Positions 1 through 57,588 of a stretch of DNA of 57,588 nucleotides are shown piece by piece. Numbering within the stretch: position 1 is the stretch's first letter; each line of letters starts with the position of its first letter. The stretch comes from Umezawaea endophytica (GTDB lineage Bacteria > Actinomycetota > Actinomycetes > Mycobacteriales > Pseudonocardiaceae). The position numbers and the translations under genes are program-made. Under the pieces are notes generated by a model. It ran no database searches, was not told the DNA's origin, and saw only the letters and a program-made list of their open reading frames with translations. Location of the stretch: positions 839,102 through 896,689 of the forward strand of contig NZ_JANYMP010000001.1 of the NCBI RefSeq assembly GCF_025061645.1, in the 5' to 3' direction.

Positions 1-22
1 GCGCGGCGCCGGGTCGCCACGG

Positions 23-50
23 GGTGGGGACGTCCGCGGACGTCCCCACC
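23..50. terminator. Perfect 28-bp palindrome, likely terminator of the S8 protease gene
   Basis: The arms are GGTGGGGACGTCC (23-35) and its exact complement (38-50), separated by GC. It lies 6 bases past the protease stop codon (57-59, minus strand) and would form a strong GC hairpin without a U-tract, as is common in actinomycetes. Confidence 0.7.
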
Positions 51-56
51 ACCGGT

Positions 57-3000
57 TCAGCCGCCTACCTGGTACGCCCGCAGGACCGTCTGCCGCACCG
101 AGGTGCCGTCGGCGGCGGTCGCGGTGGCGCGCAGGGACGCGTAGCCGCTGCCGGGGTGCCGCACGGTGGCGGTCCAGTGGTCACCGGCGGCCCGCACGCC
201 CGCCTGCTCCCAGGTCCGACCGTCGTCGTAGGACACCTCGACGGCGGGCCGGACGCCCGGCACCGCGCCATCATGGCGTTCGACGTGGACGGGGAAGGAG
301 AACAGCCTCCCGGCGGGAGCCCGGTTGCGCAGGTCCACCGCCGGGTCGAACCGGGTCGTCAACAACGGCAACGCCTTCGCGTCGGCGGCCGACGACGAGC
401 GGAACGTCCACTCCGCAGAGACCGTCGTCGACAGCGGCCAGCGGTCGGACGCGACGTGGTTCTCCACGACCAGGCGGTACGCGTCGTCCTGCGCGGGCAC
501 CGGGATGGTCGCCCGGTCCGGTTCCGGCACCGTCGCCACGAGCGTGCCGCCCCGGTACAGGCTGATCGATCCGCTCATGCCCATCTCCGGGAAGACGTCG
601 AGCTTGCGCGGCCTGCCCACCGCGTCGCCGTGCATCGGCAGCGACAGGTCGAACACGTCGTCCTTGCGCCACGCCCACGGCCGCGGCGGTTCGCTGACGT
701 AGGTCTGGGTGAGACCGCGCAGCGAGGGGCTCGCCACCGCCTTGTTCCAGGCGATCCGGTGCTGTCCGCCCACCGTGAGCTCCCGCGTGTCGGTCAGCAG
801 GCCCCGCCAGGCCGAACTCCACATGAGCTGCCACCTGCCCGGCGTGAAGTACTCCTTCCGCTCCTGCTGGGCGGCCGCGGGCTGGGTCAGGCCGAAACCC
901 ACCCAGCGACCGAAGAACTCCCGCGCGGCGTTGTACCTGACCTCCCCCGCGGCGTTGTCGTGGTACGCCGTGGTCACCTCCACGAGGTCGCTGGTCCTCG
1001 GTCGGTGCACCTGGTCCGCCGTGACCTGCTTCTCCACCCCGTAGACCAGTTCGTAGCGGTGCTCCGGCAGCGGGTTGCTCGCGTAGGTCGCCGTGGCGCC
1101 CGCCGTCCTGGCGTACGCGGTGAACCGCGTCCCGGTCACGCTGTACATGCTGTACATGGTCGGCAGCGCGAACGGTTCCGGCAGTGCGGAACGGAGCTGG
1201 ACCAGGCCACTGGTGGAGAAGACCAGCAGCACCAGCCTGCCGCCCGCGGCCTTGACGGCGGCGACGCGCCTGCCCAACTCGTCGAAACCCGTGTTGGCGG
1301 GCAACTCCAGCACCACCAGCCTGCCGTTGGCGTCGATCCGGGCCAGGTCCTCCGGCGTGCCCGCGCCGCCGTGGGCCACGGGCAGCGCCAGGCTCTCGGC
1401 CGGACCGGCTCGGTCGAGCCAATTGGCCTTCACGTCGAAGCGCCGCCCGTCGTCGGCGGCGAGTTCCAGGACCGGCTCGGTCGCCCGGCGCACCTGCGCC
1501 ATGGCGTAGCCGTCCGAACCGGTGCCGGGCACGGTCCCCCCGTACACCTCCTCCAACCGGGGGTCGACGGACAGCGTGTGGGACCACGTGCAGTCGCACG
1601 CGGTGACCTTCCGGTGGCTCCCGACCTCGTGGGAGCCACCGCGTGCCGCCGCGTTGTCCGGTTCGGCGGAGAACCGCTTGCCGTCACGGGCGTCCAGCAC
1701 CTGGGTGACGTCGTGGTCGAGCACCAGTTCGGGATGGCTGATGAGGGTGGACGACGGCTCCTGGCCCGGCCGCGGCGTCTGGATGAGCCCGTCCACGACG
1801 TACCGGCCCTTCGGCAGTCGAACCGGCTCCGCACCGACGCTCGTGAAGCGGCCGGTGTCCAGGTTCTGGGCCGTGACCCGTGCGACGTCCGCCGGGACCG
1901 GGTCCCCGTTCCGGTCGGTCGCCGTCACGGAGAGGTGGTACATCTCCTCCTGCTGCCGCACGGACAGCGCGGTCCGGGTCGTGACCGAGCCGCTGGTGGC
2001 GGTGAGGACACCGGGAAACGTGCCCGGCCGGTCCTTGGCCGTGACGGTCAGCTCGACCGACGCGTCGCCGCCCGCGGGCACGGTGACGCTCGACGCCGAC
2101 AGCGCGACCAGCCCGTCCGGAGCGCCCGGCAGGTCCGCGCGCAGGGCGAGGGTGACCGGCGCCGCGCCGGAGTTGTGCCACGTCGCGGTCCGCTTCTCCT
2201 GTGCGCCCCGGTTGGGCCACGGGAGGAAGGCCGAGACGGCACCCGTCGCGACGACGGGCGTTGCCGTGGCACGGGCGACGTCCACCCGGCCCGCGCCCAC
2301 CCCGAACGGTCCGGTGCCCGCGACCTCGACCGCGCTGCTCACCAGCGCGTCCTTCAGCCGACCCGAGGTCCAGTCCGGGTGCTGCTGCGCGAGGATCGCC
2401 GCCGAGCCCGCCACGTGCGGCGCCGCCATCGACGTGCCGGACAGCCGCTGGTAGGCGTCCCCGACCGGCTCGCCGAGCGGTGGGACGCCGGACGGCATCG
2501 CGGCCACGACGTCCTCGCCGGGCGCCGCGATCTCCGGTTTGACCGCGCCGTCGCCGTCGCGGGGTCCCCTGCTGGAGAACGGGCTCGGCACGTCCTGCTT
2601 GGACACGCTGCCGACCGCGAGCGCAGCGTCGGCGGCCGCGGGGGAACTGACCGACCCGTCGGCCCCGGAGTTGCCCGCGGCGACCACGAAAAGGGTGCCG
2701 TGGTCGCGGGTCAGGGTGTTGACCGCCGCGGAGATCGGGTCCGTGCCATCGCTCGGGCGACCGTCGCCGAGGCTCATGTTGACGACCTTCGCGCCCGTCT
2801 CGGCCGCCGCCCAGGTCATGCCCGCGATGATGGCGTCGAAGCTGCCGCTGCCGTAGTCGTCGAGCACCTTGCCGACGGCGAGCCCGGCGTCCGGGGCCAC
2901 TCCCCTGTTCCGGCCGCCCGACGCGGCGCCGGAGCCGACGACCGCGGACGCCACGTGGGTGCCGTGCCCGTGGCCGTCCTCGACGGTCCCCTTGCCGGAG

Positions 3001-3734
3001 AAGTCCTGGCTCTGCTCGACCTTCCCGACCAGGTCGGGGTGGTCGGTGTCGATGCCCGTGTCCAGCACCGCGACGCGCACGCCGCGCCCGGTCAGCCCGG
3101 CGGCCCACGCCGTCGGCGCGCCGATCCGCGGCACGCTCTGGTCCAGGTTCGCCCGCACGCGGCCGTTCAGCCACACCTTCCGCACGGCACCCGCGGCCCG
3201 CGCCCGCTCCCCGGTGGCCAGGTCGCCCCAGAACCGGGCCACGTCGGCCTTGGTCGCGTCGAGCGCCGTCATGCCGACGTCCGGCAGCTCCCGCCGGACG
3301 GTGCCGCCGGACGGCGTCGCGACCCGTGCCGCGGCGTCCTGCTGCACGAGCAGCGGCAGCGTCGGGGTGTGCGCGTCGTCGTAGCCCTGCCGGAGCAGGC
3401 CGGTGACGTTGAACAGTTCGAGGTCCAGCAGGCCGGAGCTGACCGCGCCCGCGGCGTCCGCCGGGACGACGTAGGTGTCGCCGTCGCGGGTGAACTCGCG
3501 GAAGGACGCGGTCCGGTCGCGCGCGGCCGGTTCCACGCGCACGGAGGTCCGCCCGTCGATGGTCGACGAGGTGACCCGGTCGCCCGTGATCAGCGTGACC
3601 CGGCTCTCCGGTGTCGACACCGGGTCCCCCGCGGGCGCGGCCTGCGCCGGAGCGCCGCCGGGTGGGGCCACCAGGGCGAACGTGAGCACCGCCGCGAGCA
3701 GAACCGGGCCCGGTGGTCGTTTCAGTCGTCTCAT
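57..3734 (-). CDS. Secreted subtilisin-like (S8) serine peptidase
   Basis: Extracellular endopeptidase of about 1225 aa. From the ATG at 3734 it begins with a short basic segment (MRRLKRPP), a hydrophobic stretch and a Sec cleavage region (AQAAPA). The subtilase triad is visible: Asp225 in VLDTGID, His257 in GHGTHVA and Ser435 in GTSMAAPHVAG, plus the oxyanion Asn region (VAAGNSGADG). A prodomain of about 200 aa precedes it. The roughly 700-aa C-terminal extension looks like beta-rich, Fn3-like modules, as in large actinobacterial S8 proteases. A longer reading frame runs up to 3872, but it would put 46 non-signal residues before the signal peptide and overlap the divergent regulator. A second ATG at 3746 is also possible. 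Substrate unknown. Confidence 0.93.
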   Translation of the reverse strand: MRRLKRPPGPVLLAAVLTFALVAPPGGAPAQAAPAGDPVSTPESRVTLITGDRVTSSTIDGRTSVRVEPAARDRTASFREFTRDGDTYVVPADAAGAVSSGLLDLELFNVTGLLRQGYDDAHTPTLPLLVQQDAAARVATPSGGTVRRELPDVGMTALDATKADVARFWGDLATGERARAAGAVRKVWLNGRVRANLDQSVPRIGAPTAWAAGLTGRGVRVAVLDTGIDTDHPDLVGKVEQSQDFSGKGTVEDGHGHGTHVASAVVGSGAASGGRNRGVAPDAGLAVGKVLDDYGSGSFDAIIAGMTWAAAETGAKVVNMSLGDGRPSDGTDPISAAVNTLTRDHGTLFVVAAGNSGADGSVSSPAAADAALAVGSVSKQDVPSPFSSRGPRDGDGAVKPEIAAPGEDVVAAMPSGVPPLGEPVGDAYQRLSGTSMAAPHVAGSAAILAQQHPDWTSGRLKDALVSSAVEVAGTGPFGVGAGRVDVARATATPVVATGAVSAFLPWPNRGAQEKRTATWHNSGAAPVTLALRADLPGAPDGLVALSASSVTVPAGGDASVELTVTAKDRPGTFPGVLTATSGSVTTRTALSVRQQEEMYHLSVTATDRNGDPVPADVARVTAQNLDTGRFTSVGAEPVRLPKGRYVVDGLIQTPRPGQEPSSTLISHPELVLDHDVTQVLDARDGKRFSAEPDNAAARGGSHEVGSHRKVTACDCTWSHTLSVDPRLEEVYGGTVPGTGSDGYAMAQVRRATEPVLELAADDGRRFDVKANWLDRAGPAESLALPVAHGGAGTPEDLARIDANGRLVVLELPANTGFDELGRRVAAVKAAGGRLVLLVFSTSGLVQLRSALPEPFALPTMYSMYSVTGTRFTAYARTAGATATYASNPLPEHRYELVYGVEKQVTADQVHRPRTSDLVEVTTAYHDNAAGEVRYNAAREFFGRWVGFGLTQPAAAQQERKEYFTPGRWQLMWSSAWRGLLTDTRELTVGGQHRIAWNKAVASPSLRGLTQTYVSEPPRPWAWRKDDVFDLSLPMHGDAVGRPRKLDVFPEMGMSGSISLYRGGTLVATVPEPDRATIPVPAQDDAYRLVVENHVASDRWPLSTTVSAEWTFRSSSAADAKALPLLTTRFDPAVDLRNRAPAGRLFSFPVHVERHDGAVPGVRPAVEVSYDDGRTWEQAGVRAAGDHWTATVRHPGSGYASLRATATAADGTSVRQTVLRAYQVGG

Positions 3735-3811
3735 GACCACGACCATGGCCGCGGAGTGTTCGGGTTCCGTGACTGTTGCGCACGCTTTCCTCGACAAGAT
3801 CACCTTGGCGC

Positions 3812-3817
3812 TAGGGT
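3812..3817 (+). promoter_or_regulatory. Probable -10 box (TAGGGT) of a leaderless transcript
   Basis: TAGGGT ends 6 bases before the ATG at 3824, so transcription would start at or next to the start codon. There is no Shine-Dalgarno sequence. A TCGACA at 3791-3796 could be the -35, though the 15-base spacing is short. Confidence 0.45.
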
Positions 3818-3823
3818 GCTGCC

Positions 3824-4513
3824 ATGCCACGAGTTCTCCTGGTCGAGGATGACGAGGCGCTCGCCGAGGCACTGGCGCTGGGGCTCGGCGGGCTGGGACA
3901 CCGGGTCGAGGTGGCCCGCACCGGCGCGCAGGGCCTGGCCGCGCTGTTCGGCCCCGGTTCGGCGGTCGAGGTGGTGCTGCTCGACGTGATGCTGCCCGAC
4001 CTGGACGGCTTCGAGGTCTGCCGCCGCATCCGGGCCAAGAGCCTGGTGCCGGTGCTCATGCTGACGGCGCGCGGCGACCCCGTCGACGTGGTCGTCGGTC
4101 TGGAGGGCGGCGCGGACGACTACGTCGTCAAGCCCGCCGAGCCGCGGGTGCTCGACGCGCGGATGAAGGCCGTCCTGCGCCGGGCGACGGCCGGGGCGAC
4201 CGCGCCGGAACCCGTGCTGCGGTTCGGCGCGCTGACCGTCGACCCGTCAGCGATGCTGGTGACGAAGAACGGCGTCGACCTGCGCCTCACGGCCACCGAG
4301 CTGAGGCTGCTCATCGAGTTCGCCCGGCACCCCGGCCAGGTGCTGAGCAGGCAGGTGCTGCTCAAGCGGGTGTGGGACTACGGGTACGTCGGCGACTCGC
4401 GGATCGTCGACGCCACGATGGCCAGGCTGCGCGCGAAGGTCGAGGACGACCCGGTCGCCCCGGCGCTGCTGCTGACCGTGCGCGGCTTCGGCTACCGCCT
4501 GGTGCCCGTGTGA
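3824..4513 (+). CDS. OmpR-family response regulator
   Basis: DNA-binding response regulator, 229 aa. The receiver domain has the acidic pair (VEDDEA), phospho-acceptor Asp54 (LLDVMLPD), a conserved Thr (LTARG) and Lys (VVKPAE). The C-terminal winged helix (residues ~130-229) ends in the typical GFGYRLVPV. It is co-transcribed with the histidine kinase that follows: its TGA overlaps the kinase GTG (GTGA at 4510-4513). The promoter appears leaderless. The pair lies back to back with the secreted protease, which may be a target, but nothing in the sequence proves this. Confidence 0.95.
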   Translation: MPRVLLVEDDEALAEALALGLGGLGHRVEVARTGAQGLAALFGPGSAVEVVLLDVMLPDLDGFEVCRRIRAKSLVPVLMLTARGDPVDVVVGLEGGADDYVVKPAEPRVLDARMKAVLRRATAGATAPEPVLRFGALTVDPSAMLVTKNGVDLRLTATELRLLIEFARHPGQVLSRQVLLKRVWDYGYVGDSRIVDATMARLRAKVEDDPVAPALLLTVRGFGYRLVPV

Positions 4514-5964
4514 GGCCGCACCTGGGGCTGCGCACCAGGATCACGCTGGTCATCGTGCTCATCACCACCGCGACGGCGACGGTGACGGCCGTGGCCGCCT
4601 ACCGGCTGCAAGCCAACTCCACCGAGGGGCGCTTCCTCGCCGCGGCGCTGGCCGACTTCCGGTCCGACGCCGACCAGGCCCGCGCGGTCGCGACGCGGGT
4701 CGAGTCGAGCGACCAGGTCCTGAGGGCGACCACCGACTACCTGTGGGGCAGGCACGGCGTCGACTGGGCGGTGTTCGACTTCCGGTCCGAGGTCGCGCCC
4801 CCGGTGCGCGGCTCCTACCCGGTGAGCAGCGCGGCGCGGACCAACACGAGGGCGGCGGAGCCCGGTCCCCTGTCGCGGATGACCGACCTGCCCGCCGATC
4901 TCGTCGACAACGGGCACCGCGGCGCCCTCAACCACGCCACGGTGGTGACGGACCAGGTGTCGGTGCTGGCGCTCGCCGCGCCGCTGGGCGACGACCTCGT
5001 GCTCGTCGAGGTCTACGACTTGGCGTCGGTGCGGATGGAGCTGGCGTCCCTCCAGCGCAAACTCGTGCTCATCGCCCTGGTCGTCGCGGCCGTCGGCGTC
5101 CTCGCCGCCCTGCTGGCCGCGCACGCGGTCCAACGCCCGGTGCGCCGCGTCACCGCCGCGGCGGGCCGACTGGGGCAGGGGGAACTGGACGTCCGCCTCC
5201 CGGTCCGCGGCCGGGACGAGCTGGCGGACCTCGCCCGCTCGTTCAACGTCATGGCGGGGCGGCTCGGCAGGTCCATCGAGGAGCTGACGGCGAAGGACCT
5301 CCAGCAGCGCCGGTTCATCGCCGACGTCACCCACGACCTGCGCACCCCCGTGGCGTCGATGGTCGCGGTCGCGGACAGCCTCGCCGACACCGATCCCGAG
5401 GCCCGCTCCCGTGCCGCCCACCTGATGGGCACCCAGTCCCGCAGGCTCGCGAAGCTCGTCGAGGACCTGCTGGAGATCTCCCGGTTCGACGCGGGCGCGG
5501 CCGACCTCCGCCCGGAGCCGGTCGACCTGCACACCCTGTTCCTGGACGCCGTCGCGGTGACCGGCGTCCCGGTCGAGCCGCGCACCACCGGTGATCCGCT
5601 GGTGGTCGCGGATCCCCGCAGGCTGTACGCGATCGCCCGCAACCTGCTCGCCAACGCCGGGCAGCACGGCGCGGATCCCGTCACGGTCGCGATCGACGGT
5701 ACGGGGCCCGACGGGGTGGTGGTCCGCGTCGCCGACTCCGGCCCCGGTGTGCCGGAGGACCTGGTCCCGATCCTCTTCGACCGCTTCGTCCGCGGCGACC
5801 GCTCCCGTGCCGCGACCGGCGGGAGCGGACTGGGCCTCGCCATCGCCCGCGAGAACGCGCGGGCCCACGGAGCCGGCCTGTCGGTCCACAACGAGGGTGG
5901 CGCCGTGTTCACCCTCACCCTGCCCCGCGTGCCGAAGTCCTTTGAGGACAACGGAACGCGGTGA
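4510..5964 (+). CDS. Sensor histidine kinase, HAMP type
   Basis: Membrane sensor kinase of about 484 aa and partner of the upstream regulator. The GTG at 4510 is chosen because it overlaps the regulator stop (GTGA) and puts the first membrane segment (ITLVIVLITTATATV) at the N-terminus; longer frames only read back through the regulator gene. An extracytoplasmic domain of about 150 aa is followed by a second membrane helix (LVLIALVVAAVGVLAALL), a HAMP linker, a HisKA domain with phospho-His275 (THDLRTPV) and a HATPase with N box (ARNLLANAGQHG), G1 (DSGPGVPE) and G2 (GGSGLGLAI). Ligand unknown. Confidence 0.94.
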   Translation: MRPHLGLRTRITLVIVLITTATATVTAVAAYRLQANSTEGRFLAAALADFRSDADQARAVATRVESSDQVLRATTDYLWGRHGVDWAVFDFRSEVAPPVRGSYPVSSAARTNTRAAEPGPLSRMTDLPADLVDNGHRGALNHATVVTDQVSVLALAAPLGDDLVLVEVYDLASVRMELASLQRKLVLIALVVAAVGVLAALLAAHAVQRPVRRVTAAAGRLGQGELDVRLPVRGRDELADLARSFNVMAGRLGRSIEELTAKDLQQRRFIADVTHDLRTPVASMVAVADSLADTDPEARSRAAHLMGTQSRRLAKLVEDLLEISRFDAGAADLRPEPVDLHTLFLDAVAVTGVPVEPRTTGDPLVVADPRRLYAIARNLLANAGQHGADPVTVAIDGTGPDGVVVRVADSGPGVPEDLVPILFDRFVRGDRSRAATGGSGLGLAIARENARAHGAGLSVHNEGGAVFTLTLPRVPKSFEDNGTR

Positions 5965-6012
5965 GCGGCCGCCACCACGACGTCCGGTCCTCAGTGGACC
6001 TCCGACCGCGTC

Positions 6013-6053
6013 GCGGGTCACCGCCATGCGCCGGACGCATGGCGGTGACCCGC
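6013..6053. terminator. 18-bp stem hairpin terminator after the two-component operon
   Basis: GCGGGTCACCGCCATGCG (6013-6030) pairs perfectly with 6036-6053 around a 5-base loop (CCGGA). It sits 49 bases past the kinase stop and 45 bases before the next gene. Confidence 0.8.
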
Positions 6054-6098
6054 AACTCGCGTTGGCGGTGGCCCCGACCGCCGTGAACGCTGGACCGC

Positions 6099-6680
6099 AT
6101 GACGCAGCACGAAGGCATCACCAGACGCGGCCTGCTCGGCATGGTGGGCACGGCCGCGGCGGCCGCCACCGTCCCGTTGGGCGGCGGGAGCGCCGCGGCG
6201 CAACCCGACACCGGAGAGGTCACCGTGCGGATGACCGTCAACGGGACGGCCACCTCGCTGACCGCCGACCCGCGCGTGACCCTGCTGGACGCGGTGCGGG
6301 AGCGGCTGGGGTTGACCGGTACCAAGAAGGGCTGCGACCGCGGCCAGTGCGGCGCGTGCACGGTGCACGTCGACGGGCGGAGGGTCGTCTCCTGCCTGAC
6401 GCTGCTGGCCACGCTGGACGGCGCGTCCGTGACGACGATCGAGGGCCTCGCCGACGGCGACCGCCCGCACCCGCTCCAGCGGGCGTTCGTCGACCAGGAC
6501 GGCCTCCAGTGCGGGTTCTGCACCCCCGGTCAGATCATGTCCGCCGCCGCGGTCATCGCCGAGGGGCGGGCCCGCACGGACGACGAGATCCGCGAGCAGA
6601 TGTCCGGCAACATCTGCCGGTGCAGCGCGTACCCCGGCATCCTGGCCGCGATCCGCCAGGCGCGGACGGAGATGCGCTGA
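6099..6680 (+). CDS. [2Fe-2S] subunit of xanthine/aldehyde oxidoreductase, Tat-exported
   Basis: Small electron-transfer subunit, 193 aa, of a three-subunit molybdenum hydroxylase. The N-terminus is a twin-arginine signal (TRRGLLGMVGTAAAAA, cleavage near AAAQP), as in PaoA (YagT) of the E. coli periplasmic aldehyde oxidoreductase. The plant-type cluster motif (KGCDRGQCGACTVHVDG, then SC) and the second cluster pair (CGFCTPGQI ... GNICRCSAY) are complete. The stop overlaps the FAD-subunit start (TGATG at 6678-6682), so the subunits are translationally coupled. No maturation chaperone gene (PaoD/XdhC type) is nearby. Confidence 0.94.
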   Translation: MTQHEGITRRGLLGMVGTAAAAATVPLGGGSAAAQPDTGEVTVRMTVNGTATSLTADPRVTLLDAVRERLGLTGTKKGCDRGQCGACTVHVDGRRVVSCLTLLATLDGASVTTIEGLADGDRPHPLQRAFVDQDGLQCGFCTPGQIMSAAAVIAEGRARTDDEIREQMSGNICRCSAYPGILAAIRQARTEMR

Positions 6681-7657
6681 TGCGCTCGTACGCGTTCGAG
6701 CGCCCCGGCACCGTCACCGACGCCGTGCGGCGCGCCGGTTCCGGCTCCGCCTTCCTCGCGGGCGGGACCACGCTGGTGGACCTGATGAAGCTCGAGGTCA
6801 TGACGCCCGACCGGGTCCTCGACATCAACCGGCTCCCGCTGCGCGGGCTCGACACGACGGGCGGCGGCCTGCGGATCGGGGCGCTGGAACGGATGAGCGA
6901 CGTGGCGGCCGACCCCCGCGTCCGCCGCGCCTACCCGGTGCTCGGCCAGGCACTCGACCTGAGCGCCTCCGGTCAGCTCCGCACCATGGCCAGCATCGGC
7001 GGGAACCTGTTGCAGCGCACGCGGTGCGGCTACTTCCGCGACGTGAGCACGCCCTGCAACAAGCGGCTGCCGGGCAGCGGGTGCCCGGCGATCGGGGGTG
7101 AGAACCGGACGCACGCCGTGCTGGGCGCCAGCGGCTCGTGCGCGGCCACCCACCCCAGCGACCTCGCCGTGGCGCTGGTCGCGCTCGACGCGAAGGTGCG
7201 GCTGCAAGGCCGGGAGGGCGCGCGCACCGTCGACCTGCGCGACTTCTACCTGCTGCCGGGCGACACCCCGCACCTGGAGCACGACCTGCGGCCCGGCGAA
7301 CTGGTCACCGAGGTCGTCGTCCCCGCCCTCCCCTGGGCCAGGCGCTCGACCTACGTGAAGATCCGCGACCGGCGGTCGTTCGAGTTCGCGCTCTCGTCGG
7401 CGGCGGTGGCGGTCCGGCTCGACGGCGACACCATCGTCGAGGCGCGCGTGGCGGTCGGCGGCATGGGCACCAGGCCGTGGCGGCTGACGGCGGTCGAGCG
7501 GGCGCTGGTCGGCCGCCGGGCGACGGAGGAGACGTACGTGGCGGCGGCGGCCACCGCCGTGGAGGGGACCCGACCGTTGCGGCACAACGCCTACAAGCCC
7601 GAACTGATGAAGCGCACGCTGGTCCGCGCGCTGCTGGAACTGGAGCAGACCCGATGA
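6680..7657 (+). CDS. FAD-binding subunit of xanthine/aldehyde oxidoreductase
   Basis: Middle subunit, 325 aa, of the CO-dehydrogenase FAD-binding fold (FLAGGTTLVDLMKLEV; ASIGGNLLQRTRC). It contains the Cys-rich insert CGYFRDVSTPCNKRLPGSGC typical of PaoB-type subunits, in which four Cys bind an extra [4Fe-4S] cluster; ordinary xanthine dehydrogenases lack it. The start is the ATG at 6680, overlapping the previous stop; longer versions of the frame read through the upstream gene. The stop overlaps the large-subunit ATG (ATGA, 7654-7657). Confidence 0.93.
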   Translation: MRSYAFERPGTVTDAVRRAGSGSAFLAGGTTLVDLMKLEVMTPDRVLDINRLPLRGLDTTGGGLRIGALERMSDVAADPRVRRAYPVLGQALDLSASGQLRTMASIGGNLLQRTRCGYFRDVSTPCNKRLPGSGCPAIGGENRTHAVLGASGSCAATHPSDLAVALVALDAKVRLQGREGARTVDLRDFYLLPGDTPHLEHDLRPGELVTEVVVPALPWARRSTYVKIRDRRSFEFALSSAAVAVRLDGDTIVEARVAVGGMGTRPWRLTAVERALVGRRATEETYVAAAATAVEGTRPLRHNAYKPELMKRTLVRALLELEQTR

Positions 7658-9846
7658 CCACCTCCCCCATCGGACGCATCGGACGCGAGACCGATCGCGT
7701 CGACGGCCCGCTGAAGGCCGCGGGCGGGGCGCGGTACGCCGCCGACCACCAGCCGGAAGGCCTCCTGCACGCCCACCTCGTCCAGGCCACCGTCGGCCGG
7801 GGCTCGGTCCGCCGCGTGGACGTGTCCCGCGCCGAGGCCGCACCGGGCGTCGTGGCCGTCTTCACGCCGTTCCGCCCACTCCCGTTGAACCCGCCGAGCC
7901 CCCAGCAGAGCGGGGAGAACTACAGCGCGTTGCAGGACACGGCGGTCCGGTTCCGCGGCCAGGTCATCGGCCTGGTCGTGGCCGACACCCCCGAACGCGC
8001 CAGGGACGCGGCCGCGCTGGTCTCCGCCGACTACGCGGTCACGCCGTCGCGGACCTCGCTGGCCGACGGGAGCCCCGGCGTCGCGCAGGGCGTCGTGCAG
8101 AAGCTGGCCGACGGCGTGCCGTCCATCGACGCCGCGCTGGCGGCGAGCCCGGTCACCGTCACCACCTCGGTCTCCCAGCACGCCCAGCACCACATCGCGA
8201 TGGAACCCCACGCCACGACCGCGGTCTGGGTGGACGACCACCTCACCGTCTACACCGGGGCGCAGGCGCCGCAGCGGGCCGCCGCCACGATCGCCGCCCG
8301 CCTCGGCGTCGACCCCGCCAAGGTCCGGGTGCTCTGCCGCTACACCGGCGGCGGTTTCGGCCAGCGCTCCCCGGTGTGGAACGAGGCCCTGCTCTGCGCC
8401 GCGGCGGCCCGCGCGCTCGGACGTCCGGTGAAGGTGGTGCTGAGCCGCGAACAGGTGTTCACCGCCATCGGCCACCGGGGAGCCGTCCGGCAGACGATCC
8501 GGCTCGGCGCCGACACCGACGGCAGGCTCCTCGCGCTCAGCCACGAGAGCGACGGGGAGCTGCCCGCGGCGGGCGGCTGGCAGATGATGCCCGGCCGCGA
8601 CACGTCGGCCGTCATGTACCGCACGCCGAACATCCGGATCGACCAGCGCCTGGTCACGTTGGACACCCCGCCGACCTGGTCGATGCGGGCACCGGCCGAG
8701 GCGCCCGGCATGTTCGCGCTGGAGACCGCGATGGACGAGCTGTCCGTGCGCACCGGGGTCGACCCGGTGGAGCTGCGGCTGCGCAACCACGCGACGGAGG
8801 ACCCGGTGGAGGGCCGTCCCTTCTCCAGCAAGCACCTGGAGGAGTGCTACCGGGTCGGGGCCGAGCGGTTCGGCTGGAGCGGGCGCCGCGCGCGTCCCCG
8901 GTCCCGGACCGACGGCGACTGGCTGGTCGGCACGGGCATGGCGAGCGCCATCTACCCGGCGTGGCGCCAGTCCGCCACGGCGCGGGTGCGGTTCGGCGAC
9001 GACGGCCGGGTCACCGTGTCGTCGGCCACCTCCGACCTCGGCACCGGCTCCTTCACCGTGCTGGCGGTGGTCGGGGCGGACGAGCTGGGTGTGCCGGTCG
9101 GCTCCGTGGACGCGGAGGTCGGCGACTCCGCCCTCCCGCCCGGCGGTGTCGGGGCGTACGGGTCGAGCGTCACCACCAGCACGGTGCCCGCGGTGCAGGC
9201 CGCGTGCCGGGCGGCCGTCGAAGCGCTCGTCCGGGCGGCCGTGGAGAACCCGCGCTCCCCGTTCGCCGGTCTCGACCCCGCGGCCGTGCGCTACCGGCGC
9301 GGCCGGGTCGAGGCGCGCGGCAGGTCGGTCGACTTCCGCACCCTGCTCCACGCCATGGGCGTGCCGCTCGTCGAGGCGGTCGGGGCCACGGACCCGAACA
9401 CCACGTCCCCGTACCGGTTCCACTGCTTCGGCGCCCACTTCTGCGAGGTGCGGGTGCACCGGCTGACCGGTGAGCCGCGGGTCGCCCGCTTCACGTCGGT
9501 GTTCGACGTCGGCCGCGTCGTCAACGCGAAGGCGGCCCGCAGCCAGCTCAGGGGCTCGATCATCTGGGGCGTCGGGCACGCGCTGCTGGAGGCGGACCCG
9601 ATCGAGCCGGACGGGAGGTTCGCGGCGGCGACCATGGCGGACTACCTCGTCCCGGTCCACGCCGACACCCCGGAGATCGACGTGCACTGGCTCGACCACC
9701 CGGACCCGCACATCAGCGAGTTCGGCGCGCGCGGGTTGGGCGAGATCGGCCTGGTCTCGGTCGCCGCGGCGATCGGCAACGCCGTGTTCGACGCGACCGG
9801 GACCCGCGTCCACGACCTGCCGATCACGCTCGACAAGCTGCTCTGA
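7654..9846 (+). CDS. Molybdopterin-binding large subunit of xanthine/aldehyde oxidoreductase
   Basis: Catalytic subunit, 730 aa, holding molybdopterin cytosine or guanine dinucleotide. Visible features are the ald_xan_dh_C N-terminal domain (DGPLKAAGGARYAADH), the cofactor loops (GGGFGQRSPVW; RAPAEAPGMFALE; GAYGSSVTTST) and the catalytic Glu in the C-terminal ARGLGEIGL. The order 2Fe-2S, FAD, Mo and the Tat signal on the small subunit match PaoABC, which oxidises aromatic aldehydes in the periplasm. The true substrate here is unknown. The gene ends 9 bases from the convergent LysR gene. Confidence 0.93.
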   Translation: MTTSPIGRIGRETDRVDGPLKAAGGARYAADHQPEGLLHAHLVQATVGRGSVRRVDVSRAEAAPGVVAVFTPFRPLPLNPPSPQQSGENYSALQDTAVRFRGQVIGLVVADTPERARDAAALVSADYAVTPSRTSLADGSPGVAQGVVQKLADGVPSIDAALAASPVTVTTSVSQHAQHHIAMEPHATTAVWVDDHLTVYTGAQAPQRAAATIAARLGVDPAKVRVLCRYTGGGFGQRSPVWNEALLCAAAARALGRPVKVVLSREQVFTAIGHRGAVRQTIRLGADTDGRLLALSHESDGELPAAGGWQMMPGRDTSAVMYRTPNIRIDQRLVTLDTPPTWSMRAPAEAPGMFALETAMDELSVRTGVDPVELRLRNHATEDPVEGRPFSSKHLEECYRVGAERFGWSGRRARPRSRTDGDWLVGTGMASAIYPAWRQSATARVRFGDDGRVTVSSATSDLGTGSFTVLAVVGADELGVPVGSVDAEVGDSALPPGGVGAYGSSVTTSTVPAVQAACRAAVEALVRAAVENPRSPFAGLDPAAVRYRRGRVEARGRSVDFRTLLHAMGVPLVEAVGATDPNTTSPYRFHCFGAHFCEVRVHRLTGEPRVARFTSVFDVGRVVNAKAARSQLRGSIIWGVGHALLEADPIEPDGRFAAATMADYLVPVHADTPEIDVHWLDHPDPHISEFGARGLGEIGLVSVAAAIGNAVFDATGTRVHDLPITLDKLL

Positions 9847-9855
9847 GGAAGGCCG

Positions 9856-10767
9856 TCACCCGACCGAGGTCATCTCGACCGCCGCGGCGCGGACCACACC
9901 GCGCAGCCAGGAGTTCATCGGGTCGGACTCCAGCCGCGCGTGCCACACCATCCCGTAGGGGAAGGCGTCGAACTCCTCCGGGGCCTCGACCAGCCGCAGC
10001 CGCGGGTCGACCTCCGCGCGCTGTTCGGCCAGCCTGCGCGGGATCGTCGCCACGAGGGGCGTGCCGGGCAGCGCGGGGAAGGCCGACCCGAAGTCCGCGA
10101 CCCGCACGGCGGCCCGGCGGCTGCGGCCGAGTTCCTGCAACCGGCGCTCGATCATCGGCTGCTCCCGCTGGATCAGCGTGACGACCACGTGGCGGGCACC
10201 GGTGTAGTCGGCCAGGGAGAAGCGGTCCCGCACGGGGTGGTCGCGGTCCACCACGCAGACCACGTCGTCGGTGAACAGCCGCTCCCACCGCAGCGGGTCG
10301 GCCGGGCGGAGCACGGACAGCGCGAGGTCGGCCCGGCCCCGTTCCAGGTCCGCGAACGTGTCGTCGTCCCTCGGCAGGACGCACACCTCCAGCTCGGGCG
10401 CGGCCAGGAACAGCCGGGGCAGCAGGTGCGGTCCCAGCGTCGCGGTGGTGTAGTCGGTGCCGATGATCCGCACGGTCCCGGTCGCCGTGGAGGGGTCGAA
10501 GCCCTCGCCCGCCAGGAGGCCCTCCAGGCGAGGCAGGAGGAGGGCCAGCTCGTGCTGCACCTCCCGCGCGCGGGGCGTCAGCTCGTAGTCGCCGCCGGAC
10601 CGGACCAGCAGCTCGTCACCGAACAGCGCGCGCAGCCGCTGCAACGTCCGGCTCATCGACGACTGGCTCAGGTGGAACCGGGAGGCGGCCCGCGTCACGT
10701 TCCGCTCCTCGAGCATGAGGGACAGGGCGCGCAGTTCGTGCAACAGCCCGAGATCACTGTGCGACAT
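9856..10767 (-). CDS. LysR-family transcriptional regulator
   Basis: About 303 aa. The N-terminal winged helix-turn-helix is clear (LRALSLMLEERNVTRAASRF; LSQSSMSRTLQRLR), followed by a periplasmic-binding-like effector domain (TGTVRIIGTDYTTATLGPHL). The ATG at 10767 gives MSHSDLG; an ATG 6 bases upstream is equally possible. It converges on the oxidoreductase operon and is not divergent from it, so it may not be that operon's regulator. The motif pattern resembles the NodD/LinR-like branch that reads aromatic compounds, but the effector is unknown. Confidence 0.92.
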   Translation of the reverse strand: MSHSDLGLLHELRALSLMLEERNVTRAASRFHLSQSSMSRTLQRLRALFGDELLVRSGGDYELTPRAREVQHELALLLPRLEGLLAGEGFDPSTATGTVRIIGTDYTTATLGPHLLPRLFLAAPELEVCVLPRDDDTFADLERGRADLALSVLRPADPLRWERLFTDDVVCVVDRDHPVRDRFSLADYTGARHVVVTLIQREQPMIERRLQELGRSRRAAVRVADFGSAFPALPGTPLVATIPRRLAEQRAEVDPRLRLVEAPEEFDAFPYGMVWHARLESDPMNSWLRGVVRAAAVEMTSVG

Positions 10768-10828
10768 GCGCACAGTATGCCTTCGTGATCACCGGGGTCC
10801 CGGCGGCGGGCGCCCGTCCACGGCTCAC

Positions 10829-10843
10829 CGGGGACGTCCCCCG
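10829..10843. terminator. Short GC palindrome after the nitroreductase-like gene
   Basis: CGGGGACGTCCCCCG lies just past the stop at 10854 (minus strand). The stem is short with almost no loop, so a terminator role is only likely. Confidence 0.35.
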
Positions 10844-10853
10844 AGGACGACCG

Positions 10854-11294
10854 TCACGCGTTGTCCTGGGGCTCCAGCACGAACACCGGGATCTGGCGTT
10901 CGGTCTTCGTCTGGTAGCCGGCGTAGGACGGGAACGCCGCCACGGCGCGTTCCCACCACTCGGCCCGCTCCTCCCCCTCGACCTCGCGCGCGGCGTAGGT
11001 CTTCTTCACGGTCTTGTCCTGCAACGCGAACTCGGGGTGCGCCTTGATGTTGTGGTACCACGTCGGGTGCTCGGCGGCACCGCCCTTGGACGCCACGACC
11101 GCGTACCGGCCCTCGTGCTCCACGCGCATCACCGGGGTGTAGCGCAGCGCGCCGGTCTTCGCCCCGCGCAACGTCAACAGCACGATCGGCGCCCCGAGGA
11201 CCTTGATCCCCTCGGTGGTCCCCGTCTCCAGGATCTTCTTCGTCTGGTCCTGCACCCACGAGGTGGGGCTGAGTGCCACGGTTTCGTCCGACAT
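10854..11294 (-). CDS. F420-dependent nitroreductase-like (Ddn family) protein
   Basis: About 146 aa, matching the short split-barrel Ddn/nitroreductase family that uses the deazaflavin F420H2. Family features include [19 protein letters not shown], the basic phosphate-binding patch, and [14 protein letters not shown] followed by [28 protein letters not shown] at the C-terminus. The preferred start is the ATG at 11294 (MSDETVAL); one 12 bases upstream is possible. Members reduce quinones or nitro compounds; the substrate here is unknown. Confidence 0.9.
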
Positions 11295-11346
11295 GCCATG
11301 ATCCAACGGCCGCCGCGCCGCGTCTATTCCCCCGCCCCGGTCGGCC

Positions 11347-12345
11347 TCACGAGCAGCGGTAGTGCGCCGGGCGCTTCGCCTCGGCCCCGACGATCGTGCG
11401 CTCGTCGTCGCTGAGCCCGGTCAGGGCGAAGGCCGCCGGGATGGGCTGGGCCACGACCACGCCGCCGCGCCAGAGCACCACGCGCTGCACCGAGCCCACG
11501 AAGGCGTAGCCCGCGAGCGTTCCGGCACCGCCGACGGAGCGCACCAGGACGGCGCCGTCGTGGATGGTGCGGACCAGCGAGCCCTGCGCGTCCCACTCGG
11601 CCGCGGCGTAGCTCGCGTCGTTGACGCCACCGACGACCCGACCGTCCCGGATGGCGTACGGCGTGCCGGAGCCGTCCGGGCTCCCGGCCGCGAGCTGGTG
11701 CCACTGACCGGCGGTCACCACGTAGCCGCCGCCGGGGCCGGTCTGGACGACGACCCGGCCCTGCTCGTCGAGGTCGACGATCGTGTTGGCGTAGAACGTC
11801 GGCGTGGGCACCTCGCGGTACGTGCCGGGCGCGTTCGCCGGCCACACGACCAGGATGGTCTTCGAGTCCTTCGTGGCCCACCCGACGACGTCACCGGCGT
11901 TGTTGACCTCCCAGGCCGAGTACCCGGTCCACGCGGGGTTGGCGGGCAGCGCGGTGGTCCGGCCGTCGTGCCCGATCGTGACGGCCACGAACCGGTCGTT
12001 GACGACGGTGTCGCCGACCACGAGCCCGGCGGCGTTCACGTCGCGGAGGTGCGGGATCTCACCCTCGACCCGCAGCACGACCTTCCCGTCGTCCCACAGC
12101 GTCCCCCTGCGGTTGTACAGCGTGCCCAAGACCGACTTCGGCCCGGTGACGCCCACCGCGTACCGACTCCCGTCGTAGCCCACGACCTCGCCGAGCGCGG
12201 CGCCGGCAGGCAGGTCCCACAGGGTCTTCTGCCACGTGCAGGCCGCGGCACCGGCCTGGCCCGTCGGGACCGACACCAACGCGGTCCCGAGCGCGACCGC
12301 GGCGACCAGACGTCTCAGGTGTTGCTGTAACACAGGAATCCCCAT
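11347..12345 (-). CDS. Secreted HAF/propeller-like repeat protein, function unknown
   Basis: About 332 aa. The ATG at 12345 starts a Sec signal ([22 protein letters not shown], cleavage near Ala-Cys). The mature part has short repeats of the type [29 protein letters not shown] and [10 protein letters not shown], resembling the HAF repeat (vNd.G.vvG), each unit about 45 aa, probably folding as a small beta-propeller. Cysteines sit near both ends (AAACTWQK and HYRCS), suggesting a closing disulfide. The upstream frame to 12468 lacks signal-like sequence and was not used. No known enzyme motif. Confidence 0.8.
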
Positions 12346-12504
12346 TTCTGCCGAAGATCGTTGACGGCGCCCGAGTCTGGCAGCGATCAAGCGGAGAACC
12401 GACCGAACCGCGGCAGAACACTTCGGTCCCGCACCCGGCCGGACGGGTGGTGACCCGCCTGGCACCACGCCGAGAACCGCGACGCCGGGCCCTCGTCGCG
12501 GCGG

Positions 12505-13482
12505 TCAGCCCGCCAGGGCCCGCATCGCGCGGCGTTCCCGGTCGGCGAGGTCGGTGAGGATCGCCGAGGCCTGGTCCAGGTGGTCCTGGTCGCCGGTCTC
12601 CCCGGCGGTCGTGATGTGCCGGGCGACCTCGGTCCAGAGCGGGGCGATCTCGGCGTACCGCTGGTGGGCGACGTGGATGGCGTCGTCGTCGACGATCGTC
12701 GCGCACTCGGCGAGGAAGTCGCGGTAGAGGGCGCGGAAGAGGCTTCCGCCGGTACCGCCGCGTTCCATCAGCGTCGCGGCCAGCGGCAGGTCGTGGGCGG
12801 GGTCGTCCGAGCGGTCGAGCCACCGCGTGACCTGCCGGGCCGCCTTGTCGACGCCGCGGTGGCCGAGGTTGGCGATGGGCGGGTCGAGGAAGGCGCGCGC
12901 GTTGTTCCGGACGGCCGTGCGGACGGCGGCGGCGAGGTCGGGCTCACCGGGGAGGCGGGCGACGGTGTAGGAGAGGTTGCGGGCGGTCATCGGTCCGCGT
13001 TCGCTCCGGGCGCGTTCCAGGCTCGCCAGCGTGGTGGTCACCTGGCCGCCCTGCTGGGCGGTGTCGATCAGGTGGGCGTGGGTGTCGTCGTAGCCGCGGA
13101 TCGCGACGAAGTGGCCGCCGAAGTGGACCTTCGTGGTGAAGTGGTCGAGGTGGTACGAGTCCAGTTGCAGGCCGACCGGACGGCCCGCGTCGAGGGCGGA
13201 GACGACGTTCTGCCACGCCCTGCGGGGCGACGAGGTCTCCTGGACGCGCAGCGCCAGTCCCAGCCGGCTGGCGGCGGTCCGGGTGATCGTGGTCGGTTTG
13301 GTGCGACCGCCGAGGAACGGGAAGTCCAGGTTCTTGGCGTCCCAGTAGACGAATCCCAGGCCTTCGCCGAGACCGAACAGCATGGGCTCGGACAGCGTGA
13401 GGCCCTCGTGGCGCAGCAGCGCGCCGAGCGTGGTGGTCTCGCAGTGCCGCCCGGCGGGGAACGACACGTCCTCGATGATCAT
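12505..13482 (-). CDS. BtrH-like N-terminal / DUF4872 protein, acyltransferase-like
   Basis: 325 aa. The N-terminal half resembles BtrH, the cysteine-protease-fold acyltransferase of butirosin synthesis: CETTTLGALLRHEGLTLSEP (conserved Cys), LFGLGEGLGFVY and the His region HFGGHFVAIRGYDDTHAHLID. The C-terminal half (residues ~180-325) is helical and fits the DUF4872 partner domain. BtrH moves an acyl side chain from a carrier protein to an aminoglycoside, but no carrier protein or sugar genes are here, so the role is open. It is co-directional with and 30 bases downstream of the TetR gene, probably one transcript. Confidence 0.85.
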   Translation of the reverse strand: MIIEDVSFPAGRHCETTTLGALLRHEGLTLSEPMLFGLGEGLGFVYWDAKNLDFPFLGGRTKPTTITRTAASRLGLALRVQETSSPRRAWQNVVSALDAGRPVGLQLDSYHLDHFTTKVHFGGHFVAIRGYDDTHAHLIDTAQQGGQVTTTLASLERARSERGPMTARNLSYTVARLPGEPDLAAAVRTAVRNNARAFLDPPIANLGHRGVDKAARQVTRWLDRSDDPAHDLPLAATLMERGGTGGSLFRALYRDFLAECATIVDDDAIHVAHQRYAEIAPLWTEVARHITTAGETGDQDHLDQASAILTDLADRERRAMRALAG

Positions 13483-13512
13483 CCGTTGTCCCGATCCTGG
13501 TGTCCGGTGTGG

Positions 13513-14085
13513 TCAGCCCAGTGACGCGCTCGCCACCCGCAGCTCGTCGAGTGCCGCCAGCGCGTACCGGGCCAGGTCGTCCTCCGCGTCGCCCTCGGAC
13601 CACTCGGCGTACCCGCGCTTGAACGCGAGGACCCCCATCTCGCTCGCGAGGGCCGCGGTCGGGTCGGGCACGCCGCGGGCGACCAGCGCGGCGGTCATGG
13701 CCGCCGCGAGGCTCACGCTCTTGAGGGCGTCGCGCTCCTGGAGTTCGGCGCTGGCGGCGACGGCCGCCTTCAGTCGGGGGGCGAGTTCGCGGCTCAGGGG
13801 ACCCATCGCGGTCGAGGCGCGTTCGAGGCCCGCCCCCACCGCCGCCAGCGGACCGGCGTCGTCCGGCGCTTCGGCGATCCCCTCGGTCAGGAGCAGGCAC
13901 AGCGCCTCCTGCCCGGCCACCAGCAGTTCGCGCTTGTCCGGGAAGTGCCGGAAGAACGTGCTCTTGGTGACGCCCGCGCGCTCGGCGATCTGCGCGACCG
14001 TCGTGGCGTCGTACCCCTGTTCGGTGAACAGGTCGACGGCCGCCACGACCAGGCGTTCGCGCGCTCCCGGTTCCCATCGACCCAT
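13513..14085 (-). CDS. TetR-family repressor
   Basis: 190 aa. The N-terminal helix-turn-helix is typical (RERLVVAAVDLFTEQGYDATTVAQIAERAGVTKSTFFRHFPDKREL). The C-terminal ligand domain is all-helical with no recognised ligand. The start codon lies within a perfect palindrome GACCCATGGGTC (14079-14090). Just upstream are two operator-like inverted repeats shared with the divergent epimerase gene, so it probably represses itself, the BtrH-like gene and the epimerase. Confidence 0.93.
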   Translation of the reverse strand: MGRWEPGARERLVVAAVDLFTEQGYDATTVAQIAERAGVTKSTFFRHFPDKRELLVAGQEALCLLLTEGIAEAPDDAGPLAAVGAGLERASTAMGPLSRELAPRLKAAVAASAELQERDALKSVSLAAAMTAALVARGVPDPTAALASEMGVLAFKRGYAEWSEGDAEDDLARYALAALDELRVASASLG

Positions 14086-14100
14086 GGGTCCATCATAGGC

Positions 14101-14155
14101 GACGGGACCTTTGTCCCATCACACTGCTACAGTGACGGGACAAGAGTCCCATCAC
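14101..14155. promoter_or_regulatory. Pair of 22-bp operator-like inverted repeats for the TetR protein
   Basis: GACGGGACctttGTCCCATCAC (14101-14122) and GACGGGACaagaGTCCCATCAC (14134-14155) are identical outside the 4-base centre; the core GGGAC-N4-GTCCC is a perfect inverted repeat. They are 33 bp apart (three helical turns) between the divergent starts at 14085 and 14171, as expected of a TetR operator pair. Confidence 0.75.
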
Positions 14156-14170
14156 TTGCGGGAGAGTTCC

Positions 14171-15052
14171 ATGCGCGTTTTCGTCACCGGTGCCACCGGC
14201 CTGATCGGGTCCACCGTCGTCGCCGAACTGCTCGACCACGGCCACACCGTCCTCGCACTCACCCGCTCCGACGCGTCCGCGCTGGCCGCCGAGGCGTCGG
14301 GCGCCGAGCCGCTCCGGGGCGCCCTCGCCGACCTGGACGTCGTCCGCGCGGGCGCCGCGCAGGCCGACGGGGTGGTCCACCTGGCGTTCGCCAACGACTT
14401 CAGCAGCCCCGAAGCCCTGGCGAAGGCCATCGCCGAGGAGAGCGCCGCCCTCGCGGCGCTGGGCGAGGAACTCCTGGGCAGCGACCGCCCGCTCGTCACC
14501 GTCTCCGGCACGCCCCTGGTGCCGGGCCGCGCCTCCACCGAGGCCGACCCGGTGTCGACCGACGGACCGGTCGGCGGTCGCGGTCGCGCGGTCGCGGCCG
14601 TGCTGGACCTCGCCTCGCGCGGCGTCCGGAGCACCGCCGTGCGCCTGCCCCGCACGGTCCACAACCAGGGCGCGGGCGGGTTCGCCGGCCTGCTGACCGG
14701 CATCGCCCGCCGCACGGGCGTGTCCGGCTACCCCGGCGACGGCGCGCAGCGCTGGCCCGCCGTGCACGCCCTCGACGCGGCCGTCCTCTTCCGGCTGGCG
14801 CTGGAGCACGCGGCCCCCGGCACCTCGTGGCACGCCGTGGCCGACGAGGGGGACGAGGTGCGCGCCATCGCGACGGTCATCGGCCGACGCCTGGGCCTGC
14901 CGGTCGAGTCGGTGCCCGCCGACAGCTTCGGCCCGCTGGGCCCGATCTTCGCCGCCGACCAGCCCTCGTCCAGCACCCGAACCCGGCAGGAACTCGCCTG
15001 GACCCCGAAACACCCCGGCCTCCTGGAGGACCTGGAGAACGTCCAGCCCTGA
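14171..15052 (+). CDS. NAD(P)-dependent epimerase / extended SDR
   Basis: 293 aa. Starts at the ATG at 14171 with the nucleotide-binding motif VTGATGLIGSTVVAELLDHGH; the ribosome site is GGGAGAG (14160-14166). An upstream ATG at 14111 lies within the operator region and was rejected. Conserved later segments are LADLDVVRAGAAQADGVVHLA and WPAVHALDAAVLFRLALE. The usual YxxxK is not evident: the segment after SVSG-like TVSGTPL lacks a clear Tyr-Lys pair, so catalysis is uncertain. Divergent from the TetR gene and probably its main target. Confidence 0.88.
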   Translation: MRVFVTGATGLIGSTVVAELLDHGHTVLALTRSDASALAAEASGAEPLRGALADLDVVRAGAAQADGVVHLAFANDFSSPEALAKAIAEESAALAALGEELLGSDRPLVTVSGTPLVPGRASTEADPVSTDGPVGGRGRAVAAVLDLASRGVRSTAVRLPRTVHNQGAGGFAGLLTGIARRTGVSGYPGDGAQRWPAVHALDAAVLFRLALEHAAPGTSWHAVADEGDEVRAIATVIGRRLGLPVESVPADSFGPLGPIFAADQPSSSTRTRQELAWTPKHPGLLEDLENVQP

Positions 15053-15197
15053 CGACGAACCCGGCACCTCCGGCGGTGCGGACCGGGTGGGTCCGAAGGT
15101 GTGTGCGGAAAAGGTGTCGTCGCGACGGGATTCGGCTCCTACCATTCCTGGCTCGGCGGACGAGCGAGCACGCGCGACGACCATCTGGGGGTCCGGC

Positions 15198-18146
15198 GTG
15201 GAGTTTCGGATCTTGGGGCCTGTGCGGCTGTGTGCCGGCGGGCGGGTGCTGGCGGTCGGTGAACCGCGCCAGCAGGCGGTGTTGGCGGTGCTGCTGCTCG
15301 AAGCCGGGCGCACCGTCGGTGTCGACGCGCTGGTGGACCGGGTCTGGGGGGAGGCGACGCCCAAGCAGGTGCGTCGTTCCCTCCAGGCCCACCTCACCCG
15401 TGTCCGGCGCGTGCTCGACCAGGCCGAACCGGGTGGTGCCGCGCTGGTGCGGGACGCGGGCGGGTACCGGCTCGACGTCCGGGCCGACCAAGTCGACCTG
15501 TTCCGCTTCCGCGACCTCCAGCGCGGCGGGTCCGCGGACCGCGCCGCCCTGCGCGCGGCGCTCGACCTCTGGCACGGCGAACCGCTCGCGGGCCTGCGCG
15601 GCGACTGGGCCGAACGCACCCGCCACGCGCTGGGCCAGGAGCGCACGGCCTGCGTCGTGGCGTGGGCGGACGCCGAGATCCGCGCCGGCGACGCGGCCGT
15701 GACGATCACCAGGTTGACCGAACTCGCCGACGAACACCCGTTGCAGGAGAGCACGGCCGCGACGCTGATGCGCGCGCTCTACGCCGTGGGGCGGGCGGCC
15801 GACGCGCTCGCCCGCTACGAGCGGGTCCGCCGGGCGCTGCGGGAGGAACTGGGCGCCGATCCGGGGCCCGAACTCGCCGCCGTCCACCAGGCCGTGCTGC
15901 GCAACGACCTACCGTCGCGGGCCGTGACGTCGGCACCCGCGCAGTTGCCCGCCGACGTCACCGCGTTCACCGGGCGGGGCGAGGAGCTGGCGGAGCTGGA
16001 CCGCGTCACCGCCCGCGTGGGCCGGGAACCCGTGGTCGTGTGCCTCACCGGCACCGCCGGGGCTGGCAAGACGGCCACGGCGGTGCACTGGGGCCACCGG
16101 GTCCGGGACCGCTTCCCCGACGGGCAACTGCACGTCGACCTGCGCGGGTACGACCCGGACCAGCCCGTGGCGCCGACCGACGCGCTCGCCTCGTTCCTGA
16201 CCGCGCTGCTGCCCGGTGGCGCGGAGATCCCGCTCGGGCCGACCGAGCGCGCGGCGCGGTTCCGCACCGAGGTCTCCGGCAGGCGGATGCTGATCGTGCT
16301 GGACAACGCGGCCACCGTCGACCAGGTCCGCCCGCTGCTGCCGGGCACCACCTCGTGCGCCGTGGTGGTGACCAGCCGGGACTCGCTCGCCGGGCTCGTC
16401 GCCCTGCACGGCGCCCACCGCGTCCCGGTCGACCGGTTGCCCGGCGCCACCGCCGTCGCGCTGCTGCGCCGCCTCGTGGGTTCCCGCGTCGACGACGACC
16501 CGGAGTCCGCCGCCGCGCTGGCCGACCGCTGCGTGCGATTACCGCTGGCGCTCCGCCTCGCGGCCGAACTCGCCGCGTCCCGACCGGCCTCCCCGCTGTC
16601 CCGGCTCGTCGACGAGCTGCGCGCGGACCAGCGGACCCTGGACCTGCTCAACGGCGGTGGTGATCGACGGGCCGCCGTGCGGACGGTGTTCTCCTGGTCG
16701 CTGCGGCACCTGGGGGCGGAGGCGGTCCGGGCCTTCTCCGCACTCGGCCGCCACCCCGCGCCGGTGTTCGACGCCCACGTCCTCGCCGCGCTCACCGACC
16801 GCCCGCTCGACGAGTCCAGGGCCGTGCTGGACGTCCTCGTCCGCGCGCACCTGGTCCAGCGGGCGGGCGTCGACCGGTACGGCATGCACGACCTGCTCAG
16901 GGCGTACGCCGCGGAGACCGGCGGCGGGGACGACGAGCACGCCGCGCTCGACCGGGTCCACCGCTACTACCTGGCGACCGCCGCCGCGGCGATGGACCTG
17001 CTGTACCCCGGTGAAGCCCACCGCCGCCCCACCGTGCTCCCCGCGGCGAGCCCCGTGCCGGAGTTCACCGGCCCCGACGACGCCCGCGACTGGCTGGACG
17101 CCGAACTGGCCACCGTCGAGGTGCTGGCCGCGCACGCGGTGGCGACCGGCGCGCCGGAACACGCCATCTCCTTGTCGGCGTTGCTGTTCCGCTTCCTCGA
17201 CGGGTACGCCGAGGCGCTGGCGTTGAAGATCCACGAGCACGCCAGGGTCGCCGCGCGGAACACCGGCGACCGGGCAGCGGAGGCCACCGCGCTGACCGCG
17301 CTCGGGGGCGTGCACCTCCAGGCCAGCCGGGCGGAGGTCGCGGCGGCGGACACGTGGGCGGCGTTCGAGCTGTTCACCGAGATCGGCGACGTCGGCGGCC
17401 AGGCGCGGGCGCTCGGCAACGTCGGCCTGCTCGAAGAGCGGAGCGGACACCACGGTGCGGCCGTCCGCCACTACACCGGCGCGCTGGCCGGGTACCGCCG
17501 GGTGCACGACGTGACCGGCTGCGCGCACGCGTTGACCCGGCTCGGCACGATCGAGGCCCGGCTCGGCCTGGAGGACGCGGCCAGGAGCCACCTGCGGCAG
17601 GCGTTGGAGCTGCACGGGCGGGCCGGGCACCGCTTCGGCGAGGCGTGGGTGAAGATCGGGCTCGGCGAGCTGGCCACGGCCGGGGAGCGGCTGGCCGACG
17701 CCGTCGGGCTGCACGCCGAAGCGGCCGCGCTGTTCGCGCTGTGCGGCCACCGGGACAGCGAGGCGTGGGCCGTCGACGGGCTCGGCAGGACCGAGGCGAT
17801 GCGCGGCCGTCCGTGCGACGCCGCCGCCCACCACCGGCAGGCGCTCGACCTGTTCCGCGGGTACGGCGACCGGGACGGCGAGGCGTGGTCGCTCAACGGG
17901 CTCGGCGAGGCGCTGCACGCGTGCGGCAGCACCGCCGCGGCGCGCGCGAGCCACGCCGAGGCCCTGACCGTGGCCACCAGGATCGGGTCGCACGAGCAGG
18001 TCGCCCGCGCCCACCTCGGCCTCGCCCGGACCACCGCCGACGACACCGCCCGCCCGCACTACGACAGGGCGTTCGCGATCTACACCGAGCTGGGGCTGAC
18101 CGCCTCCCGACAGGTCCGGGCGGAACTGGCGGGCCTGGCGCGGTGA
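15198..18146 (+). CDS. AfsR/SARP-family regulator with NB-ARC and TPR domains
   Basis: About 982 aa. The GTG at 15198 (VEFRILGPVRL) has a GGGGG ribosome site 7 bases upstream; the frame extends to 15087 without SARP-like sequence. Order: OmpR-type winged helix (~1-95), BTAD domain (~100-245), NB-ARC ATPase with Walker A GTAGAGKT near residue 285 and Walker B-like LIVLDNA near 370, then TPR repeats (about 650-982) with repeated 40-residue units such as DSEAWAVDGLGRTEA and DGEAWSLNGLGEALH. AfsR-type proteins activate secondary metabolism in response to a signal bound by the ATPase. The target is unknown; no biosynthetic cluster adjoins it directly. Confidence 0.93.
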   Translation: MEFRILGPVRLCAGGRVLAVGEPRQQAVLAVLLLEAGRTVGVDALVDRVWGEATPKQVRRSLQAHLTRVRRVLDQAEPGGAALVRDAGGYRLDVRADQVDLFRFRDLQRGGSADRAALRAALDLWHGEPLAGLRGDWAERTRHALGQERTACVVAWADAEIRAGDAAVTITRLTELADEHPLQESTAATLMRALYAVGRAADALARYERVRRALREELGADPGPELAAVHQAVLRNDLPSRAVTSAPAQLPADVTAFTGRGEELAELDRVTARVGREPVVVCLTGTAGAGKTATAVHWGHRVRDRFPDGQLHVDLRGYDPDQPVAPTDALASFLTALLPGGAEIPLGPTERAARFRTEVSGRRMLIVLDNAATVDQVRPLLPGTTSCAVVVTSRDSLAGLVALHGAHRVPVDRLPGATAVALLRRLVGSRVDDDPESAAALADRCVRLPLALRLAAELAASRPASPLSRLVDELRADQRTLDLLNGGGDRRAAVRTVFSWSLRHLGAEAVRAFSALGRHPAPVFDAHVLAALTDRPLDESRAVLDVLVRAHLVQRAGVDRYGMHDLLRAYAAETGGGDDEHAALDRVHRYYLATAAAAMDLLYPGEAHRRPTVLPAASPVPEFTGPDDARDWLDAELATVEVLAAHAVATGAPEHAISLSALLFRFLDGYAEALALKIHEHARVAARNTGDRAAEATALTALGGVHLQASRAEVAAADTWAAFELFTEIGDVGGQARALGNVGLLEERSGHHGAAVRHYTGALAGYRRVHDVTGCAHALTRLGTIEARLGLEDAARSHLRQALELHGRAGHRFGEAWVKIGLGELATAGERLADAVGLHAEAAALFALCGHRDSEAWAVDGLGRTEAMRGRPCDAAAHHRQALDLFRGYGDRDGEAWSLNGLGEALHACGSTAAARASHAEALTVATRIGSHEQVARAHLGLARTTADDTARPHYDRAFAIYTELGLTASRQVRAELAGLAR

Positions 18147-18159
18147 CCGGACGGTATTC

Positions 18160-18172
18160 GTCCACTGTGGAC
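18160..18172. repeat. Intergenic palindrome GTCCACTGTGGAC
   Basis: Perfect 13-base inverted repeat about one central base, between the SARP stop and the terminator. An identical copy is at 43466-43478, with near copies at 24809-24821 and 30624-30636, all intergenic. Confidence 0.6.
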
Positions 18173-18178
18173 ACGGGC

Positions 18179-18212
18179 GGAGGGGCCCGCCGCGGGTGCG
18201 GCGGGCCCCTCC
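18179..18212. terminator. Bidirectional terminator, 15-bp perfect stem
   Basis: GGAGGGGCCCGCCGC (18179-18193) pairs with 18198-18212 around a GGGT loop, between the convergent SARP (ends 18146) and I36-like (ends 18226) genes. Confidence 0.88.
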
Positions 18213-18225
18213 GGACTCGTCGTGG

Positions 18226-18720
18226 CTAGTAGGTGTGGGACTCCAGGTTCAGGAAGTAGTCCGGGAAGAGGTCACCGCCGGAGAGCGGCGGCTGGTAGGC
18301 GCACATGCCGAGCAGGTTCTCGTCGATGCAGCCGAGCACGTAGTAGTACGGGTCGGCGTTGAACAGGCTGCGGGCGTTGTTCGCGGGACTCTGCCCCTGC
18401 CCCTCGCCGGGGGACACGAACGCGTTGTCGCGGTAGGTCCCGTCCCGGAATCCCGGAATGGCGGGGAAGTCGATCCCACTGCCCTGGAACCCGTTCAGGT
18501 GGAACATGCACAGCTCGTAGTACTCGCAGTAGCCGTTGTAGTAGCCCTGCGTCTTGACGTCGGATCTGGCGCGGACCGGACTCGACTTCGTGTCGGCGGG
18601 TGCCGTCATGGTGTCGGCGGTCGAGGCGGCGGGCGCGGCGGAGGCCGTGCCCGTGAAGCCGACCACCGCCAGCGCGCCTGCGCCCAGCAGCAATCCCAGT
18701 CGGGAGAGGATGTTCCGCAT
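18226..18720 (-). CDS. Small secreted Cys-rich protein, peptidase-inhibitor I36-like
   Basis: 164 aa from the ATG at 18720, preceded by GAAAGGAAC. A clear Sec signal (LLLGAGALAVVGFTGTASAAPAA) is followed by a linker and a Cys-containing domain (YCEYYELCMFHLNGFQGSGID ... FVSPGEG) resembling the beta-gamma-crystallin-like family I36 inhibitor fold (CxxxxxCLF..NY.G). An acidic Tyr-rich tail follows. It lies 44 bases after the lipoprotein gene, likely the same operon. Inhibitor activity is inference from fold resemblance. Confidence 0.75.
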   Translation of the reverse strand: MRNILSRLGLLLGAGALAVVGFTGTASAAPAASTADTMTAPADTKSSPVRARSDVKTQGYYNGYCEYYELCMFHLNGFQGSGIDFPAIPGFRDGTYRDNAFVSPGEGQGQSPANNARSLFNADPYYYVLGCIDENLLGMCAYQPPLSGGDLFPDYFLNLESHTY

Positions 18721-18764
18721 CTTGGTGTTCCTTTCTCTCGCACGGCGCGTGTGGCCGTGCTGTC

Positions 18765-19580
18765 TCAGGGGCCGAGCGCCCGGCGCGCCCGGTCGACGTC
18801 CGCCGCGTTGGCCTCGCGCACCGAGGCCAGTGCCGCGCGGTTCGCCGCGACCAGGTCGCGCTGGATCGACCGCTCCTCGGCGAACCAGGTGCCGACGAGG
18901 TTGGTGGACCTCTTGCACTCCACGTCCGCCGTGGCCGCGGCCACCTCGGCCGGGGTCACCGGACCCGCGAACCGGTCGTCCGACGCGAGTGCCAGCGGGT
19001 CGGTGGAGTCGAAACCCCTGGCGCGCACGCACTCCGACCACGCTTCGACGACGGCGCGCACGCGCGGGGCTCCTCGGGAACGGGTGAAGCTCTCGTTGGC
19101 GAGGCGCAGCGGCAGCTCCCGGTCGACGCCGGAGGGCTCGTCCCGGCCCTGTCCGGCCTCGACCCGCTCGATGCAGCCGTCCGCGCCCTCCAGCGCCGCC
19201 CGCTGCTCCGGCGTGGGCTCGGGCCGCGGCGTCGACGGCCGCGCCGCCGGATCGCGCGCTCCCAGCCCGTACCCGTCGACCGCGGCCAACGCCTCGTCGG
19301 TGATGCCGTACCGGCGCTCGTTCCAACTGGTCAGCCCGACGTCGACCCGCTCTTCGGCCGGGGGGAAGTCGAATCCCGCTCCCCGCATGCACTCGCGCGT
19401 CATCGCGACCCGCGCCCGCCCCAGCTCGCGCAGTTGACCGGGTGACAGCAGGTACTCGTCCAGCGGCAGGCGCAGGTCCGCGCTCGCCACCAGCACCGGC
19501 GTCGGTTCCTCGTCGGGGGCCGGGGCGCAGCAGGCCACGGCCAGCACGGCGGCGAGCGCCGCGGCGTGTCGTACGAGCAT
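18765..19580 (-). CDS. Putative lipoprotein, function unknown
   Basis: 271 aa from the ATG at 19580 (good AGGA site upstream). The N-terminus (MLVRHAAALAAVLAVACCAP) is a lipoprotein signal with an imperfect lipobox (A-V-A-C). The mature part carries two matching motifs, ECMRGAGFDFPP and ECVRARGFDSTDP, a Cys-x3-GF pattern typical of uncharacterised actinomycete surface lipoproteins, plus further Cys (DGCIER, VECKR) that could form disulfides. A frame extension to 19706 runs into the repeat region and was rejected. Divergent from the orphan response regulator, which may control it. Confidence 0.78.
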   Translation of the reverse strand: MLVRHAAALAAVLAVACCAPAPDEEPTPVLVASADLRLPLDEYLLSPGQLRELGRARVAMTRECMRGAGFDFPPAEERVDVGLTSWNERRYGITDEALAAVDGYGLGARDPAARPSTPRPEPTPEQRAALEGADGCIERVEAGQGRDEPSGVDRELPLRLANESFTRSRGAPRVRAVVEAWSECVRARGFDSTDPLALASDDRFAGPVTPAEVAAATADVECKRSTNLVGTWFAEERSIQRDLVAANRAALASVREANAADVDRARRALGP

Positions 19581-19633
19581 CGGTCCTCCCCGTTCCCTCG
19601 TCGTGGGAGGAGGATGACCGCCGCGACGGTGCG

Positions 19634-19699
19634 GAAGTGTTGTGGAAGTGTTGTGGCTCGGCCGAAGTGACGCTTGGTGAAGTGGCGTCCACCGAAGTG
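19634..19699 (+). repeat. Five direct repeats of GAAGTG between divergent genes
   Basis: GAAGTG occurs at 19634, 19645, 19664, 19679 and 19694. The first two are 11 bp apart and sit in a longer repeat (GGAAGTGTTGTG twice); the last three are spaced exactly 15 bp. OmpR-type regulators bind direct repeats, so these are candidate sites for the adjacent response regulator. Confidence 0.6.
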
Positions 19700-19723
19700 G
19701 AGCCACTCGGAGGCTTCACCACC

Positions 19724-19745
19724 GGGGGTGATCACCCCCTAGGCT
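19724..19745. promoter_or_regulatory. 16-bp palindrome plus -10 box at the orphan regulator
   Basis: GGGGGTGATCACCCCC (19724-19739) is a perfect palindrome directly followed by TAGGCT (19740-19745), a -10 box 7 bases before the ATG at 19753. The transcript would be leaderless and the palindrome would sit in the core promoter, like an operator. Confidence 0.55.
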
Positions 19746-19752
19746 CCGGGGT

Positions 19753-20436
19753 ATGCGCGTGTTGATCGTGGAGGACGAGCCGTACCTGGCCGAGGCCGTC
19801 CGTGACGGTCTCCGGCTGGAGGCGATGGCGGCCGACATCGCGGGTGACGGCGACACCGCGCTGGAACTGCTCGGCGTCAACTCCTACGACCTCGCGATCC
19901 TCGACCGCGACATCCCCGGCCCGTCCGGCGACGAGGTCGCCCGGCGGATCGTCGCCTCCGGCAGCGGCATCCCGATCCTGATGCTCACCGCGGCCGACCG
20001 GATCGACGACAAGGCCTCCGGGTTCGAACTGGGGGCCGACGACTACCTCACCAAACCGTTCGAGCTGCGGGAACTCGTCATGCGGCTCAGGGCGCTCGAC
20101 CGCAGGCGCGCCCACGCCCGACCCCCGGTCCGCGAGATCGCCGGCCTGCGGGTGGACCCCTTCCGCCGGGAGGTCTTCCGCGACGGCCGCTACGTCGCGC
20201 TCACCCGCAAGCAGTTCGCCGTGCTCGAGGTCCTCGTCGCCGCCGAAGGCGGTGTCGTCAGCGCCGAAGCGCTGCTGGAGCGGGCCTGGGACGAGAACGC
20301 CGACCCCTTCACCAACGCCGTCCGCATCACCATCTCCGCGCTGCGCAAACGGCTCGGCGAGCCGTGGCTCATCGCCACGCTGCCCGGTGTCGGCTACCGG
20401 ATCGACACCGCGCACCCCGGCGGCGCTCGGGGGTAG
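19753..20436 (+). CDS. Orphan OmpR-family response regulator
   Basis: 227 aa. The receiver domain has the acidic pair (VEDEP), phospho-acceptor Asp51 in AILDRDIPGPSG, Thr in MLTAAD and Lys in LTKPFE; the winged helix has LTRKQFAVLEVLVAAEGGVVS and ends GVGYRI. All phosphorylation residues are present, so it should be switched by a kinase, but no kinase gene adjoins: the neighbours are the divergent lipoprotein and the convergent flavin reductase. The start has no ribosome site, in keeping with a leaderless mRNA. Confidence 0.94.
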   Translation: MRVLIVEDEPYLAEAVRDGLRLEAMAADIAGDGDTALELLGVNSYDLAILDRDIPGPSGDEVARRIVASGSGIPILMLTAADRIDDKASGFELGADDYLTKPFELRELVMRLRALDRRRAHARPPVREIAGLRVDPFRREVFRDGRYVALTRKQFAVLEVLVAAEGGVVSAEALLERAWDENADPFTNAVRITISALRKRLGEPWLIATLPGVGYRIDTAHPGGARG

Positions 20437-20446
20437 GCGCGCGGGG

Positions 20447-20935
20447 TCAGCGTTCGAGCAGCCGGAAACCGCTGGCGTGGAACACGATCGGCTCGACCTC
20501 GGGGTGCGGGTCGACGCTGTGCACGCGCAGCACGGCGATGAGGTGGTCGCCCACGGGCACCTCCCGGTCGAGCGAGCAGACGGCCCGCATCGCCGCGTCG
20601 TGCAGCAGCAGCGCGTCGCCGTCGACGTCGTGTCCGAGGCCCGCGAAGCGGTCGCCCCCGCGGGCGGCGAGCCTGCGGACGACGTCGCGGTGCCCCTCCC
20701 CCAGCACGCTCACCCCGATCCGCGTCGCCGTCCGCAGGACCGGCCACGTGCTTGAGGTGTGGGCGATGCAGACCGACACGAGGGGCGGGTCCAGCGACAC
20801 CGAGGTGAACGAGCTGGCCGCCATCCCGGTCGGCTTCCCGTCGACCAGGGCGCAGATCGCGGTCACCCCGCTGGGGAACATGCCGAAGGCACGTCGGAGC
20901 AACCCCGTGTCCAGAGTGGACTCCACCACCGTCAT
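20447..20935 (-). CDS. Flavin reductase (FMN-binding split barrel)
   Basis: 162 aa. Motifs of the flavin reductase domain family (HpaC/ActVB type): RRAFGMFPSGVTAICA, GMAASSFTSVSLDPPLVSVCI, RIGVSVLGEGHRDVV and VGDHLIAVLRVHSV. Such proteins give reduced FMN/FAD to a partner monooxygenase. None is encoded in this operon, so the partner is elsewhere. Last gene of the TetR-controlled operon; its ATG overlaps the stop of the frameshifted dehydrogenase (ATGA, 20932-20935). Confidence 0.92.
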   Translation of the reverse strand: MTVVESTLDTGLLRRAFGMFPSGVTAICALVDGKPTGMAASSFTSVSLDPPLVSVCIAHTSSTWPVLRTATRIGVSVLGEGHRDVVRRLAARGGDRFAGLGHDVDGDALLLHDAAMRAVCSLDREVPVGDHLIAVLRVHSVDPHPEVEPIVFHASGFRLLER

Positions 20936-22016
20936 CCCTCCTCTTCGGACGGTGCGTTCCCGTCGACCGACAGGACCACGTGCCCGACCTTGGTCCCCGC
21001 CTCGACCAGCCGGTGCGCGTCGGCGGCCCGCTCCAGCGGGAACACCGTGACCAGCTCGGGCGGGATCGTGAGCGGCTCCCGGTGTTGGGCGGCCCAGAAG
21101 GCGTCCACCGGACGCGGGTCGCCGACGACCAGGCCGGTGAGCGAGGCGCGGCGGTTGTAGAACGAGACGACGTCGACGGGCAGCGGTTCGCCGTGGCCAC
21201 CCGCCCGGCCCGCCGTGACGATCCGGCCGCGCCGGGCGACGGCGGGCCAGTACCGCCGCCACAGATCGGGATCGGTGACGTTGTCGACCACCACGTCCAC
21301 CCCGCGCGGGGCGAGCGAGCGCAGCCGGTCGGCCAGGTCCGGGTCGCGGGTGTCGACCACGGCGTCGGCCCCGAGCGCCAGCAGTTCGCCCGCCGCGCGC
21401 CGCCCCCTGGTGGCGGCCACGACGCGCGCGCCGCGCCGGAGGGCCAGCGACACCAGGAGCACGCCCACCGACCCCGCCGCGCCGGGGACCAGGACCCAGT
21501 CGCCGGAACCCACCCTGGCCACGTCGAGTTCCTCCCACGCCAGCGGGCCGCTCGCCGCGAGCGCGGCGGCGTGGTCGAACGGCGTCGCGGCCGGGAGTTC
21601 GGCGGTGTTGGCGACCGGGACCGCGGTGTACTGCGCGTTGGACCCCGGACGCTGGATACCGATGCCGTGACGGCGCCGCAGTCCCACGGACGCCCGTCGG
21701 CGCACGCCCCGCACGTCCCGCACACGACGGGCGCGCTGACGGCGACGCGGCGGCCGAGCACCGCCTCGTCCACACCGGGGCCGACCGCGGCCACGACGCC
21801 CGCGTGCTCACCGCCCAGCACGTGCGGCGGGGTGACCAGCCCGCGGAAGACCGGATGACGGCCCCCGCGGGTGGTGACGTCCCGGCCGAAGGCCACGGAG
21901 GACGCCCGGACCGCGATCCGGACCTCACCGGGACCGGGTTCCGGGCGCGGTACCGCCCGCGGCCTCAGCACGTCGGGTCCGCCGAACGCCTCCATGACCA
22001 CCGCCCGCATCGTCAT
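20932..22016 (-). pseudogene. Zinc-type alcohol dehydrogenase/quinone reductase, frameshifted
   Basis: Medium-chain dehydrogenase of about 360 aa split over two frames. The first part, from the ATG at 22016, has the GroES-like fold (VLGGEHAGVVAAVGPGVDE; the structural-zinc Cys pattern CGTCGACADGRPWDC) and stays in frame until about 21680. The rest (from IGIQRPGSNAQYTAVP) has the Rossmann motif GAAGSVGVLLVSLALRRGA and runs to the stop at 20932 in another frame. One base appears to be missing near 21670-21685, with no homopolymer there. The stop overlaps the next ATG, so the gene was part of a coupled operon. Either a real mutation or a base-calling error. The second frame has its own ATG at 21723, but a protein made from it would lack the N-terminal domain. 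Confidence 0.75.
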
Positions 22017-22988
22017 CGGCCCGCCGCCGTCGGGTCGGCGACGCACAGGGTGCGCTGGTGGCCCAAGCCCGTGACGGTCGCCTCCACCACGTCACCGGGC
22101 CGGAGCCGGCGGCCACCGCGCGCGCCCGCGTTGCCCGCCGGGGTCCCGGTGAGGACGACGTCGCCCGGCGAGAGGACCGTCGCGTGGGAGAGGTAGGAGA
22201 CCAGCTCCTCGACGCCGTGCACGAGGTCCCCGACCCGGCCGTCCTGCATGACCTCGCCGTTGACCTCCAACCGCATCCTCAGGCCGCGGTGGTCCGGCAC
22301 GAACCGGCGCGGCACGAGGTAGGGGCCGATCGGGAAGAACGTCGGTCGGTTCTTCGCCATGAGGAAGTCGCTGAGCGCGAAGCCGGGCCGGACCATGAGG
22401 TCGCGGGTGCTGACGTCGTTGCAGATGGTGTAGCCCGCCACGTGGTCGAGGGCCCGCTCCGGCGCGACGCGGTGCGCCGTCCGGCCGATCACGACCGCGA
22501 CCTCCACCTCCCAGTCGTGCTGGACGCCGGGGCCCCACAGCACCACGTCGTCGCGGGCGCCCGCCAGCGCGCTGGGCAGTCCGAGGAACACGTACGGGTC
22601 CCCGGCCTCCACGCGGTCGGCGATGGCCGTCGCCTCCTCCACCAGCTCCGCGTCGGGCCGCGTCTCCTCGGGGTCGCCGCGCAGCAGCACCAGCGACATC
22701 TCCACGGTGTGCTCGCGGTGGTTCGCGCCCGCGCAGAAGACCTGGCCCGACGGGAACACCGGGGGGCAGTGGACGCACCTCGGACAGCGGCGGTCCGGTG
22801 TGCGCCGTGCCCACGAGCGCCTCCAGGCGCGGGAAGGACACGTCCCAGTCGTCCAGCAGCGCGCCCGTCGTGACGTCGTCGCCCAGCGACGGCCGCAGGT
22901 CGACCACCCGGTCGTCGACGACCAGCCCGGCGAACCGGTCCGCGCCCACGGCGAACGTGCCGAGCCCGAACACCCCGCCCCGGCTCAC
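22013..22988 (-). pseudogene. Fumarylacetoacetate hydrolase-family protein, frameshifted at a C6 run
   Basis: FAH-family hydrolase/isomerase of about 324 aa in two frames. The N-terminal region (GLGTFAVGADRFAGLVVDD ... LRPSLGD), from the GTG at 22988, leads into VRPLPP at a run of six C (G6 on the plus strand, near 22761-22766). Dropping one C would continue straight into VFPSGQVFCAGANHREH and the catalytic domain with metal ligands (WEVEVAVVIG; GYTICNDVSTRDL) and SPGDVVLTGTPAGN. The second frame alone (248 aa, GTG at 22759) keeps the whole catalytic domain and might still be made. A homopolymer indel suggests a sequencing error or a slip-prone site. The GTG start overlaps the previous stop (GTGA). 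Confidence 0.75.
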
Positions 22989-23887
22989 CGGACGGTCACC
23001 ACCGTTCGACCCGCGATGTGCCCGCGGGCGCAGGACTCGTGCGCCTCGCCCGCCCGGTCCAGCGGGAACGACCGGGCGACGGGGATGCGGAACCGGCCCC
23101 GGCGGACGAGGTCGACGACCTCGGCCAGCGCCGCCCGGTGGTCCCCCGCCGCGGATGAGGTCCGGACCCCGAGGCCCGCGCCGCCGAAGTCCGCGATGGT
23201 CACGACCCGCTCCGGGTCGCCGGTGAGGTCGACCAGCTCGGGCAGGACACCGGACCCGGCGATGTCGAGCGCGGCGTGGACGGGCCCGCCCGCGAGCGCG
23301 CGGACCCGTTCGACCAGGCCGTCGCCGTAGGTGGTGGCGGTCGCCCCGAGCGACCGCAGGTAGGCCTGGTTCTCCTCGCTCGCGGTGCCGATCACCCGCG
23401 CGCCCCGGTGCAGCGCGAACTGGACGGCGGCGGATCCCACGCCGCCCGAGGCGCCGCTGATCACGACGGTCTCGCCCGGCCGCACCGCGGCCACGTCGAG
23501 GACGCGGATCGCGGTCTCGACCGGCAGCGGGTACCCGGCGGCCTCCTCGGGCGACAGGCCGTCGGGCACGAGGGCCCAGCTCGTGAGGACCGCGGACTCG
23601 GCCAGCGTGTCGCGGCCGTTGCCGAAGACCTCGTCGCCGACGACGACCCCCTCGACCCCGCCGCCGACGGCGATCACCGTGCCCGCCGCGTCGAACCCGG
23701 TGCCTGCGGGGAGGGAGAGCGGCATGAAGTCCTTCAGGTGACCGGCGCGGAGCTTGTGGTCGATCCCGTTGACCCCCGCCGCCCGGACGGCGACGAGGAT
23801 CTCGCCGTGCCCCGGCTCCGGGTCGTCGACGTCGACGAGGTCCAGGACCTCCGGCCCGCCGTATCCGCTGAACCGGATGGCTTTCAC
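22985..23887 (-). CDS. NADPH:quinone reductase-like MDR oxidoreductase
   Basis: 300 aa, zinc-free medium-chain reductase. Features: MKAIRFSGYGGPEVLDLVDV at the N-terminus, AGTGFDAAGTVIAVGGGVEG, the cofactor loop VISGASGGVGSAAVQFALHRGA and the C-terminal HESCARGHIAGRTVVTVR. No structural Cys cluster. It probably reduces quinones or enones with NADPH. It is upstream of the frameshifted hydrolase in the same operon, 61 bases after the NmrA-like gene. Confidence 0.92.
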   Translation of the reverse strand: MKAIRFSGYGGPEVLDLVDVDDPEPGHGEILVAVRAAGVNGIDHKLRAGHLKDFMPLSLPAGTGFDAAGTVIAVGGGVEGVVVGDEVFGNGRDTLAESAVLTSWALVPDGLSPEEAAGYPLPVETAIRVLDVAAVRPGETVVISGASGGVGSAAVQFALHRGARVIGTASEENQAYLRSLGATATTYGDGLVERVRALAGGPVHAALDIAGSGVLPELVDLTGDPERVVTIADFGGAGLGVRTSSAAGDHRAALAEVVDLVRRGRFRIPVARSFPLDRAGEAHESCARGHIAGRTVVTVR

Positions 23888-23948
23888 CTGTCCTCCAAGG
23901 GTTCGGTGTGCTGTCCGTCGAGGACCGTGGGCCGTTTCCGTTCCGGTG

Positions 23949-24791
23949 TCACGAGAACGCCGCCGCGTGGTCGGTGACGAACGCCTCGAACGACCGCGCC
24001 CGCCTGCCCACGATCGACGGCACGTCGTCGGTCAGCCAGTCGGAGTCGCCCTCGGCGAAGAGGCTGAGCGCCTGCGCGTTCATCCCGGCGACGACCTCGG
24101 GAACACCCGCGTCGACCATCGCCCGCTTCTGCTCCTCGAACGTGAGCGGGCGGTAGGCGATCCTCCTGCCGAGCACCTTCGTGAGCACCGCCGCCGCGTC
24201 CGCGTAGGACAGTGACTCCGGGCCGGTGAGCCAGTACGTCTTCCCCCGGTGCGGGGCGGGGGCGGCGGCGATCTCGGCGGCGACGGCGGCGACGTCGCGG
24301 GTGTCGACCATGCCGACGCGCCCGTCACCGGCCGACGAGCCGAAGCCGTCCGCCTTGACGATCCCCGGTGCCAGCACGAGGAAGTTCTGCATGTAGGCGT
24401 TGTTCCGCAGGAGCGTGCAGCCGAGCCCGGACGCGATCAGGCCGTTCTCGATCTCGGTCTGGTCGCGCCGCCGGGCGATGGGCGAGTCCGCGGAGGCCTT
24501 GCTGGTGATCTTGACGACGTGGTCGACGCCCGCGCGGACGGCGCTGTCGACCACGGCCAGTTCCTGCGCGGGGACCGCCGGGCTGACGAGCACCACGGCC
24601 GAGGCGCCCTTCACCGCCGCGTCGACGGTCGCCGGATCGCCGAGGTCGCCCCGCACGACGTCCACGCCCGCCCGCGCCAGCTCGGTCGCCTTCCCCTCGT
24701 CGCGGACCAGCACCCGCACGGGCACCCCTCGTCCGGCGAGCAGCCGCGCCGCCTCCGCACCCACCTTGCCCGCGGTGCTGATGAAGATCAT
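23949..24791 (-). CDS. NmrA-family NAD(P)-binding protein (atypical SDR)
   Basis: 280 aa. Rossmann start MIFISTAGKVGAEAARLLAGRGV, then VRGDLGDPATVDAAVKGASAVVLVSPAV and VKITSKASADSPIARRRDQTEIENGLIASGLGCTLLRNNAYMQNF, the typical NmrA/QOR2 pattern. Such proteins sense or use NADP(H), for example as quinone reductases. First gene of a five-gene minus-strand operon divergent from a TetR gene; AT-rich inverted and direct repeats lie between them. Confidence 0.92.
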   Translation of the reverse strand: MIFISTAGKVGAEAARLLAGRGVPVRVLVRDEGKATELARAGVDVVRGDLGDPATVDAAVKGASAVVLVSPAVPAQELAVVDSAVRAGVDHVVKITSKASADSPIARRRDQTEIENGLIASGLGCTLLRNNAYMQNFLVLAPGIVKADGFGSSAGDGRVGMVDTRDVAAVAAEIAAAPAPHRGKTYWLTGPESLSYADAAAVLTKVLGRRIAYRPLTFEEQKRAMVDAGVPEVVAGMNAQALSLFAEGDSDWLTDDVPSIVGRRARSFEAFVTDHAAAFS

Positions 24792-24808
24792 CGTGTCGTC
24801 TCCTGTTC

Positions 24809-24821
24809 GTCCATTGTGGCC
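24809..24821. repeat. Variant of the GTCCACTGTGGAC element
   Basis: GTCCATTGTGGCC, upstream of the NmrA-like gene. See the identical pair at 18160 and 43466. Confidence 0.35.
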
Positions 24822-24834
24822 GGTCCGGGCATAT

Positions 24835-24861
24835 TTTTAGAGTACACCCTAATTTTAGAGT
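24835..24861. promoter_or_regulatory. AT-rich operator: 16-bp imperfect palindrome and TTTTAGAGT direct repeat
   Basis: TTAGAGTACACCCTAA (24837-24852) is a near-palindrome, and TTTTAGAGT occurs twice, 18 bp apart (24835-24843, 24853-24861). It is unusually AT-rich for this genome and lies between the divergent NmrA-like and TetR genes; likely TetR binding site. Confidence 0.6.
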
Positions 24862-24887
24862 TGACTACAAGTTCGTTCCCGTTCGTC

Positions 24888-24893
24888 TAGGCT
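24888..24893 (+). promoter_or_regulatory. Probable -10 box (TAGGCT) of the leaderless TetR gene
   Basis: Six bases separate TAGGCT from the ATG at 24900 and no Shine-Dalgarno sequence is present. Confidence 0.45.
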
Positions 24894-24899
24894 GGCCCG

Positions 24900-25529
24900 A
24901 TGACCGGCCCCGGAATCCGCGAGCTCAAGAAGGCGCGCACCCGACGACTCATCGCGGACACCGCGGCCCGGCTGTTCGCCCAGCACGGCTACGAGAACGT
25001 CTCCGTCAACGACGTCGCGCGCGAGGCCCAGGTCTCCGAGCAGACCGTCTACAACTACTTCCAGACCAAGCAGCACCTGGTCACCGACCGCGACCAGCAG
25101 ATACAGGACCGGCTGTGCGACCTGGTCCGCTCCCGCCCGGCGGGCACCAGCCCCGCGGCGGCCATCCGCGACTACACCCTCGCGTCCGTCGACGCGATCC
25201 GCGCCGTCCCCGCCGAGATCTGGCCGGGCGAACTCGGCCACCTGGCGGCCATCAGCCCCACCGTCCGCAGGCTCGCGCTGGACCTGACCGACCGCCAGGC
25301 CACCGCGCTCGCCGCCGCCATCGGCGACACCACGCCCCTGTCCCCGGAAGTGGCCAGGCTGCACGGCATCGCGCTCTCGGGCGTCTTCCAGATCATCATC
25401 GGCGAAGCGGGCCGACGCACCCTCGAGGGCCAGGACCAGGACCGGATCGCCGACGAGCTGCGCGGCATCGTCGAGAACGTGCTCGACGAACTCGACCGCT
25501 GGTTCACCGCACCGGCCGCGCCGCGGTAG
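24900..25529 (+). CDS. TetR-family repressor
   Basis: 209 aa. Helix-turn-helix: KARTRRLIADTAARLFAQHGYENVSVNDVAREAQVSEQTVYNYFQTKQHLV. The C-terminal domain resembles the TetR_C_11-like all-helical effector fold; ligand unknown. Divergent from the five-gene redox operon and probably controls it together with its own expression. Its stop abuts the stop of the convergent reductase gene with no gap. Confidence 0.94.
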   Translation: MTGPGIRELKKARTRRLIADTAARLFAQHGYENVSVNDVAREAQVSEQTVYNYFQTKQHLVTDRDQQIQDRLCDLVRSRPAGTSPAAAIRDYTLASVDAIRAVPAEIWPGELGHLAAISPTVRRLALDLTDRQATALAAAIGDTTPLSPEVARLHGIALSGVFQIIIGEAGRRTLEGQDQDRIADELRGIVENVLDELDRWFTAPAAPR

Positions 25530-26660
25530 TCACCGCTTCCGGACAGCTCCCGCCATGGCCAGCGCCAGGTGGACGTCGAAGGTGCCCGCTCCGAGGCCGA
25601 TCTCGACGAACCGGTCGAACGCGCCCTGGCCGTCCCGAGCGGCGGCGGTCGCGACGTCCAGCGGCCACGGGCGCCCGGTGAGCCGGGCCAGCACGTCGGT
25701 GTGGCGGAGGTGCGTGCCCAGGTGACGGCGCAGCGCGCGGCGGTACGTTGCCGCCGGGTCGGCGGTCAGCGCCGCGGCGCCCGCGAGGCGACCGGACAGG
25801 ACCGCGTAGTAGATGCCCTCACCGGTCAGCGGGTTGATCAGCGACGCGGCGTCGCCGGTGAGCAGGACCCGGCCGTGACCGACGTCGGGTCGGCCGGTCG
25901 ACAGCGGCAGCCGGTGCCCGCGCAGCCGCAGCGCCGGGAGGCCGGGCAGCAGGTCGCGCAGCCGTTGGGTCAGGTGCGCCCGCGTGGGCGCGGTGGCGCG
26001 GACGAGCTGCCCGTACCCGACGTTCGCGGTCCCGTCCCCGACGGGGAAGGCCCAGGCGTAGGCGGGCCAGTGCTCGGCGGTCATGGTGAGCGACTGCTCA
26101 CCCTCCCGCCACGGCCCGGAACCGGCGTAGCCGCGCAGGGCGATGGCCACCGTGCCGGGGCGGGCGGGGCGGGCACCGCAGTGGCGGCGGACCACCGACT
26201 CGGCACCGTCCGCGCCGACGACCGCCCGCGCGCGGACGGTCCCGTCGACCAGGACCGCGCCGTCGACGGCGGTGACCGTGCGCACCCGGTGGCGGCGCAG
26301 CACGGCGCCCGCTTCCACCGCCGCGCGCACGAGGCGCTCGTCCAGCAGGAATCTGGGCACCACGGCGGCGGGCCGGGCGAACGCGCGGGCGGCCACGACC
26401 CCGCGGGGTGACACCAGCCGCAGCGAGGTGATCGGGCGCGTTCCGCCGACGAGCGCGTCGACGTCGACGCCCAGGTCCGAGAGCACGTCCAGCGCGTGCG
26501 GTGCGACGCCGTCGCCGCACACCTTGTCGCGGGGGAAGTCCGCCGCGTCCAGCAGCAGGACGCGCGCGCTCGGGTCGGCCCGCAGCGCCGCGAGGGCCGC
26601 CGTGGACCCCGCGGGCCCGGCCCCCACGACGACGAGGTCCCACTCGTCGCGCCCGCTCAT
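25530..26660 (-). CDS. Geranylgeranyl-reductase-family flavoprotein
   Basis: 376 aa from the ATG at 26660, which overlaps the previous stop (ATGA). FAD-binding GxGxxG (DLVVVGAGPAGSTAALAALR), the family motif DFPRDKVCGDGVAPHALDVL, GADGAESVVRR, and the second dinucleotide motif VLLTGDAASLINPLTGEGI. This family reduces isoprenoid chain double bonds. In a cluster with a UbiA prenyltransferase it is the best candidate for reducing a geranyl group to dihydrogeranyl. A longer frame to 26804 lacks support. Confidence 0.88.
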   Translation of the reverse strand: MSGRDEWDLVVVGAGPAGSTAALAALRADPSARVLLLDAADFPRDKVCGDGVAPHALDVLSDLGVDVDALVGGTRPITSLRLVSPRGVVAARAFARPAAVVPRFLLDERLVRAAVEAGAVLRRHRVRTVTAVDGAVLVDGTVRARAVVGADGAESVVRRHCGARPARPGTVAIALRGYAGSGPWREGEQSLTMTAEHWPAYAWAFPVGDGTANVGYGQLVRATAPTRAHLTQRLRDLLPGLPALRLRGHRLPLSTGRPDVGHGRVLLTGDAASLINPLTGEGIYYAVLSGRLAGAAALTADPAATYRRALRRHLGTHLRHTDVLARLTGRPWPLDVATAAARDGQGAFDRFVEIGLGAGTFDVHLALAMAGAVRKR

Positions 26661-27679
26661 CGGGCCAACTGGTCGACGGCGAGGGAGAACACCCTCGGCG
26701 CGCGGGCGGCCAGCGGCACGACGCGGCGTGCCAGCGCGGGCCTGCCACGGGTCCACAGCAGGCCGGAGGTCAGCCAGCGGGACCGGCGCGACGTGCCCGC
26801 CCACGCGCGGTCGTAGTCACCGGGCCGGTCGGCGCTCAGGCACCGGACCAGCTCGGCGGCGGCGGTCAAGGACAGCGCCAGCCCTTCGCCGGTCAGCGCG
26901 TCGATGTAGCCGGCGGCGTCCCCGACCAGCAGCACCCGGCCCGCGACCCGGCCGGAGGTCCGCTGGCGCAGCGGACCCGCTCCCCGGACGGCGGAGGCCG
27001 GGGGCGCCCCGGCCAGCCGGGCGGCCAACTCCGGGAACGCCGCCAACTGGTCCGCGAAACCGCCGCGGACGGACGACAGGACCGCGACGCCGATGGTGTC
27101 CTCCGCGATCGGGGTCACGTAGGCCTCCGAGTGCTCAGCCCACGTCACCTCGACCGAATCGCTGAACGGGCGCACGGCGTAGTGGCGCCGCAGCCCCCAC
27201 CGGGGAGCCCCCCGACCGCCGTCGACGGCCAGGCCCACCTCACCGCGCAGCGAGGAGTGCAGGCCGTCGGCGGCGACGAGGTACCGCGCGCGCAGGTCGC
27301 CCACCCGCACGTGGTCGGTGTGCTGGACGATCCCGGCGACCGGGCGCGTCAGCACCGGGACGCCGTGCCGCGCCACCTCGGCGCGCAGCGCGTCGTGCAG
27401 GACGGTGCGCCGGACGCCCCGCCCCGCCCCGTCGCGGAACGCCGCGTGCGCGACGGTCGCCCCCTGCCGGTAGGTGATGCCGTTGATCGGGTGGCCGGGC
27501 GGGTCGACGCCGAGAGCGGCCAGCGCCCGCACCGCGCCGGGCATCAGGCCCTCCCCGCACGCCTTGTCGATGACCCCGGCGCGCTTCTCGCACACCACGA
27601 CGTCCAAACCGGCCCGCGCGCAGCCCAACGCCACCGCGAGCCCGGCCGGGCCGCCGCCCGCCACCACGACGTCACGCAT
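26657..27679 (-). CDS. FAD-dependent hydroxylase/oxidoreductase of the phenolic-lipid cluster
   Basis: 340 aa. GxGxxG flavin motif (VVVAGGGPAGLAVALGCARAG), CGEGLMPGAVRALAALGV, AADGLHSSLRGEV and VLLVGDAAGYIDALTGEGLALSL, as in the flavoprotein monooxygenases (SrsC/AgqC type) that hydroxylate alkylresorcinols toward hydroquinones. Its stop overlaps the next gene by 4 bases and its start overlaps the methyltransferase stop by 8, so it is tightly coupled. Distinguishing hydroxylase from reductase by sequence alone is uncertain. Confidence 0.87.
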   Translation of the reverse strand: MRDVVVAGGGPAGLAVALGCARAGLDVVVCEKRAGVIDKACGEGLMPGAVRALAALGVDPPGHPINGITYRQGATVAHAAFRDGAGRGVRRTVLHDALRAEVARHGVPVLTRPVAGIVQHTDHVRVGDLRARYLVAADGLHSSLRGEVGLAVDGGRGAPRWGLRRHYAVRPFSDSVEVTWAEHSEAYVTPIAEDTIGVAVLSSVRGGFADQLAAFPELAARLAGAPPASAVRGAGPLRQRTSGRVAGRVLLVGDAAGYIDALTGEGLALSLTAAAELVRCLSADRPGDYDRAWAGTSRRSRWLTSGLLWTRGRPALARRVVPLAARAPRVFSLAVDQLAR

Positions 27680-28190
27680 ACGCCGACCGCAGGGCCTCGT
27701 CCTCGGCCCGGATCCGGACGACCAGGAGCCCGGCGTTCAGCACGGTGAACACCGCGGCCGTGAGCCACGCGCCGTGCACCAGCGGCAGGGCGAACCCCTC
27801 GACGACGACGGCGACGTAGTTCGGGTGCGAGCACAACCGGTACGGGCCGCCGGTCACCTTCTCCAGCCCCGGCACGACCACGATCCGGGTGTTCCACTGG
27901 TGGCCGAGGGCGCGGACGCACCACCACCGCAGCACCTGGGCGGCGAGCACCAGGGCCAGCATCGACCACGCGAGCACGGGCCGGAAGCCCGTGTCGCGCG
28001 CCCACACCTCGACCAGGCAGCCCGCCAGCAGCCCGGTGTGCAGCACGACCATGAACGGGTAGTGCGCGAACCCGCTCTCCCGACCGCCGCGCACCAGGCT
28101 CCAGGCCAGGTTCCGCTTGGCCACCACGAGTTCCACCAGGCGCTCGACCGCCACGAGGCCGATGAGGACCGAGTACCAGGCCTGGCTCAC
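27672..28190 (-). CDS. Isoprenylcysteine carboxyl-methyltransferase-family O-methyltransferase
   Basis: 172 aa integral membrane protein with about four or five hydrophobic helices. The GTG at 28190 overlaps the PKS stop (GTGA). The SAM-binding ICMT core is visible: RIVVVPGLEKVTGGPYRLCSHPNYVAVVVEGFALPLV with the conserved HPNY. In type III PKS operons this family (SrsB/AgqB) methylates the phenolic hydroxyl of the alkylresorcinol product, not isoprenylcysteine. Confidence 0.9.
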   Translation of the reverse strand: MSQAWYSVLIGLVAVERLVELVVAKRNLAWSLVRGGRESGFAHYPFMVVLHTGLLAGCLVEVWARDTGFRPVLAWSMLALVLAAQVLRWWCVRALGHQWNTRIVVVPGLEKVTGGPYRLCSHPNYVAVVVEGFALPLVHGAWLTAAVFTVLNAGLLVVRIRAEDEALRSAYA

Positions 28191-29245
28191 CACCGGAGCA
28201 GCACCAGTTCGGCGCAGAAGCCGGGCCCCATCGCCAGCAGCACGCCCCAGTCCCCCGGCGCGGCGGGCCGTTCGGCGAGCGTGTCGGCGAACACGTGCAG
28301 CACGGACGCGGAGGACAGGTTGCCGATCCGGTTGAGCGAGCGCCAGGTCATCGCCAGGTCCTCCGCGTCGAGGGCGAGTACGGACTGGATGGTCTCGATG
28401 ACCTTGGGTCCGCCGGGGTGGCAGATCCACCGCGCCACGTCGTCGACGCCGAGGCCGTGCGGCCCCAGTAGCTGCTCCACGTCGGCGGCCAGGTAGGTCC
28501 GCACCAGGTCGGGGACCTCGACCCCCAGGACGATCTTCAGCCCGCCGCTGCCGACGTCCCAGCCCATGGCCCGCTCGGAGTCCGGGTACTGGTGGCTGAC
28601 GGTGTCCACCACCCGCGGGCCGCCCGCCGAGCGGGGGTGGTCCGCGCCGACCGCCACCACGGCGGCGGCGCCGTCGCCGAACAGGCCCGCCGCGATCGTG
28701 TTGGCGGTGCTGGGGTCCTGGCGCTGCAAGGTGAGCGAGCACAGCTCGACCGACACCAGCACCGCGACCGACGTCGGCCAGCCGCGCAGGAAGTCGTGCA
28801 GCCGGGCGACGCCCGCGGCACCGGCCAGGCAGCCCAGGCCCAGCATCGGCACGCGCTTGACGTCGGGCCGCATCCCGATCCGGGCGGCGATCCTGGAGTC
28901 GAGGGAGGGGACGGCGATCCCCGTGACGGTCGTGGACATCACCAGGTCGACGTCCTCCGGCTCGAGGCCCGCGTCGGCGAGCGCGCCGAGCACGGCCTCG
29001 CAGCCGAGGTCCACCGCGACCGACAGGAAGGCGTCGTTCGCCGCGGTGAACCCGTCCAGTTCGGGGTAGCGCTCGATGGGCAGGGCCAGGTGGCGGGTGG
29101 CGACCCCCGTGTTGTCGTGCAGGCGCTCCGCCAGGGCGCGTGACGTCGGGTCGGGCAGGCAGAGACGGGCGAACAGGTCGGTCAGCATCCGCTGCGGGTA
29201 GCGGTGCGGGGGCAAAACCCCGTGCACCGCCGCTACCGTTGTCAT
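28187..29245 (-). CDS. Type III polyketide synthase (alkylresorcinol-synthase-like)
   Basis: 352 aa from the ATG at 29245; the longer frame upstream is antisense to the UbiA gene. The chalcone-synthase triad is present: Cys in MLGLGCLAGAAGVARL, His in WICHPGGPKVIE and Asn in RIGNLSSASVLHVF; also VELCSLTLQRQDPSTANTIAAGLFGDGAAA. The enzyme condenses malonyl-CoA on a (probably fatty) acyl starter. First gene of the minus-strand operon PKS - methyltransferase - flavoprotein - reductase, matching srsABC of Streptomyces griseus and the agq cluster of Actinoplanes missouriensis. Confidence 0.92.
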   Translation of the reverse strand: MTTVAAVHGVLPPHRYPQRMLTDLFARLCLPDPTSRALAERLHDNTGVATRHLALPIERYPELDGFTAANDAFLSVAVDLGCEAVLGALADAGLEPEDVDLVMSTTVTGIAVPSLDSRIAARIGMRPDVKRVPMLGLGCLAGAAGVARLHDFLRGWPTSVAVLVSVELCSLTLQRQDPSTANTIAAGLFGDGAAAVVAVGADHPRSAGGPRVVDTVSHQYPDSERAMGWDVGSGGLKIVLGVEVPDLVRTYLAADVEQLLGPHGLGVDDVARWICHPGGPKVIETIQSVLALDAEDLAMTWRSLNRIGNLSSASVLHVFADTLAERPAAPGDWGVLLAMGPGFCAELVLLRW

Positions 29246-29252
29246 CCTGCTC

Positions 29253-29275
29253 ACCGTACGGGTCGCGCCTACACT
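29253..29275. promoter_or_regulatory. Overlapping divergent leaderless promoters of PKS and UbiA genes
   Basis: Only 36 bases separate the two start codons. Minus strand: TACGGT (29258-29253) ends 7 bases before the ATG at 29245. Plus strand: TACACT (29270-29275) ends 6 bases before the ATG at 29282. Each -35 region would fall on or near the other gene's start. Confidence 0.5.
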
Positions 29276-29281
29276 CCGCAG

Positions 29282-30130
29282 ATGACGGGAACACCGTTCG
29301 CACCAACGAATCGCGCGCTGGTCAGCGGTCTGGCGGGTTCGTGCCACCCCGTCCCGTCGCTGGCCGTCACGACCGTGGCGGTGCTGCTCGCCATCGGTGT
29401 CGGGCACGGGGTGGGCGGGGTGCTGCTGATCGGCGCCGCCGTGCTGACCGGGCAGTTGTCGGTCGGGTGGTCGAACGACTGGGTCGACAGCGCCAGGGAC
29501 CGCGCCACCGGACGGACGGCCAAGCCCGCGGCGACGGGCCGGGTCCCGGTCCCCGTGGTCGCCGCGGCGGCGGGACTGGCGCTGGCGGCCACGATCGCGC
29601 TGTCCGCGTTGCTGGGCGTTTACGCCGCCACCGCCCTCCTGGTGGGCGTCGCCGCGGGGTGGGCCTACAACCTCGGGCTGAAGGCGACCGCCTGGTCCGG
29701 CGCGCCCTACCTGCTCGCCTTCGGCGCCCTCCCCCTCGGGCCCTACCTGGCGCTGCCCGGCCATCCCTGGCCGCCGTGGTGGGTGCCGGTGGTCGGGGCG
29801 CTGCTCGGGTTCGGCGCGCACTTCGCGAACGTCCTGCCCGACCTGCGCGCGGACGCCGCCACCGGGGTCCGCGGCCTCCCGCAGCGGCTCGGCCCGCGGT
29901 GGGGCGTGGTGGTCATGGCCGTCGCGCTGGCGTCCGCGTCCGTCGTCCTCGCCTTCGGCCCGGCGGGCACGTCGAGGGTGTTCGCCCTGGTCGCCGTGAC
30001 CGGAGGGGTCGCGGGCGCGCTCGGCGCGGTGGTCGCCGCCCTGCGGGCCCCCGACGGGCCTGCGGCGTTCCGGATCACGATCGCCATCGCCGTCCTGGAC
30101 GTCGGGCTGCTGATCGCCGCGACGACGTGA
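29282..30130 (+). CDS. UbiA-family prenyltransferase
   Basis: 282 aa, seven to nine hydrophobic helices. The first Asp-rich motif is NDWVDSARD (Mg-prenyl-diphosphate binding), followed by GRTAKPAATGRV; the second is DLRADAATGVRGLPQRLG. It would attach a prenyl (probably geranyl) group to the phenolic product of the divergent PKS operon, in the membrane. The ATG at 29282 is chosen over an upstream GTG because of the -10 box spacing. The next small gene follows 37 bases later. Confidence 0.9.
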   Translation: MTGTPFAPTNRALVSGLAGSCHPVPSLAVTTVAVLLAIGVGHGVGGVLLIGAAVLTGQLSVGWSNDWVDSARDRATGRTAKPAATGRVPVPVVAAAAGLALAATIALSALLGVYAATALLVGVAAGWAYNLGLKATAWSGAPYLLAFGALPLGPYLALPGHPWPPWWVPVVGALLGFGAHFANVLPDLRADAATGVRGLPQRLGPRWGVVVMAVALASASVVLAFGPAGTSRVFALVAVTGGVAGALGAVVAALRAPDGPAAFRITIAIAVLDVGLLIAATT

Positions 30131-30167
30131 CCGAGCCCTGTCGGCTCCCCGCCGCGGCGGTGGAGCG

Positions 30168-30473
30168 GTGAAGGGCGACGAGCCGCCGCCGAAGACCGAG
30201 GACGGGCACTTCATCGTCGTCTCCGGTCGTCGCTGGCGCGCCACCGACCCGGACATCCCGGAGGCCGTCGCCGCGGAGCTGCGCAAGGCGTTGATGGCCG
30301 CGCGCCGGGACGTCGGCCGAGCGCTGCGCGCCGGGGAGGACCCGGCGTCCGCGCGGGCACGGGTCCAGGTGGCCAAGGTGGCACTGGGCGAGCGCGGCAC
30401 CCCGTGGTGGGAGCAGACCCCCGAGCAGCGCAGGGAGCGCTGGGAGCGGGGGCTGCGCGAGGTCGGGTCGTAG
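30168..30473 (+). CDS. Small conserved actinobacterial protein, function unknown
   Basis: 101 aa from a GTG at 30168. Charged and helical, no signal peptide: HFIVVSGRRWRATDPDIPEAVAAELRKALMAARRDVGRAL, then ALGERGTPWWEQTPEQRRERW. Very similar small proteins are widespread in actinobacteria and are often mislabelled as Tol biopolymer transporters; no transporter feature is present. Possibly co-transcribed with the UbiA gene; no link to the pathway is evident. Confidence 0.78.
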   Translation: MKGDEPPPKTEDGHFIVVSGRRWRATDPDIPEAVAAELRKALMAARRDVGRALRAGEDPASARARVQVAKVALGERGTPWWEQTPEQRRERWERGLREVGS

Positions 30474-30494
30474 GGGCCCGAGCCGCCGAAGAGC

Positions 30495-30517
30495 ATCCAT
30501 GTCCGTGCGGCATGGAT
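30495..30517. terminator. Inverted repeat after the small conserved gene
   Basis: ATCCATG (30495-30501) and CATGGAT (30511-30517) with a 9-base loop. Could be a weak terminator or a regulator site; 30518-30702 shows no gene. Confidence 0.35.
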
Positions 30518-30623
30518 CGGCCGGAGCAGGCATTTCACAGCGCTCTCGGGCGCCACTAGCTTCGTGGTGGCGGCGGGGACCGCGCCGGACGCGGAGGGAG
30601 GGTGTCCACAACGGACGGTTGGA

Positions 30624-30636
30624 GTCCATTGTGGAT
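30624..30636. repeat. Variant GTCCATTGTGGAT element upstream of the SDR gene
   Basis: Differs at two positions from the identical 13-mers at 18160 and 43466. A related GTCCACAACGGAC lies 22 bases upstream at 30602. Confidence 0.4.
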
Positions 30637-30702
30637 GCTCGACCACCACGGCCGAAGCGCCCGCGAACCGCTGATCGACCAACCGCGAACAGGAGAACCA
30701 CC

Positions 30703-31419
30703 ATGACCACCACCGACCAGAAGGTCGCCATCATCACCGGCGCCTCGCAGGGCATCGGCGCGGCGCTCGTCGAGGCGTACCGGAAGCTGGGCTTCGCGGT
30801 CGTCGCCAACTCGCGCTCGATCGCCCCGGCGCGCGAGGCGGACTACGTCACGGTCGCCGGTGACATCGCCGACCCCGCCGTCGCCACCGAGGTCGTCGAG
30901 ACCGCCGTGCGGGAGTTCGGCCGCGTGGACACGCTCGTGAACAACGCGGGCGTCTTCATCGCCAAGCCGTTCACCGACTACACGGAGGACGACTTCCGGG
31001 CCGCGGTCGGCGTCAACCTCACCGGTTTCTTCACCACCACCAAGCTGGCCGTGGCGCAGATGCTGCGGCAGGGCGGGGGCGGTCACGTCGTCCAGATCAC
31101 CACCAGCCTGGTCGACCACGCGAACAGCGGCGTCCCGTCGGTGCTCGCCTCGCTCACCAAGGGCGGCCTCCAGTCCGCGACGAAGTCGCTGGCCGTCGAG
31201 TACGCCAAGCGGGGTGTGCGGGTGAACGCCGTCTCGCCGGGCATCATCCTGACGCCGATGCACGCCCCCGAGACCCACGAGGCGCTGGCGTCGCTGCACC
31301 CGGTGGGGCGCCTGGGCACCACGAGCGACGTCGTCGACGGCGTGCTGTTCCTGGAGAACGCGCCGTTCGTCACCGGTGAGGTGCTGCACGTCGACGGCGG
31401 GCAGAGCGCCGGGCACTGA
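30703..31419 (+). CDS. Short-chain dehydrogenase/reductase-like protein lacking the catalytic Tyr
   Basis: 238 aa; ATG at 30703 with AGGAGA 10 bases upstream. The classical SDR cofactor motif (IITGASQGIGAALVEAY), DTLVNNAGVF and the C-terminal GEVLHVDGGQSAGH are intact. At the active site the Ser is seen (QITTSLVDHANSG), but the Tyr of YxxxK is Ala (VLASLTKGG), with Lys kept. It may bind NAD(P)H without normal dehydrogenase chemistry, or use another proton donor. Converges on the LysR gene 9 bases away. Confidence 0.9.
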   Translation: MTTTDQKVAIITGASQGIGAALVEAYRKLGFAVVANSRSIAPAREADYVTVAGDIADPAVATEVVETAVREFGRVDTLVNNAGVFIAKPFTDYTEDDFRAAVGVNLTGFFTTTKLAVAQMLRQGGGGHVVQITTSLVDHANSGVPSVLASLTKGGLQSATKSLAVEYAKRGVRVNAVSPGIILTPMHAPETHEALASLHPVGRLGTTSDVVDGVLFLENAPFVTGEVLHVDGGQSAGH

Positions 31420-31428
31420 CCCGGCCGG

Positions 31429-32277
31429 TCAGCGGGCGGAGTCGACGGCCGCCTCGGCGAACCGGCGCAGCAGCCGGGGCAGGTGGTCGGGCAGGAAGGC
31501 GATCGAGACCGGACTGGAAGGGGCACCGGTGAGCGGGACGAAGCGCACCGCGGGGTGGATGTTGCGGCGCATCGCCACCTCCGGCACGACACCGATGCCC
31601 CTGTTCGCCGCCACCGACTCCAGCCACTCGTCGAAGTTGCCGGTCTCGACGACCTCCGAGGGCCCGCCGCCGTCGGTCCACGACCACGGGCCGGTGGTGC
31701 CGCTGACGGTGTTGACCACCAGGGGCCACCGGGCGATCTCGTCCCAGCGCAGCCGGTCGGCGGCGGCGAGCGCGGAGTCGACCGAGCAGACGGCGACGCG
31801 CGCCTCGTCGAACAGGTGCACGACCCGCGCGGGCGAGCCCCCGTCGACCGGCCCGCGCACCACGGCGACGTCGATGTGGCCCTGCACGACGGCCGCCAGC
31901 GGGTCGTCGACCCGGATCAGCGAGACCCGGCTGCCGGTGAGCTGTTCGTAGCGGGCCAGGGTCCGCTGGGCCCAGGGATCGGGCAGCAGCCAACTGAACC
32001 CCATCCGGAGGGCCACCTGCTCGCGCGTCGACGCGAGGGCCTGGTCCATGGCGAGCAGCACCTGCTGGGCCCGTTCGAGGAACTCCGCGCCGACCGGGGT
32101 CAGCGAGACGTGGCGGGAGTCGCGGTCGAGCAGGCCGACCTCCAGCGCCGCCTCCAACTGCTTGACGGTGCGCGTCAACGCGGGCTGGGTGATCAGCAAC
32201 TGCTCGGCGGCACGGGTGAACGACAGGTTCTGCGCCACCGCGACGAACGCCCTGAGGTGGCGCAGCTCGACATCCAT
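31429..32277 (-). CDS. LysR-family transcriptional regulator
   Basis: 282 aa. HTH: LRHLRAFVAVAQNLSFTRAAEQL, LITQPALTRTVKQLEAALEVGLLDRDSRHVSLTPVG. The effector domain begins near residue 90. It lies between the SDR (convergent) and the nitronate monooxygenase (divergent, 65 bases) and probably regulates the latter. An inverted repeat CCGTC-N7-GACGG (32306-32322) and repeated TAGGAC lie in the divergent gap. Confidence 0.93.
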   Translation of the reverse strand: MDVELRHLRAFVAVAQNLSFTRAAEQLLITQPALTRTVKQLEAALEVGLLDRDSRHVSLTPVGAEFLERAQQVLLAMDQALASTREQVALRMGFSWLLPDPWAQRTLARYEQLTGSRVSLIRVDDPLAAVVQGHIDVAVVRGPVDGGSPARVVHLFDEARVAVCSVDSALAAADRLRWDEIARWPLVVNTVSGTTGPWSWTDGGGPSEVVETGNFDEWLESVAANRGIGVVPEVAMRRNIHPAVRFVPLTGAPSSPVSIAFLPDHLPRLLRRFAEAAVDSAR

Positions 32278-32305
32278 GATCCACGAGTATAGGACCGCGG
32301 GCCCA

Positions 32306-32322
32306 CCGTCGGTTTAGGACGG
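32306..32322. promoter_or_regulatory. Candidate LysR binding site CCGTC-N7-GACGG
   Basis: Inverted repeat between the divergent LysR and nitronate monooxygenase genes, 18 bases before the latter's start. Confidence 0.4.
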
Positions 32323-32342
32323 TTCCACCGGAGGAGGAGATG

Positions 32343-33374
32343 ATGAGCACCGGTTTCCTGGACGGTCTCGGTGTGCGGCTGCCGGTGCTGGCGGCCCCCA
32401 TGGCGGGCGGTCCCTCGACACCCGAGTTCGTCGTGGCCGCCGCGCGGGCCGGGTCGCTGGGCTTCCTGGCGGGCGGGTACAAGGCGCCCGCGCTGCTCGG
32501 CGAGCAGCTCGCGGCCGTGCGGTCGGAGACCGGCACGTTCGGGGTGAACCTGTTCGCCCCGAACCCGGTCCCGGTCGACGCGGCGGCCTACCGCCGCTAC
32601 CGCGACGCCGTGCGCGGTGACGCCGAACGGTTCGGCGTCGCGGTCCCGGCCAAGCCCGTCGAGGACGACGACCACTGGCGCGACAAGGTCGACGTGCTGC
32701 TGGAGCACCCCGTCCCGATCGTGTCGTTCACCTTCGGCCTGCCCGACGCGGGCGCGGTGGCGGCGCTGCACCGGGCGGGCAGCGTCCTGGTGCAGACGGT
32801 CACCTCGGCCGACGAGGCGCTGCGGGCCGTCGACGCGGGTGTCGACGCGCTCGTCGTGCAGGCTTCGGCCGCGGGCTGCCACTCCGGAACCCTGACACCC
32901 CAACGGATCCCGCCCGCGACACCGCTGCGGGAGCTGCTGGCCGAGATCAACCACGCCGCGGGGCTGCCCAAGATCGCCGCGGGTGGCGTCGTCGACCCCG
33001 AGGACGTGGCGGCGATGATCGCCTGCTGCGCCCGCGCGGTCCTGGTCGGGACCGCGCTGCTGCTCGCGCCGGAAGCGGGCACGTCCACCGCGCACCGCCG
33101 GGCGCTGCTCGGCGCGGACCGAGGCGACACCGTCGTCACCCGCGCCTTCACCGGGCGGCCCGCCCGAGCCCTGCCCAACCGGTTCACCGCCGCCCACCAC
33201 GACCACGCGCCGTCCGGCTACCCGGCACTGCACCACCTCACCAGCCCCGTCCGCCGGGCCGCCGCCGCGGCCGACGACCCCGAGCACGTCAACCTCTGGG
33301 CCGGGACCGGCTACCGGCACGTGCGCGAACGCCCCGTCGCCGACACCCTCACCACCCTCGCGAGCAAGCTCTGA
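32343..33374 (+). CDS. Nitronate monooxygenase (FMN, NPD-like)
   Basis: 343 aa. Two ATGs are adjacent (32340, 32343); the second has better spacing from GGAGGAGGAG. TIM-barrel FMN family: LGVRLPVLAAPMAGGPSTPEFVVAAARAGSLGFLAGGYKAP, TFGVNLFAPNP, VDALVVQASAAGCHSGT and AAGGVVDPEDVAAMIACCARAVLVGTALLLAPEAGTS. It should oxidise alkyl nitronates; class I signatures are present. The following SnoaL-like gene is 14 bases downstream, likely in the same operon. Confidence 0.92.
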   Translation: MSTGFLDGLGVRLPVLAAPMAGGPSTPEFVVAAARAGSLGFLAGGYKAPALLGEQLAAVRSETGTFGVNLFAPNPVPVDAAAYRRYRDAVRGDAERFGVAVPAKPVEDDDHWRDKVDVLLEHPVPIVSFTFGLPDAGAVAALHRAGSVLVQTVTSADEALRAVDAGVDALVVQASAAGCHSGTLTPQRIPPATPLRELLAEINHAAGLPKIAAGGVVDPEDVAAMIACCARAVLVGTALLLAPEAGTSTAHRRALLGADRGDTVVTRAFTGRPARALPNRFTAAHHDHAPSGYPALHHLTSPVRRAAAAADDPEHVNLWAGTGYRHVRERPVADTLTTLASKL

Positions 33375-33388
33375 AACGGAGAAGCACC

Positions 33389-33751
33389 ATGAACGAGAAC
33401 GACATCCTGGTCGGCGTCCTGTCCGAGTGGAAGTCGGCCGTCGACGCCCACGAGCCGGATCGGGTCGCCGCGGTGTTCACCGACGACGCGATCTTCCAGG
33501 GGCTGCACCCCTACACCGTCGGCCGCGAGGGCGTGGCCGCCTACTACGACGGCCAACCGCTCGGCCTGACCGCGGACTTCGCGCTGCGGGAGTCCCGGCG
33601 GCTCGCCGACGACGTCGTCCTCGGCTACTTCGCCGTCGACTTCGGCTTCACGGACCGGCCGACGCTGAGCCTGCACCTCGGTGTGGTCCTGCGGCGGATC
33701 GACGACACCTGGCTGATCAGCCACTACCAGGTGTCCAAGCTCGACGCCTGA
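33389..33751 (+). CDS. SnoaL-like / NTF2-fold protein
   Basis: 120 aa, alpha+beta cone fold: LVGVLSEWKSAVDAHEPDRVAAVFTDDAIFQGL, VGREGVAAYYDGQP and a C-terminal LSLHLGVVLRRIDDTWLISHYQVSKL. Same family as SgcJ/EcaC proteins and small ketosteroid-isomerase-like proteins. Catalytic role unknown. Ribosome site GGAGAAG before the ATG at 33389. Confidence 0.9.
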   Translation: MNENDILVGVLSEWKSAVDAHEPDRVAAVFTDDAIFQGLHPYTVGREGVAAYYDGQPLGLTADFALRESRRLADDVVLGYFAVDFGFTDRPTLSLHLGVVLRRIDDTWLISHYQVSKLDA

Positions 33752-33788
33752 CCTCGCGACGAGGGGTCGATCCCGACGACCCGTTCGT

Positions 33789-33803
33789 GTTACCTTAGGT
33801 AAC
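33789..33803. promoter_or_regulatory. Palindromic operator GTTACCTTAGGTAAC upstream of aurF-like gene
   Basis: 15-base near-perfect palindrome; a further GTAACC follows at once (33805-33810), giving a series of GGTAAC/GTTACC half-sites 43 bases before the ATG. Typical of a repressor site; the regulator gene is not adjacent. Confidence 0.6.
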
Positions 33804-33845
33804 TGTAACCATGGGTAGCACATAACTCGTCATCAGGGAGGCCTC

Positions 33846-34763
33846 ATGACCAGCGCGGATACCCGAGGTGGAGCGGTCGGGTCCCGACCCGACCGGCAGG
33901 CCGTCGCCCGAAGGTTGCTGGACTCGGCGGAGGCCCTGTCGTACGACCCCGTCCAGGAGGTCGACTGGGACACTCCCCTGGACAAGGACTTCCACGGCAC
34001 GAGCCCGGAGTGGAGCACCCTGTACGGGACGCCGTACTGGGACGAGATGTCCGCCGAGCAGCAGCGCGAACTCACCCGGCAGGAGGCCGCGTCCGTCGCG
34101 AGCACCGGGATCTGGTTCGAGATGATCCTCCAGCAGATGGTGCTGCGGGACTTCTACGCGAAGGACCCGACCGACCCCGCCTTCCAGTGGGCGCTGACCG
34201 AGATCGCCGACGAGTGCCGCCACTCCATCATGTTCGCCCGCGGCGCGGCGAAGCTCGGCGCTCCCGCCTACCGGCCGCGGCGGCTCGTGGTCGAGCTGGG
34301 CCGGGCGTTCAAGACCGTCGCCGTCGGCGAAGCCGCCTACGCGGCGATCCTGGTCGCCGAGGAGGTCCTCGACGTCATGCAGCGCGACTGGATGCGCGAC
34401 GAGCGGGTCGCCCCCTTCGTCCGCACCATCAACAACATCCACGTGGTCGAGGAGTCGCGGCACATGGAGTTCGCCCGCGGCGAGACCCGTGACCGGCTCG
34501 CGGGGGCGGGCCCGCTGCGCAGGCAGTTCAACGCGCTGGTCGTGGCCATCGCGTCGTACTGCATCGTCACCAGCATGGTCAGCGAGAAGGTGTACGCGAA
34601 CGCCGGGCTCGACCCCGAGCGCGCGATCCGCGAGGCCAGGGCCAACGAGCACCACAGGTCGATGCTGCGGTCGAGCTGCGCGGGGCTGATGGAGTTCCTG
34701 CACTCCGCGGGCCTGCTCACCAGGGCGGCCACCCGGATCTACCAGCGCGCCAACCTGATCTGA
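33846..34763 (+). CDS. AurF-type diiron oxygenase
   Basis: 305 aa. Ferritin-like diiron ligands are visible: an early Glu helix (STGIWFEMILQQMVLRDFYA), EIADECRHSIMFARG (ExxxH), the AEEVLDVMQRDW helix and VEESRHMEFARGE (ExxRH). AurF family members oxidise aryl-amines to nitro groups or hydroxylate other substrates. The start has GGGAGG 6 bases upstream. Only 3 bases separate it from the ferredoxin-reductase fusion, which likely supplies its electrons. Confidence 0.92.
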   Translation: MTSADTRGGAVGSRPDRQAVARRLLDSAEALSYDPVQEVDWDTPLDKDFHGTSPEWSTLYGTPYWDEMSAEQQRELTRQEAASVASTGIWFEMILQQMVLRDFYAKDPTDPAFQWALTEIADECRHSIMFARGAAKLGAPAYRPRRLVVELGRAFKTVAVGEAAYAAILVAEEVLDVMQRDWMRDERVAPFVRTINNIHVVEESRHMEFARGETRDRLAGAGPLRRQFNALVVAIASYCIVTSMVSEKVYANAGLDPERAIREARANEHHRSMLRSSCAGLMEFLHSAGLLTRAATRIYQRANLI

Positions 34764-34766
34764 CCC

Positions 34767-36257
34767 ATGGCCTACGCGATCACCCAGAACTGCTGCGCCG
34801 ACGCGTCGTGCGTCGCGGTCTGCCCGGTCAACTGCATCCACCCGACGCCGGACGAGCCGGACTTCGGCACCACCGACGTGCTCCACGTCGACCCGAAGGC
34901 CTGCATCGACTGCGGGGCGTGCGCGGAGGCGTGCCCGGTCGACGCGATCTTCCCCGTGGACGCGCTGACCGGACCGCTCAAGCCCTACGCGAAGGTCAAC
35001 GCCGACTACTACGCGGCGACCGCGGACGCGCCCGATCCCGCGCCGAACTTCCACGGCTGGGGCCCGCCCGCGTTCACCCGCGCGACCCCCGCCGACTTCA
35101 AGTCGCTGGACGTCGCGGTCGTCGGCACCGGTCCCGCGGGCCTGTACGTCGTCCAGGACCTGTTGCTGCGCACCAACTCCCGCGTGACGCTGTTCGACCG
35201 GATGCCGGTCGCGGGCGGCCTGGTCCGGTACGGCGTGGCGCCCGACCACCCGTCGACGAAGCGGATCGGCGAGGCCTTCGCCCGCTTCCACACCCACCCC
35301 CGGCTCCGGCTGCGCCTGGGCGTCGAGGTCGGGAAGGACATCACCGCGGAGGACCTGGCGGCACGGCACGACGCGGTGGTCTACGCCGTCGGCGCGTCGG
35401 CGGCGAAACCACTCGGCGTGCCAGGTGAGGACCTGGCGGGCAGCGTCGCCGCCACGACCGTGGTGGCCTGGTACAACGGCCACCCCGACGTGGCGGACGA
35501 CGCGGTCGACCTGTCGTCCGAGCGCGTCGTCGTGGTCGGCGGCGGCAACGTCGCCCTGGACGTGGCACGGATCCTGACCGCCGACCCGAAGACCCTCGAA
35601 GGCACGTCCATCGCGCCGCGGGCGTTGGCGCGGTTGAGGTCCAGCCGGGTTCGCGAGGTCGTCGTGCTCAGCCGCCGCGGCCCGGACGCGGCGGCGTGCA
35701 GCAGGTCGGAACTGCTCGCCCTCGTCGAGCGGACCGGGGTGGACGTGGTGGTCGACGCGCAGGACGACCGCACGACGCGGGCCGTCGACACCGCCGCCCC
35801 GACCGGCAAAGCCGTTGTGCTGCAACGGGTGGCGCGGGAGGTGGTCGACTGGTCGGCACCTCCCCCGCCCGGCAGGCGCGTCGTACTCCGCTTCCACTCC
35901 GCGCCCGTCGCCGTCGTCGGCGACACCGCGGTGCGCGGCCTCCGCGTGACCGGCCCCGCCGACGACGTGGAGATCGGCACCGGCCAGGTCGTCCGCGCGG
36001 TCGGCTACCGCGGCACCCCGCTGCCCGGCCTGCCGTTCGACGAGGGCACCGGCACCGTCCCGCACACCGGAGGACGGGTGGCGGGCCGGCCGGGGACCTA
36101 CGTGGTCGGCTGGATCAAGCGCGGCTCCACCGGTGGCATCGGCGCCAACAAGACCTGCGCCGCGGAGACCGTGGCCGCGCTGGTCGACGACGCCGTGAAC
36201 GGCAGGCTGCCGTCCAAGCGCACCACGCTGCTGTCCCGCTTCCTCAAGCGGTCCTGA
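34767..36257 (+). CDS. Ferredoxin-NADP reductase fused to 7Fe ferredoxin (FprB type)
   Basis: 496 aa. N-terminal ferredoxin (1-~75): CCADASCVAVCPVNCIHP and CIDCGACAEACPVDAIFP, giving one [3Fe-4S] or [4Fe-4S] and one [4Fe-4S] site. Then an adrenodoxin-reductase-like FAD/NADPH domain: VAVVGTGPAGLYVVQDLL, VVVVGGGNVALDVARIL and GWIKRGSTGGIGANKTCAAET. It resembles mycobacterial FprB. The overlap in function with the preceding AurF-type oxygenase suggests a two-gene electron-transfer/oxygenase operon. Confidence 0.93.
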   Translation: MAYAITQNCCADASCVAVCPVNCIHPTPDEPDFGTTDVLHVDPKACIDCGACAEACPVDAIFPVDALTGPLKPYAKVNADYYAATADAPDPAPNFHGWGPPAFTRATPADFKSLDVAVVGTGPAGLYVVQDLLLRTNSRVTLFDRMPVAGGLVRYGVAPDHPSTKRIGEAFARFHTHPRLRLRLGVEVGKDITAEDLAARHDAVVYAVGASAAKPLGVPGEDLAGSVAATTVVAWYNGHPDVADDAVDLSSERVVVVGGGNVALDVARILTADPKTLEGTSIAPRALARLRSSRVREVVVLSRRGPDAAACSRSELLALVERTGVDVVVDAQDDRTTRAVDTAAPTGKAVVLQRVAREVVDWSAPPPPGRRVVLRFHSAPVAVVGDTAVRGLRVTGPADDVEIGTGQVVRAVGYRGTPLPGLPFDEGTGTVPHTGGRVAGRPGTYVVGWIKRGSTGGIGANKTCAAETVAALVDDAVNGRLPSKRTTLLSRFLKRS

Positions 36258-36269
36258 CGGGCCCGCGTG

Positions 36270-36360
36270 TCGGCAGGGTCCGCTGGTCGGCCAGGCCGGC
36301 TCGGCAGGGTCCGCTCAGCCGGTGCGCGCTCAGCCGGTGCGCACCAGCGCCCGGCCGGGC
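36270..36360. repeat. Short tandem repeats after the reductase gene
   Basis: TCGGCAGGGTCCGCT occurs at 36270-36284 and 36301-36315. GCTCAGCCGGTGCGC is exactly duplicated in tandem at 36313-36327 and 36328-36342. The palindrome GCCCGGCCGGGC follows at 36349-36360 and may serve as a terminator. The 36258-36411 gap otherwise shows no gene. Confidence 0.7.
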
Positions 36361-36411
36361 TCGCGCGTCGTGCGCACCGGTGCCCGGCCGGATCTGCGGG
36401 ATACTGGACGG

Positions 36412-36483
36412 ATGCCCCTCCCGTTGCCGATCGCGTTGCCGACCTCCCCTGCCCCGACGTGCGCCGACGTGCGCCCGTGGTGA
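36412..36483 (+). CDS. Candidate 23-aa leader ORF upstream of the GDSL lipoprotein
   Basis: ATG at 36412, six bases after a -10-like GATACT (36400-36405), so leaderless. The peptide is Pro-rich (MPLPLPIALPTSPAPTCADV, ending RPW) and its TGA (36481-36483) overlaps the GTG at 36480 of the lipoprotein gene. This would couple translation of the two. Not recognised as a known peptide. Confidence 0.45.
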   Translation: MPLPLPIALPTSPAPTCADVRPW

Positions 36484-37385
36484 ACCGCGGAGTCCGTCCC
36501 GCGCTCGTCGGCGCGCTGCTCGTGGTGCTCGGAGCCTGTTCCGCGGGCCCTGTCGACGGTCCGGCGCCGACGTCGACCACCACCAGCCCGCCGCCCGTCG
36601 AACGCGTGCTCGTGTCGCTGGGCGACTCGTACGCGACCGGCTACCGGCCCACCGACGCGGGTGTGCCCGCCGGTCCGAGCGAGGACGGGTTCGCCCACCT
36701 CGTCGCCGACCAGGCCGACCTGGAACTGATCAACGTCGCGTGCAGCGGCGCCACGTCCGCGCAGTTGCGCGACCAGACCGGCTGCGCGCTCCGGAACCGG
36801 CCCGTCGACGGGGTCGACGTGACCGGGAGCACGCAGCTCGACGCCGCCGTGCGGGCGCTGCGGGAGAACGCCGGGCGCGTCGGACTGGTGACGGTGGTGA
36901 TCGGCGGCAACGACCTGGCGCCGTGCGCGCTGTCGTCGGACGCGGTGGCGTGCGCGACGCAGGCCGTGGCGGGCATCCGCGCCAACCTGGCCTCCGTGCT
37001 GCCCGCGCTGCGCGAGGCCGCGGGTGACGCGCCGATCGTGGGGCTCACCTACCCGGACGTGTTCCTCGGGGCGTGGGTGTCGTCCGAGTTCCCGAACGGG
37101 CAGGCCCTGGCGCGGCTGTCGGTGCCGCTGTTCCGCGACGTGCTCAACACCGCGCTGGCGGAGGAGTACGGGAAGGTGGGGGCGTCGTTCGTCGACGTGA
37201 CCGCCGCGACCGGTGGGTACGAGCCGTTGACGGAGGTGACGCAGGACCCGACCTACGGTCCGATCCCCACCCCGGTGGCGAAGGTGTGCGCCCTGACGTA
37301 CTTCTGCCGCCACACCGACGTGCACCCGACTCCCGCGGGCCACCAGGAGATCGCCACCGCCGTCCTGGCCGCCACGGGCCGCTGA
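36480..37385 (+). CDS. SGNH/GDSL-family lipoprotein hydrolase
   Basis: 301 aa. Chosen start GTG at 36480 (or 36477); a longer frame to 36267 reads through repeats. Lipoprotein signal LVGALLVVLGACSAG with lipobox LGAC, then a Pro/Thr linker. SGNH blocks: I VSLGDSYATG (catalytic Ser), II/III NVACSGATSAQL and VVIGGNDLAPC, V DVHPTPAGHQEI (Asp-His). Extra Cys pairs fit the Streptomyces-type extracellular esterase/lipase fold (SEST, Rv0518-like). It likely acts on esters at the cell surface. Confidence 0.9.
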   Translation: MNRGVRPALVGALLVVLGACSAGPVDGPAPTSTTTSPPPVERVLVSLGDSYATGYRPTDAGVPAGPSEDGFAHLVADQADLELINVACSGATSAQLRDQTGCALRNRPVDGVDVTGSTQLDAAVRALRENAGRVGLVTVVIGGNDLAPCALSSDAVACATQAVAGIRANLASVLPALREAAGDAPIVGLTYPDVFLGAWVSSEFPNGQALARLSVPLFRDVLNTALAEEYGKVGASFVDVTAATGGYEPLTEVTQDPTYGPIPTPVAKVCALTYFCRHTDVHPTPAGHQEIATAVLAATGR

Positions 37386-37433
37386 CGGAGCACGATCGTG
37401 TGGCACGGCTGGTGGGGCGGTGAGGGCCGTGCC

Positions 37434-37439
37434 TACCAT
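37434..37439 (+). promoter_or_regulatory. Probable -10 box (TACCAT) of a leaderless gene
   Basis: Seven bases before the ATG at 37447, with no Shine-Dalgarno sequence. Confidence 0.4.
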
Positions 37440-37446
37440 CGTCCAC

Positions 37447-37710
37447 ATGGGACAGGGAACGGAGCAGGACCTCAGCGGGCTCGGCGTCGGGCTGCTCGTG
37501 GTGATCGCCGTGCTCAGCGTGGCGGCGTTCGTGCTGTGGGTGGCGGCGATCGTGTCGGTCGCCCGCGACCCGCGGTTGACCGGCGGCGGCAAGCTGCTGT
37601 GGATCGCGGTGGTGCTGGGCTTCCCGTTCCTGGGCAGCATCGGCTGGTTCGCGGGTGGCCGCAGGGCCCAGCTCGTCCGGGGCCCGGCCGCCCACCAGGC
37701 GTTCGGCTGA
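37447..37710 (+). CDS. PLDc_N-domain small membrane protein
   Basis: 87 aa with two hydrophobic helices (GVGLLVVIAVLSVAAFVLWVAAIV and LLWIAVVLGFPFLGSIGWF) flanking VARDPRLTGGGKL. This is the N-terminal domain usually fused to cardiolipin synthase/phospholipase D, here free-standing. Role unknown. Ends before a bidirectional hairpin. Confidence 0.85.
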   Translation: MGQGTEQDLSGLGVGLLVVIAVLSVAAFVLWVAAIVSVARDPRLTGGGKLLWIAVVLGFPFLGSIGWFAGGRRAQLVRGPAAHQAFG

Positions 37711-37713
37711 GCC

Positions 37714-37740
37714 GGTGGCGCCCGGTCCGCGGGCGCCACC
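37714..37740. terminator. Bidirectional terminator, 11-bp stem
   Basis: GGTGGCGCCCG (37714-37724) pairs with CGGGCGCCACC (37730-37740), loop GTCCG, between convergent PLDc_N and catalase genes. Confidence 0.85.
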
Positions 37741-37750
37741 AGCTCACCGG

Positions 37751-39832
37751 TCAGGCCTCTCCGGCGGGCACCGCCCGGTCCCACACCCGGTGCAGGCCGA
37801 CCGCATCCAGCAGCGCGATCGCGGAAGCCTTGACCATCGTGTCGGCGAGCAGCACGCCGGGCGCGTCGGTGTCGATCCCCGCCGCTCGCAGGAGGTCGGC
37901 GCCGCCACCCCAGGCCCCGAGCACCTTGCAGTGCCGGAACGCCTCCTGGAGCAGCACGGGGAGGCGCGGATCGGTTACGGTGGCGCCGCCCGCGACCACC
38001 ACCGCGTCGAACTCGACGGAGCGGGTCGCGAGCAGCGTGCGCTCGACGACCTCCTTCGTGGCCCCCTTGCCGAGTTGACCTCCCACCTCGGCGATGACGC
38101 GCACCACGGCGCCCCGCGCCTCCGCGGCCTTGCGCAGCTTGGCGATTCCGGGGACGTCGGCGCCCGGCGAGGCGACGACGCCGATCACCCGACCCGCGAT
38201 CGGCCCTGGCGCCACCGGGACCTGGGAGAGCGCGGGTGACGGCACGACCCCCTTGGCGGGCTTGCCGGTGGGTGCGGGGAGCCCCAGCCCGGCGGCGACC
38301 CTGGCGCACAGCTCACCGTCCACGTTGGCCAGCACGGCGAGTTCGCGTTCGCGGATCGCCATCTCGTACACCTTGGACAACTCGAAGGTGAACGCCTCCA
38401 CGATGTGCGCCTTCTCCACGGCGCTCATGCTCAGCCAGAACAGCGTGGCCTGGGTGAAGTGGTCGTCGAACGACACCGGGTTGGCCCGGACCTTCACGCC
38501 CTCGACCGGGCGGGGCAGGTGGACGTACCCGGTGTCGTCGGCGATCGGCCGGTCGCCGTCGATGCCGTTCGGCTTGTAGGGGGTGACGCCCTGGTGGATC
38601 GCGGTCTGGTGCATGCCGTCGCGCAGGTTGTCGTTGACCGGCACGTGCGGGCAGTTGATCGGCAACTGGGTGAAGTTGGGGCCGCCGAGGCGGGTCAACT
38701 GCGTGTCCAGGTAGGAGAACATCCGCGCCTGCATGAGCGGGTCGTTGGTGATCTCGATGCCCGGCACGAGGTGTCCGGTGTGGAACGCGACCTGCTCGGT
38801 CTCGGCGAAGTAGTTGGTGGGGTTGCGGTCCAGGGTCAGCTTGCCGACCAGGACGACCTCGGCCAGCTCCTCCGGCACGATCTTGGTCGGGTCGAGCAGG
38901 TCGATGCCCTCGAACGTCTCGTCCGGGGTGTCGGGCAGCAGTTGCAGGCCCAGTTCGTACTCCAGCGGCGCGCCCGCCTCGATGCCGTCGGCCATGTCCC
39001 GCCGGTGGAAGTCGGGGTCGGCGCCCGCGGCGATCTGCGCCTCCTCCCACACCAGGGAGTGCACGCCCGCGACCGGCTTCCAGTGGAACTTCACCAGCGA
39101 GGTCTCGCCCGCCGTGTTGACCAGCCGGAACGTGTGGACGCCGAAGCCCTCCATGGTCCGGTAGGAGCGCGGGATGCCCCGGTCGGACATCGCCCACAGC
39201 ACGTGGTGGGTGGCCTCGGTGTGCAGCGACACGAAGTCCCAGAACGTGTCGTGCGCGGTCTGCGCCTGCGGGATCTCCCGGTCCGGGTGCGGCTTGCCCG
39301 CGTGGATGACGTCGGGGAACTTGATGCCGTCCTGGATGAAGAACACCGGCATGTTGTTGCCGACGAGGTCGAAGTTGCCCTCCTCGGTGTAGAACTTCAC
39401 CGCGAAGCCGCGCACGTCGCGGACGGTGTCCGCCGAGCCGCGCGAGCCCAGCACGGTGGAGAACCGGGTGAAGACCGGCGTCTCGCGGCCCTTGGCCAGG
39501 AAGCCCGCCTTCGTCACGGACTCGGCGTTGCCGTAGGCGCGGAACGTGCCGTGCGCCGCCGCGCCCCGCGCGTGGACCACGCGCTCCGGGATGCGCTCGT
39601 GGTCGAAGTGCGTGATCTTCTCGCGGAGGTGGAAGTCCTCCAGGAGCGACGGTCCGCGCGCCCCGGCCTTGAGCGAGTGGTCGGTGTCGCTCAGCCGCAG
39701 CCCCTGGGCGGTGGTGAGGTGCTCCCCCGCCTGAGCGCGGCGGTCGTCGCCGAAGCTCACGCCCACCTCCACCTTGCCCGTCGGGCTCGTCGGTTTCGGT
39801 GCGGCCTGGTCGCGCTGGCGTTTGGGGGGCAT
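37751..39832 (-). CDS. katE: Large-subunit monofunctional catalase (HPII type) with DJ-1/PfpI-like tail
   Basis: 693 aa, typical for clade 2 catalases. Haem catalase core: [18 protein letters not shown] (catalytic His), the [27 protein letters not shown] stretch with the Asn, and [13 protein letters not shown] with the proximal Tyr region (MFSYLDTQ). The C-terminal ~150 aa is a class I glutamine amidotransferase-like domain ([27 protein letters not shown]). It removes hydrogen peroxide. GAGGAGAAA ribosome site. Upstream is a sigma-B-like promoter. Confidence 0.95.
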
Positions 39833-39871
39833 CGCGTTTCTCCTCCGGGAACCTTCGAACGGGGTCGGCGG

Positions 39872-39896
39872 GTACCCGGCGCCGGGCCTCCCAAGC
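39872..39896 (-). promoter_or_regulatory. Sigma-B-like promoter of katE (GCTT-N15-GGGTAC)
   Basis: Minus strand: GCTT at 39896-39893 and GGGTAC at 39877-39872, 15 bases apart, fitting the Streptomyces stress sigma consensus GNNT-N14-16-GGGTAC/T. The -10 lies 40 bases before the ATG. Confidence 0.6.
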
Positions 39897-39934
39897 GTCG
39901 AGGGCTCAAAGAGGACTCGTTGGTGCGTCGAGGG
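39895..39934. repeat. Direct repeat GCGTCGAGGG, 30 bp apart
   Basis: Copies at 39895-39904 and 39925-39934 in the katE/SRPBCC divergent gap, three helical turns apart and next to the katE -35. Confidence 0.5.
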
Positions 39935-39966
39935 TTCCGCACGCCCCCACAGGGGTAGTCACAGGC

Positions 39967-40410
39967 ATGACGAAGGTTGATCTCGACATCCCCCGTTCAC
40001 CCGACCAGGTGTTCGCCGTGCTCTCCGACGGCTGGTCCTACGCGGGCTGGGTGGTCGGGGCGACGCACATCCGCGACGTGGACGACCGGTGGCCCGAGAC
40101 GGGCACGCGCATCCACCACAGCGTCGGGGCGTGGCCGTTGCAGATCGAGGACGAGACCGTCGTGCAGGCCGTCGAGCCTGGGAGGTCGCTGGAGCTGCAC
40201 GCGAAGCTGTGGCCGGTCGGCACGGCGTGGATCCGGTTCGAGCTGAACCCCACGACGAGCGGCGGCACGCGGGTTACGATGCACGAGAAGGCGATCAGCG
40301 GGCCCGGTTCGCTGCTGCCCGAGCCAGCGCAGGCGGTCTTCCTCATCCCCCGCAACCGGGAGACGCTGAAGCGCCTGGCCGACCTCGTCCTGCGCGGCGA
40401 TCAGCGGTAG
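39967..40410 (+). CDS. SRPBCC (polyketide-cyclase-like) family protein
   Basis: 147 aa. Helix-grip fold: VDLDIPRSPDQVFAVLSDGWSYAGWVVGA, EDETVVQAVEPGRSLELHAKLWPVGTAWIRFEL and a C-terminal helix RNRETLKRLADLVL. Probably a ligand-binding protein. The start follows a GGGTAG at 39955, with a GGTT 16 bases before it, a possible second sigma-B-like promoter giving a near-leaderless mRNA. The 3' end overlaps the convergent desaturase gene by 10 bases. Confidence 0.87.
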   Translation: MTKVDLDIPRSPDQVFAVLSDGWSYAGWVVGATHIRDVDDRWPETGTRIHHSVGAWPLQIEDETVVQAVEPGRSLELHAKLWPVGTAWIRFELNPTTSGGTRVTMHEKAISGPGSLLPEPAQAVFLIPRNRETLKRLADLVLRGDQR

Positions 40411-41987
40411 ACCGCGCGCAGCGCCGCTCCCACCACCGCCCGGTACGCGCCGCCCGCGTGGCCGTGCCGGGCGAGCGCCGCGCGGGCCGCGTTCGCGCCG
40501 CACGCGCCGTGCACCCCGCCTCCGGGGTGGGCGGACGCGCTCGCCAGGAACAGCCGGTCGACCGGGGTGTCGGCACGGGACAGCCCCGGCGTCGGCCGGA
40601 ACACGAGCTGCTGGTGGATCCCCGCCGTGCCCGCGTTGATGGCGCCGCCGTCCACGCTGCGGTTGCGCGCCTGCAAGTCGCCGGGCCCGCTGACCGACCG
40701 GGCGATGACCAGGTCGCGGAACCCCGGCGCGTGCGTCTCCAACACCTGCTCCACGCGGTCCGCCCGCCGCCTCAGCCGGTCCGGCGACCACGTCTCGCCG
40801 CGCGGGACGTGGGTGTACGCCCACACCGACTCGGTGCCCGCCGGCGACCGGGTGGGGTCGGTGGTGGTCATCTGGCCGAGCAGCAGGAACGGGTGGCGCG
40901 GCAGCCTGCGGCACGCGAGGTCGTTCGCGAAGTCGGCCAGGCCGTCCAGGTCGGCGCCGAGGTGGATCGTCCCGGCCTTCCTGGCGTCCTCGGAGAGCCA
41001 CGGGACGGGACCGGACAGGGCCCAGTCGACCTTGATCGTCGCGTCGTCCCACTCGAACCGGTCCAGGTCCTCCAGCAGCCGCGCGGGGAGGTGGTCGGGG
41101 CCGACGAGGCCCAGGTAGAGGGCGGGGGCGGGCACGTCGGCGAGTACCGCGCGCCGGGCTCGCACGAGGCCGCCGTCCGCGTCCCGCACGCCCAGCGCCT
41201 TCCCGTCCGCCACGACGACCTGCCGGACGGGCCTGCCGCACTCGACCCGGCCGCCGCGGGCTTCGAGCCTGCGCACGAGCGCCGCGGCCAGCTCACCCGC
41301 CCCGCCCCGCGGCACGGGGAAACCGACCTCCTGGCCGAGCATCGCCAGCAGCCACCCGAACACCGCGCCGCCCGCCTGGTCGGGGCCGAGGTCGGTGTGC
41401 AGCGCGTTGCCCGCCAGCAGGATCTTCGCCCCGTCGCCGTGGAACCGCTCGTCGCCGAACGCGCGCACGGGCTGCGTCGCCATCCGCGCGAACCGCAGCG
41501 CGTCGGACGCGCCCAGCTCACGCAGCAGCCGGGCACCCGCGCGGACCGGCGGGAACGGGCGCAGCAGCGCCCCCAACAGGTCGTCGCGCACGCGCCGCCA
41601 CACCTCGAACTCGGCCAGCCACGCGTCGGCGTCGCGCTCGTCGAACGCGCCGACCGAGGCGGCGGTCCGCTCGGGGTCGCGCGAGAGCAGCGCGGAACGG
41701 CCGTCCGGGAACACGTGGGCCAGCACCTCGGGGGCGTGCACCCACGTCAGCCCGTGGTCGGCCAGCCCGAGCCCGGCCAGCACCGGCGAGGCGACGCCGA
41801 GCGGGTAGAACGCGCTGAACAGGTCGTTGCGGAAGCCTGGCGCGGTGATCTCGGCGGTCCGGACGGCACCGCCCGGCGTGTCGGCGGCCTCCAGGACGAG
41901 GACGCTCCAGCCCTCGTCGGCCAGCAGGTTCGCCGCCACGAGACCGTTCGGACCCGCCCCCACCACGACCGCGTCGTAGTCGTCCAC
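40401..41987 (-). CDS. Phytoene-desaturase-like FAD oxidoreductase
   Basis: 528 aa from a GTG at 41987 (GGGAGG site upstream). FAD motif DAVVVGAGPNGLVAANLLADEGWSVLVLEAADTPGG near the N-terminus and a C-terminal PDYLMALIFE-like flavin region (LFLASASAHPGGGVHGACGANAARAAL). This is the CrtI/COG1233 family of NAD(P)/FAD-dependent oxidoreductases; no other carotenoid gene is nearby, so a carotenoid role is unproven. It is divergent from the esterase with matched promoter elements in between. Confidence 0.9.
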   Translation of the reverse strand: MDDYDAVVVGAGPNGLVAANLLADEGWSVLVLEAADTPGGAVRTAEITAPGFRNDLFSAFYPLGVASPVLAGLGLADHGLTWVHAPEVLAHVFPDGRSALLSRDPERTAASVGAFDERDADAWLAEFEVWRRVRDDLLGALLRPFPPVRAGARLLRELGASDALRFARMATQPVRAFGDERFHGDGAKILLAGNALHTDLGPDQAGGAVFGWLLAMLGQEVGFPVPRGGAGELAAALVRRLEARGGRVECGRPVRQVVVADGKALGVRDADGGLVRARRAVLADVPAPALYLGLVGPDHLPARLLEDLDRFEWDDATIKVDWALSGPVPWLSEDARKAGTIHLGADLDGLADFANDLACRRLPRHPFLLLGQMTTTDPTRSPAGTESVWAYTHVPRGETWSPDRLRRRADRVEQVLETHAPGFRDLVIARSVSGPGDLQARNRSVDGGAINAGTAGIHQQLVFRPTPGLSRADTPVDRLFLASASAHPGGGVHGACGANAARAALARHGHAGGAYRAVVGAALRAVYR

Positions 41988-42031
41988 CGCGCCTCCCGGC
42001 CTTGGGTCTGGTGCTCGCGCACCACGCCCGG

Positions 42032-42056
42032 TTACCCGGTCCGGACGAGTTGACAC
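42032..42056 (-). promoter_or_regulatory. Promoter-like element GTGTC / GGGTAACCGG (desaturase side)
   Basis: Minus strand: GTGT at 42056-42053, 15 bases, then GGGTAA at 42037-42032, 45 bases before the GTG at 41987. Same two motifs as on the plus strand at 42087-42112. Confidence 0.5.
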
Positions 42057-42086
42057 GTGACTCACGCCGTCCATCGAGACCGCCAG

Positions 42087-42112
42087 GTGTCGGAATGCGC
42101 GACGCGGGGTAA
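42087..42112 (+). promoter_or_regulatory. Promoter-like element GTGTC / GGGTAACCGG (esterase side)
   Basis: GTGT at 42087-42090, 16 bases, then GGGTAA at 42107-42112, 35 bases before the ATG at 42148. The -10 is GGGTAA and not GGGTAC/T, so it may belong to another alternative sigma factor. Confidence 0.5.
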
Positions 42113-42147
42113 CCGGCCTGCACAGCGTGCGACGAACGGAGCGGCCG

Positions 42148-42930
42148 ATGCGGATCCCACACCTGGTCAGCGAGCGGGCGGTGGACACGATCAGGGTCGC
42201 CTCCCGCGAACACGTCCTCGCCGCCGTGCTCGGCATCCCCCGCCTCCTGCGCCACCGCGCGTGGACCGACGTCGACCCGGAGCAGGGGCAGGGCCTCGGG
42301 GTGCTGCTCGTGCCGGGTTTCGGCGCGCACGACCAGTCGCTGGCGCTCACCACCGCGTGGCTCAAGGCCCGCGGGTACCGCCCGACCGGCGCCCGCGTCG
42401 GGTTCACCGTCGGGTGCACCACGGACCTGGTCGACCGGGTCGAGCGCGTGCTCGAACGGCACGTCGCGGCGACCGGCGGTCCCGTGGTGCTCCTGGGCCA
42501 GAGCCGCGGCGGCATGGTGGCCCGCCTGACGGCCGTCCGCAGGCCCGACCTGGTGCGCGGCCTGGTGATGATGGGCAGCCCCGTCGTGGAGCCACTCAGC
42601 GCCCAGCGGGACGTGCTCGCCATCGCCCGGCTGCTGACCCGGCTGTCGGCGATGGGCGTGCCGGGGCTGATGAACGGCGACTGCCTCACCGGTGACTGCT
42701 TCACCGAGAACTTCACCGCGCTCGGCCGTCCGCTGGAGGTGCCCGCGCTGTCGCTCTACTCGCGCTCGGACGGCATCGTGCCGTGGCAGTGCAGCCAGGA
42801 CCCGCACGCGGACTGCGTGGAGGTGCGGAGCACCCACACCGGCATGGGCTTCGACCCGGACGTCTACACCGCCCTGGACCAGCGGCTCCGGCAGTGGAAC
42901 CCGACGGCCGCCCTCGCGCGGGCGTGCTGA
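42148..42930 (+). CDS. Alpha/beta hydrolase (lipase/esterase-like)
   Basis: 260 aa from the ATG at 42148 (a GTG at 42127 is possible). Nucleophile elbow GQSRGGMVAR, N-terminal LLVPGFGAHDQSL (oxyanion region) and a catalytic Asp/His near the C-terminus (SRSDGIVP; STHTGMGF). Three Cys in NGDCLTGDCF. No signal peptide. Divergent from the desaturase-like gene. Confidence 0.88.
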   Translation: MRIPHLVSERAVDTIRVASREHVLAAVLGIPRLLRHRAWTDVDPEQGQGLGVLLVPGFGAHDQSLALTTAWLKARGYRPTGARVGFTVGCTTDLVDRVERVLERHVAATGGPVVLLGQSRGGMVARLTAVRRPDLVRGLVMMGSPVVEPLSAQRDVLAIARLLTRLSAMGVPGLMNGDCLTGDCFTENFTALGRPLEVPALSLYSRSDGIVPWQCSQDPHADCVEVRSTHTGMGFDPDVYTALDQRLRQWNPTAALARAC

Positions 42931-43042
42931 GCACGGCACTCCACAATCGAAGGGGGTTTCCGCTGGTCAGCGATTTCAAACCTCTTGAGGCCATGATTTT
43001 CCCAGGCTGGCCTGACGGCTCCGCACACGCCAGAATCAGGGG

Positions 43043-43393
43043 ATGACCCTCTCCAACGACGCGGTGAAGTCCACCGCGGACGACGGCACGACCGTCCTGC
43101 GCATCGCGGGCGAAGTCGACATGTCCAACAGCGACTCGCTCCGCAAGCAGTTCGTCGACGCGCTCGACGGCGGTGCCAGAACGCTCGTGCTCGACCTGTC
43201 CGAGGTGACGTTCTTCGCGTCGTCCGGCATCGCCGCGCTGGCCCACGCCCGCGAGTACGGCAAGCAGAGCGGGGACCGGCCGGTCCACGTGGTGGCCAGC
43301 CGGAGCGTCCGCCGGTCGTTGGAGGCGACGGCGATGGACCGGCTGCTGCCGCTGCACGCCACGCTGGACGAGGCGCTCGCCGCGGCCAGGTAG
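43043..43393 (+). CDS. STAS-domain anti-sigma-factor antagonist
   Basis: 116 aa, SpoIIAA/RsbV-like: TVLRIAGEVDMSNSDSLRKQF, LVLDLSEVTFFASSGIAALAHA. The phosphorylatable Ser is kept in FFASSG (Asp of the usual DSSG is Ala). It would bind an RsbW-type kinase and free a sigma factor. First member of the partner-switching island; no kinase gene adjoins it. No clear Shine-Dalgarno sequence; ATG shortly after GAATCA. Confidence 0.92.
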   Translation: MTLSNDAVKSTADDGTTVLRIAGEVDMSNSDSLRKQFVDALDGGARTLVLDLSEVTFFASSGIAALAHAREYGKQSGDRPVHVVASRSVRRSLEATAMDRLLPLHATLDEALAAAR

Positions 43394-43422
43394 GCCCGGC
43401 CGTCCCGTTCGAGGAGCCCGCA

Positions 43423-43452
43423 CGTCGCCCACGACCCCGGTCGGGGGCGACG
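43423..43452. terminator. Hairpin terminator after the STAS gene
   Basis: CGTCGCCC (43423-43430) pairs with GGGCGACG (43445-43452); an inner CGACC/GGTCG stem lengthens the hairpin. Confidence 0.65.
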
Positions 43453-43465
43453 GCACCCGCCTTCA

Positions 43466-43478
43466 GTCCACTGTGGAC
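43466..43478. repeat. Intergenic palindrome GTCCACTGTGGAC (second identical copy)
   Basis: Same 13-mer as at 18160-18172, here 145 bases before the glycosyltransferase start. The gap 43394-43622 shows the terminator and this element and no gene. Confidence 0.6.
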
Positions 43479-43622
43479 ATACGCGTCCCTTGTCGGCCAG
43501 TGCCGGAAACGGATACCGTCGACCACCAGGCACGGCACTCACAGGGCGTTCCGCCCGTCGGGCGACGGGTGCGCACCCCATCTCCCACCGCGGAAGGCCG
43601 CGGCGGGAGACCGGTGGTGGGG

Positions 43623-44786
43623 ATGCGGATCGCGATGGGGGCGGCCTCGTGGGAGGTCGACACCGACGAGCGCCGCACGCACATCTCCGAGCTGTCCCAC
43701 GGCCTGGCCCGCGGCGGCCACCACGTCACCCTCTACACCCGGCGCGACTCGCCCGGCCCCTTCCGCCGCGGCCCCCAACGGCTGGTCCGCGTGCCCGCCG
43801 GTCCCGCGGCGAGGCTGACCGAGGCGGACCTGCTGCCCCACCTCGACGAGTTCGCCGCCAACCTGGACAAGCACTGGGGCGGTCACCCACCGGACGTCGC
43901 GCACCTGCACTCGTGGACGTCCGGGCTGGCCGTGCGGGCGCTCGACATCCCGGTGGTGCAGTCGTTCCACGGTCTCCGCGCCACCCGGCAGCGCCCCTCC
44001 GCCGGTGTGCGCGGGCTGGTGGAGATCGAACGCCTCGTCGGGTTGGCCGCCGACCACGTGATCACCGCCAACGACGAGGAGCGGACCGCGCTGGCGTTCC
44101 TCGGCATCCCCCGCGAGCGGATGACGCTCGCGACGACGGGCGTGGACACCGACCACTTCCGTCCAGGGGGCGCCACCTGGACGAGGAGGCCGGGGCACCG
44201 GCTGCTGGGCCTCGGCGACGTGGAGCCGCACAGCGGCTTCTACACCACGATCGGCGCGCTCCCCCGCGTCCCGGACGCGGAACTCCTGATCACCGGCCGG
44301 ATCCGGCACGCCGTGCCGCGCGACAGCCCCGAGGTGACCAGGCTGCTGCGGCACGCGCGCGACCTCGGGGTCGCCGATCGCGTGCGCTTCACCGGTCCCG
44401 TCGGCCGCGCGGACCTGCCCGCGCTGCTGCGCTCGGCGGACGTGGTGGTGCGCGTGCCGTCCCACGACCCGCTCGGCACGCCCGCGCTGCGGGTCATGGC
44501 GTGCGGGGTCCCCGTGGTCGCGTCCGCCGTCGGAGCGCTGCGGGACCTCGTCGTGGACACCACGACCGGTCTGCTGGTGCCACCGCGCGTCCCCACCGTG
44601 CTGGGGCGCGCGCTGCGGGACCTGCTCGCCGAACCGGTGCGGCGGAACACCTTCGCGGTCGCGAGCACGGACCGGGCGCGCTCGGCCTACTCCTGGGCGC
44701 GGGTGGTCGCCACCACCGTGGACGCCTACCGGAAGGCGATCTCGGCGGGCTCGCGCCGACGGGGGACCAGGTCCGACACCAGGTGA
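43623..44786 (+). CDS. Family 4 glycosyltransferase
   Basis: 387 aa from the ATG at 43623; the longer frame to 43473 crosses the palindrome. GT-B fold: MRIAMGAASWEVDTDERRTHISELSHGLARGGHHVTLYTRR, PPDVAHLHSW, the nucleotide-sugar domain (FTGPVGRADLPALLRSADVVVRVPSHDPLGTPALRVMACGVPVVAS). Sugar and acceptor unknown. Converges on the STAS gene with 13 bases between stops. Confidence 0.9.
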   Translation: MRIAMGAASWEVDTDERRTHISELSHGLARGGHHVTLYTRRDSPGPFRRGPQRLVRVPAGPAARLTEADLLPHLDEFAANLDKHWGGHPPDVAHLHSWTSGLAVRALDIPVVQSFHGLRATRQRPSAGVRGLVEIERLVGLAADHVITANDEERTALAFLGIPRERMTLATTGVDTDHFRPGGATWTRRPGHRLLGLGDVEPHSGFYTTIGALPRVPDAELLITGRIRHAVPRDSPEVTRLLRHARDLGVADRVRFTGPVGRADLPALLRSADVVVRVPSHDPLGTPALRVMACGVPVVASAVGALRDLVVDTTTGLLVPPRVPTVLGRALRDLLAEPVRRNTFAVASTDRARSAYSWARVVATTVDAYRKAISAGSRRRGTRSDTR

Positions 44787-44799
44787 TCCCGACCGGGCC

Positions 44800-45192
44800 T
44801 CAGCCCGCGGCGCGGGCGGACAGCGCCAGTTCCAGCGCCCGCAGCGCGGCGTCCGTGTCCGGGTAGACGCGGACGACGGTGTCGACCTTCGTCACCCGCA
44901 GCGGTCGGAGCACGCACGCGCGCCCGGAGGCCACCGCGAACCCGACCCCCGCGCGGGTGGTCCGCTCGACCGTGTCGATCAGGATGGCGAGACCGCCGGA
45001 CCCGAAGTAGTCGGTCTCGGTCAGGTCCAGCACGAGCGCGGTCGGCCGGTACTCCAGGAGGGTGCGCAGGGTCTCCCCGACCGACGTGGACGTCGTCATG
45101 TCCACCTCGCCCGCGACGCAGACGACCGAGATCTCGCCGTGCATCGTGAAGTCGACGGTGATCTGCTCCTCCGGCGACCGGAACTCCCCCAC
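44800..45192 (-). CDS. STAS-domain anti-sigma-factor antagonist
   Basis: 130 aa from the GTG at 45192 with AGGAGA 8 bases upstream; the frame to 45357 has no support. STAS motifs SVVCVAGEVDMTTSTSVGE and LVLDLTETDYFGSGGLAIL. The phospho-Ser position is kept but the Asp before it and the second Ser are Gly. Downstream of the PP2C gene by 196 bases; that gap shows no gene and no obvious promoter. Confidence 0.9.
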   Translation of the reverse strand: MGEFRSPEEQITVDFTMHGEISVVCVAGEVDMTTSTSVGETLRTLLEYRPTALVLDLTETDYFGSGGLAILIDTVERTTRAGVGFAVASGRACVLRPLRVTKVDTVVRVYPDTDAALRALELALSARAAG

Positions 45193-45388
45193 TGCGCGCT
45201 CTCCTCGACTCGACCGACCAGGCCGGAACCCGCACGGCCCGTGCTGGAGACGCGGAACTGGCCGCGTCACCACCGTACTCACCCGCCGTTCCCGGATGCA
45301 ATCGGTTCGACCTCGGCGTTCGGGGGATCCCTTGTGCAGCAGCGTGTGCACCCGCACGACCGCTCCGCCCGGCGCGCTCGCCCCCCGG

Positions 45389-46849
45389 TCACAGCGCCGC
45401 GTCGTCCGGCCTCGCCCACCGGGCGAGCAGCACCGTCGCGTCGTCGCGCAACTCCCCCTTCCGGTGGCGGACCACGGCGCGGACCAGTCGGCGGACCGCC
45501 TCGGGTGGTGACCTGCCCGCCTCCGCCTCGCGTTCGAGCAGGTCGACCAGCCGCGCCTCCCCGAACCACTCGCCGCGGTCGTCGCGGGCCTCCGTGACGC
45601 CGTCGGTGTGCAGCACCACCCAGTCGCCGGGCCGCAGGACGTCCTCGGCGACCGCGAACGAGCCGGGTCGCTGCCCGAACGGCACCCGGTGGCCGCCGAT
45701 GAGGCTCCTGATCACCTTGCCGGACCTCAACAGCAGCGGCTCCGGGTGACCCGCGTTCAGGTAGCGCAACCGGCCGGACGTCACGTCCAGCTCGGCCAGC
45801 ACCCCGGTGGCCGCCGCGCCTCCGGGGAACCGGTCCGCGATGGCGCGGTCGACGGCCGCCGCCTGCTCCACCAGCGACTCGCCGACGTGCCGGGCGCCCC
45901 GGTACCCGGCCAGCGCCGCCGCGGCGACGAACCCGTCCGCCGTGGTGCCGCCCGCCGCGTCGAAGATCGCCAGTGCCCCCGTGGTCTCGGACAGCGCGTA
46001 GTCGAACGCGTCGCCGCCCCCGTCGGACCCGGTCTCCACCAGGCCGGACAGCACGAACGACCCGACACCCGCGGTCGACGGGGGCAGCAGGCCCCGCACC
46101 AGTCCCGCCGCCGCGGAACTCGGCCCGTCCCGCCGAACGGCGTCCAGCCCGTCGCCGTACCTCGCCATCGCGGCCACCAGGTAGCCGATCAGGGCGGCGA
46201 TCCACCGGCACTGCGCCCGCAGCGTCCGGTCGTCCGCGTCCGCCGGGTCGGACGGCGTGAACCCGACGACCCCCAGCCGCTCGACGCCGTCGAGCAGCGG
46301 CAGCCACAGCGTCCGCTTCCCGCGCTTCTCCGACGACGCGGTCCGCACCGACCGGAACACCATGCCCGGCACCGTCGTGTCCACCCCGAGCGGCTGCCGG
46401 TACCCGCCACCGGGCCCCGGCAGCGGCACCAGGAACCGCTGCCCGTGGTCGACCAGGTAGACCTCGACCCCCAGTCCCGCGGCGCGGCACGCGACCTCCA
46501 CGACGGCGGGCAGCCGTTCGGGTGGCGCGAGGTACGCGCCGTCGAGCAGGCCCACCAGCGCGGCCAGCGGACCGCTGCTCGGCCCCGTGTCGTCGTCGGG
46601 GTGGTTGTAGGGCACCCGGTGCGGCCACGTCAGCTCGTCCAGCCGCTCGTTGACCGCGTGGGCGAGCACGTCGCACTGGTCGGCGGGCAACGGCATCATC
46701 CCGTGCAGGTACGCCTCCACCTCGGTCAGGCCGACCTCACCGCCGAGGGAGAAGTACCTGATCCAGAGCTGTTCGAGCGTCAGGTCGGCCCGGCGGAGCG
46801 ATGCCGTGAGCGCACGGCGCTGCGCCTCCAGCCTGCTGTCCGCGTCCAC
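45389..46849 (-). CDS. PP2C-family (SpoIIE-like) phosphatase with N-terminal sensor region
   Basis: 486 aa, GTG start at 46849. N-terminal ~80 aa helical, then a GAF-like region (~90-230; VEVYLVDHGQRFLVPLPGPG), then a PP2C/SpoIIE domain: GGDAFDYALS, AIFDAAGGTTADG, YLNAGHPEPLLLR, VVLHTDGVTEARDDR, DDATVLLARWA. It should dephosphorylate STAS antagonists. Second gene of a GAF-ANTAR - PP2C - (STAS) run, 3 bases after the ANTAR gene. Confidence 0.92.
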   Translation of the reverse strand: MDADSRLEAQRRALTASLRRADLTLEQLWIRYFSLGGEVGLTEVEAYLHGMMPLPADQCDVLAHAVNERLDELTWPHRVPYNHPDDDTGPSSGPLAALVGLLDGAYLAPPERLPAVVEVACRAAGLGVEVYLVDHGQRFLVPLPGPGGGYRQPLGVDTTVPGMVFRSVRTASSEKRGKRTLWLPLLDGVERLGVVGFTPSDPADADDRTLRAQCRWIAALIGYLVAAMARYGDGLDAVRRDGPSSAAAGLVRGLLPPSTAGVGSFVLSGLVETGSDGGGDAFDYALSETTGALAIFDAAGGTTADGFVAAAALAGYRGARHVGESLVEQAAAVDRAIADRFPGGAAATGVLAELDVTSGRLRYLNAGHPEPLLLRSGKVIRSLIGGHRVPFGQRPGSFAVAEDVLRPGDWVVLHTDGVTEARDDRGEWFGEARLVDLLEREAEAGRSPPEAVRRLVRAVVRHRKGELRDDATVLLARWARPDDAAL

Positions 46850-46852
46850 GGG

Positions 46853-47575
46853 TCAGCGCCCCGCCTCCGAGGTGGTGCGCAACAGGGACTGCGCCACGTC
46901 GTGCAGCGTCTTGCGCTGGCGCCGGGCCAGGTCGGCCAGCGCGGCGAACGCGGTGTTCTCGTCCGATCCGTGACGGGCCATCAGCACACCCTTGGCCATG
47001 GCGATCTGGTCGCGGCTGCGGAACGCCCGCCGCAGCTCGTCCCCGACGCGCTGCGCCGCCTCCACCGTGCGCACGTTGGCGACCAGCACGGCGGCCTGCG
47101 CGGCGAAGAGCGTCAGCAGGTGCTCCTCGCGCTCCCCGTAGGCGTTCGGCGGAGCCGCGTACACCTTGAGGGCGCCCAACGCGTCGTCCTCGGTCACCAG
47201 CGGCGCGCTCAGCGAAGCCCTCATGCCCAGCGGCCGGGCGGCACGGGTCCACCGCGGCCAGCGCCGGTCGTGGTCCAGGTCGTCGACGCGCACCAGCGTC
47301 CGGGTCTCCCACGCCGTCAAGCACGGGCCCTCGTCCAGCTCGTACTGGAGGGCGTCCGCGCGCAGCACCACCGCGTCGGTCGCCGACGTGCTGGTCCGGT
47401 GCCCCTTCGGGTCGACCAGCGACACGCCCGCCCCGATGGTGCCGGGGATGGCGCCCTTCGCCAGGGACGTCACGAGTCCCAGCACGGTGCCCAGCGTCTC
47501 GTGCGACAGCAGCAATCCCCACATCCGCGCTGTCACGGCCGCCAGTTCATCCGCCAAAGGCAGGTCGTCGTTCAC
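46853..47575 (-). CDS. GAF-ANTAR domain RNA-binding antiterminator
   Basis: About 240 aa; start GTG at 47575 with a GGGGG site, or GTG at 47584. GAF domain (~30-170: GLVTSLAKGAIPGTIGAGVSLVD; ALQYELDEGPCLTAWETRTLVRVDDL), then ANTAR (~175-235: LRRAFRSRDQIAMAKGVLMARHGSDENTAFAALADLARRQ). ANTAR proteins bind paired RNA hairpins and prevent termination when the GAF domain senses a signal. Signal unknown. Co-transcribed with the PP2C gene. A GGGTAA lies about 60 bases upstream but lacks a well-placed -35. Confidence 0.92.
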   Translation of the reverse strand: MNDDLPLADELAAVTARMWGLLLSHETLGTVLGLVTSLAKGAIPGTIGAGVSLVDPKGHRTSTSATDAVVLRADALQYELDEGPCLTAWETRTLVRVDDLDHDRRWPRWTRAARPLGMRASLSAPLVTEDDALGALKVYAAPPNAYGEREEHLLTLFAAQAAVLVANVRTVEAAQRVGDELRRAFRSRDQIAMAKGVLMARHGSDENTAFAALADLARRQRKTLHDVAQSLLRTTSEAGR

Positions 47576-47659
47576 CGGGACCACCCCCCGCTGTCCGCTC
47601 CTCCACAGGTCGCGCGTTCCGGAAGTTACCCGCGCGGAGGGCGCGCTGCCAGACTCCTT

Positions 47660-47977
47660 CTAGATGACCTTCTGGGGCGAGAGCAGGAGGGTGCCGAGCC
47701 CCGTCACCTTCAGCACCCGAGCCAGGAACGGCGGCACCGGGTCGAGGACCACGGTGTGGCCGTGCGCCACCCCCGCCTTGTACGCCGCGACGAACGCGCT
47801 GAGCCCGCTGGAGTCGACGAACGTCACCCCGGCGAGGTCGAGCACCACGTCGGCTTCGGCCGCGGCGGCGAGGAGCACCCCCTCGAACTCCCCCGAGGTG
47901 GTGATGGTGACCGCGCCGACCGGTACGACGACCACTCGTCGCGCTTCGCGTTCGACGGTCCAGGACAACTCGTTCAC
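47660..47977 (-). CDS. STAS-domain anti-sigma-factor antagonist
   Basis: 105 aa from the GTG at 47977, which overlaps the previous stop (GTGA). Canonical VLDLAGVTFVDSSGLSAFVAAYKAG with an intact DSSG phospho-site. Last gene of the PP2C - cobalamin-protein - STAS operon; the coupling implies they work as one signalling module. Confidence 0.93.
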   Translation of the reverse strand: MNELSWTVEREARRVVVVPVGAVTITTSGEFEGVLLAAAAEADVVLDLAGVTFVDSSGLSAFVAAYKAGVAHGHTVVLDPVPPFLARVLKVTGLGTLLLSPQKVI

Positions 47978-49017
47978 GATGCGGTTTCCCCTTGCAGGAC
48001 AAGGCCGTCGGCCCAGTGGCGGACGACGAGCCCGTGCGCCGTCGGGAAGTCCCGCAGCGTCGAGGCGAGCACGTCGCCGAGTTCGGCCGCCAGCCGGGGG
48101 TCCGCGCCCCTCGCGGTCAGCAGCCGGTCGATCCACGCCGCCGTCTCCGGGATCGGCCGCGGGTCGCCGGTGAGCAGCGTGGCCGACACGGCGTGCAGGG
48201 CCTGGTGGAGCACTTCCCCGCAGGCGGCGGAGAACAGCTTGCGCGCCAAGGGGTCGTCCGGGGCCGCGCGGGCCGCGGGCGACCACCGTCCTCTGAGGAC
48301 CTCCACCAGCCGGTGGTGGCCCAGTTCGATGGCGGACTGCTCCGCCAGGGGTTCCCTCGGCAGCGGCGCGGCCCGGCGCACCACGGCGGGCAGTTCGTCC
48401 AGCAGCGCCACCGCGCCCTGCGCGTTCGGCGCCCACGCCGTCGCGCCGAGCGCCAGCGCGCGGGTGGGGTCCGAGCCGAACGCCGAACCGCCGACCACGA
48501 CGGGGATGCCCGCCGTGGTGCTCGCCTCGATGAACCGGCGGGTCGTGGGCAGCGCGCCGAGCACCGAGCAGCTCACCGCGGTCGCGTCCGGGCCGACGTC
48601 GTGCAGGCACTGGCTGAGCCGGGCGGGTGACGTGCTCGCGCCCAGCAGTGTGGTGTCCCAGCCGTGCAGGCGCATCGCGGAGCTGATGATCAGCGCGGGC
48701 AGCGCGTGCCACTCCCGTTCCGCGCAGGCGACCACGACCCGGCCACGGGTGACCGGGGTGCGTTCGGCGAAGCGCGCGACCACCTCCGTCGCCGAAACCG
48801 CGACGGCCGTGGCGGCGTGCTCCTTGGCGATCGACCACTCGCCGCGCTGCCACCGCTCGCCCACCGTCCGCTGGCCCGCGGCGATGACGTCGACCAGCAC
48901 CGCGAGCGGGTCCTCGCCCGCGTCCAGCAGCTCCCGCACCAACGACGTCGCGGCACGTCCGTCCACGGCGGACAGTGCCCGGTCGAACTCGGCGACGGCC
49001 CGGTCCACCCCGATCAC
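47974..49017 (-). CDS. Cobalamin-binding photoreceptor-like regulator
   Basis: 347 aa from the GTG at 49017 (overlaps the PP2C stop, GTGA). Residues ~1-90 form a helical cap domain with W56-x9-E66-H67 (in RWQRGEWSIAKEH), the signature of adenosylcobalamin light sensors such as CarH. Residues ~92-205 are the B12 Rossmann fold: the axial-ligand motif reads EREWHALP (His103; the usual Gly is Pro), with VSCSVLG and VVVGGSAFG. There is no DNA-binding domain; instead ~140 aa of helical C-terminus with no recognised family. Coupled to PP2C and STAS genes, so output is probably by protein contact. Confidence 0.88.
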   Translation of the reverse strand: MIGVDRAVAEFDRALSAVDGRAATSLVRELLDAGEDPLAVLVDVIAAGQRTVGERWQRGEWSIAKEHAATAVAVSATEVVARFAERTPVTRGRVVVACAEREWHALPALIISSAMRLHGWDTTLLGASTSPARLSQCLHDVGPDATAVSCSVLGALPTTRRFIEASTTAGIPVVVGGSAFGSDPTRALALGATAWAPNAQGAVALLDELPAVVRRAAPLPREPLAEQSAIELGHHRLVEVLRGRWSPAARAAPDDPLARKLFSAACGEVLHQALHAVSATLLTGDPRPIPETAAWIDRLLTARGADPRLAAELGDVLASTLRDFPTAHGLVVRHWADGLVLQGETAS

Positions 49018-50321
49018 CTCTCGCAGGACACCGCGAGCAGGGCGATGTCGTCGTGGGCCCGGCCGTCGAGGTACTCGACGACGCTCCGCTCCACGGCCTC
49101 GCACAGCGCCACCGGACCCGCGCCCGCGTAGTCGGGCAGCAGGCCGAGCAGCCGGTCCATGCCGTAGAAGCCGTCCGACCCCCTGGCCTCGTCGACGCCG
49201 TCGGTGAACATCAGCATCGTGTCGCCCGCCTCGATGCGGACCCGCACCTCGGTGTAGGAGGCGCCCGGCACCACGCCCGCGACGATGCCCGCCACCTCGA
49301 CCTGCTCCACCTCGCCGTCCGCGTGCACCACGATCGGGGCCGGGTGGCCGGCCACGGCGATGTCGACCTCGGCGGAACTCCCGTCCGGGGACGGGTGGAA
49401 CCGCGCGCACACGACCGTCACGAAGCGCGAGGAGTCGTTCTCGCACAGGACGTCGTTCAACGCCTTGAGCACCGCGGACGGCCTGCGGTCGAAGTACGCG
49501 GCCATCCGGATGCCCTGCCGGGCCCGACCGGTCAGCACGGCCGCCTCGACACCCTTGCCGCACACGTCGCCCAGCACCAGCAGCCAGTCGTCCGCCGCGC
49601 CGTGGACGTCGTAGAAGTCGCCGCCGATGTCGAGGTGCTCCGCCGCGGGCCGGAACCGGGCCGAGACGCGCGCGCCGGGGATGGCGGGCAGGTCCGGCGG
49701 GCGCAGGCTGGCCTGGAGGATCGAGGCGACCCGGCCGCGCTCCTGGTAGAGCCTGGCCGAGTCGAGGGCGATCGACGCCTGGCTCGCGATCTGGCCCGCG
49801 AACTCGACGTCGTCGTCCGGGAAGCCGCGACCGGCGCCGCGGATCATCACGAGCGTGCCGATCGTGCTGCCCCGTGCCGTCAGCGCCAGGCTGAGCACGT
49901 CGGCGGGCCGCAGCTCGACGGCCTCCTCCCGCAACCGCGGGTGCGGGATCATCGTGTCCAGGCCCTCGGTGCTGTCCAGCTCCACCGAGACGTGCAGCAG
50001 CTCGTCCTGGCCGGAGCGCAGCACGCGCTCCACGCCGGTGCCCTCGATCAGCGCTCGGGGGATGCTGGTGGCGAAGGTGGGGTCGGCGCCGCCGTGCAGC
50101 GTGAGGCCGCTGGTGTCGTCCACCAGGACGACCATCGCCCAGTCCGCCACTCGGGGGGTGAGGAGGTCGAGCAGCCGGAGCACCGTGCGCCGCAGGTTGA
50201 GGGAACCGGTCAGCGCGGAGGTGACCTCGCCCAGGAGGTCGACGCGCAACCGCGCTTCGGCCAGCAGTTCGTGCTCGGTCGCGGACCCGGCACGCACCGC
50301 CTTCGCCTCGCTCGTGGTCAT
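49014..50321 (-). CDS. GAF-PP2C (SpoIIE-like) phosphatase
   Basis: 435 aa; ATG at 50321 (AAGAGGG site), rather than 50393. An N-terminal helix is followed by a GAF domain (~30-190: ELLAEARLRVDLLGEVTSALTGSLNLRRTVLRLLDL; FAGQIASQASIALDSARLYQERGRVASILQASLRP) and PP2C (200-430: HLDIGGDFYDVHG, LVLGDVCGKGVEAA, VAGHPAPIVVH, LMFTDGVDEARG, DDIALLAVS). The Asp residues for Mn/Mg are present. It should dephosphorylate STAS proteins. First gene of the three-gene light/cobalamin-type operon. Confidence 0.94.
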   Translation of the reverse strand: MTTSEAKAVRAGSATEHELLAEARLRVDLLGEVTSALTGSLNLRRTVLRLLDLLTPRVADWAMVVLVDDTSGLTLHGGADPTFATSIPRALIEGTGVERVLRSGQDELLHVSVELDSTEGLDTMIPHPRLREEAVELRPADVLSLALTARGSTIGTLVMIRGAGRGFPDDDVEFAGQIASQASIALDSARLYQERGRVASILQASLRPPDLPAIPGARVSARFRPAAEHLDIGGDFYDVHGAADDWLLVLGDVCGKGVEAAVLTGRARQGIRMAAYFDRRPSAVLKALNDVLCENDSSRFVTVVCARFHPSPDGSSAEVDIAVAGHPAPIVVHADGEVEQVEVAGIVAGVVPGASYTEVRVRIEAGDTMLMFTDGVDEARGSDGFYGMDRLLGLLPDYAGAGPVALCEAVERSVVEYLDGRAHDDIALLAVSCER

Positions 50322-50463
50322 GACGCCCTCTTCCCGATCACCGACAGACGGTCCTGAGCCTACCGAACGACTTCCCGGCCCGAAGGTCGCCACGCACGGG
50401 CGGTGCTGCTCAGCGGTACGTCGGTAGACGTGAAATCATCTCGATCAAGTCGTCCGGAACGAG

Positions 50464-53139
50464 GTGGGACAGCGCGTGGCTGGTGTCGACGGGCAATACG
50501 CGACGGGTGGGCGGACGCCTGACCTCATCGCGTTCGTCGAGGGTGACGGGAGGCTGTCGCGCCTGGACGACGCGGGTCGCGAGCTGCTCGGCCTGGCGCC
50601 CGACGCGGACGCCACCGGGCTGCGGCTGGCCGACCTGGTGCTCGGCGGCGGGAGCGCCGCGGAGCGCGTCCTGGCCACCGCCTCGCGCGACCGGGTCTGG
50701 GCCGGTGACCTCGCCCTCGGCGTGCACGGCCGGACCGTCGACGTGTTCCTGGTCTGCGCGGCGCAGGACAGCGGGTTCGCGGTCGTCGCGCGCACCGCGT
50801 CCGCGACGGCCTTCACCGCCGACCTCGAACTCGGGATGCAGGCGCTGGAGGACCCCGAGGCCGTGATGGCGCTGGCGACCCGCGCGCTCGGCACCCACCT
50901 GGGCGTGGACCGCTGCGCGTACGCGCGGACCGAGCCGGACGAGGACCACTTCGTCATGAGCGGCGACCACGCCACCGGTCTGCCCAGCCTGGTCGGCCGG
51001 TTCGCGATGTCGCAGTTCGGCTCGGGCTGCCTGCGGGCGATGCGGGCGGGCGAGCCGTGGGTGGTGCACGACAGCGCGGACGACGACCGCCTGCTGCCCG
51101 AGGACCTGGCGGTCTACCGGGCGACCGGGATCCGCGCGGTGGTCTGCCTTCCGCTGCACAAGTCCGGCCGGTTCGTCGCCGCCATGGCGGTCCACCACGC
51201 GACCGCCCGCCGGTGGACGCGGGCGGAGATCGACTTGGTGGTCGTGGTCGGCAACCGCTGCTGGGAGTCGATGCAGCGGACCCACGCGAGCCGGGCGCTG
51301 CGCGAGAGCGAGGAGCACTACCGGCTGCTGGTGGAACTCGCCACCGACGCCATCTGGATGGTCGACCGCGACCTGCGGTTCGTCGACGCGAACGCGGCGG
51401 CGTGCGAGCTGCTCGGCTACCGGCGCGAAGACCTGCTCGGCATGGCCGTGACCGACCTCGTCGTCGCCGAGAACGAGGACCGGCTCGCCGACCTGGTCGC
51501 GGACCGGCCGACCCCGCAGGTCGTGACCGAGGTGTGGGACGTGCGCCGCGCCGACGGCACCGTGCTGTCGGTGGAGCTGAGCGTCCAGAGCACGCCCGGA
51601 GGGCTCCAGGCGATCAGCCGGGACGTCACCGCCCGGCGCCGCGCCGAGGTCGAGCAGGACGAGCTGCTCCAGCGGGAACGCGAGATCGCCCAGGCGATGC
51701 AGCAGAGCCTGCTGCCCCGTGAACTGCCCGAACTGGCGCGGCTGGCGGCCTCGGCCCGGTACCTGCCCGCGTCGACGCACGCCCAGACCGGCGGCGACTG
51801 GTACGAGGTGCTGCCGCTCGGTGACAACGTCGTCGCGCTGTCCGTGGGCGACGTCGTCGGCAAGGGCCCGACCGCCGCCGCCGTGATGGGGCAGCTCCGC
51901 AGCGCGCTCGCGGGGTACCTGCTCGAAGGCCACTCCCCCGGCGCCGCGCTGGAACGGCTGGACAGGTTCGCCGACCGGATCAAGGGTGCCGCGGGCAGCA
52001 CCTGCGCGTGCCTCACCTTCAACCACGACACCGGCGAGCTGCGCTGGACCGCGGCGGGCCACCCGCCGCCGCTGGTCGTGGAGTCGGAGACCTCGCGGTT
52101 CCTGTCGGACAGCGGTGGCGCGGTGCTGGGCGTGCCGGACCGCGGGCGCTACGCCGAGCACCGGACGGTCCTGGAGCCGGGAACGTCGATCGTGCTGTAC
52201 ACCGACGGGCTGGTGGAACGACGGGGCAGCCTGATCGACGAGGGCCTGGACAGGCTGCTGCGAACGGCGTCCGAGGCGCGCGACCTGCCGCCCGAGGACC
52301 TCGCGAACGCCATCACCGGGGCCCTGCTGGCCGATGGGCACGACGACGACGTGGCGCTGGTCGTCGTCCGGCACGTCCCCGCGCCGCTGCGCGAGAGCCT
52401 GCCCGCCGAACCGGGGGAACTCAGCGGGATGCGCCGCAGGGTGGGTCTCTGGGGCAGCGCGGCCGGGCTCTCGGCGGACCTGCTGGACGACCTGCAACTC
52501 GCGCTCGGGGAAGCGGCGGCGAACTCCGTCGACCACGCCTACCCGGACGGGTCCGGCGACTTCGACTACGAGGTGGCCCGCGACGACCGAGGCGGCGTCC
52601 ACGTCGTCGTCCGCGACCACGGCCGGTGGCGGCCGGTACCGCCGGACAACGGCCACCGCGGCCGGGGGCTGCGGATCATCCGGGCCCTGTCCGAGAGCTC
52701 CTCGTTCGACCACGGCGCGCACGGCACCACGATCGACTTCGTGCTCGTCGAACCGACAGCCCCTCCTCGGCGGCGGAAGACCGACCACGTGGAGACGCCC
52801 ACCGGGCTGACCGTCGACGACACCGGAGAGTCGGTCCAGGTCATCCGGATCACCGGCGACCTGGACCTCACCACCTCCGACGGCCTGCGAGCCGCGGTGC
52901 TGGACCGGGTCGCCGCCGCCGCCCAGCCGCGCACCGACGTCGACCTGACCGGGCTGAACCACCTGAGCAGTTCGGGGATCGCGCTGCTGCTGGAAGCCGC
53001 GAGCGCGACCGCCCGTGCGGGCAGGTCCCTGTCCGTGCTGGCCGAGGAGGGGTCCGCGCCCGCCCGGATCCTGGAGCTGTCCGGGCTGAGCGGCGTCTCC
53101 ACCGGCCGGAACCTGGTGGTGCGGACCATTTCGCGCTAG
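50464..53139 (+). CDS. Multi-domain PAS-GAF-PAS-PP2C-HATPase-STAS regulator
   Basis: 891 aa (a GTG at 50476 is an alternative start). In order: PAS-like (~15-110), GAF (~120-275: MALATRALGTHLGVDRCAYART), PAS (~280-395: YRLLVELATDAIWMVDRDLRFVDAN), PP2C (~410-635: GGDWYEVLPLGDNVVALSVGDVVGKG; VLYTDGLVERRG; DDDVALVVVRH), RsbW-like HATPase (~650-770: GEAAANSVDHAYPDG; RGRGLRIIRALSE) and a C-terminal STAS domain (VDLTGLNHLSSSGIALLLEA). Thus phosphatase, kinase-like and antagonist parts sit in one chain. Divergent from the PP2C-cobalamin operon. Confidence 0.94.
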   Translation: MGQRVAGVDGQYATGGRTPDLIAFVEGDGRLSRLDDAGRELLGLAPDADATGLRLADLVLGGGSAAERVLATASRDRVWAGDLALGVHGRTVDVFLVCAAQDSGFAVVARTASATAFTADLELGMQALEDPEAVMALATRALGTHLGVDRCAYARTEPDEDHFVMSGDHATGLPSLVGRFAMSQFGSGCLRAMRAGEPWVVHDSADDDRLLPEDLAVYRATGIRAVVCLPLHKSGRFVAAMAVHHATARRWTRAEIDLVVVVGNRCWESMQRTHASRALRESEEHYRLLVELATDAIWMVDRDLRFVDANAAACELLGYRREDLLGMAVTDLVVAENEDRLADLVADRPTPQVVTEVWDVRRADGTVLSVELSVQSTPGGLQAISRDVTARRRAEVEQDELLQREREIAQAMQQSLLPRELPELARLAASARYLPASTHAQTGGDWYEVLPLGDNVVALSVGDVVGKGPTAAAVMGQLRSALAGYLLEGHSPGAALERLDRFADRIKGAAGSTCACLTFNHDTGELRWTAAGHPPPLVVESETSRFLSDSGGAVLGVPDRGRYAEHRTVLEPGTSIVLYTDGLVERRGSLIDEGLDRLLRTASEARDLPPEDLANAITGALLADGHDDDVALVVVRHVPAPLRESLPAEPGELSGMRRRVGLWGSAAGLSADLLDDLQLALGEAAANSVDHAYPDGSGDFDYEVARDDRGGVHVVVRDHGRWRPVPPDNGHRGRGLRIIRALSESSSFDHGAHGTTIDFVLVEPTAPPRRRKTDHVETPTGLTVDDTGESVQVIRITGDLDLTTSDGLRAAVLDRVAAAAQPRTDVDLTGLNHLSSSGIALLLEAASATARAGRSLSVLAEEGSAPARILELSGLSGVSTGRNLVVRTISR

Positions 53140-53288
53140 AAGATGACGACCAGCAGCAGGACGACCGCGAGCACGATGGCCAGCACCATCCAGTGGAACC
53201 CCGGCTTCCTGCGGTGGTGCGCCTGCACGGTGGTGGTGCGGAACCAACTGCCAGGCAGACGGCGGCGGTGTCGGTCAACCCAAGGCAT
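53136..53288 (-). CDS. Small tail-anchored membrane protein (50 aa)
   Basis: ATG at 53288 with GGGAGCGG just upstream. A basic N-terminal half (MPWVDRHRRRLPGSWFRTTT) and a C-terminal single hydrophobic helix (MVLAIVLAVVLLLVVIF) ending at the stop. Stop codons of this gene and the convergent multi-domain gene share CTAG (53136-53139). Function unknown. Confidence 0.65.
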   Translation of the reverse strand: MPWVDRHRRRLPGSWFRTTTVQAHHRRKPGFHWMVLAIVLAVVLLLVVIF

Positions 53289-53336
53289 GTCCGCTCCCTA
53301 CATCCCAAGTGCCCCTTCGGCACGCTCGTAGCGGGG

Positions 53337-53384
53337 CTACCCCGGAACAGGCGTGAGGACACCTCGGATTCGAAGAATTTTCAT
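53337..53384 (-). CDS. Candidate leader peptide with strong ribosome site
   Basis: ATG at 53384 behind AGAGGAGGAG (8-base spacing) encodes MKILRIRGVLTPVPG and stops 49 bases before the small membrane protein start. A hairpin (GTGCC/GGCAC) lies between them. Its ATG overlaps the stop of the 96-codon frame upstream (ATGA). Confidence 0.4.
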   Translation of the reverse strand: MKILRIRGVLTPVPG

Positions 53385-53671
53385 CCGCTGGCTCCTCCTC
53401 TGTGGAGCGTCGTGCCGGAACTTCGGGGACCCGCACCCGTTCGAACGGACCGGGTGCCGGTCGGAACCGGCGCGAGGGCGGTCACCTCGACGGCGCGGCC
53501 GGATCCGTCGAGGTCGAGGTGTTCGAGTCGCCGGGCCGGGAAGACCGCCACCAGGCCGACCCGTGCGACCGGGCTCGGGGACGTGGTGCACGCCCCCGAG
53601 CCCGGCGTGAGCGGATCGGGTGGAGCGCTTCCGGGTTGTCCGTCCTCAAAGGACTTGCCGCGGGTCGACAT
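53381..53671 (-). CDS. Uncertain 96-aa ORF in the gap between hsp20 and the small membrane protein
   Basis: The 53289-53696 gap holds this frame. Its 3' end overlaps the leader ATG (ATGA), and parts look protein-like (VARVGLVAVFPARRLEHLDLDG), but it has no family match that I recognise, codon bias is weaker than in neighbours and competing frames exist on both strands. Confidence 0.25.
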   Translation of the reverse strand: MSTRGKSFEDGQPGSAPPDPLTPGSGACTTSPSPVARVGLVAVFPARRLEHLDLDGSGRAVEVTALAPVPTGTRSVRTGAGPRSSGTTLHRGGASG

Positions 53672-53696
53672 CCCCTGCGCGGCGAGGACTCCCCCG

Positions 53697-54140
53697 TCAG
53701 GCGTCGATCTGCTTGACCTCTTGGGCGCCGCCGGTGTTCGTGATCGAGATCTTGCGCGGCTTCGCCTTCTCCAGCACCGGGATCCGCAGGGTCAGGACAC
53801 CCGCGTCGTAGTCGGCGGTGATGCCCTCGGTGTCGAGGGTGTCGCCGAGGAACAACTGGCGGGAGTACACGCCCAGCGGCCGTTCGGCGACCTGCATCTC
53901 CACGTCCCGCTTGTCCGCCCTCGGACGCCGTTCGGCCTTCACGGTCAGCACGTTCCGCTCGACGTCCAACTCGATCGCGTCCGCCGACACGCCCGGCAGG
54001 TCGAACGCCACCACGAACTCGTCGCCCGACCGGTAGGCGTCCATCGGCATCGCCGTGGGCCGCGACCACGTGCCCTGGCCCCCGAACACCTGCTGCGTCA
54101 GCCGGTCCAGTTCCCGGAACGGGTCAGTGCGCATCAACAT
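53697..54140 (-). CDS. Hsp20/alpha-crystallin small heat-shock protein
   Basis: 147 aa; AGGAGGTG before the ATG at 54140 (ATG 54134 possible). Alpha-crystallin domain: [39 protein letters not shown] ... [20 protein letters not shown] (the C-terminal I-x-I-type KISITN). ATP-independent holdase preventing protein aggregation. Divergent from its probable repressor; operator-like repeats lie between -35 and -10. Confidence 0.95.
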
Positions 54141-54185
54141 CCGGCACCTCCTCGTGAGTCTTCGTCTCCGTCAACGCGCACCACT

Positions 54186-54214
54186 GTTGTAACATGTCGT
54201 CCAAGTGATGACAA
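54186..54214 (-). promoter_or_regulatory. hsp20 promoter with embedded operator
   Basis: Minus strand: -35 TTGTCA (54214-54209), 17-base spacer, -10 TACAAC (54191-54186). The inverted repeat TGTCGTC-N5-GATGACA (54195-54213) lies between and over these boxes, placing a repressor in the core promoter. Confidence 0.7.
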
Positions 54215-54239
54215 GCCCTCTGTCGTCGAAAGGATGACA
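54195..54239. promoter_or_regulatory. Two operator copies TGTCGTC-N5-GATGACA
   Basis: Copies at 54195-54213 and 54221-54239, 26 bp apart, each an inverted repeat with one mismatch between its arms. The first covers the hsp20 core promoter; the second covers the ribosome site (AAAGGATG) and approaches the ATG of the divergent regulator gene. Confidence 0.8.
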
Positions 54240-54240
54240 A

Positions 54241-54813
54241 ATGCCGATCGGTGACTACGAGACCCTGCGGGCCGCCGCCACCGCCTCCGACCGCCTGGAG
54301 GCGGCGCAGGTGCTGGCGGCGCTGGAACTCCTCCGCGAACTGCGCGCCGAACTCGCGGACTGGGAGCCCCGGCTGATCGCCGCGGCCCGTGATGGAGGAG
54401 CGAGCTGGGCCGACCTCGCTCCCGCGCTCGGCGTGGCCAGCCGCCAAGCCGCCGAGCGCCGCTTCCTCCGGCTGCGCACGTCCGAGGTCGGCGGGTCGAC
54501 CGGCGAGCAGCGCGTGAAGGCCGAACGCGACCGTCGTGCCGGCGACCGCGCCGTGTCCCGTTGGGCCCGCGACAACTCCGCGGTGCTGCGCGGCCTGGCG
54601 GGCCAGATCGGCGACCTCGACCCGTCCGTGCACCGCGCGCTGGGCGAGGACGACGCCGCCGCGCTGCTCAGCCCGCTCGCCGGGGCGCACGACCACCTGA
54701 GCGCGACGCACCCCGACCTGGCGGCCCGCATCGGCGTGATCGGCGAGCACACGGACCGCGTCCGCCGCGACACCCAGTCGCGGCGGGACGAGCCCGACCC
54801 CGGCGGGCACTGA
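54241..54813 (+). CDS. HSP18-type transcriptional regulator
   Basis: 190 aa. The N-terminal part has a helix-turn-helix-like segment (ASWADLAPALGVASRQAAERRFLRL); the rest is helical and charged. Same family as actinobacterial proteins annotated as HSP18 regulators next to hsp20 genes. Likely represses hsp20 and itself through the paired repeats. Its stop lies 9 bases from that of the convergent ArsR gene. Confidence 0.88.
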   Translation: MPIGDYETLRAAATASDRLEAAQVLAALELLRELRAELADWEPRLIAAARDGGASWADLAPALGVASRQAAERRFLRLRTSEVGGSTGEQRVKAERDRRAGDRAVSRWARDNSAVLRGLAGQIGDLDPSVHRALGEDDAAALLSPLAGAHDHLSATHPDLAARIGVIGEHTDRVRRDTQSRRDEPDPGGH

Positions 54814-54822
54814 CCGGGCCGG

Positions 54823-55173
54823 TTACCCGAACAGAGCGCCCAGGGAGGACCAGCCCTCGGGCACGCTGCGGTAGTACGCCCACGTGCCGCGGCGTTCGCG
54901 GGTCAGCAGGCCCGCGTCGGTGAGCACCTTGAGGTGGTGGCTCACGGTCGGCTGGGTCAGGCCCAGCGGTTCGACGAGGTCGCACACGCAGACCTCGCCC
55001 TCCGGCGCGGAGTGGATGATGCTGAGCAGCCGCAGGCGCGCCGGGTCCGCGACGGCCTTGAGCAGCTTCGCCAGCCGCTCCGCCTCCTGGCGGTCCAGCG
55101 GCTCCCCCGCCTGGCTGAGCCGCGCGCGGTCGGCGCCCGCCGCCGGGAGCCTGGCCGCGCTCGTCGCACTCAC
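54823..55173 (-). CDS. ArsR-family metal-responsive repressor
   Basis: 116 aa from the GTG at 55173, seven bases after TATCCT, so probably leaderless. Winged helix: AVADPARLRLLSIIHSAPEGEVCVCDLVEPLGLTQPTVSHHLKVLTDAGLLTRERRGTWAYYR, with the EVCVCD alpha-3 metal/metalloid site. No transporter or reductase gene is next to it; the divergent neighbour is a HAD hydrolase. Confidence 0.92.
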   Translation of the reverse strand: MSATSAARLPAAGADRARLSQAGEPLDRQEAERLAKLLKAVADPARLRLLSIIHSAPEGEVCVCDLVEPLGLTQPTVSHHLKVLTDAGLLTRERRGTWAYYRSVPEGWSSLGALFG

Positions 55174-55251
55174 GACCGCCAGGATACGCAAGATCACCGA
55201 CCGCCACCGGACCCCCGTACTGTCGGGGTGAGGACGACGTGGGGGGACGCG

Positions 55252-56019
55252 ATGGTGAGCAGGCCGTTGGCGCTGCTGCTGGACTTCGGTGGTGTCGTGG
55301 TGACCTCGCGGCGCAGGCCGGAGTGGGCGAAGGAACTGGCGGGCGAGATACACGGCCGGTTCGCGCGCCTCGGTTTCGACGAGCCGGACGAGGACCGGAT
55401 CCGGCAGGACGTGGAGTACGGGCAGGCCGCCGCCCGGCGGTGGCGGGACGCGGTGTCGCGGACGCCCGAACCGCTCGAACTGGCGCACCGGCGGTTCTGG
55501 GCCGACTTCGTCGCGGCCGACTGGCCCGCGCCCGCCCGCGCCTGGGTCGACGCCGAGGCGACGGCGCTGTGCGGGCGCCTCGGCGAGCTGGGCCAGGAGC
55601 GGACGTTCAGGCCCGGTCTGCACGACCTGCTGGACACCGCCGACGGGCTGGGCGTGCCCGTCGGCATCGTCAGCAACGCGCTGTCCGGCGCCGTGCACCG
55701 CGACCACCTGCGGCACCACGGGCTGGACGGCCGCTTCGCCGTGCAGGTCTACAGCGACGAGCTGGGCATCCGCAAACCGCACCCCGGCATGATCACCGCC
55801 GCCGCGGCCGCGCTCGGCGTGCCGGTCGGGTCGACCTGGTACGTCGGCGACAACTACGACCGCGACGCGCTGTGCGCCCGGCGGGCCGGGGCCGGCGCGG
55901 CGATCCTCGTGGAGGACGCGGGCACGCACGAGCCGCCGTTCATGCCGTTCCTGGAGGTCGACGCCCTGCTGCCGGACCTGCACGCCCTCCGCTCGCTGCT
56001 GGCGGACGCGCCCCGGTAG
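55252..56019 (+). CDS. HAD-superfamily hydrolase
   Basis: 255 aa from the ATG at 55252 (GGGGGGA upstream). Motif I is LLLDFGGVVV (Asp nucleophile; the second Asp is replaced by Gly: DFGG), motif II IVSNALSG, motif III/IV RKPHPGMI and VGDNYDRD. The DFGGV variant is common in HAD-IA proteins and still allows catalysis in some relatives. Substrate unknown; probably a small phosphate or haloacid-type compound. Confidence 0.9.
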   Translation: MVSRPLALLLDFGGVVVTSRRRPEWAKELAGEIHGRFARLGFDEPDEDRIRQDVEYGQAAARRWRDAVSRTPEPLELAHRRFWADFVAADWPAPARAWVDAEATALCGRLGELGQERTFRPGLHDLLDTADGLGVPVGIVSNALSGAVHRDHLRHHGLDGRFAVQVYSDELGIRKPHPGMITAAAAALGVPVGSTWYVGDNYDRDALCARRAGAGAAILVEDAGTHEPPFMPFLEVDALLPDLHALRSLLADAPR

Positions 56020-56029
56020 GTCCCGGCCG

Positions 56030-57588
56030 TCACAGCGCGGCTTCCACCGCCCGCAGCGCCTCCAGCACCGGCCGCAGCGCGTCGACGCCCGTCCTCGCCA
56101 ACCGGACGTGCGTCTCCAGCGGCACGTCCACCGCCTCCTCCGGCTGCCCGCTCCCCGCGAGGGGTTCCGCGGCGGGCACGCTGACCCGGCGCACGGCGTC
56201 GCCGTCGCGCACGGTCAGGACGGCGATCAGCGAATCCGGCGGCAGGTCGCCCACGGGCGGGACGGGCGGCTCGTCCGAGAGCAGGCCCGCCCGTTCCGCG
56301 GCGGCGAACACGCCGGTCGCCAGGAGCGTGTCCACCCGCGCCCCGACGTCCACCACCGGCACGTCGGAGAACTCGTCGAGCAGTCGGCGTCCCGCCTCGC
56401 CCGAGCCGGTCACGGCGATCCGGTACTCGTAGCGCTCACCGGGTGCGCCGCCGCTGATCTCGAAGGAGACCTCGGTCCCCTCGACGTCCTCCACCACGTC
56501 CGCCGCGCCCACCGAGCGCAGCCGCGCGAGCACCGAGGCGCGCGCCCCGGCCCCGAGCCGGTCGATCGAGCGGAGCCCCACCACGGCGTCTCCCTCCACT
56601 GAGGACGGTCCCTCACCGGGTGCCGCCGACGGCGCGTGACCGCAGTGGAACCCGGCGATCCTGTTGTACAGCCTGGACACCGTCTCGGTGTTGTCGTCCA
56701 TCACGGTCCCGGTGCCGACCGGGTTGCGCGCGGGGCAGGCCGAGGAGGCGTACTCGTCGGGGTGCCCGAGCATGTGGCCGAACTCGTGCGAGGCGACGTC
56801 GCCGGTGTCCTCGGTGTCCCACAGGGTCATGCTCGACCTGGCCTCGCCGGACCGCACGCGGACCACGTGGTGCGCGCCCGCGCCGACCCACTGGACGTCG
56901 AAGGTGATCCGCTTGCGGTCGCCGTCGCCGACGCAGTCGAAGCGGTCGGCCCACTTGGCGATGATGCCGTCGCGCCACCGGGTGCGCAGGGTGGCCATCG
57001 TGGCGTCCGTGATGCCCGAGTCCGGCTTGAGCTGGATCCGGATCGACACGTGCGTGTCGGCCTGGTGGTAGGCCGCGCGCCACGAGTAGTCGCACTCACG
57101 GACGTCGAACCCCACCTCCGCGCCGATCCGGAACGGGCCCGACCACGTCCACGGCGCGCGGTCCAACCGCCAGAAGAAGTCCAGGTTCCCCGCGCCGTCG
57201 GTCGCCAGCACCTCCAGGTTGCCGGGGTTGCCGTAGTTCGACTGGATGAGGGCGGCCCGCTCGTACCGGGCACTGCCGCCGAACCGGCCGGGTGCGGACC
57301 ACACCATGCCCGCGTCGTTGTTCCGCCACAGGTGCGCCAAACCGCCATCGCGATGGGGAACGACCACCTCGAAGTTCCCCTTGGCCCCGTGCCGCCCCTG
57401 GATCAGCGACGGCGTGCCGCGCAGTCCGGTCGTGACGCGGAACGGTCCGGACCACGTCCAGGGAGCGCGGTCCAGCCGCCAGAAGAAGTCCAGGTTCCCC
57501 GCGTCATCGGTCGCGAGCACCTCCAGGTTGCCGGGGTTGCCGTAGTTCGACTGGATGAGGGCGGCCCGCTCGTACCGGGCACTGCCGC
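56030..57588 (-). CDS. Truncated propeller-metzincin-like secreted protein
   Basis: The C-terminal ~519 aa of a protein whose 5' end is beyond the window edge. It starts with PLL/tectonin-like propeller repeats (GNPGNLEVLATDGAGNLDFFWRLD; TWSGPFR; GNFEVVVPHRDGGLAHLWRNN), then a metalloprotease-like domain with SHEFGHMLGHPDEY (HExxHxxGxxD) and a MDDN turn, then a ~170-aa tail of unknown type. Third zinc ligand Asp recalls snapalysin. At the DNA level two propeller units are nearly identical, 309 bp apart. Confidence 0.85.
   Translation of the reverse strand, partial: GSARYERAALIQSNYGNPGNLEVLATDDAGNLDFFWRLDRAPWTWSGPFRVTTGLRGTPSLIQGRHGAKGNFEVVVPHRDGGLAHLWRNNDAGMVWSAPGRFGGSARYERAALIQSNYGNPGNLEVLATDGAGNLDFFWRLDRAPWTWSGPFRIGAEVGFDVRECDYSWRAAYHQADTHVSIRIQLKPDSGITDATMATLRTRWRDGIIAKWADRFDCVGDGDRKRITFDVQWVGAGAHHVVRVRSGEARSSMTLWDTEDTGDVASHEFGHMLGHPDEYASSACPARNPVGTGTVMDDNTETVSRLYNRIAGFHCGHAPSAAPGEGPSSVEGDAVVGLRSIDRLGAGARASVLARLRSVGAADVVEDVEGTEVSFEISGGAPGERYEYRIAVTGSGEAGRRLLDEFSDVPVVDVGARVDTLLATGVFAAAERAGLLSDEPPVPPVGDLPPDSLIAVLTVRDGDAVRRVSVPAAEPLAGSGQPEEAVDVPLETHVRLARTGVDALRPVLEALRAVEAAL
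57128..57588 (-). repeat. 309-bp period near-identical coding repeat
   Basis: Segments 57128-57279 and 57437-57588 are nearly identical at the DNA level (103-codon period), coding the blade sequence around GSARYERAALIQSNYGNPGN. The second copy is cut by the window edge, so more copies may follow. Confidence 0.85.

Follow-up and report, generated by a model that had tools for sequence, protein, structure and literature searches.

We analysed a 57,588-nucleotide stretch of the Umezawaea endophytica genome (the window), which carries three overlapping genes on its minus strand. The upstream gene encodes a 435-aa GAF-PP2C phosphatase of the SpoIIE/RsbU type (49014..50321; Pfam SpoIIE, 1.9e-43; Pfam GAF_2, 3.4e-10), with a GAF domain at residues 42-187 and a SpoIIE domain at residues 244-432. 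It is followed by a gene for a 347-aa protein that matches Pfam B12-binding_2 and B12-binding (47974..49017) and by a gene for a 105-aa STAS anti-anti-sigma protein (47660..47977; Pfam STAS_2, 6.4e-17). A GTGA sequence joins the PP2C stop to the start of the middle gene (49014..49017), and a second joins the stop of the middle gene to the STAS start (47974..47977). Gene positions, both joints and the domains of the two flanking proteins are as reported in a first-pass annotation of this DNA. The next same-strand gene downstream of the STAS gene encodes a GAF-ANTAR protein (46853..47584, minus strand; Pfam ANTAR, 3.1e-16; Pfam GAF_2, 6.9e-17) and is a possible extension of the operon. Divergent from the triad, the plus strand encodes an 891-aa protein with GAF, PAS, PP2C, HATPase and STAS domains (50464..53139; Pfam).

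The closest solved structure to the window PP2C is Rv1364c (3ke6, 6.1e-18). The PP2C sequence blocks GGDFYD, GDVCGKG, TDG and HDD, which we take to be metal sites, are nearly or fully invariant among 76 PP2Cs that adjoin relatives of the middle protein. The STAS protein scores under the cut-off of the NCBIfam ant_ant_sig model (48.5 bits against 53.45) and carries a DSSG motif. The motif serine, S56, is presumably the phosphoacceptor by analogy with SpoIIAA and RsbV, and is kept in 51 of 52 STAS proteins from related triads, the remaining one having threonine. Judged by these residues, the triad has both the active-site residues of a PP2C and a predicted phosphorylatable STAS protein, as a PP2C/STAS partner switch requires. 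The U. endophytica genome (11.0 Mb) contains only 12 SpoIIE-domain matches, so by our own estimate the probability that a PP2C lies beside the middle gene by chance is negligible.

The middle protein was originally described as a CarH-like sensor that lacks a DNA-binding domain, has an unusual axial motif and ends in a novel region of about 140 aa. Our comparisons indicate that it is instead a standalone photocobilin. The closest solved structures are the photocobilins SasPcob (8j2w/8j2x) and AbPcob (8j2y). In phmmer searches the protein matches SasPcob 8j2w at 1.6e-45 over residues 11-327 and AbPcob 8j2y at 1.3e-35, with CarH 5c8a far behind (6.1e-5), and a profile built on 19 sequences of its own clade (clade 1, below) matches 8j2w at 5.9e-72. 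The NCBIfam CarH model gives 40.2 bits against a cut-off of 400. No MerR DNA-binding domain was found among the Pfam matches of the protein (E up to 0.1), in agreement with the first description. That description had also proposed a structural comparison. Foldseek ranks 1-5 are all photocobilin chains, with 8j2w first, but the AlphaFold2 model that was searched (two-sequence input; mean pLDDT 59.9) is poor over most of the globin (pLDDT below 50), so the assignment to the photocobilins rests on sequence.

The predicted layout of the protein is a B12 cap and Rossmann domains at about residues 10-195, followed by a globin-like bilin domain at about residues 215-347. Since phmmer, the clade-1 profile and Foldseek all point to photocobilins, the supposedly novel C-terminal region corresponds to the globin that holds biliverdin in SasPcob. 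A CarH with an unusual axial motif was likewise rejected: the proline in question (WHALP) is common in the photocobilin family, occurring in 45 of 47 clade-2 rows and, with the window protein included, in 23 of 35 clade-1 rows.

We identified photocobilin matches at 1e-10 in 117 of 297 genomes of the same family (136 matches, the window included). From the 135 other family places we took 80, comprising all 33 full-length matches of at least 260 bits and 47 of the 102 others, which were hand-picked and not random. Together with Mycolicibacterium sediminis L120 and the window, these form a set of 82 loci (35 clade 1, 47 clade 2). The family tree has 83 rows, with the fragment L116 left out and SasPcob and AbPcob added. 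Clade 1 (35 rows, including the window protein) separates at a support of 100/99 in this tree, which carries long-branch warnings for AbPcob and L106. In a class-level sample, 64 of 394 genomes match at 1e-20, and we took 40 of 68 new places, none of which belongs to the window's family (the class set; 6 are clade 1 by score). Locus L084, in genome G223, contains the exact SasPcob stretch of 8j2w, and G223 is thus taken as Saccharothrix syringae and the sampled family as Pseudonocardiaceae.

The window protein shares with SasPcob a standalone, two-part architecture over nearly its full length, the four AdoCbl residues and the globin tryptophan W296 (here W295), but it is only about 35% identical to SasPcob and falls in the other clade. 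Its AdoCbl residues are W56, E66, H67 and H104, the last within an axial E/DxH motif (E102-W103-H104). The first three had been correctly named, and the axial histidine had been placed one residue early, at position 103; the gap from H67 is 37 residues, not 36 (36 in SasPcob, by the numbering of its paper). All four are invariant in the family set (35/35 clade-1 and 47/47 clade-2 rows) and in clade 1 of the class set (6/6), while class-set clade 2 keeps Trp in 33, Glu in 34, His in 32 and the axial His in 32 of its 34 rows. The Trp, Glu-His and axial His of this pocket are shared with TtCarH, from which the window protein differs in having no DNA-binding domain, an extra globin and, like SasPcob, a glutamine (Q57) at the bis-His position.

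A published signature for light-responsive cobalamin-binding domains (SignatureFinder) comprises GxxW, EH, GxxH and GxxxP (PMC11796333). The window protein has GxxW (G53-W56) and EH (E66-H67). At the GxxH position it has R101xxH104, and at the GxxxP position, as placed by our own mapping onto SasPcob, G126xxxS130. The GxxH glycine (Gly105 in SasPcob) is Arg in 41 of 41 clade-1 rows. Clade 2 mostly retains Gly (46 of 47 family rows, 25 of 34 class-set rows), with Arg in 3 of those 34. Since clade 1 lacks the published GxxH motif, strict GxxH searches may have missed it.

Gene order is broadly conserved among the relatives. We scored a PP2C as directly upstream when it lay on the same strand with at most 250 bases between matched stretches, and a STAS gene as next downstream at up to 400 bases. 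A PP2C is directly upstream at 76 of 82 family loci (33/35 clade 1, 43/47 clade 2) and at 33 of 40 class-set loci from other families (6/6 clade 1, 27/34 clade 2). The full triad, which the first-pass annotation had suggested looking for, is present at 52 family loci (19/35 clade 1, 33/47 clade 2), a downstream STAS gene always occurring together with the PP2C. At the other 30 family loci no STAS gene is next downstream; in the class set it is present at 16 of 40 loci and absent from 24, including all six of clade 1. The six family loci without an adjacent PP2C are the extra copies L053 and L055 of the window's genus, L100, L104, L106 and the SasPcob gene itself (L084), which in this respect is unlike the window photocobilin. 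Seven class-set loci also lack one by this measure, although at L146 and L160 a PP2C lies only slightly farther away than 250 bases. At 52 of 76 PP2C joints (14/33 clade 1, 38/43 clade 2) and 49 of 52 STAS joints, stop and start codons could overlap in an NTGA sequence (N = A, G or T).

Some loci appear to encode the whole switch. Ten clade-1 loci (L044-L049, L051, L052, L054 and L059) have STAS and HATPase matches that precede the PP2C on its strand, and by gene content these carry a complete partner-switch set, in some cases ordered STAS-HATPase-PP2C-photocobilin-STAS. A same-strand HATPase lies within 3 kb at 10 of 35 clade-1 and 7 of 47 clade-2 loci, as found with a model built up from the HATPase of the window itself. 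The window triad has no separate HATPase gene beside it on its strand. The only HATPase of anti-sigma-kinase type between window positions 41001 and 56000 is that of the divergent 891-aa protein, a possible partner of the triad. The same-genus triad loci L040-L042 have no HATPase match, and at L040 an opposite-strand PP2C 3.4 kb downstream groups with the PP2C of the 891-aa protein.

The PP2Cs and photocobilins are also inherited together. PP2Cs that adjoin clade-1 photocobilins form one clade (SH-aLRT 98) in a tree made by a quick method, with long-branch warnings on background PP2Cs, and clade-2 PP2Cs lie elsewhere in that tree. Clade 1, with the window protein, is set apart with good support among the photocobilins, and the PP2Cs next to its members likewise group together. 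Four family genomes encode both kinds of photocobilin. Within each of them the two PP2Cs share only 38-43% identity, but with a PP2C that neighbours a same-clade photocobilin each shares 79-93%. Two further genomes with both kinds, G299 and G585, occur in the class set. Mirror-tree Spearman correlations, which include shared species history, are 0.90 for clade 1 and 0.87 for clade 2 (L116 left out), and the co-divergence reflects linkage and species history in part. The N-terminal GAF half of the window PP2C is matched in 33 of 33 clade-1 PP2Cs and at 2 of 47 clade-2 loci (L099 and L105).

We consider it likely that an AdoCbl-binding photocobilin controls the adjacent PP2C and hence a STAS/anti-sigma partner switch. 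The photocobilin would bind AdoCbl as a dark-state dimer; light would break the Co-C bond and release the adenosyl group, after which the protein would change both how it oligomerizes and how it contacts the GAF-PP2C made alongside it. The GAF-PP2C, as the putative direct target, would then change its activity on phosphorylated STAS protein, in a direction that is likewise presumptive, and unphosphorylated STAS protein would bind an anti-sigma kinase so that a sigma factor is freed. The operon thus joins a B12 light sensor of the photocobilin family to a phosphatase and an anti-anti-sigma protein, and the gene-expression switch that they form is probably tuned by light. Counting against this reading are the two signature motifs that the window protein lacks, the loci that have no adjacent STAS or PP2C gene, the class-set clade-2 rows in which AdoCbl residues are not all kept, and the lack of a separate HATPase gene next to the window triad.

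Several elements of this mechanism have precedents. In SasPcob, a dark dimer becomes a monomer with loss of adenosine; light-state AbPcob and holo SasPcob switch on a separate cyclase; and turnover by AbDPcob rises more than 10-fold in light (PMC10979010). Phosphatases of the RsbU type are switched by a partner that imposes order on their linker and dimer (PMC12143880). Taken together, these studies (PMC10979010, PMC11796333, PMC12143880) suggest that the photocobilin may be to the GAF-PP2C what RsbT is to RsbU. The U. endophytica genome also has two cobalamin adenosyltransferase matches (PF01923), in keeping with AdoCbl as the cofactor. SasPcob without biliverdin shows the reverse effect, the dark state activating and light appearing to inhibit (PMC10979010), and should clade 1 prove bilin-free, light might act on it with a sign opposite to that for holo SasPcob.

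The proposed system resembles RsbT-RsbU-RsbV and Rv1364c in that a PP2C acts on a STAS protein, with a regulator partner encoded beside it. The regulator in RsbT-RsbU-RsbV is the kinase RsbT, whereas the window triad has a B12 photocobilin and no anti-sigma kinase. Light input to partner switching is itself familiar from YtvA and other LOV-STAS proteins, which feed light into the SigmaB partner switch. Those inputs differ from a photocobilin in using a flavin chromophore and in having the sensor fused to STAS. AbDPcob, a photocobilin-diguanylate cyclase (8J2Y), shares the photocobilin module, but its output enzyme is fused, and the likely output of the window protein is the separate, adjacent PP2C.

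The first-pass annotation knew of no description of a tie between a B12 sensor and a PP2C/STAS switch. Conserved gene order and co-inheritance support the tie but not its novelty, since Zhang et al. (2024; PMC10979010) named STAS, SpoIIE and PP2C proteins as potential partners of Saccharothrix SasPcob from interaction networks, and the wiring idea is thus partly in print. The sensor type is known, and what looks only partly described is the clade-1 subgroup and its steady pairing with a PP2C. Our analysis adds the conservation of the wiring, its co-inheritance and the differences between clades. The photoglobin paper of Schneider (2022, CSBJ) reportedly analysed gene neighbourhoods, and the PP2C association may already be covered there.

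Linked genes can co-diverge without contact, and the neighbourhood might be only a co-inherited block in which the photocobilin acts on some target other than the PP2C, as could fit the SasPcob gene and the extra copies L053 and L055, which have no PP2C beside them. We regard this as quite improbable in view of adjacency that recurs across many genera and several families in both sets, of the frequent potential for start/stop overlap at PP2C joints, and of the matched pairs in genomes that hold both kinds. Somewhat less improbable, yet still unlikely, is that the protein senses AdoCbl or cobalamin status and not light, with the PP2C switch reporting B12 supply and photolysis incidental. What the protein keeps is, strictly, a set of AdoCbl-binding residues, and the genome has nine B12-binding-domain matches, six of them above the cut-off, so that B12 status could matter. 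Against this, the Trp and Glu-His pocket is common to the tested photoreceptors CarH, SasPcob, AbDPcob and CtMerR (PMC10979010, PMC11796333). The globin Trp corresponding to SasPcob W296, which touches both chromophores in that protein (PMC10979010), is moreover kept in 41 of 41 clade-1 rows (35/35 in the family set), as it is in 46 of 47 clade-2 family rows, the remaining one being gapped.

Control of the PP2C by light would be compatible with either one chromophore or two. A full photocobilin that binds both AdoCbl and biliverdin and responds to green and red light would need Glu268 or another residue to replace the bilin-site Asp270 of SasPcob, and we find this doubtful. HMMER alignment to 8j2w does pair the acidic residue before V269 (E268) with Asp270, by way of a one-residue gap. 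However, MAFFT and hhalign open no gap at this point and set V269 opposite Asp270, and HMMER itself, in that run, pairs the column of V269 with the His of AbPcob ungapped. We prefer the ungapped reading because acidic residues abound at the preceding position in one clade as in the other. On the MAFFT alignment, whose placement around Asp270 is the weak point of these counts, Asp occurs in 0 of 41 clade-1 rows (family: V 19, C 14, A 2; class set: A 2, T 3, S 1) and in 43 of 47 family and 26 of 34 class-set rows of clade 2. At the position of SasPcob His137, Arg stands in 33 of 35 family rows and all 6 class-set rows of clade 1 (R133 in the window protein), although an Arg at this position could still hold a propionate. 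AbPcob also lacks the Asp, having His there, and is a weak biliverdin binder that is still classed as a photocobilin (PMC10979010).

In favour of a second chromophore, a single strong match to heme oxygenase (4.5e-53) occurs in the U. endophytica genome. A search of this genome for the PHY domain gave no match. With five weak matches set aside (G060, G203, G276, G278 and G281), heme oxygenase (PF01126) is present in 14 of 28 clade-1-only genomes, 62 of 88 with clade 2 (four of the 88 hold both clades), 83 of 180 that show no photocobilin match and the single genome with only a fragment. The association with any photocobilin match (77/117 against 83/180; odds ratio 2.25, p 0.001) ignores kinship. 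PF01126 was not found in any of the 12 sampled clade-1 genomes of genus g24 (in one, G195, the photocobilin is in two pieces), which speaks weakly against a second chromophore; the other clade-1 misses are G022 and G060 of the window's genus. G223 has no PF01126 match either, yet SasPcob binds biliverdin in vitro, and heme oxygenase thus neither supports nor excludes bilin loss. Judging from its residues, the clade-1 globin is unlikely to bind biliverdin in the manner of SasPcob, and the window protein is possibly a bilin-independent AdoCbl photoreceptor. We tentatively propose, as a minority expectation, that clade 1 is a subclass of photocobilins that carries no bilin and senses green light through AdoCbl only, its globin having changed from an antenna for bilin into a domain that docks with, or relays to, a dedicated GAF-PP2C.

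The role of standalone photocobilins has been called 'less clear' by Zhang et al. (PMC10979010). The PP2C neighbour at 76 of 82 and 33 of 40 loci, the paired inheritance of the two genes and the loci that carry a whole STAS-HATPase-PP2C-photocobilin-STAS set offer a concrete, testable answer to the question of their function. A clade with an intact AdoCbl site and an apparently changed bilin site also provides a natural experiment on the purpose of the globin. If the bilin-free subclass proves real, it would represent a B12-light input to sigma-factor partner switching in actinomycetes of at least two families.

Not every photocobilin gene adjoins a PP2C gene. At its centre, locus L084 (genome G223) contains the exact stretch of SasPcob, the Saccharothrix syringae standalone photocobilin, found in structure 8j2w, and no PP2C gene adjoins the photocobilin gene there. 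Additional photocobilin copies occur in the window's genus (loci L053 and L055), with neither PP2C nor STAS genes among the neighbours of either copy. A search of G223 for the heme oxygenase family (PF01126) returned no match, despite the in vitro binding of biliverdin by SasPcob described in PMC10979010. PF01126 was likewise matched in none of the 12 sampled genomes of genus g24 that carry a clade-1 photocobilin.

Photocobilin genes are paired in tandem at L155, a class-level locus outside the window's family where one PP2C gene lies upstream of both, and at G312:C52:63285-65403.

Elsewhere in the window, closely spaced plus-strand genes for a nitronate monooxygenase, an AurF-type N-oxygenase, an iron-sulphur/pyridine-nucleotide oxidoreductase and a GDSL protein (32340-37385) look biosynthetic. 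The C-terminal part of a long minus-strand frame (28187-30682) resembles chalcone synthase, a type III polyketide synthase. A long catalase (37751-39832, minus strand) lies ~8 kb from the signalling genes, perhaps marking a stress-related neighbourhood.

Three further Pfam-assigned signalling genes follow the GAF-PP2C/photocobilin/STAS triad on the same, minus strand (44800-47584), namely a GAF-ANTAR gene, another PP2C gene at 45389-46849 and another STAS gene at 44800-45357. Divergent from the triad, a plus-strand gene (50464-53139) encodes an 891-aa GAF-PAS-PP2C-HATPase-STAS fusion (Pfam), a single protein whose predicted domains would constitute a whole partner switch.
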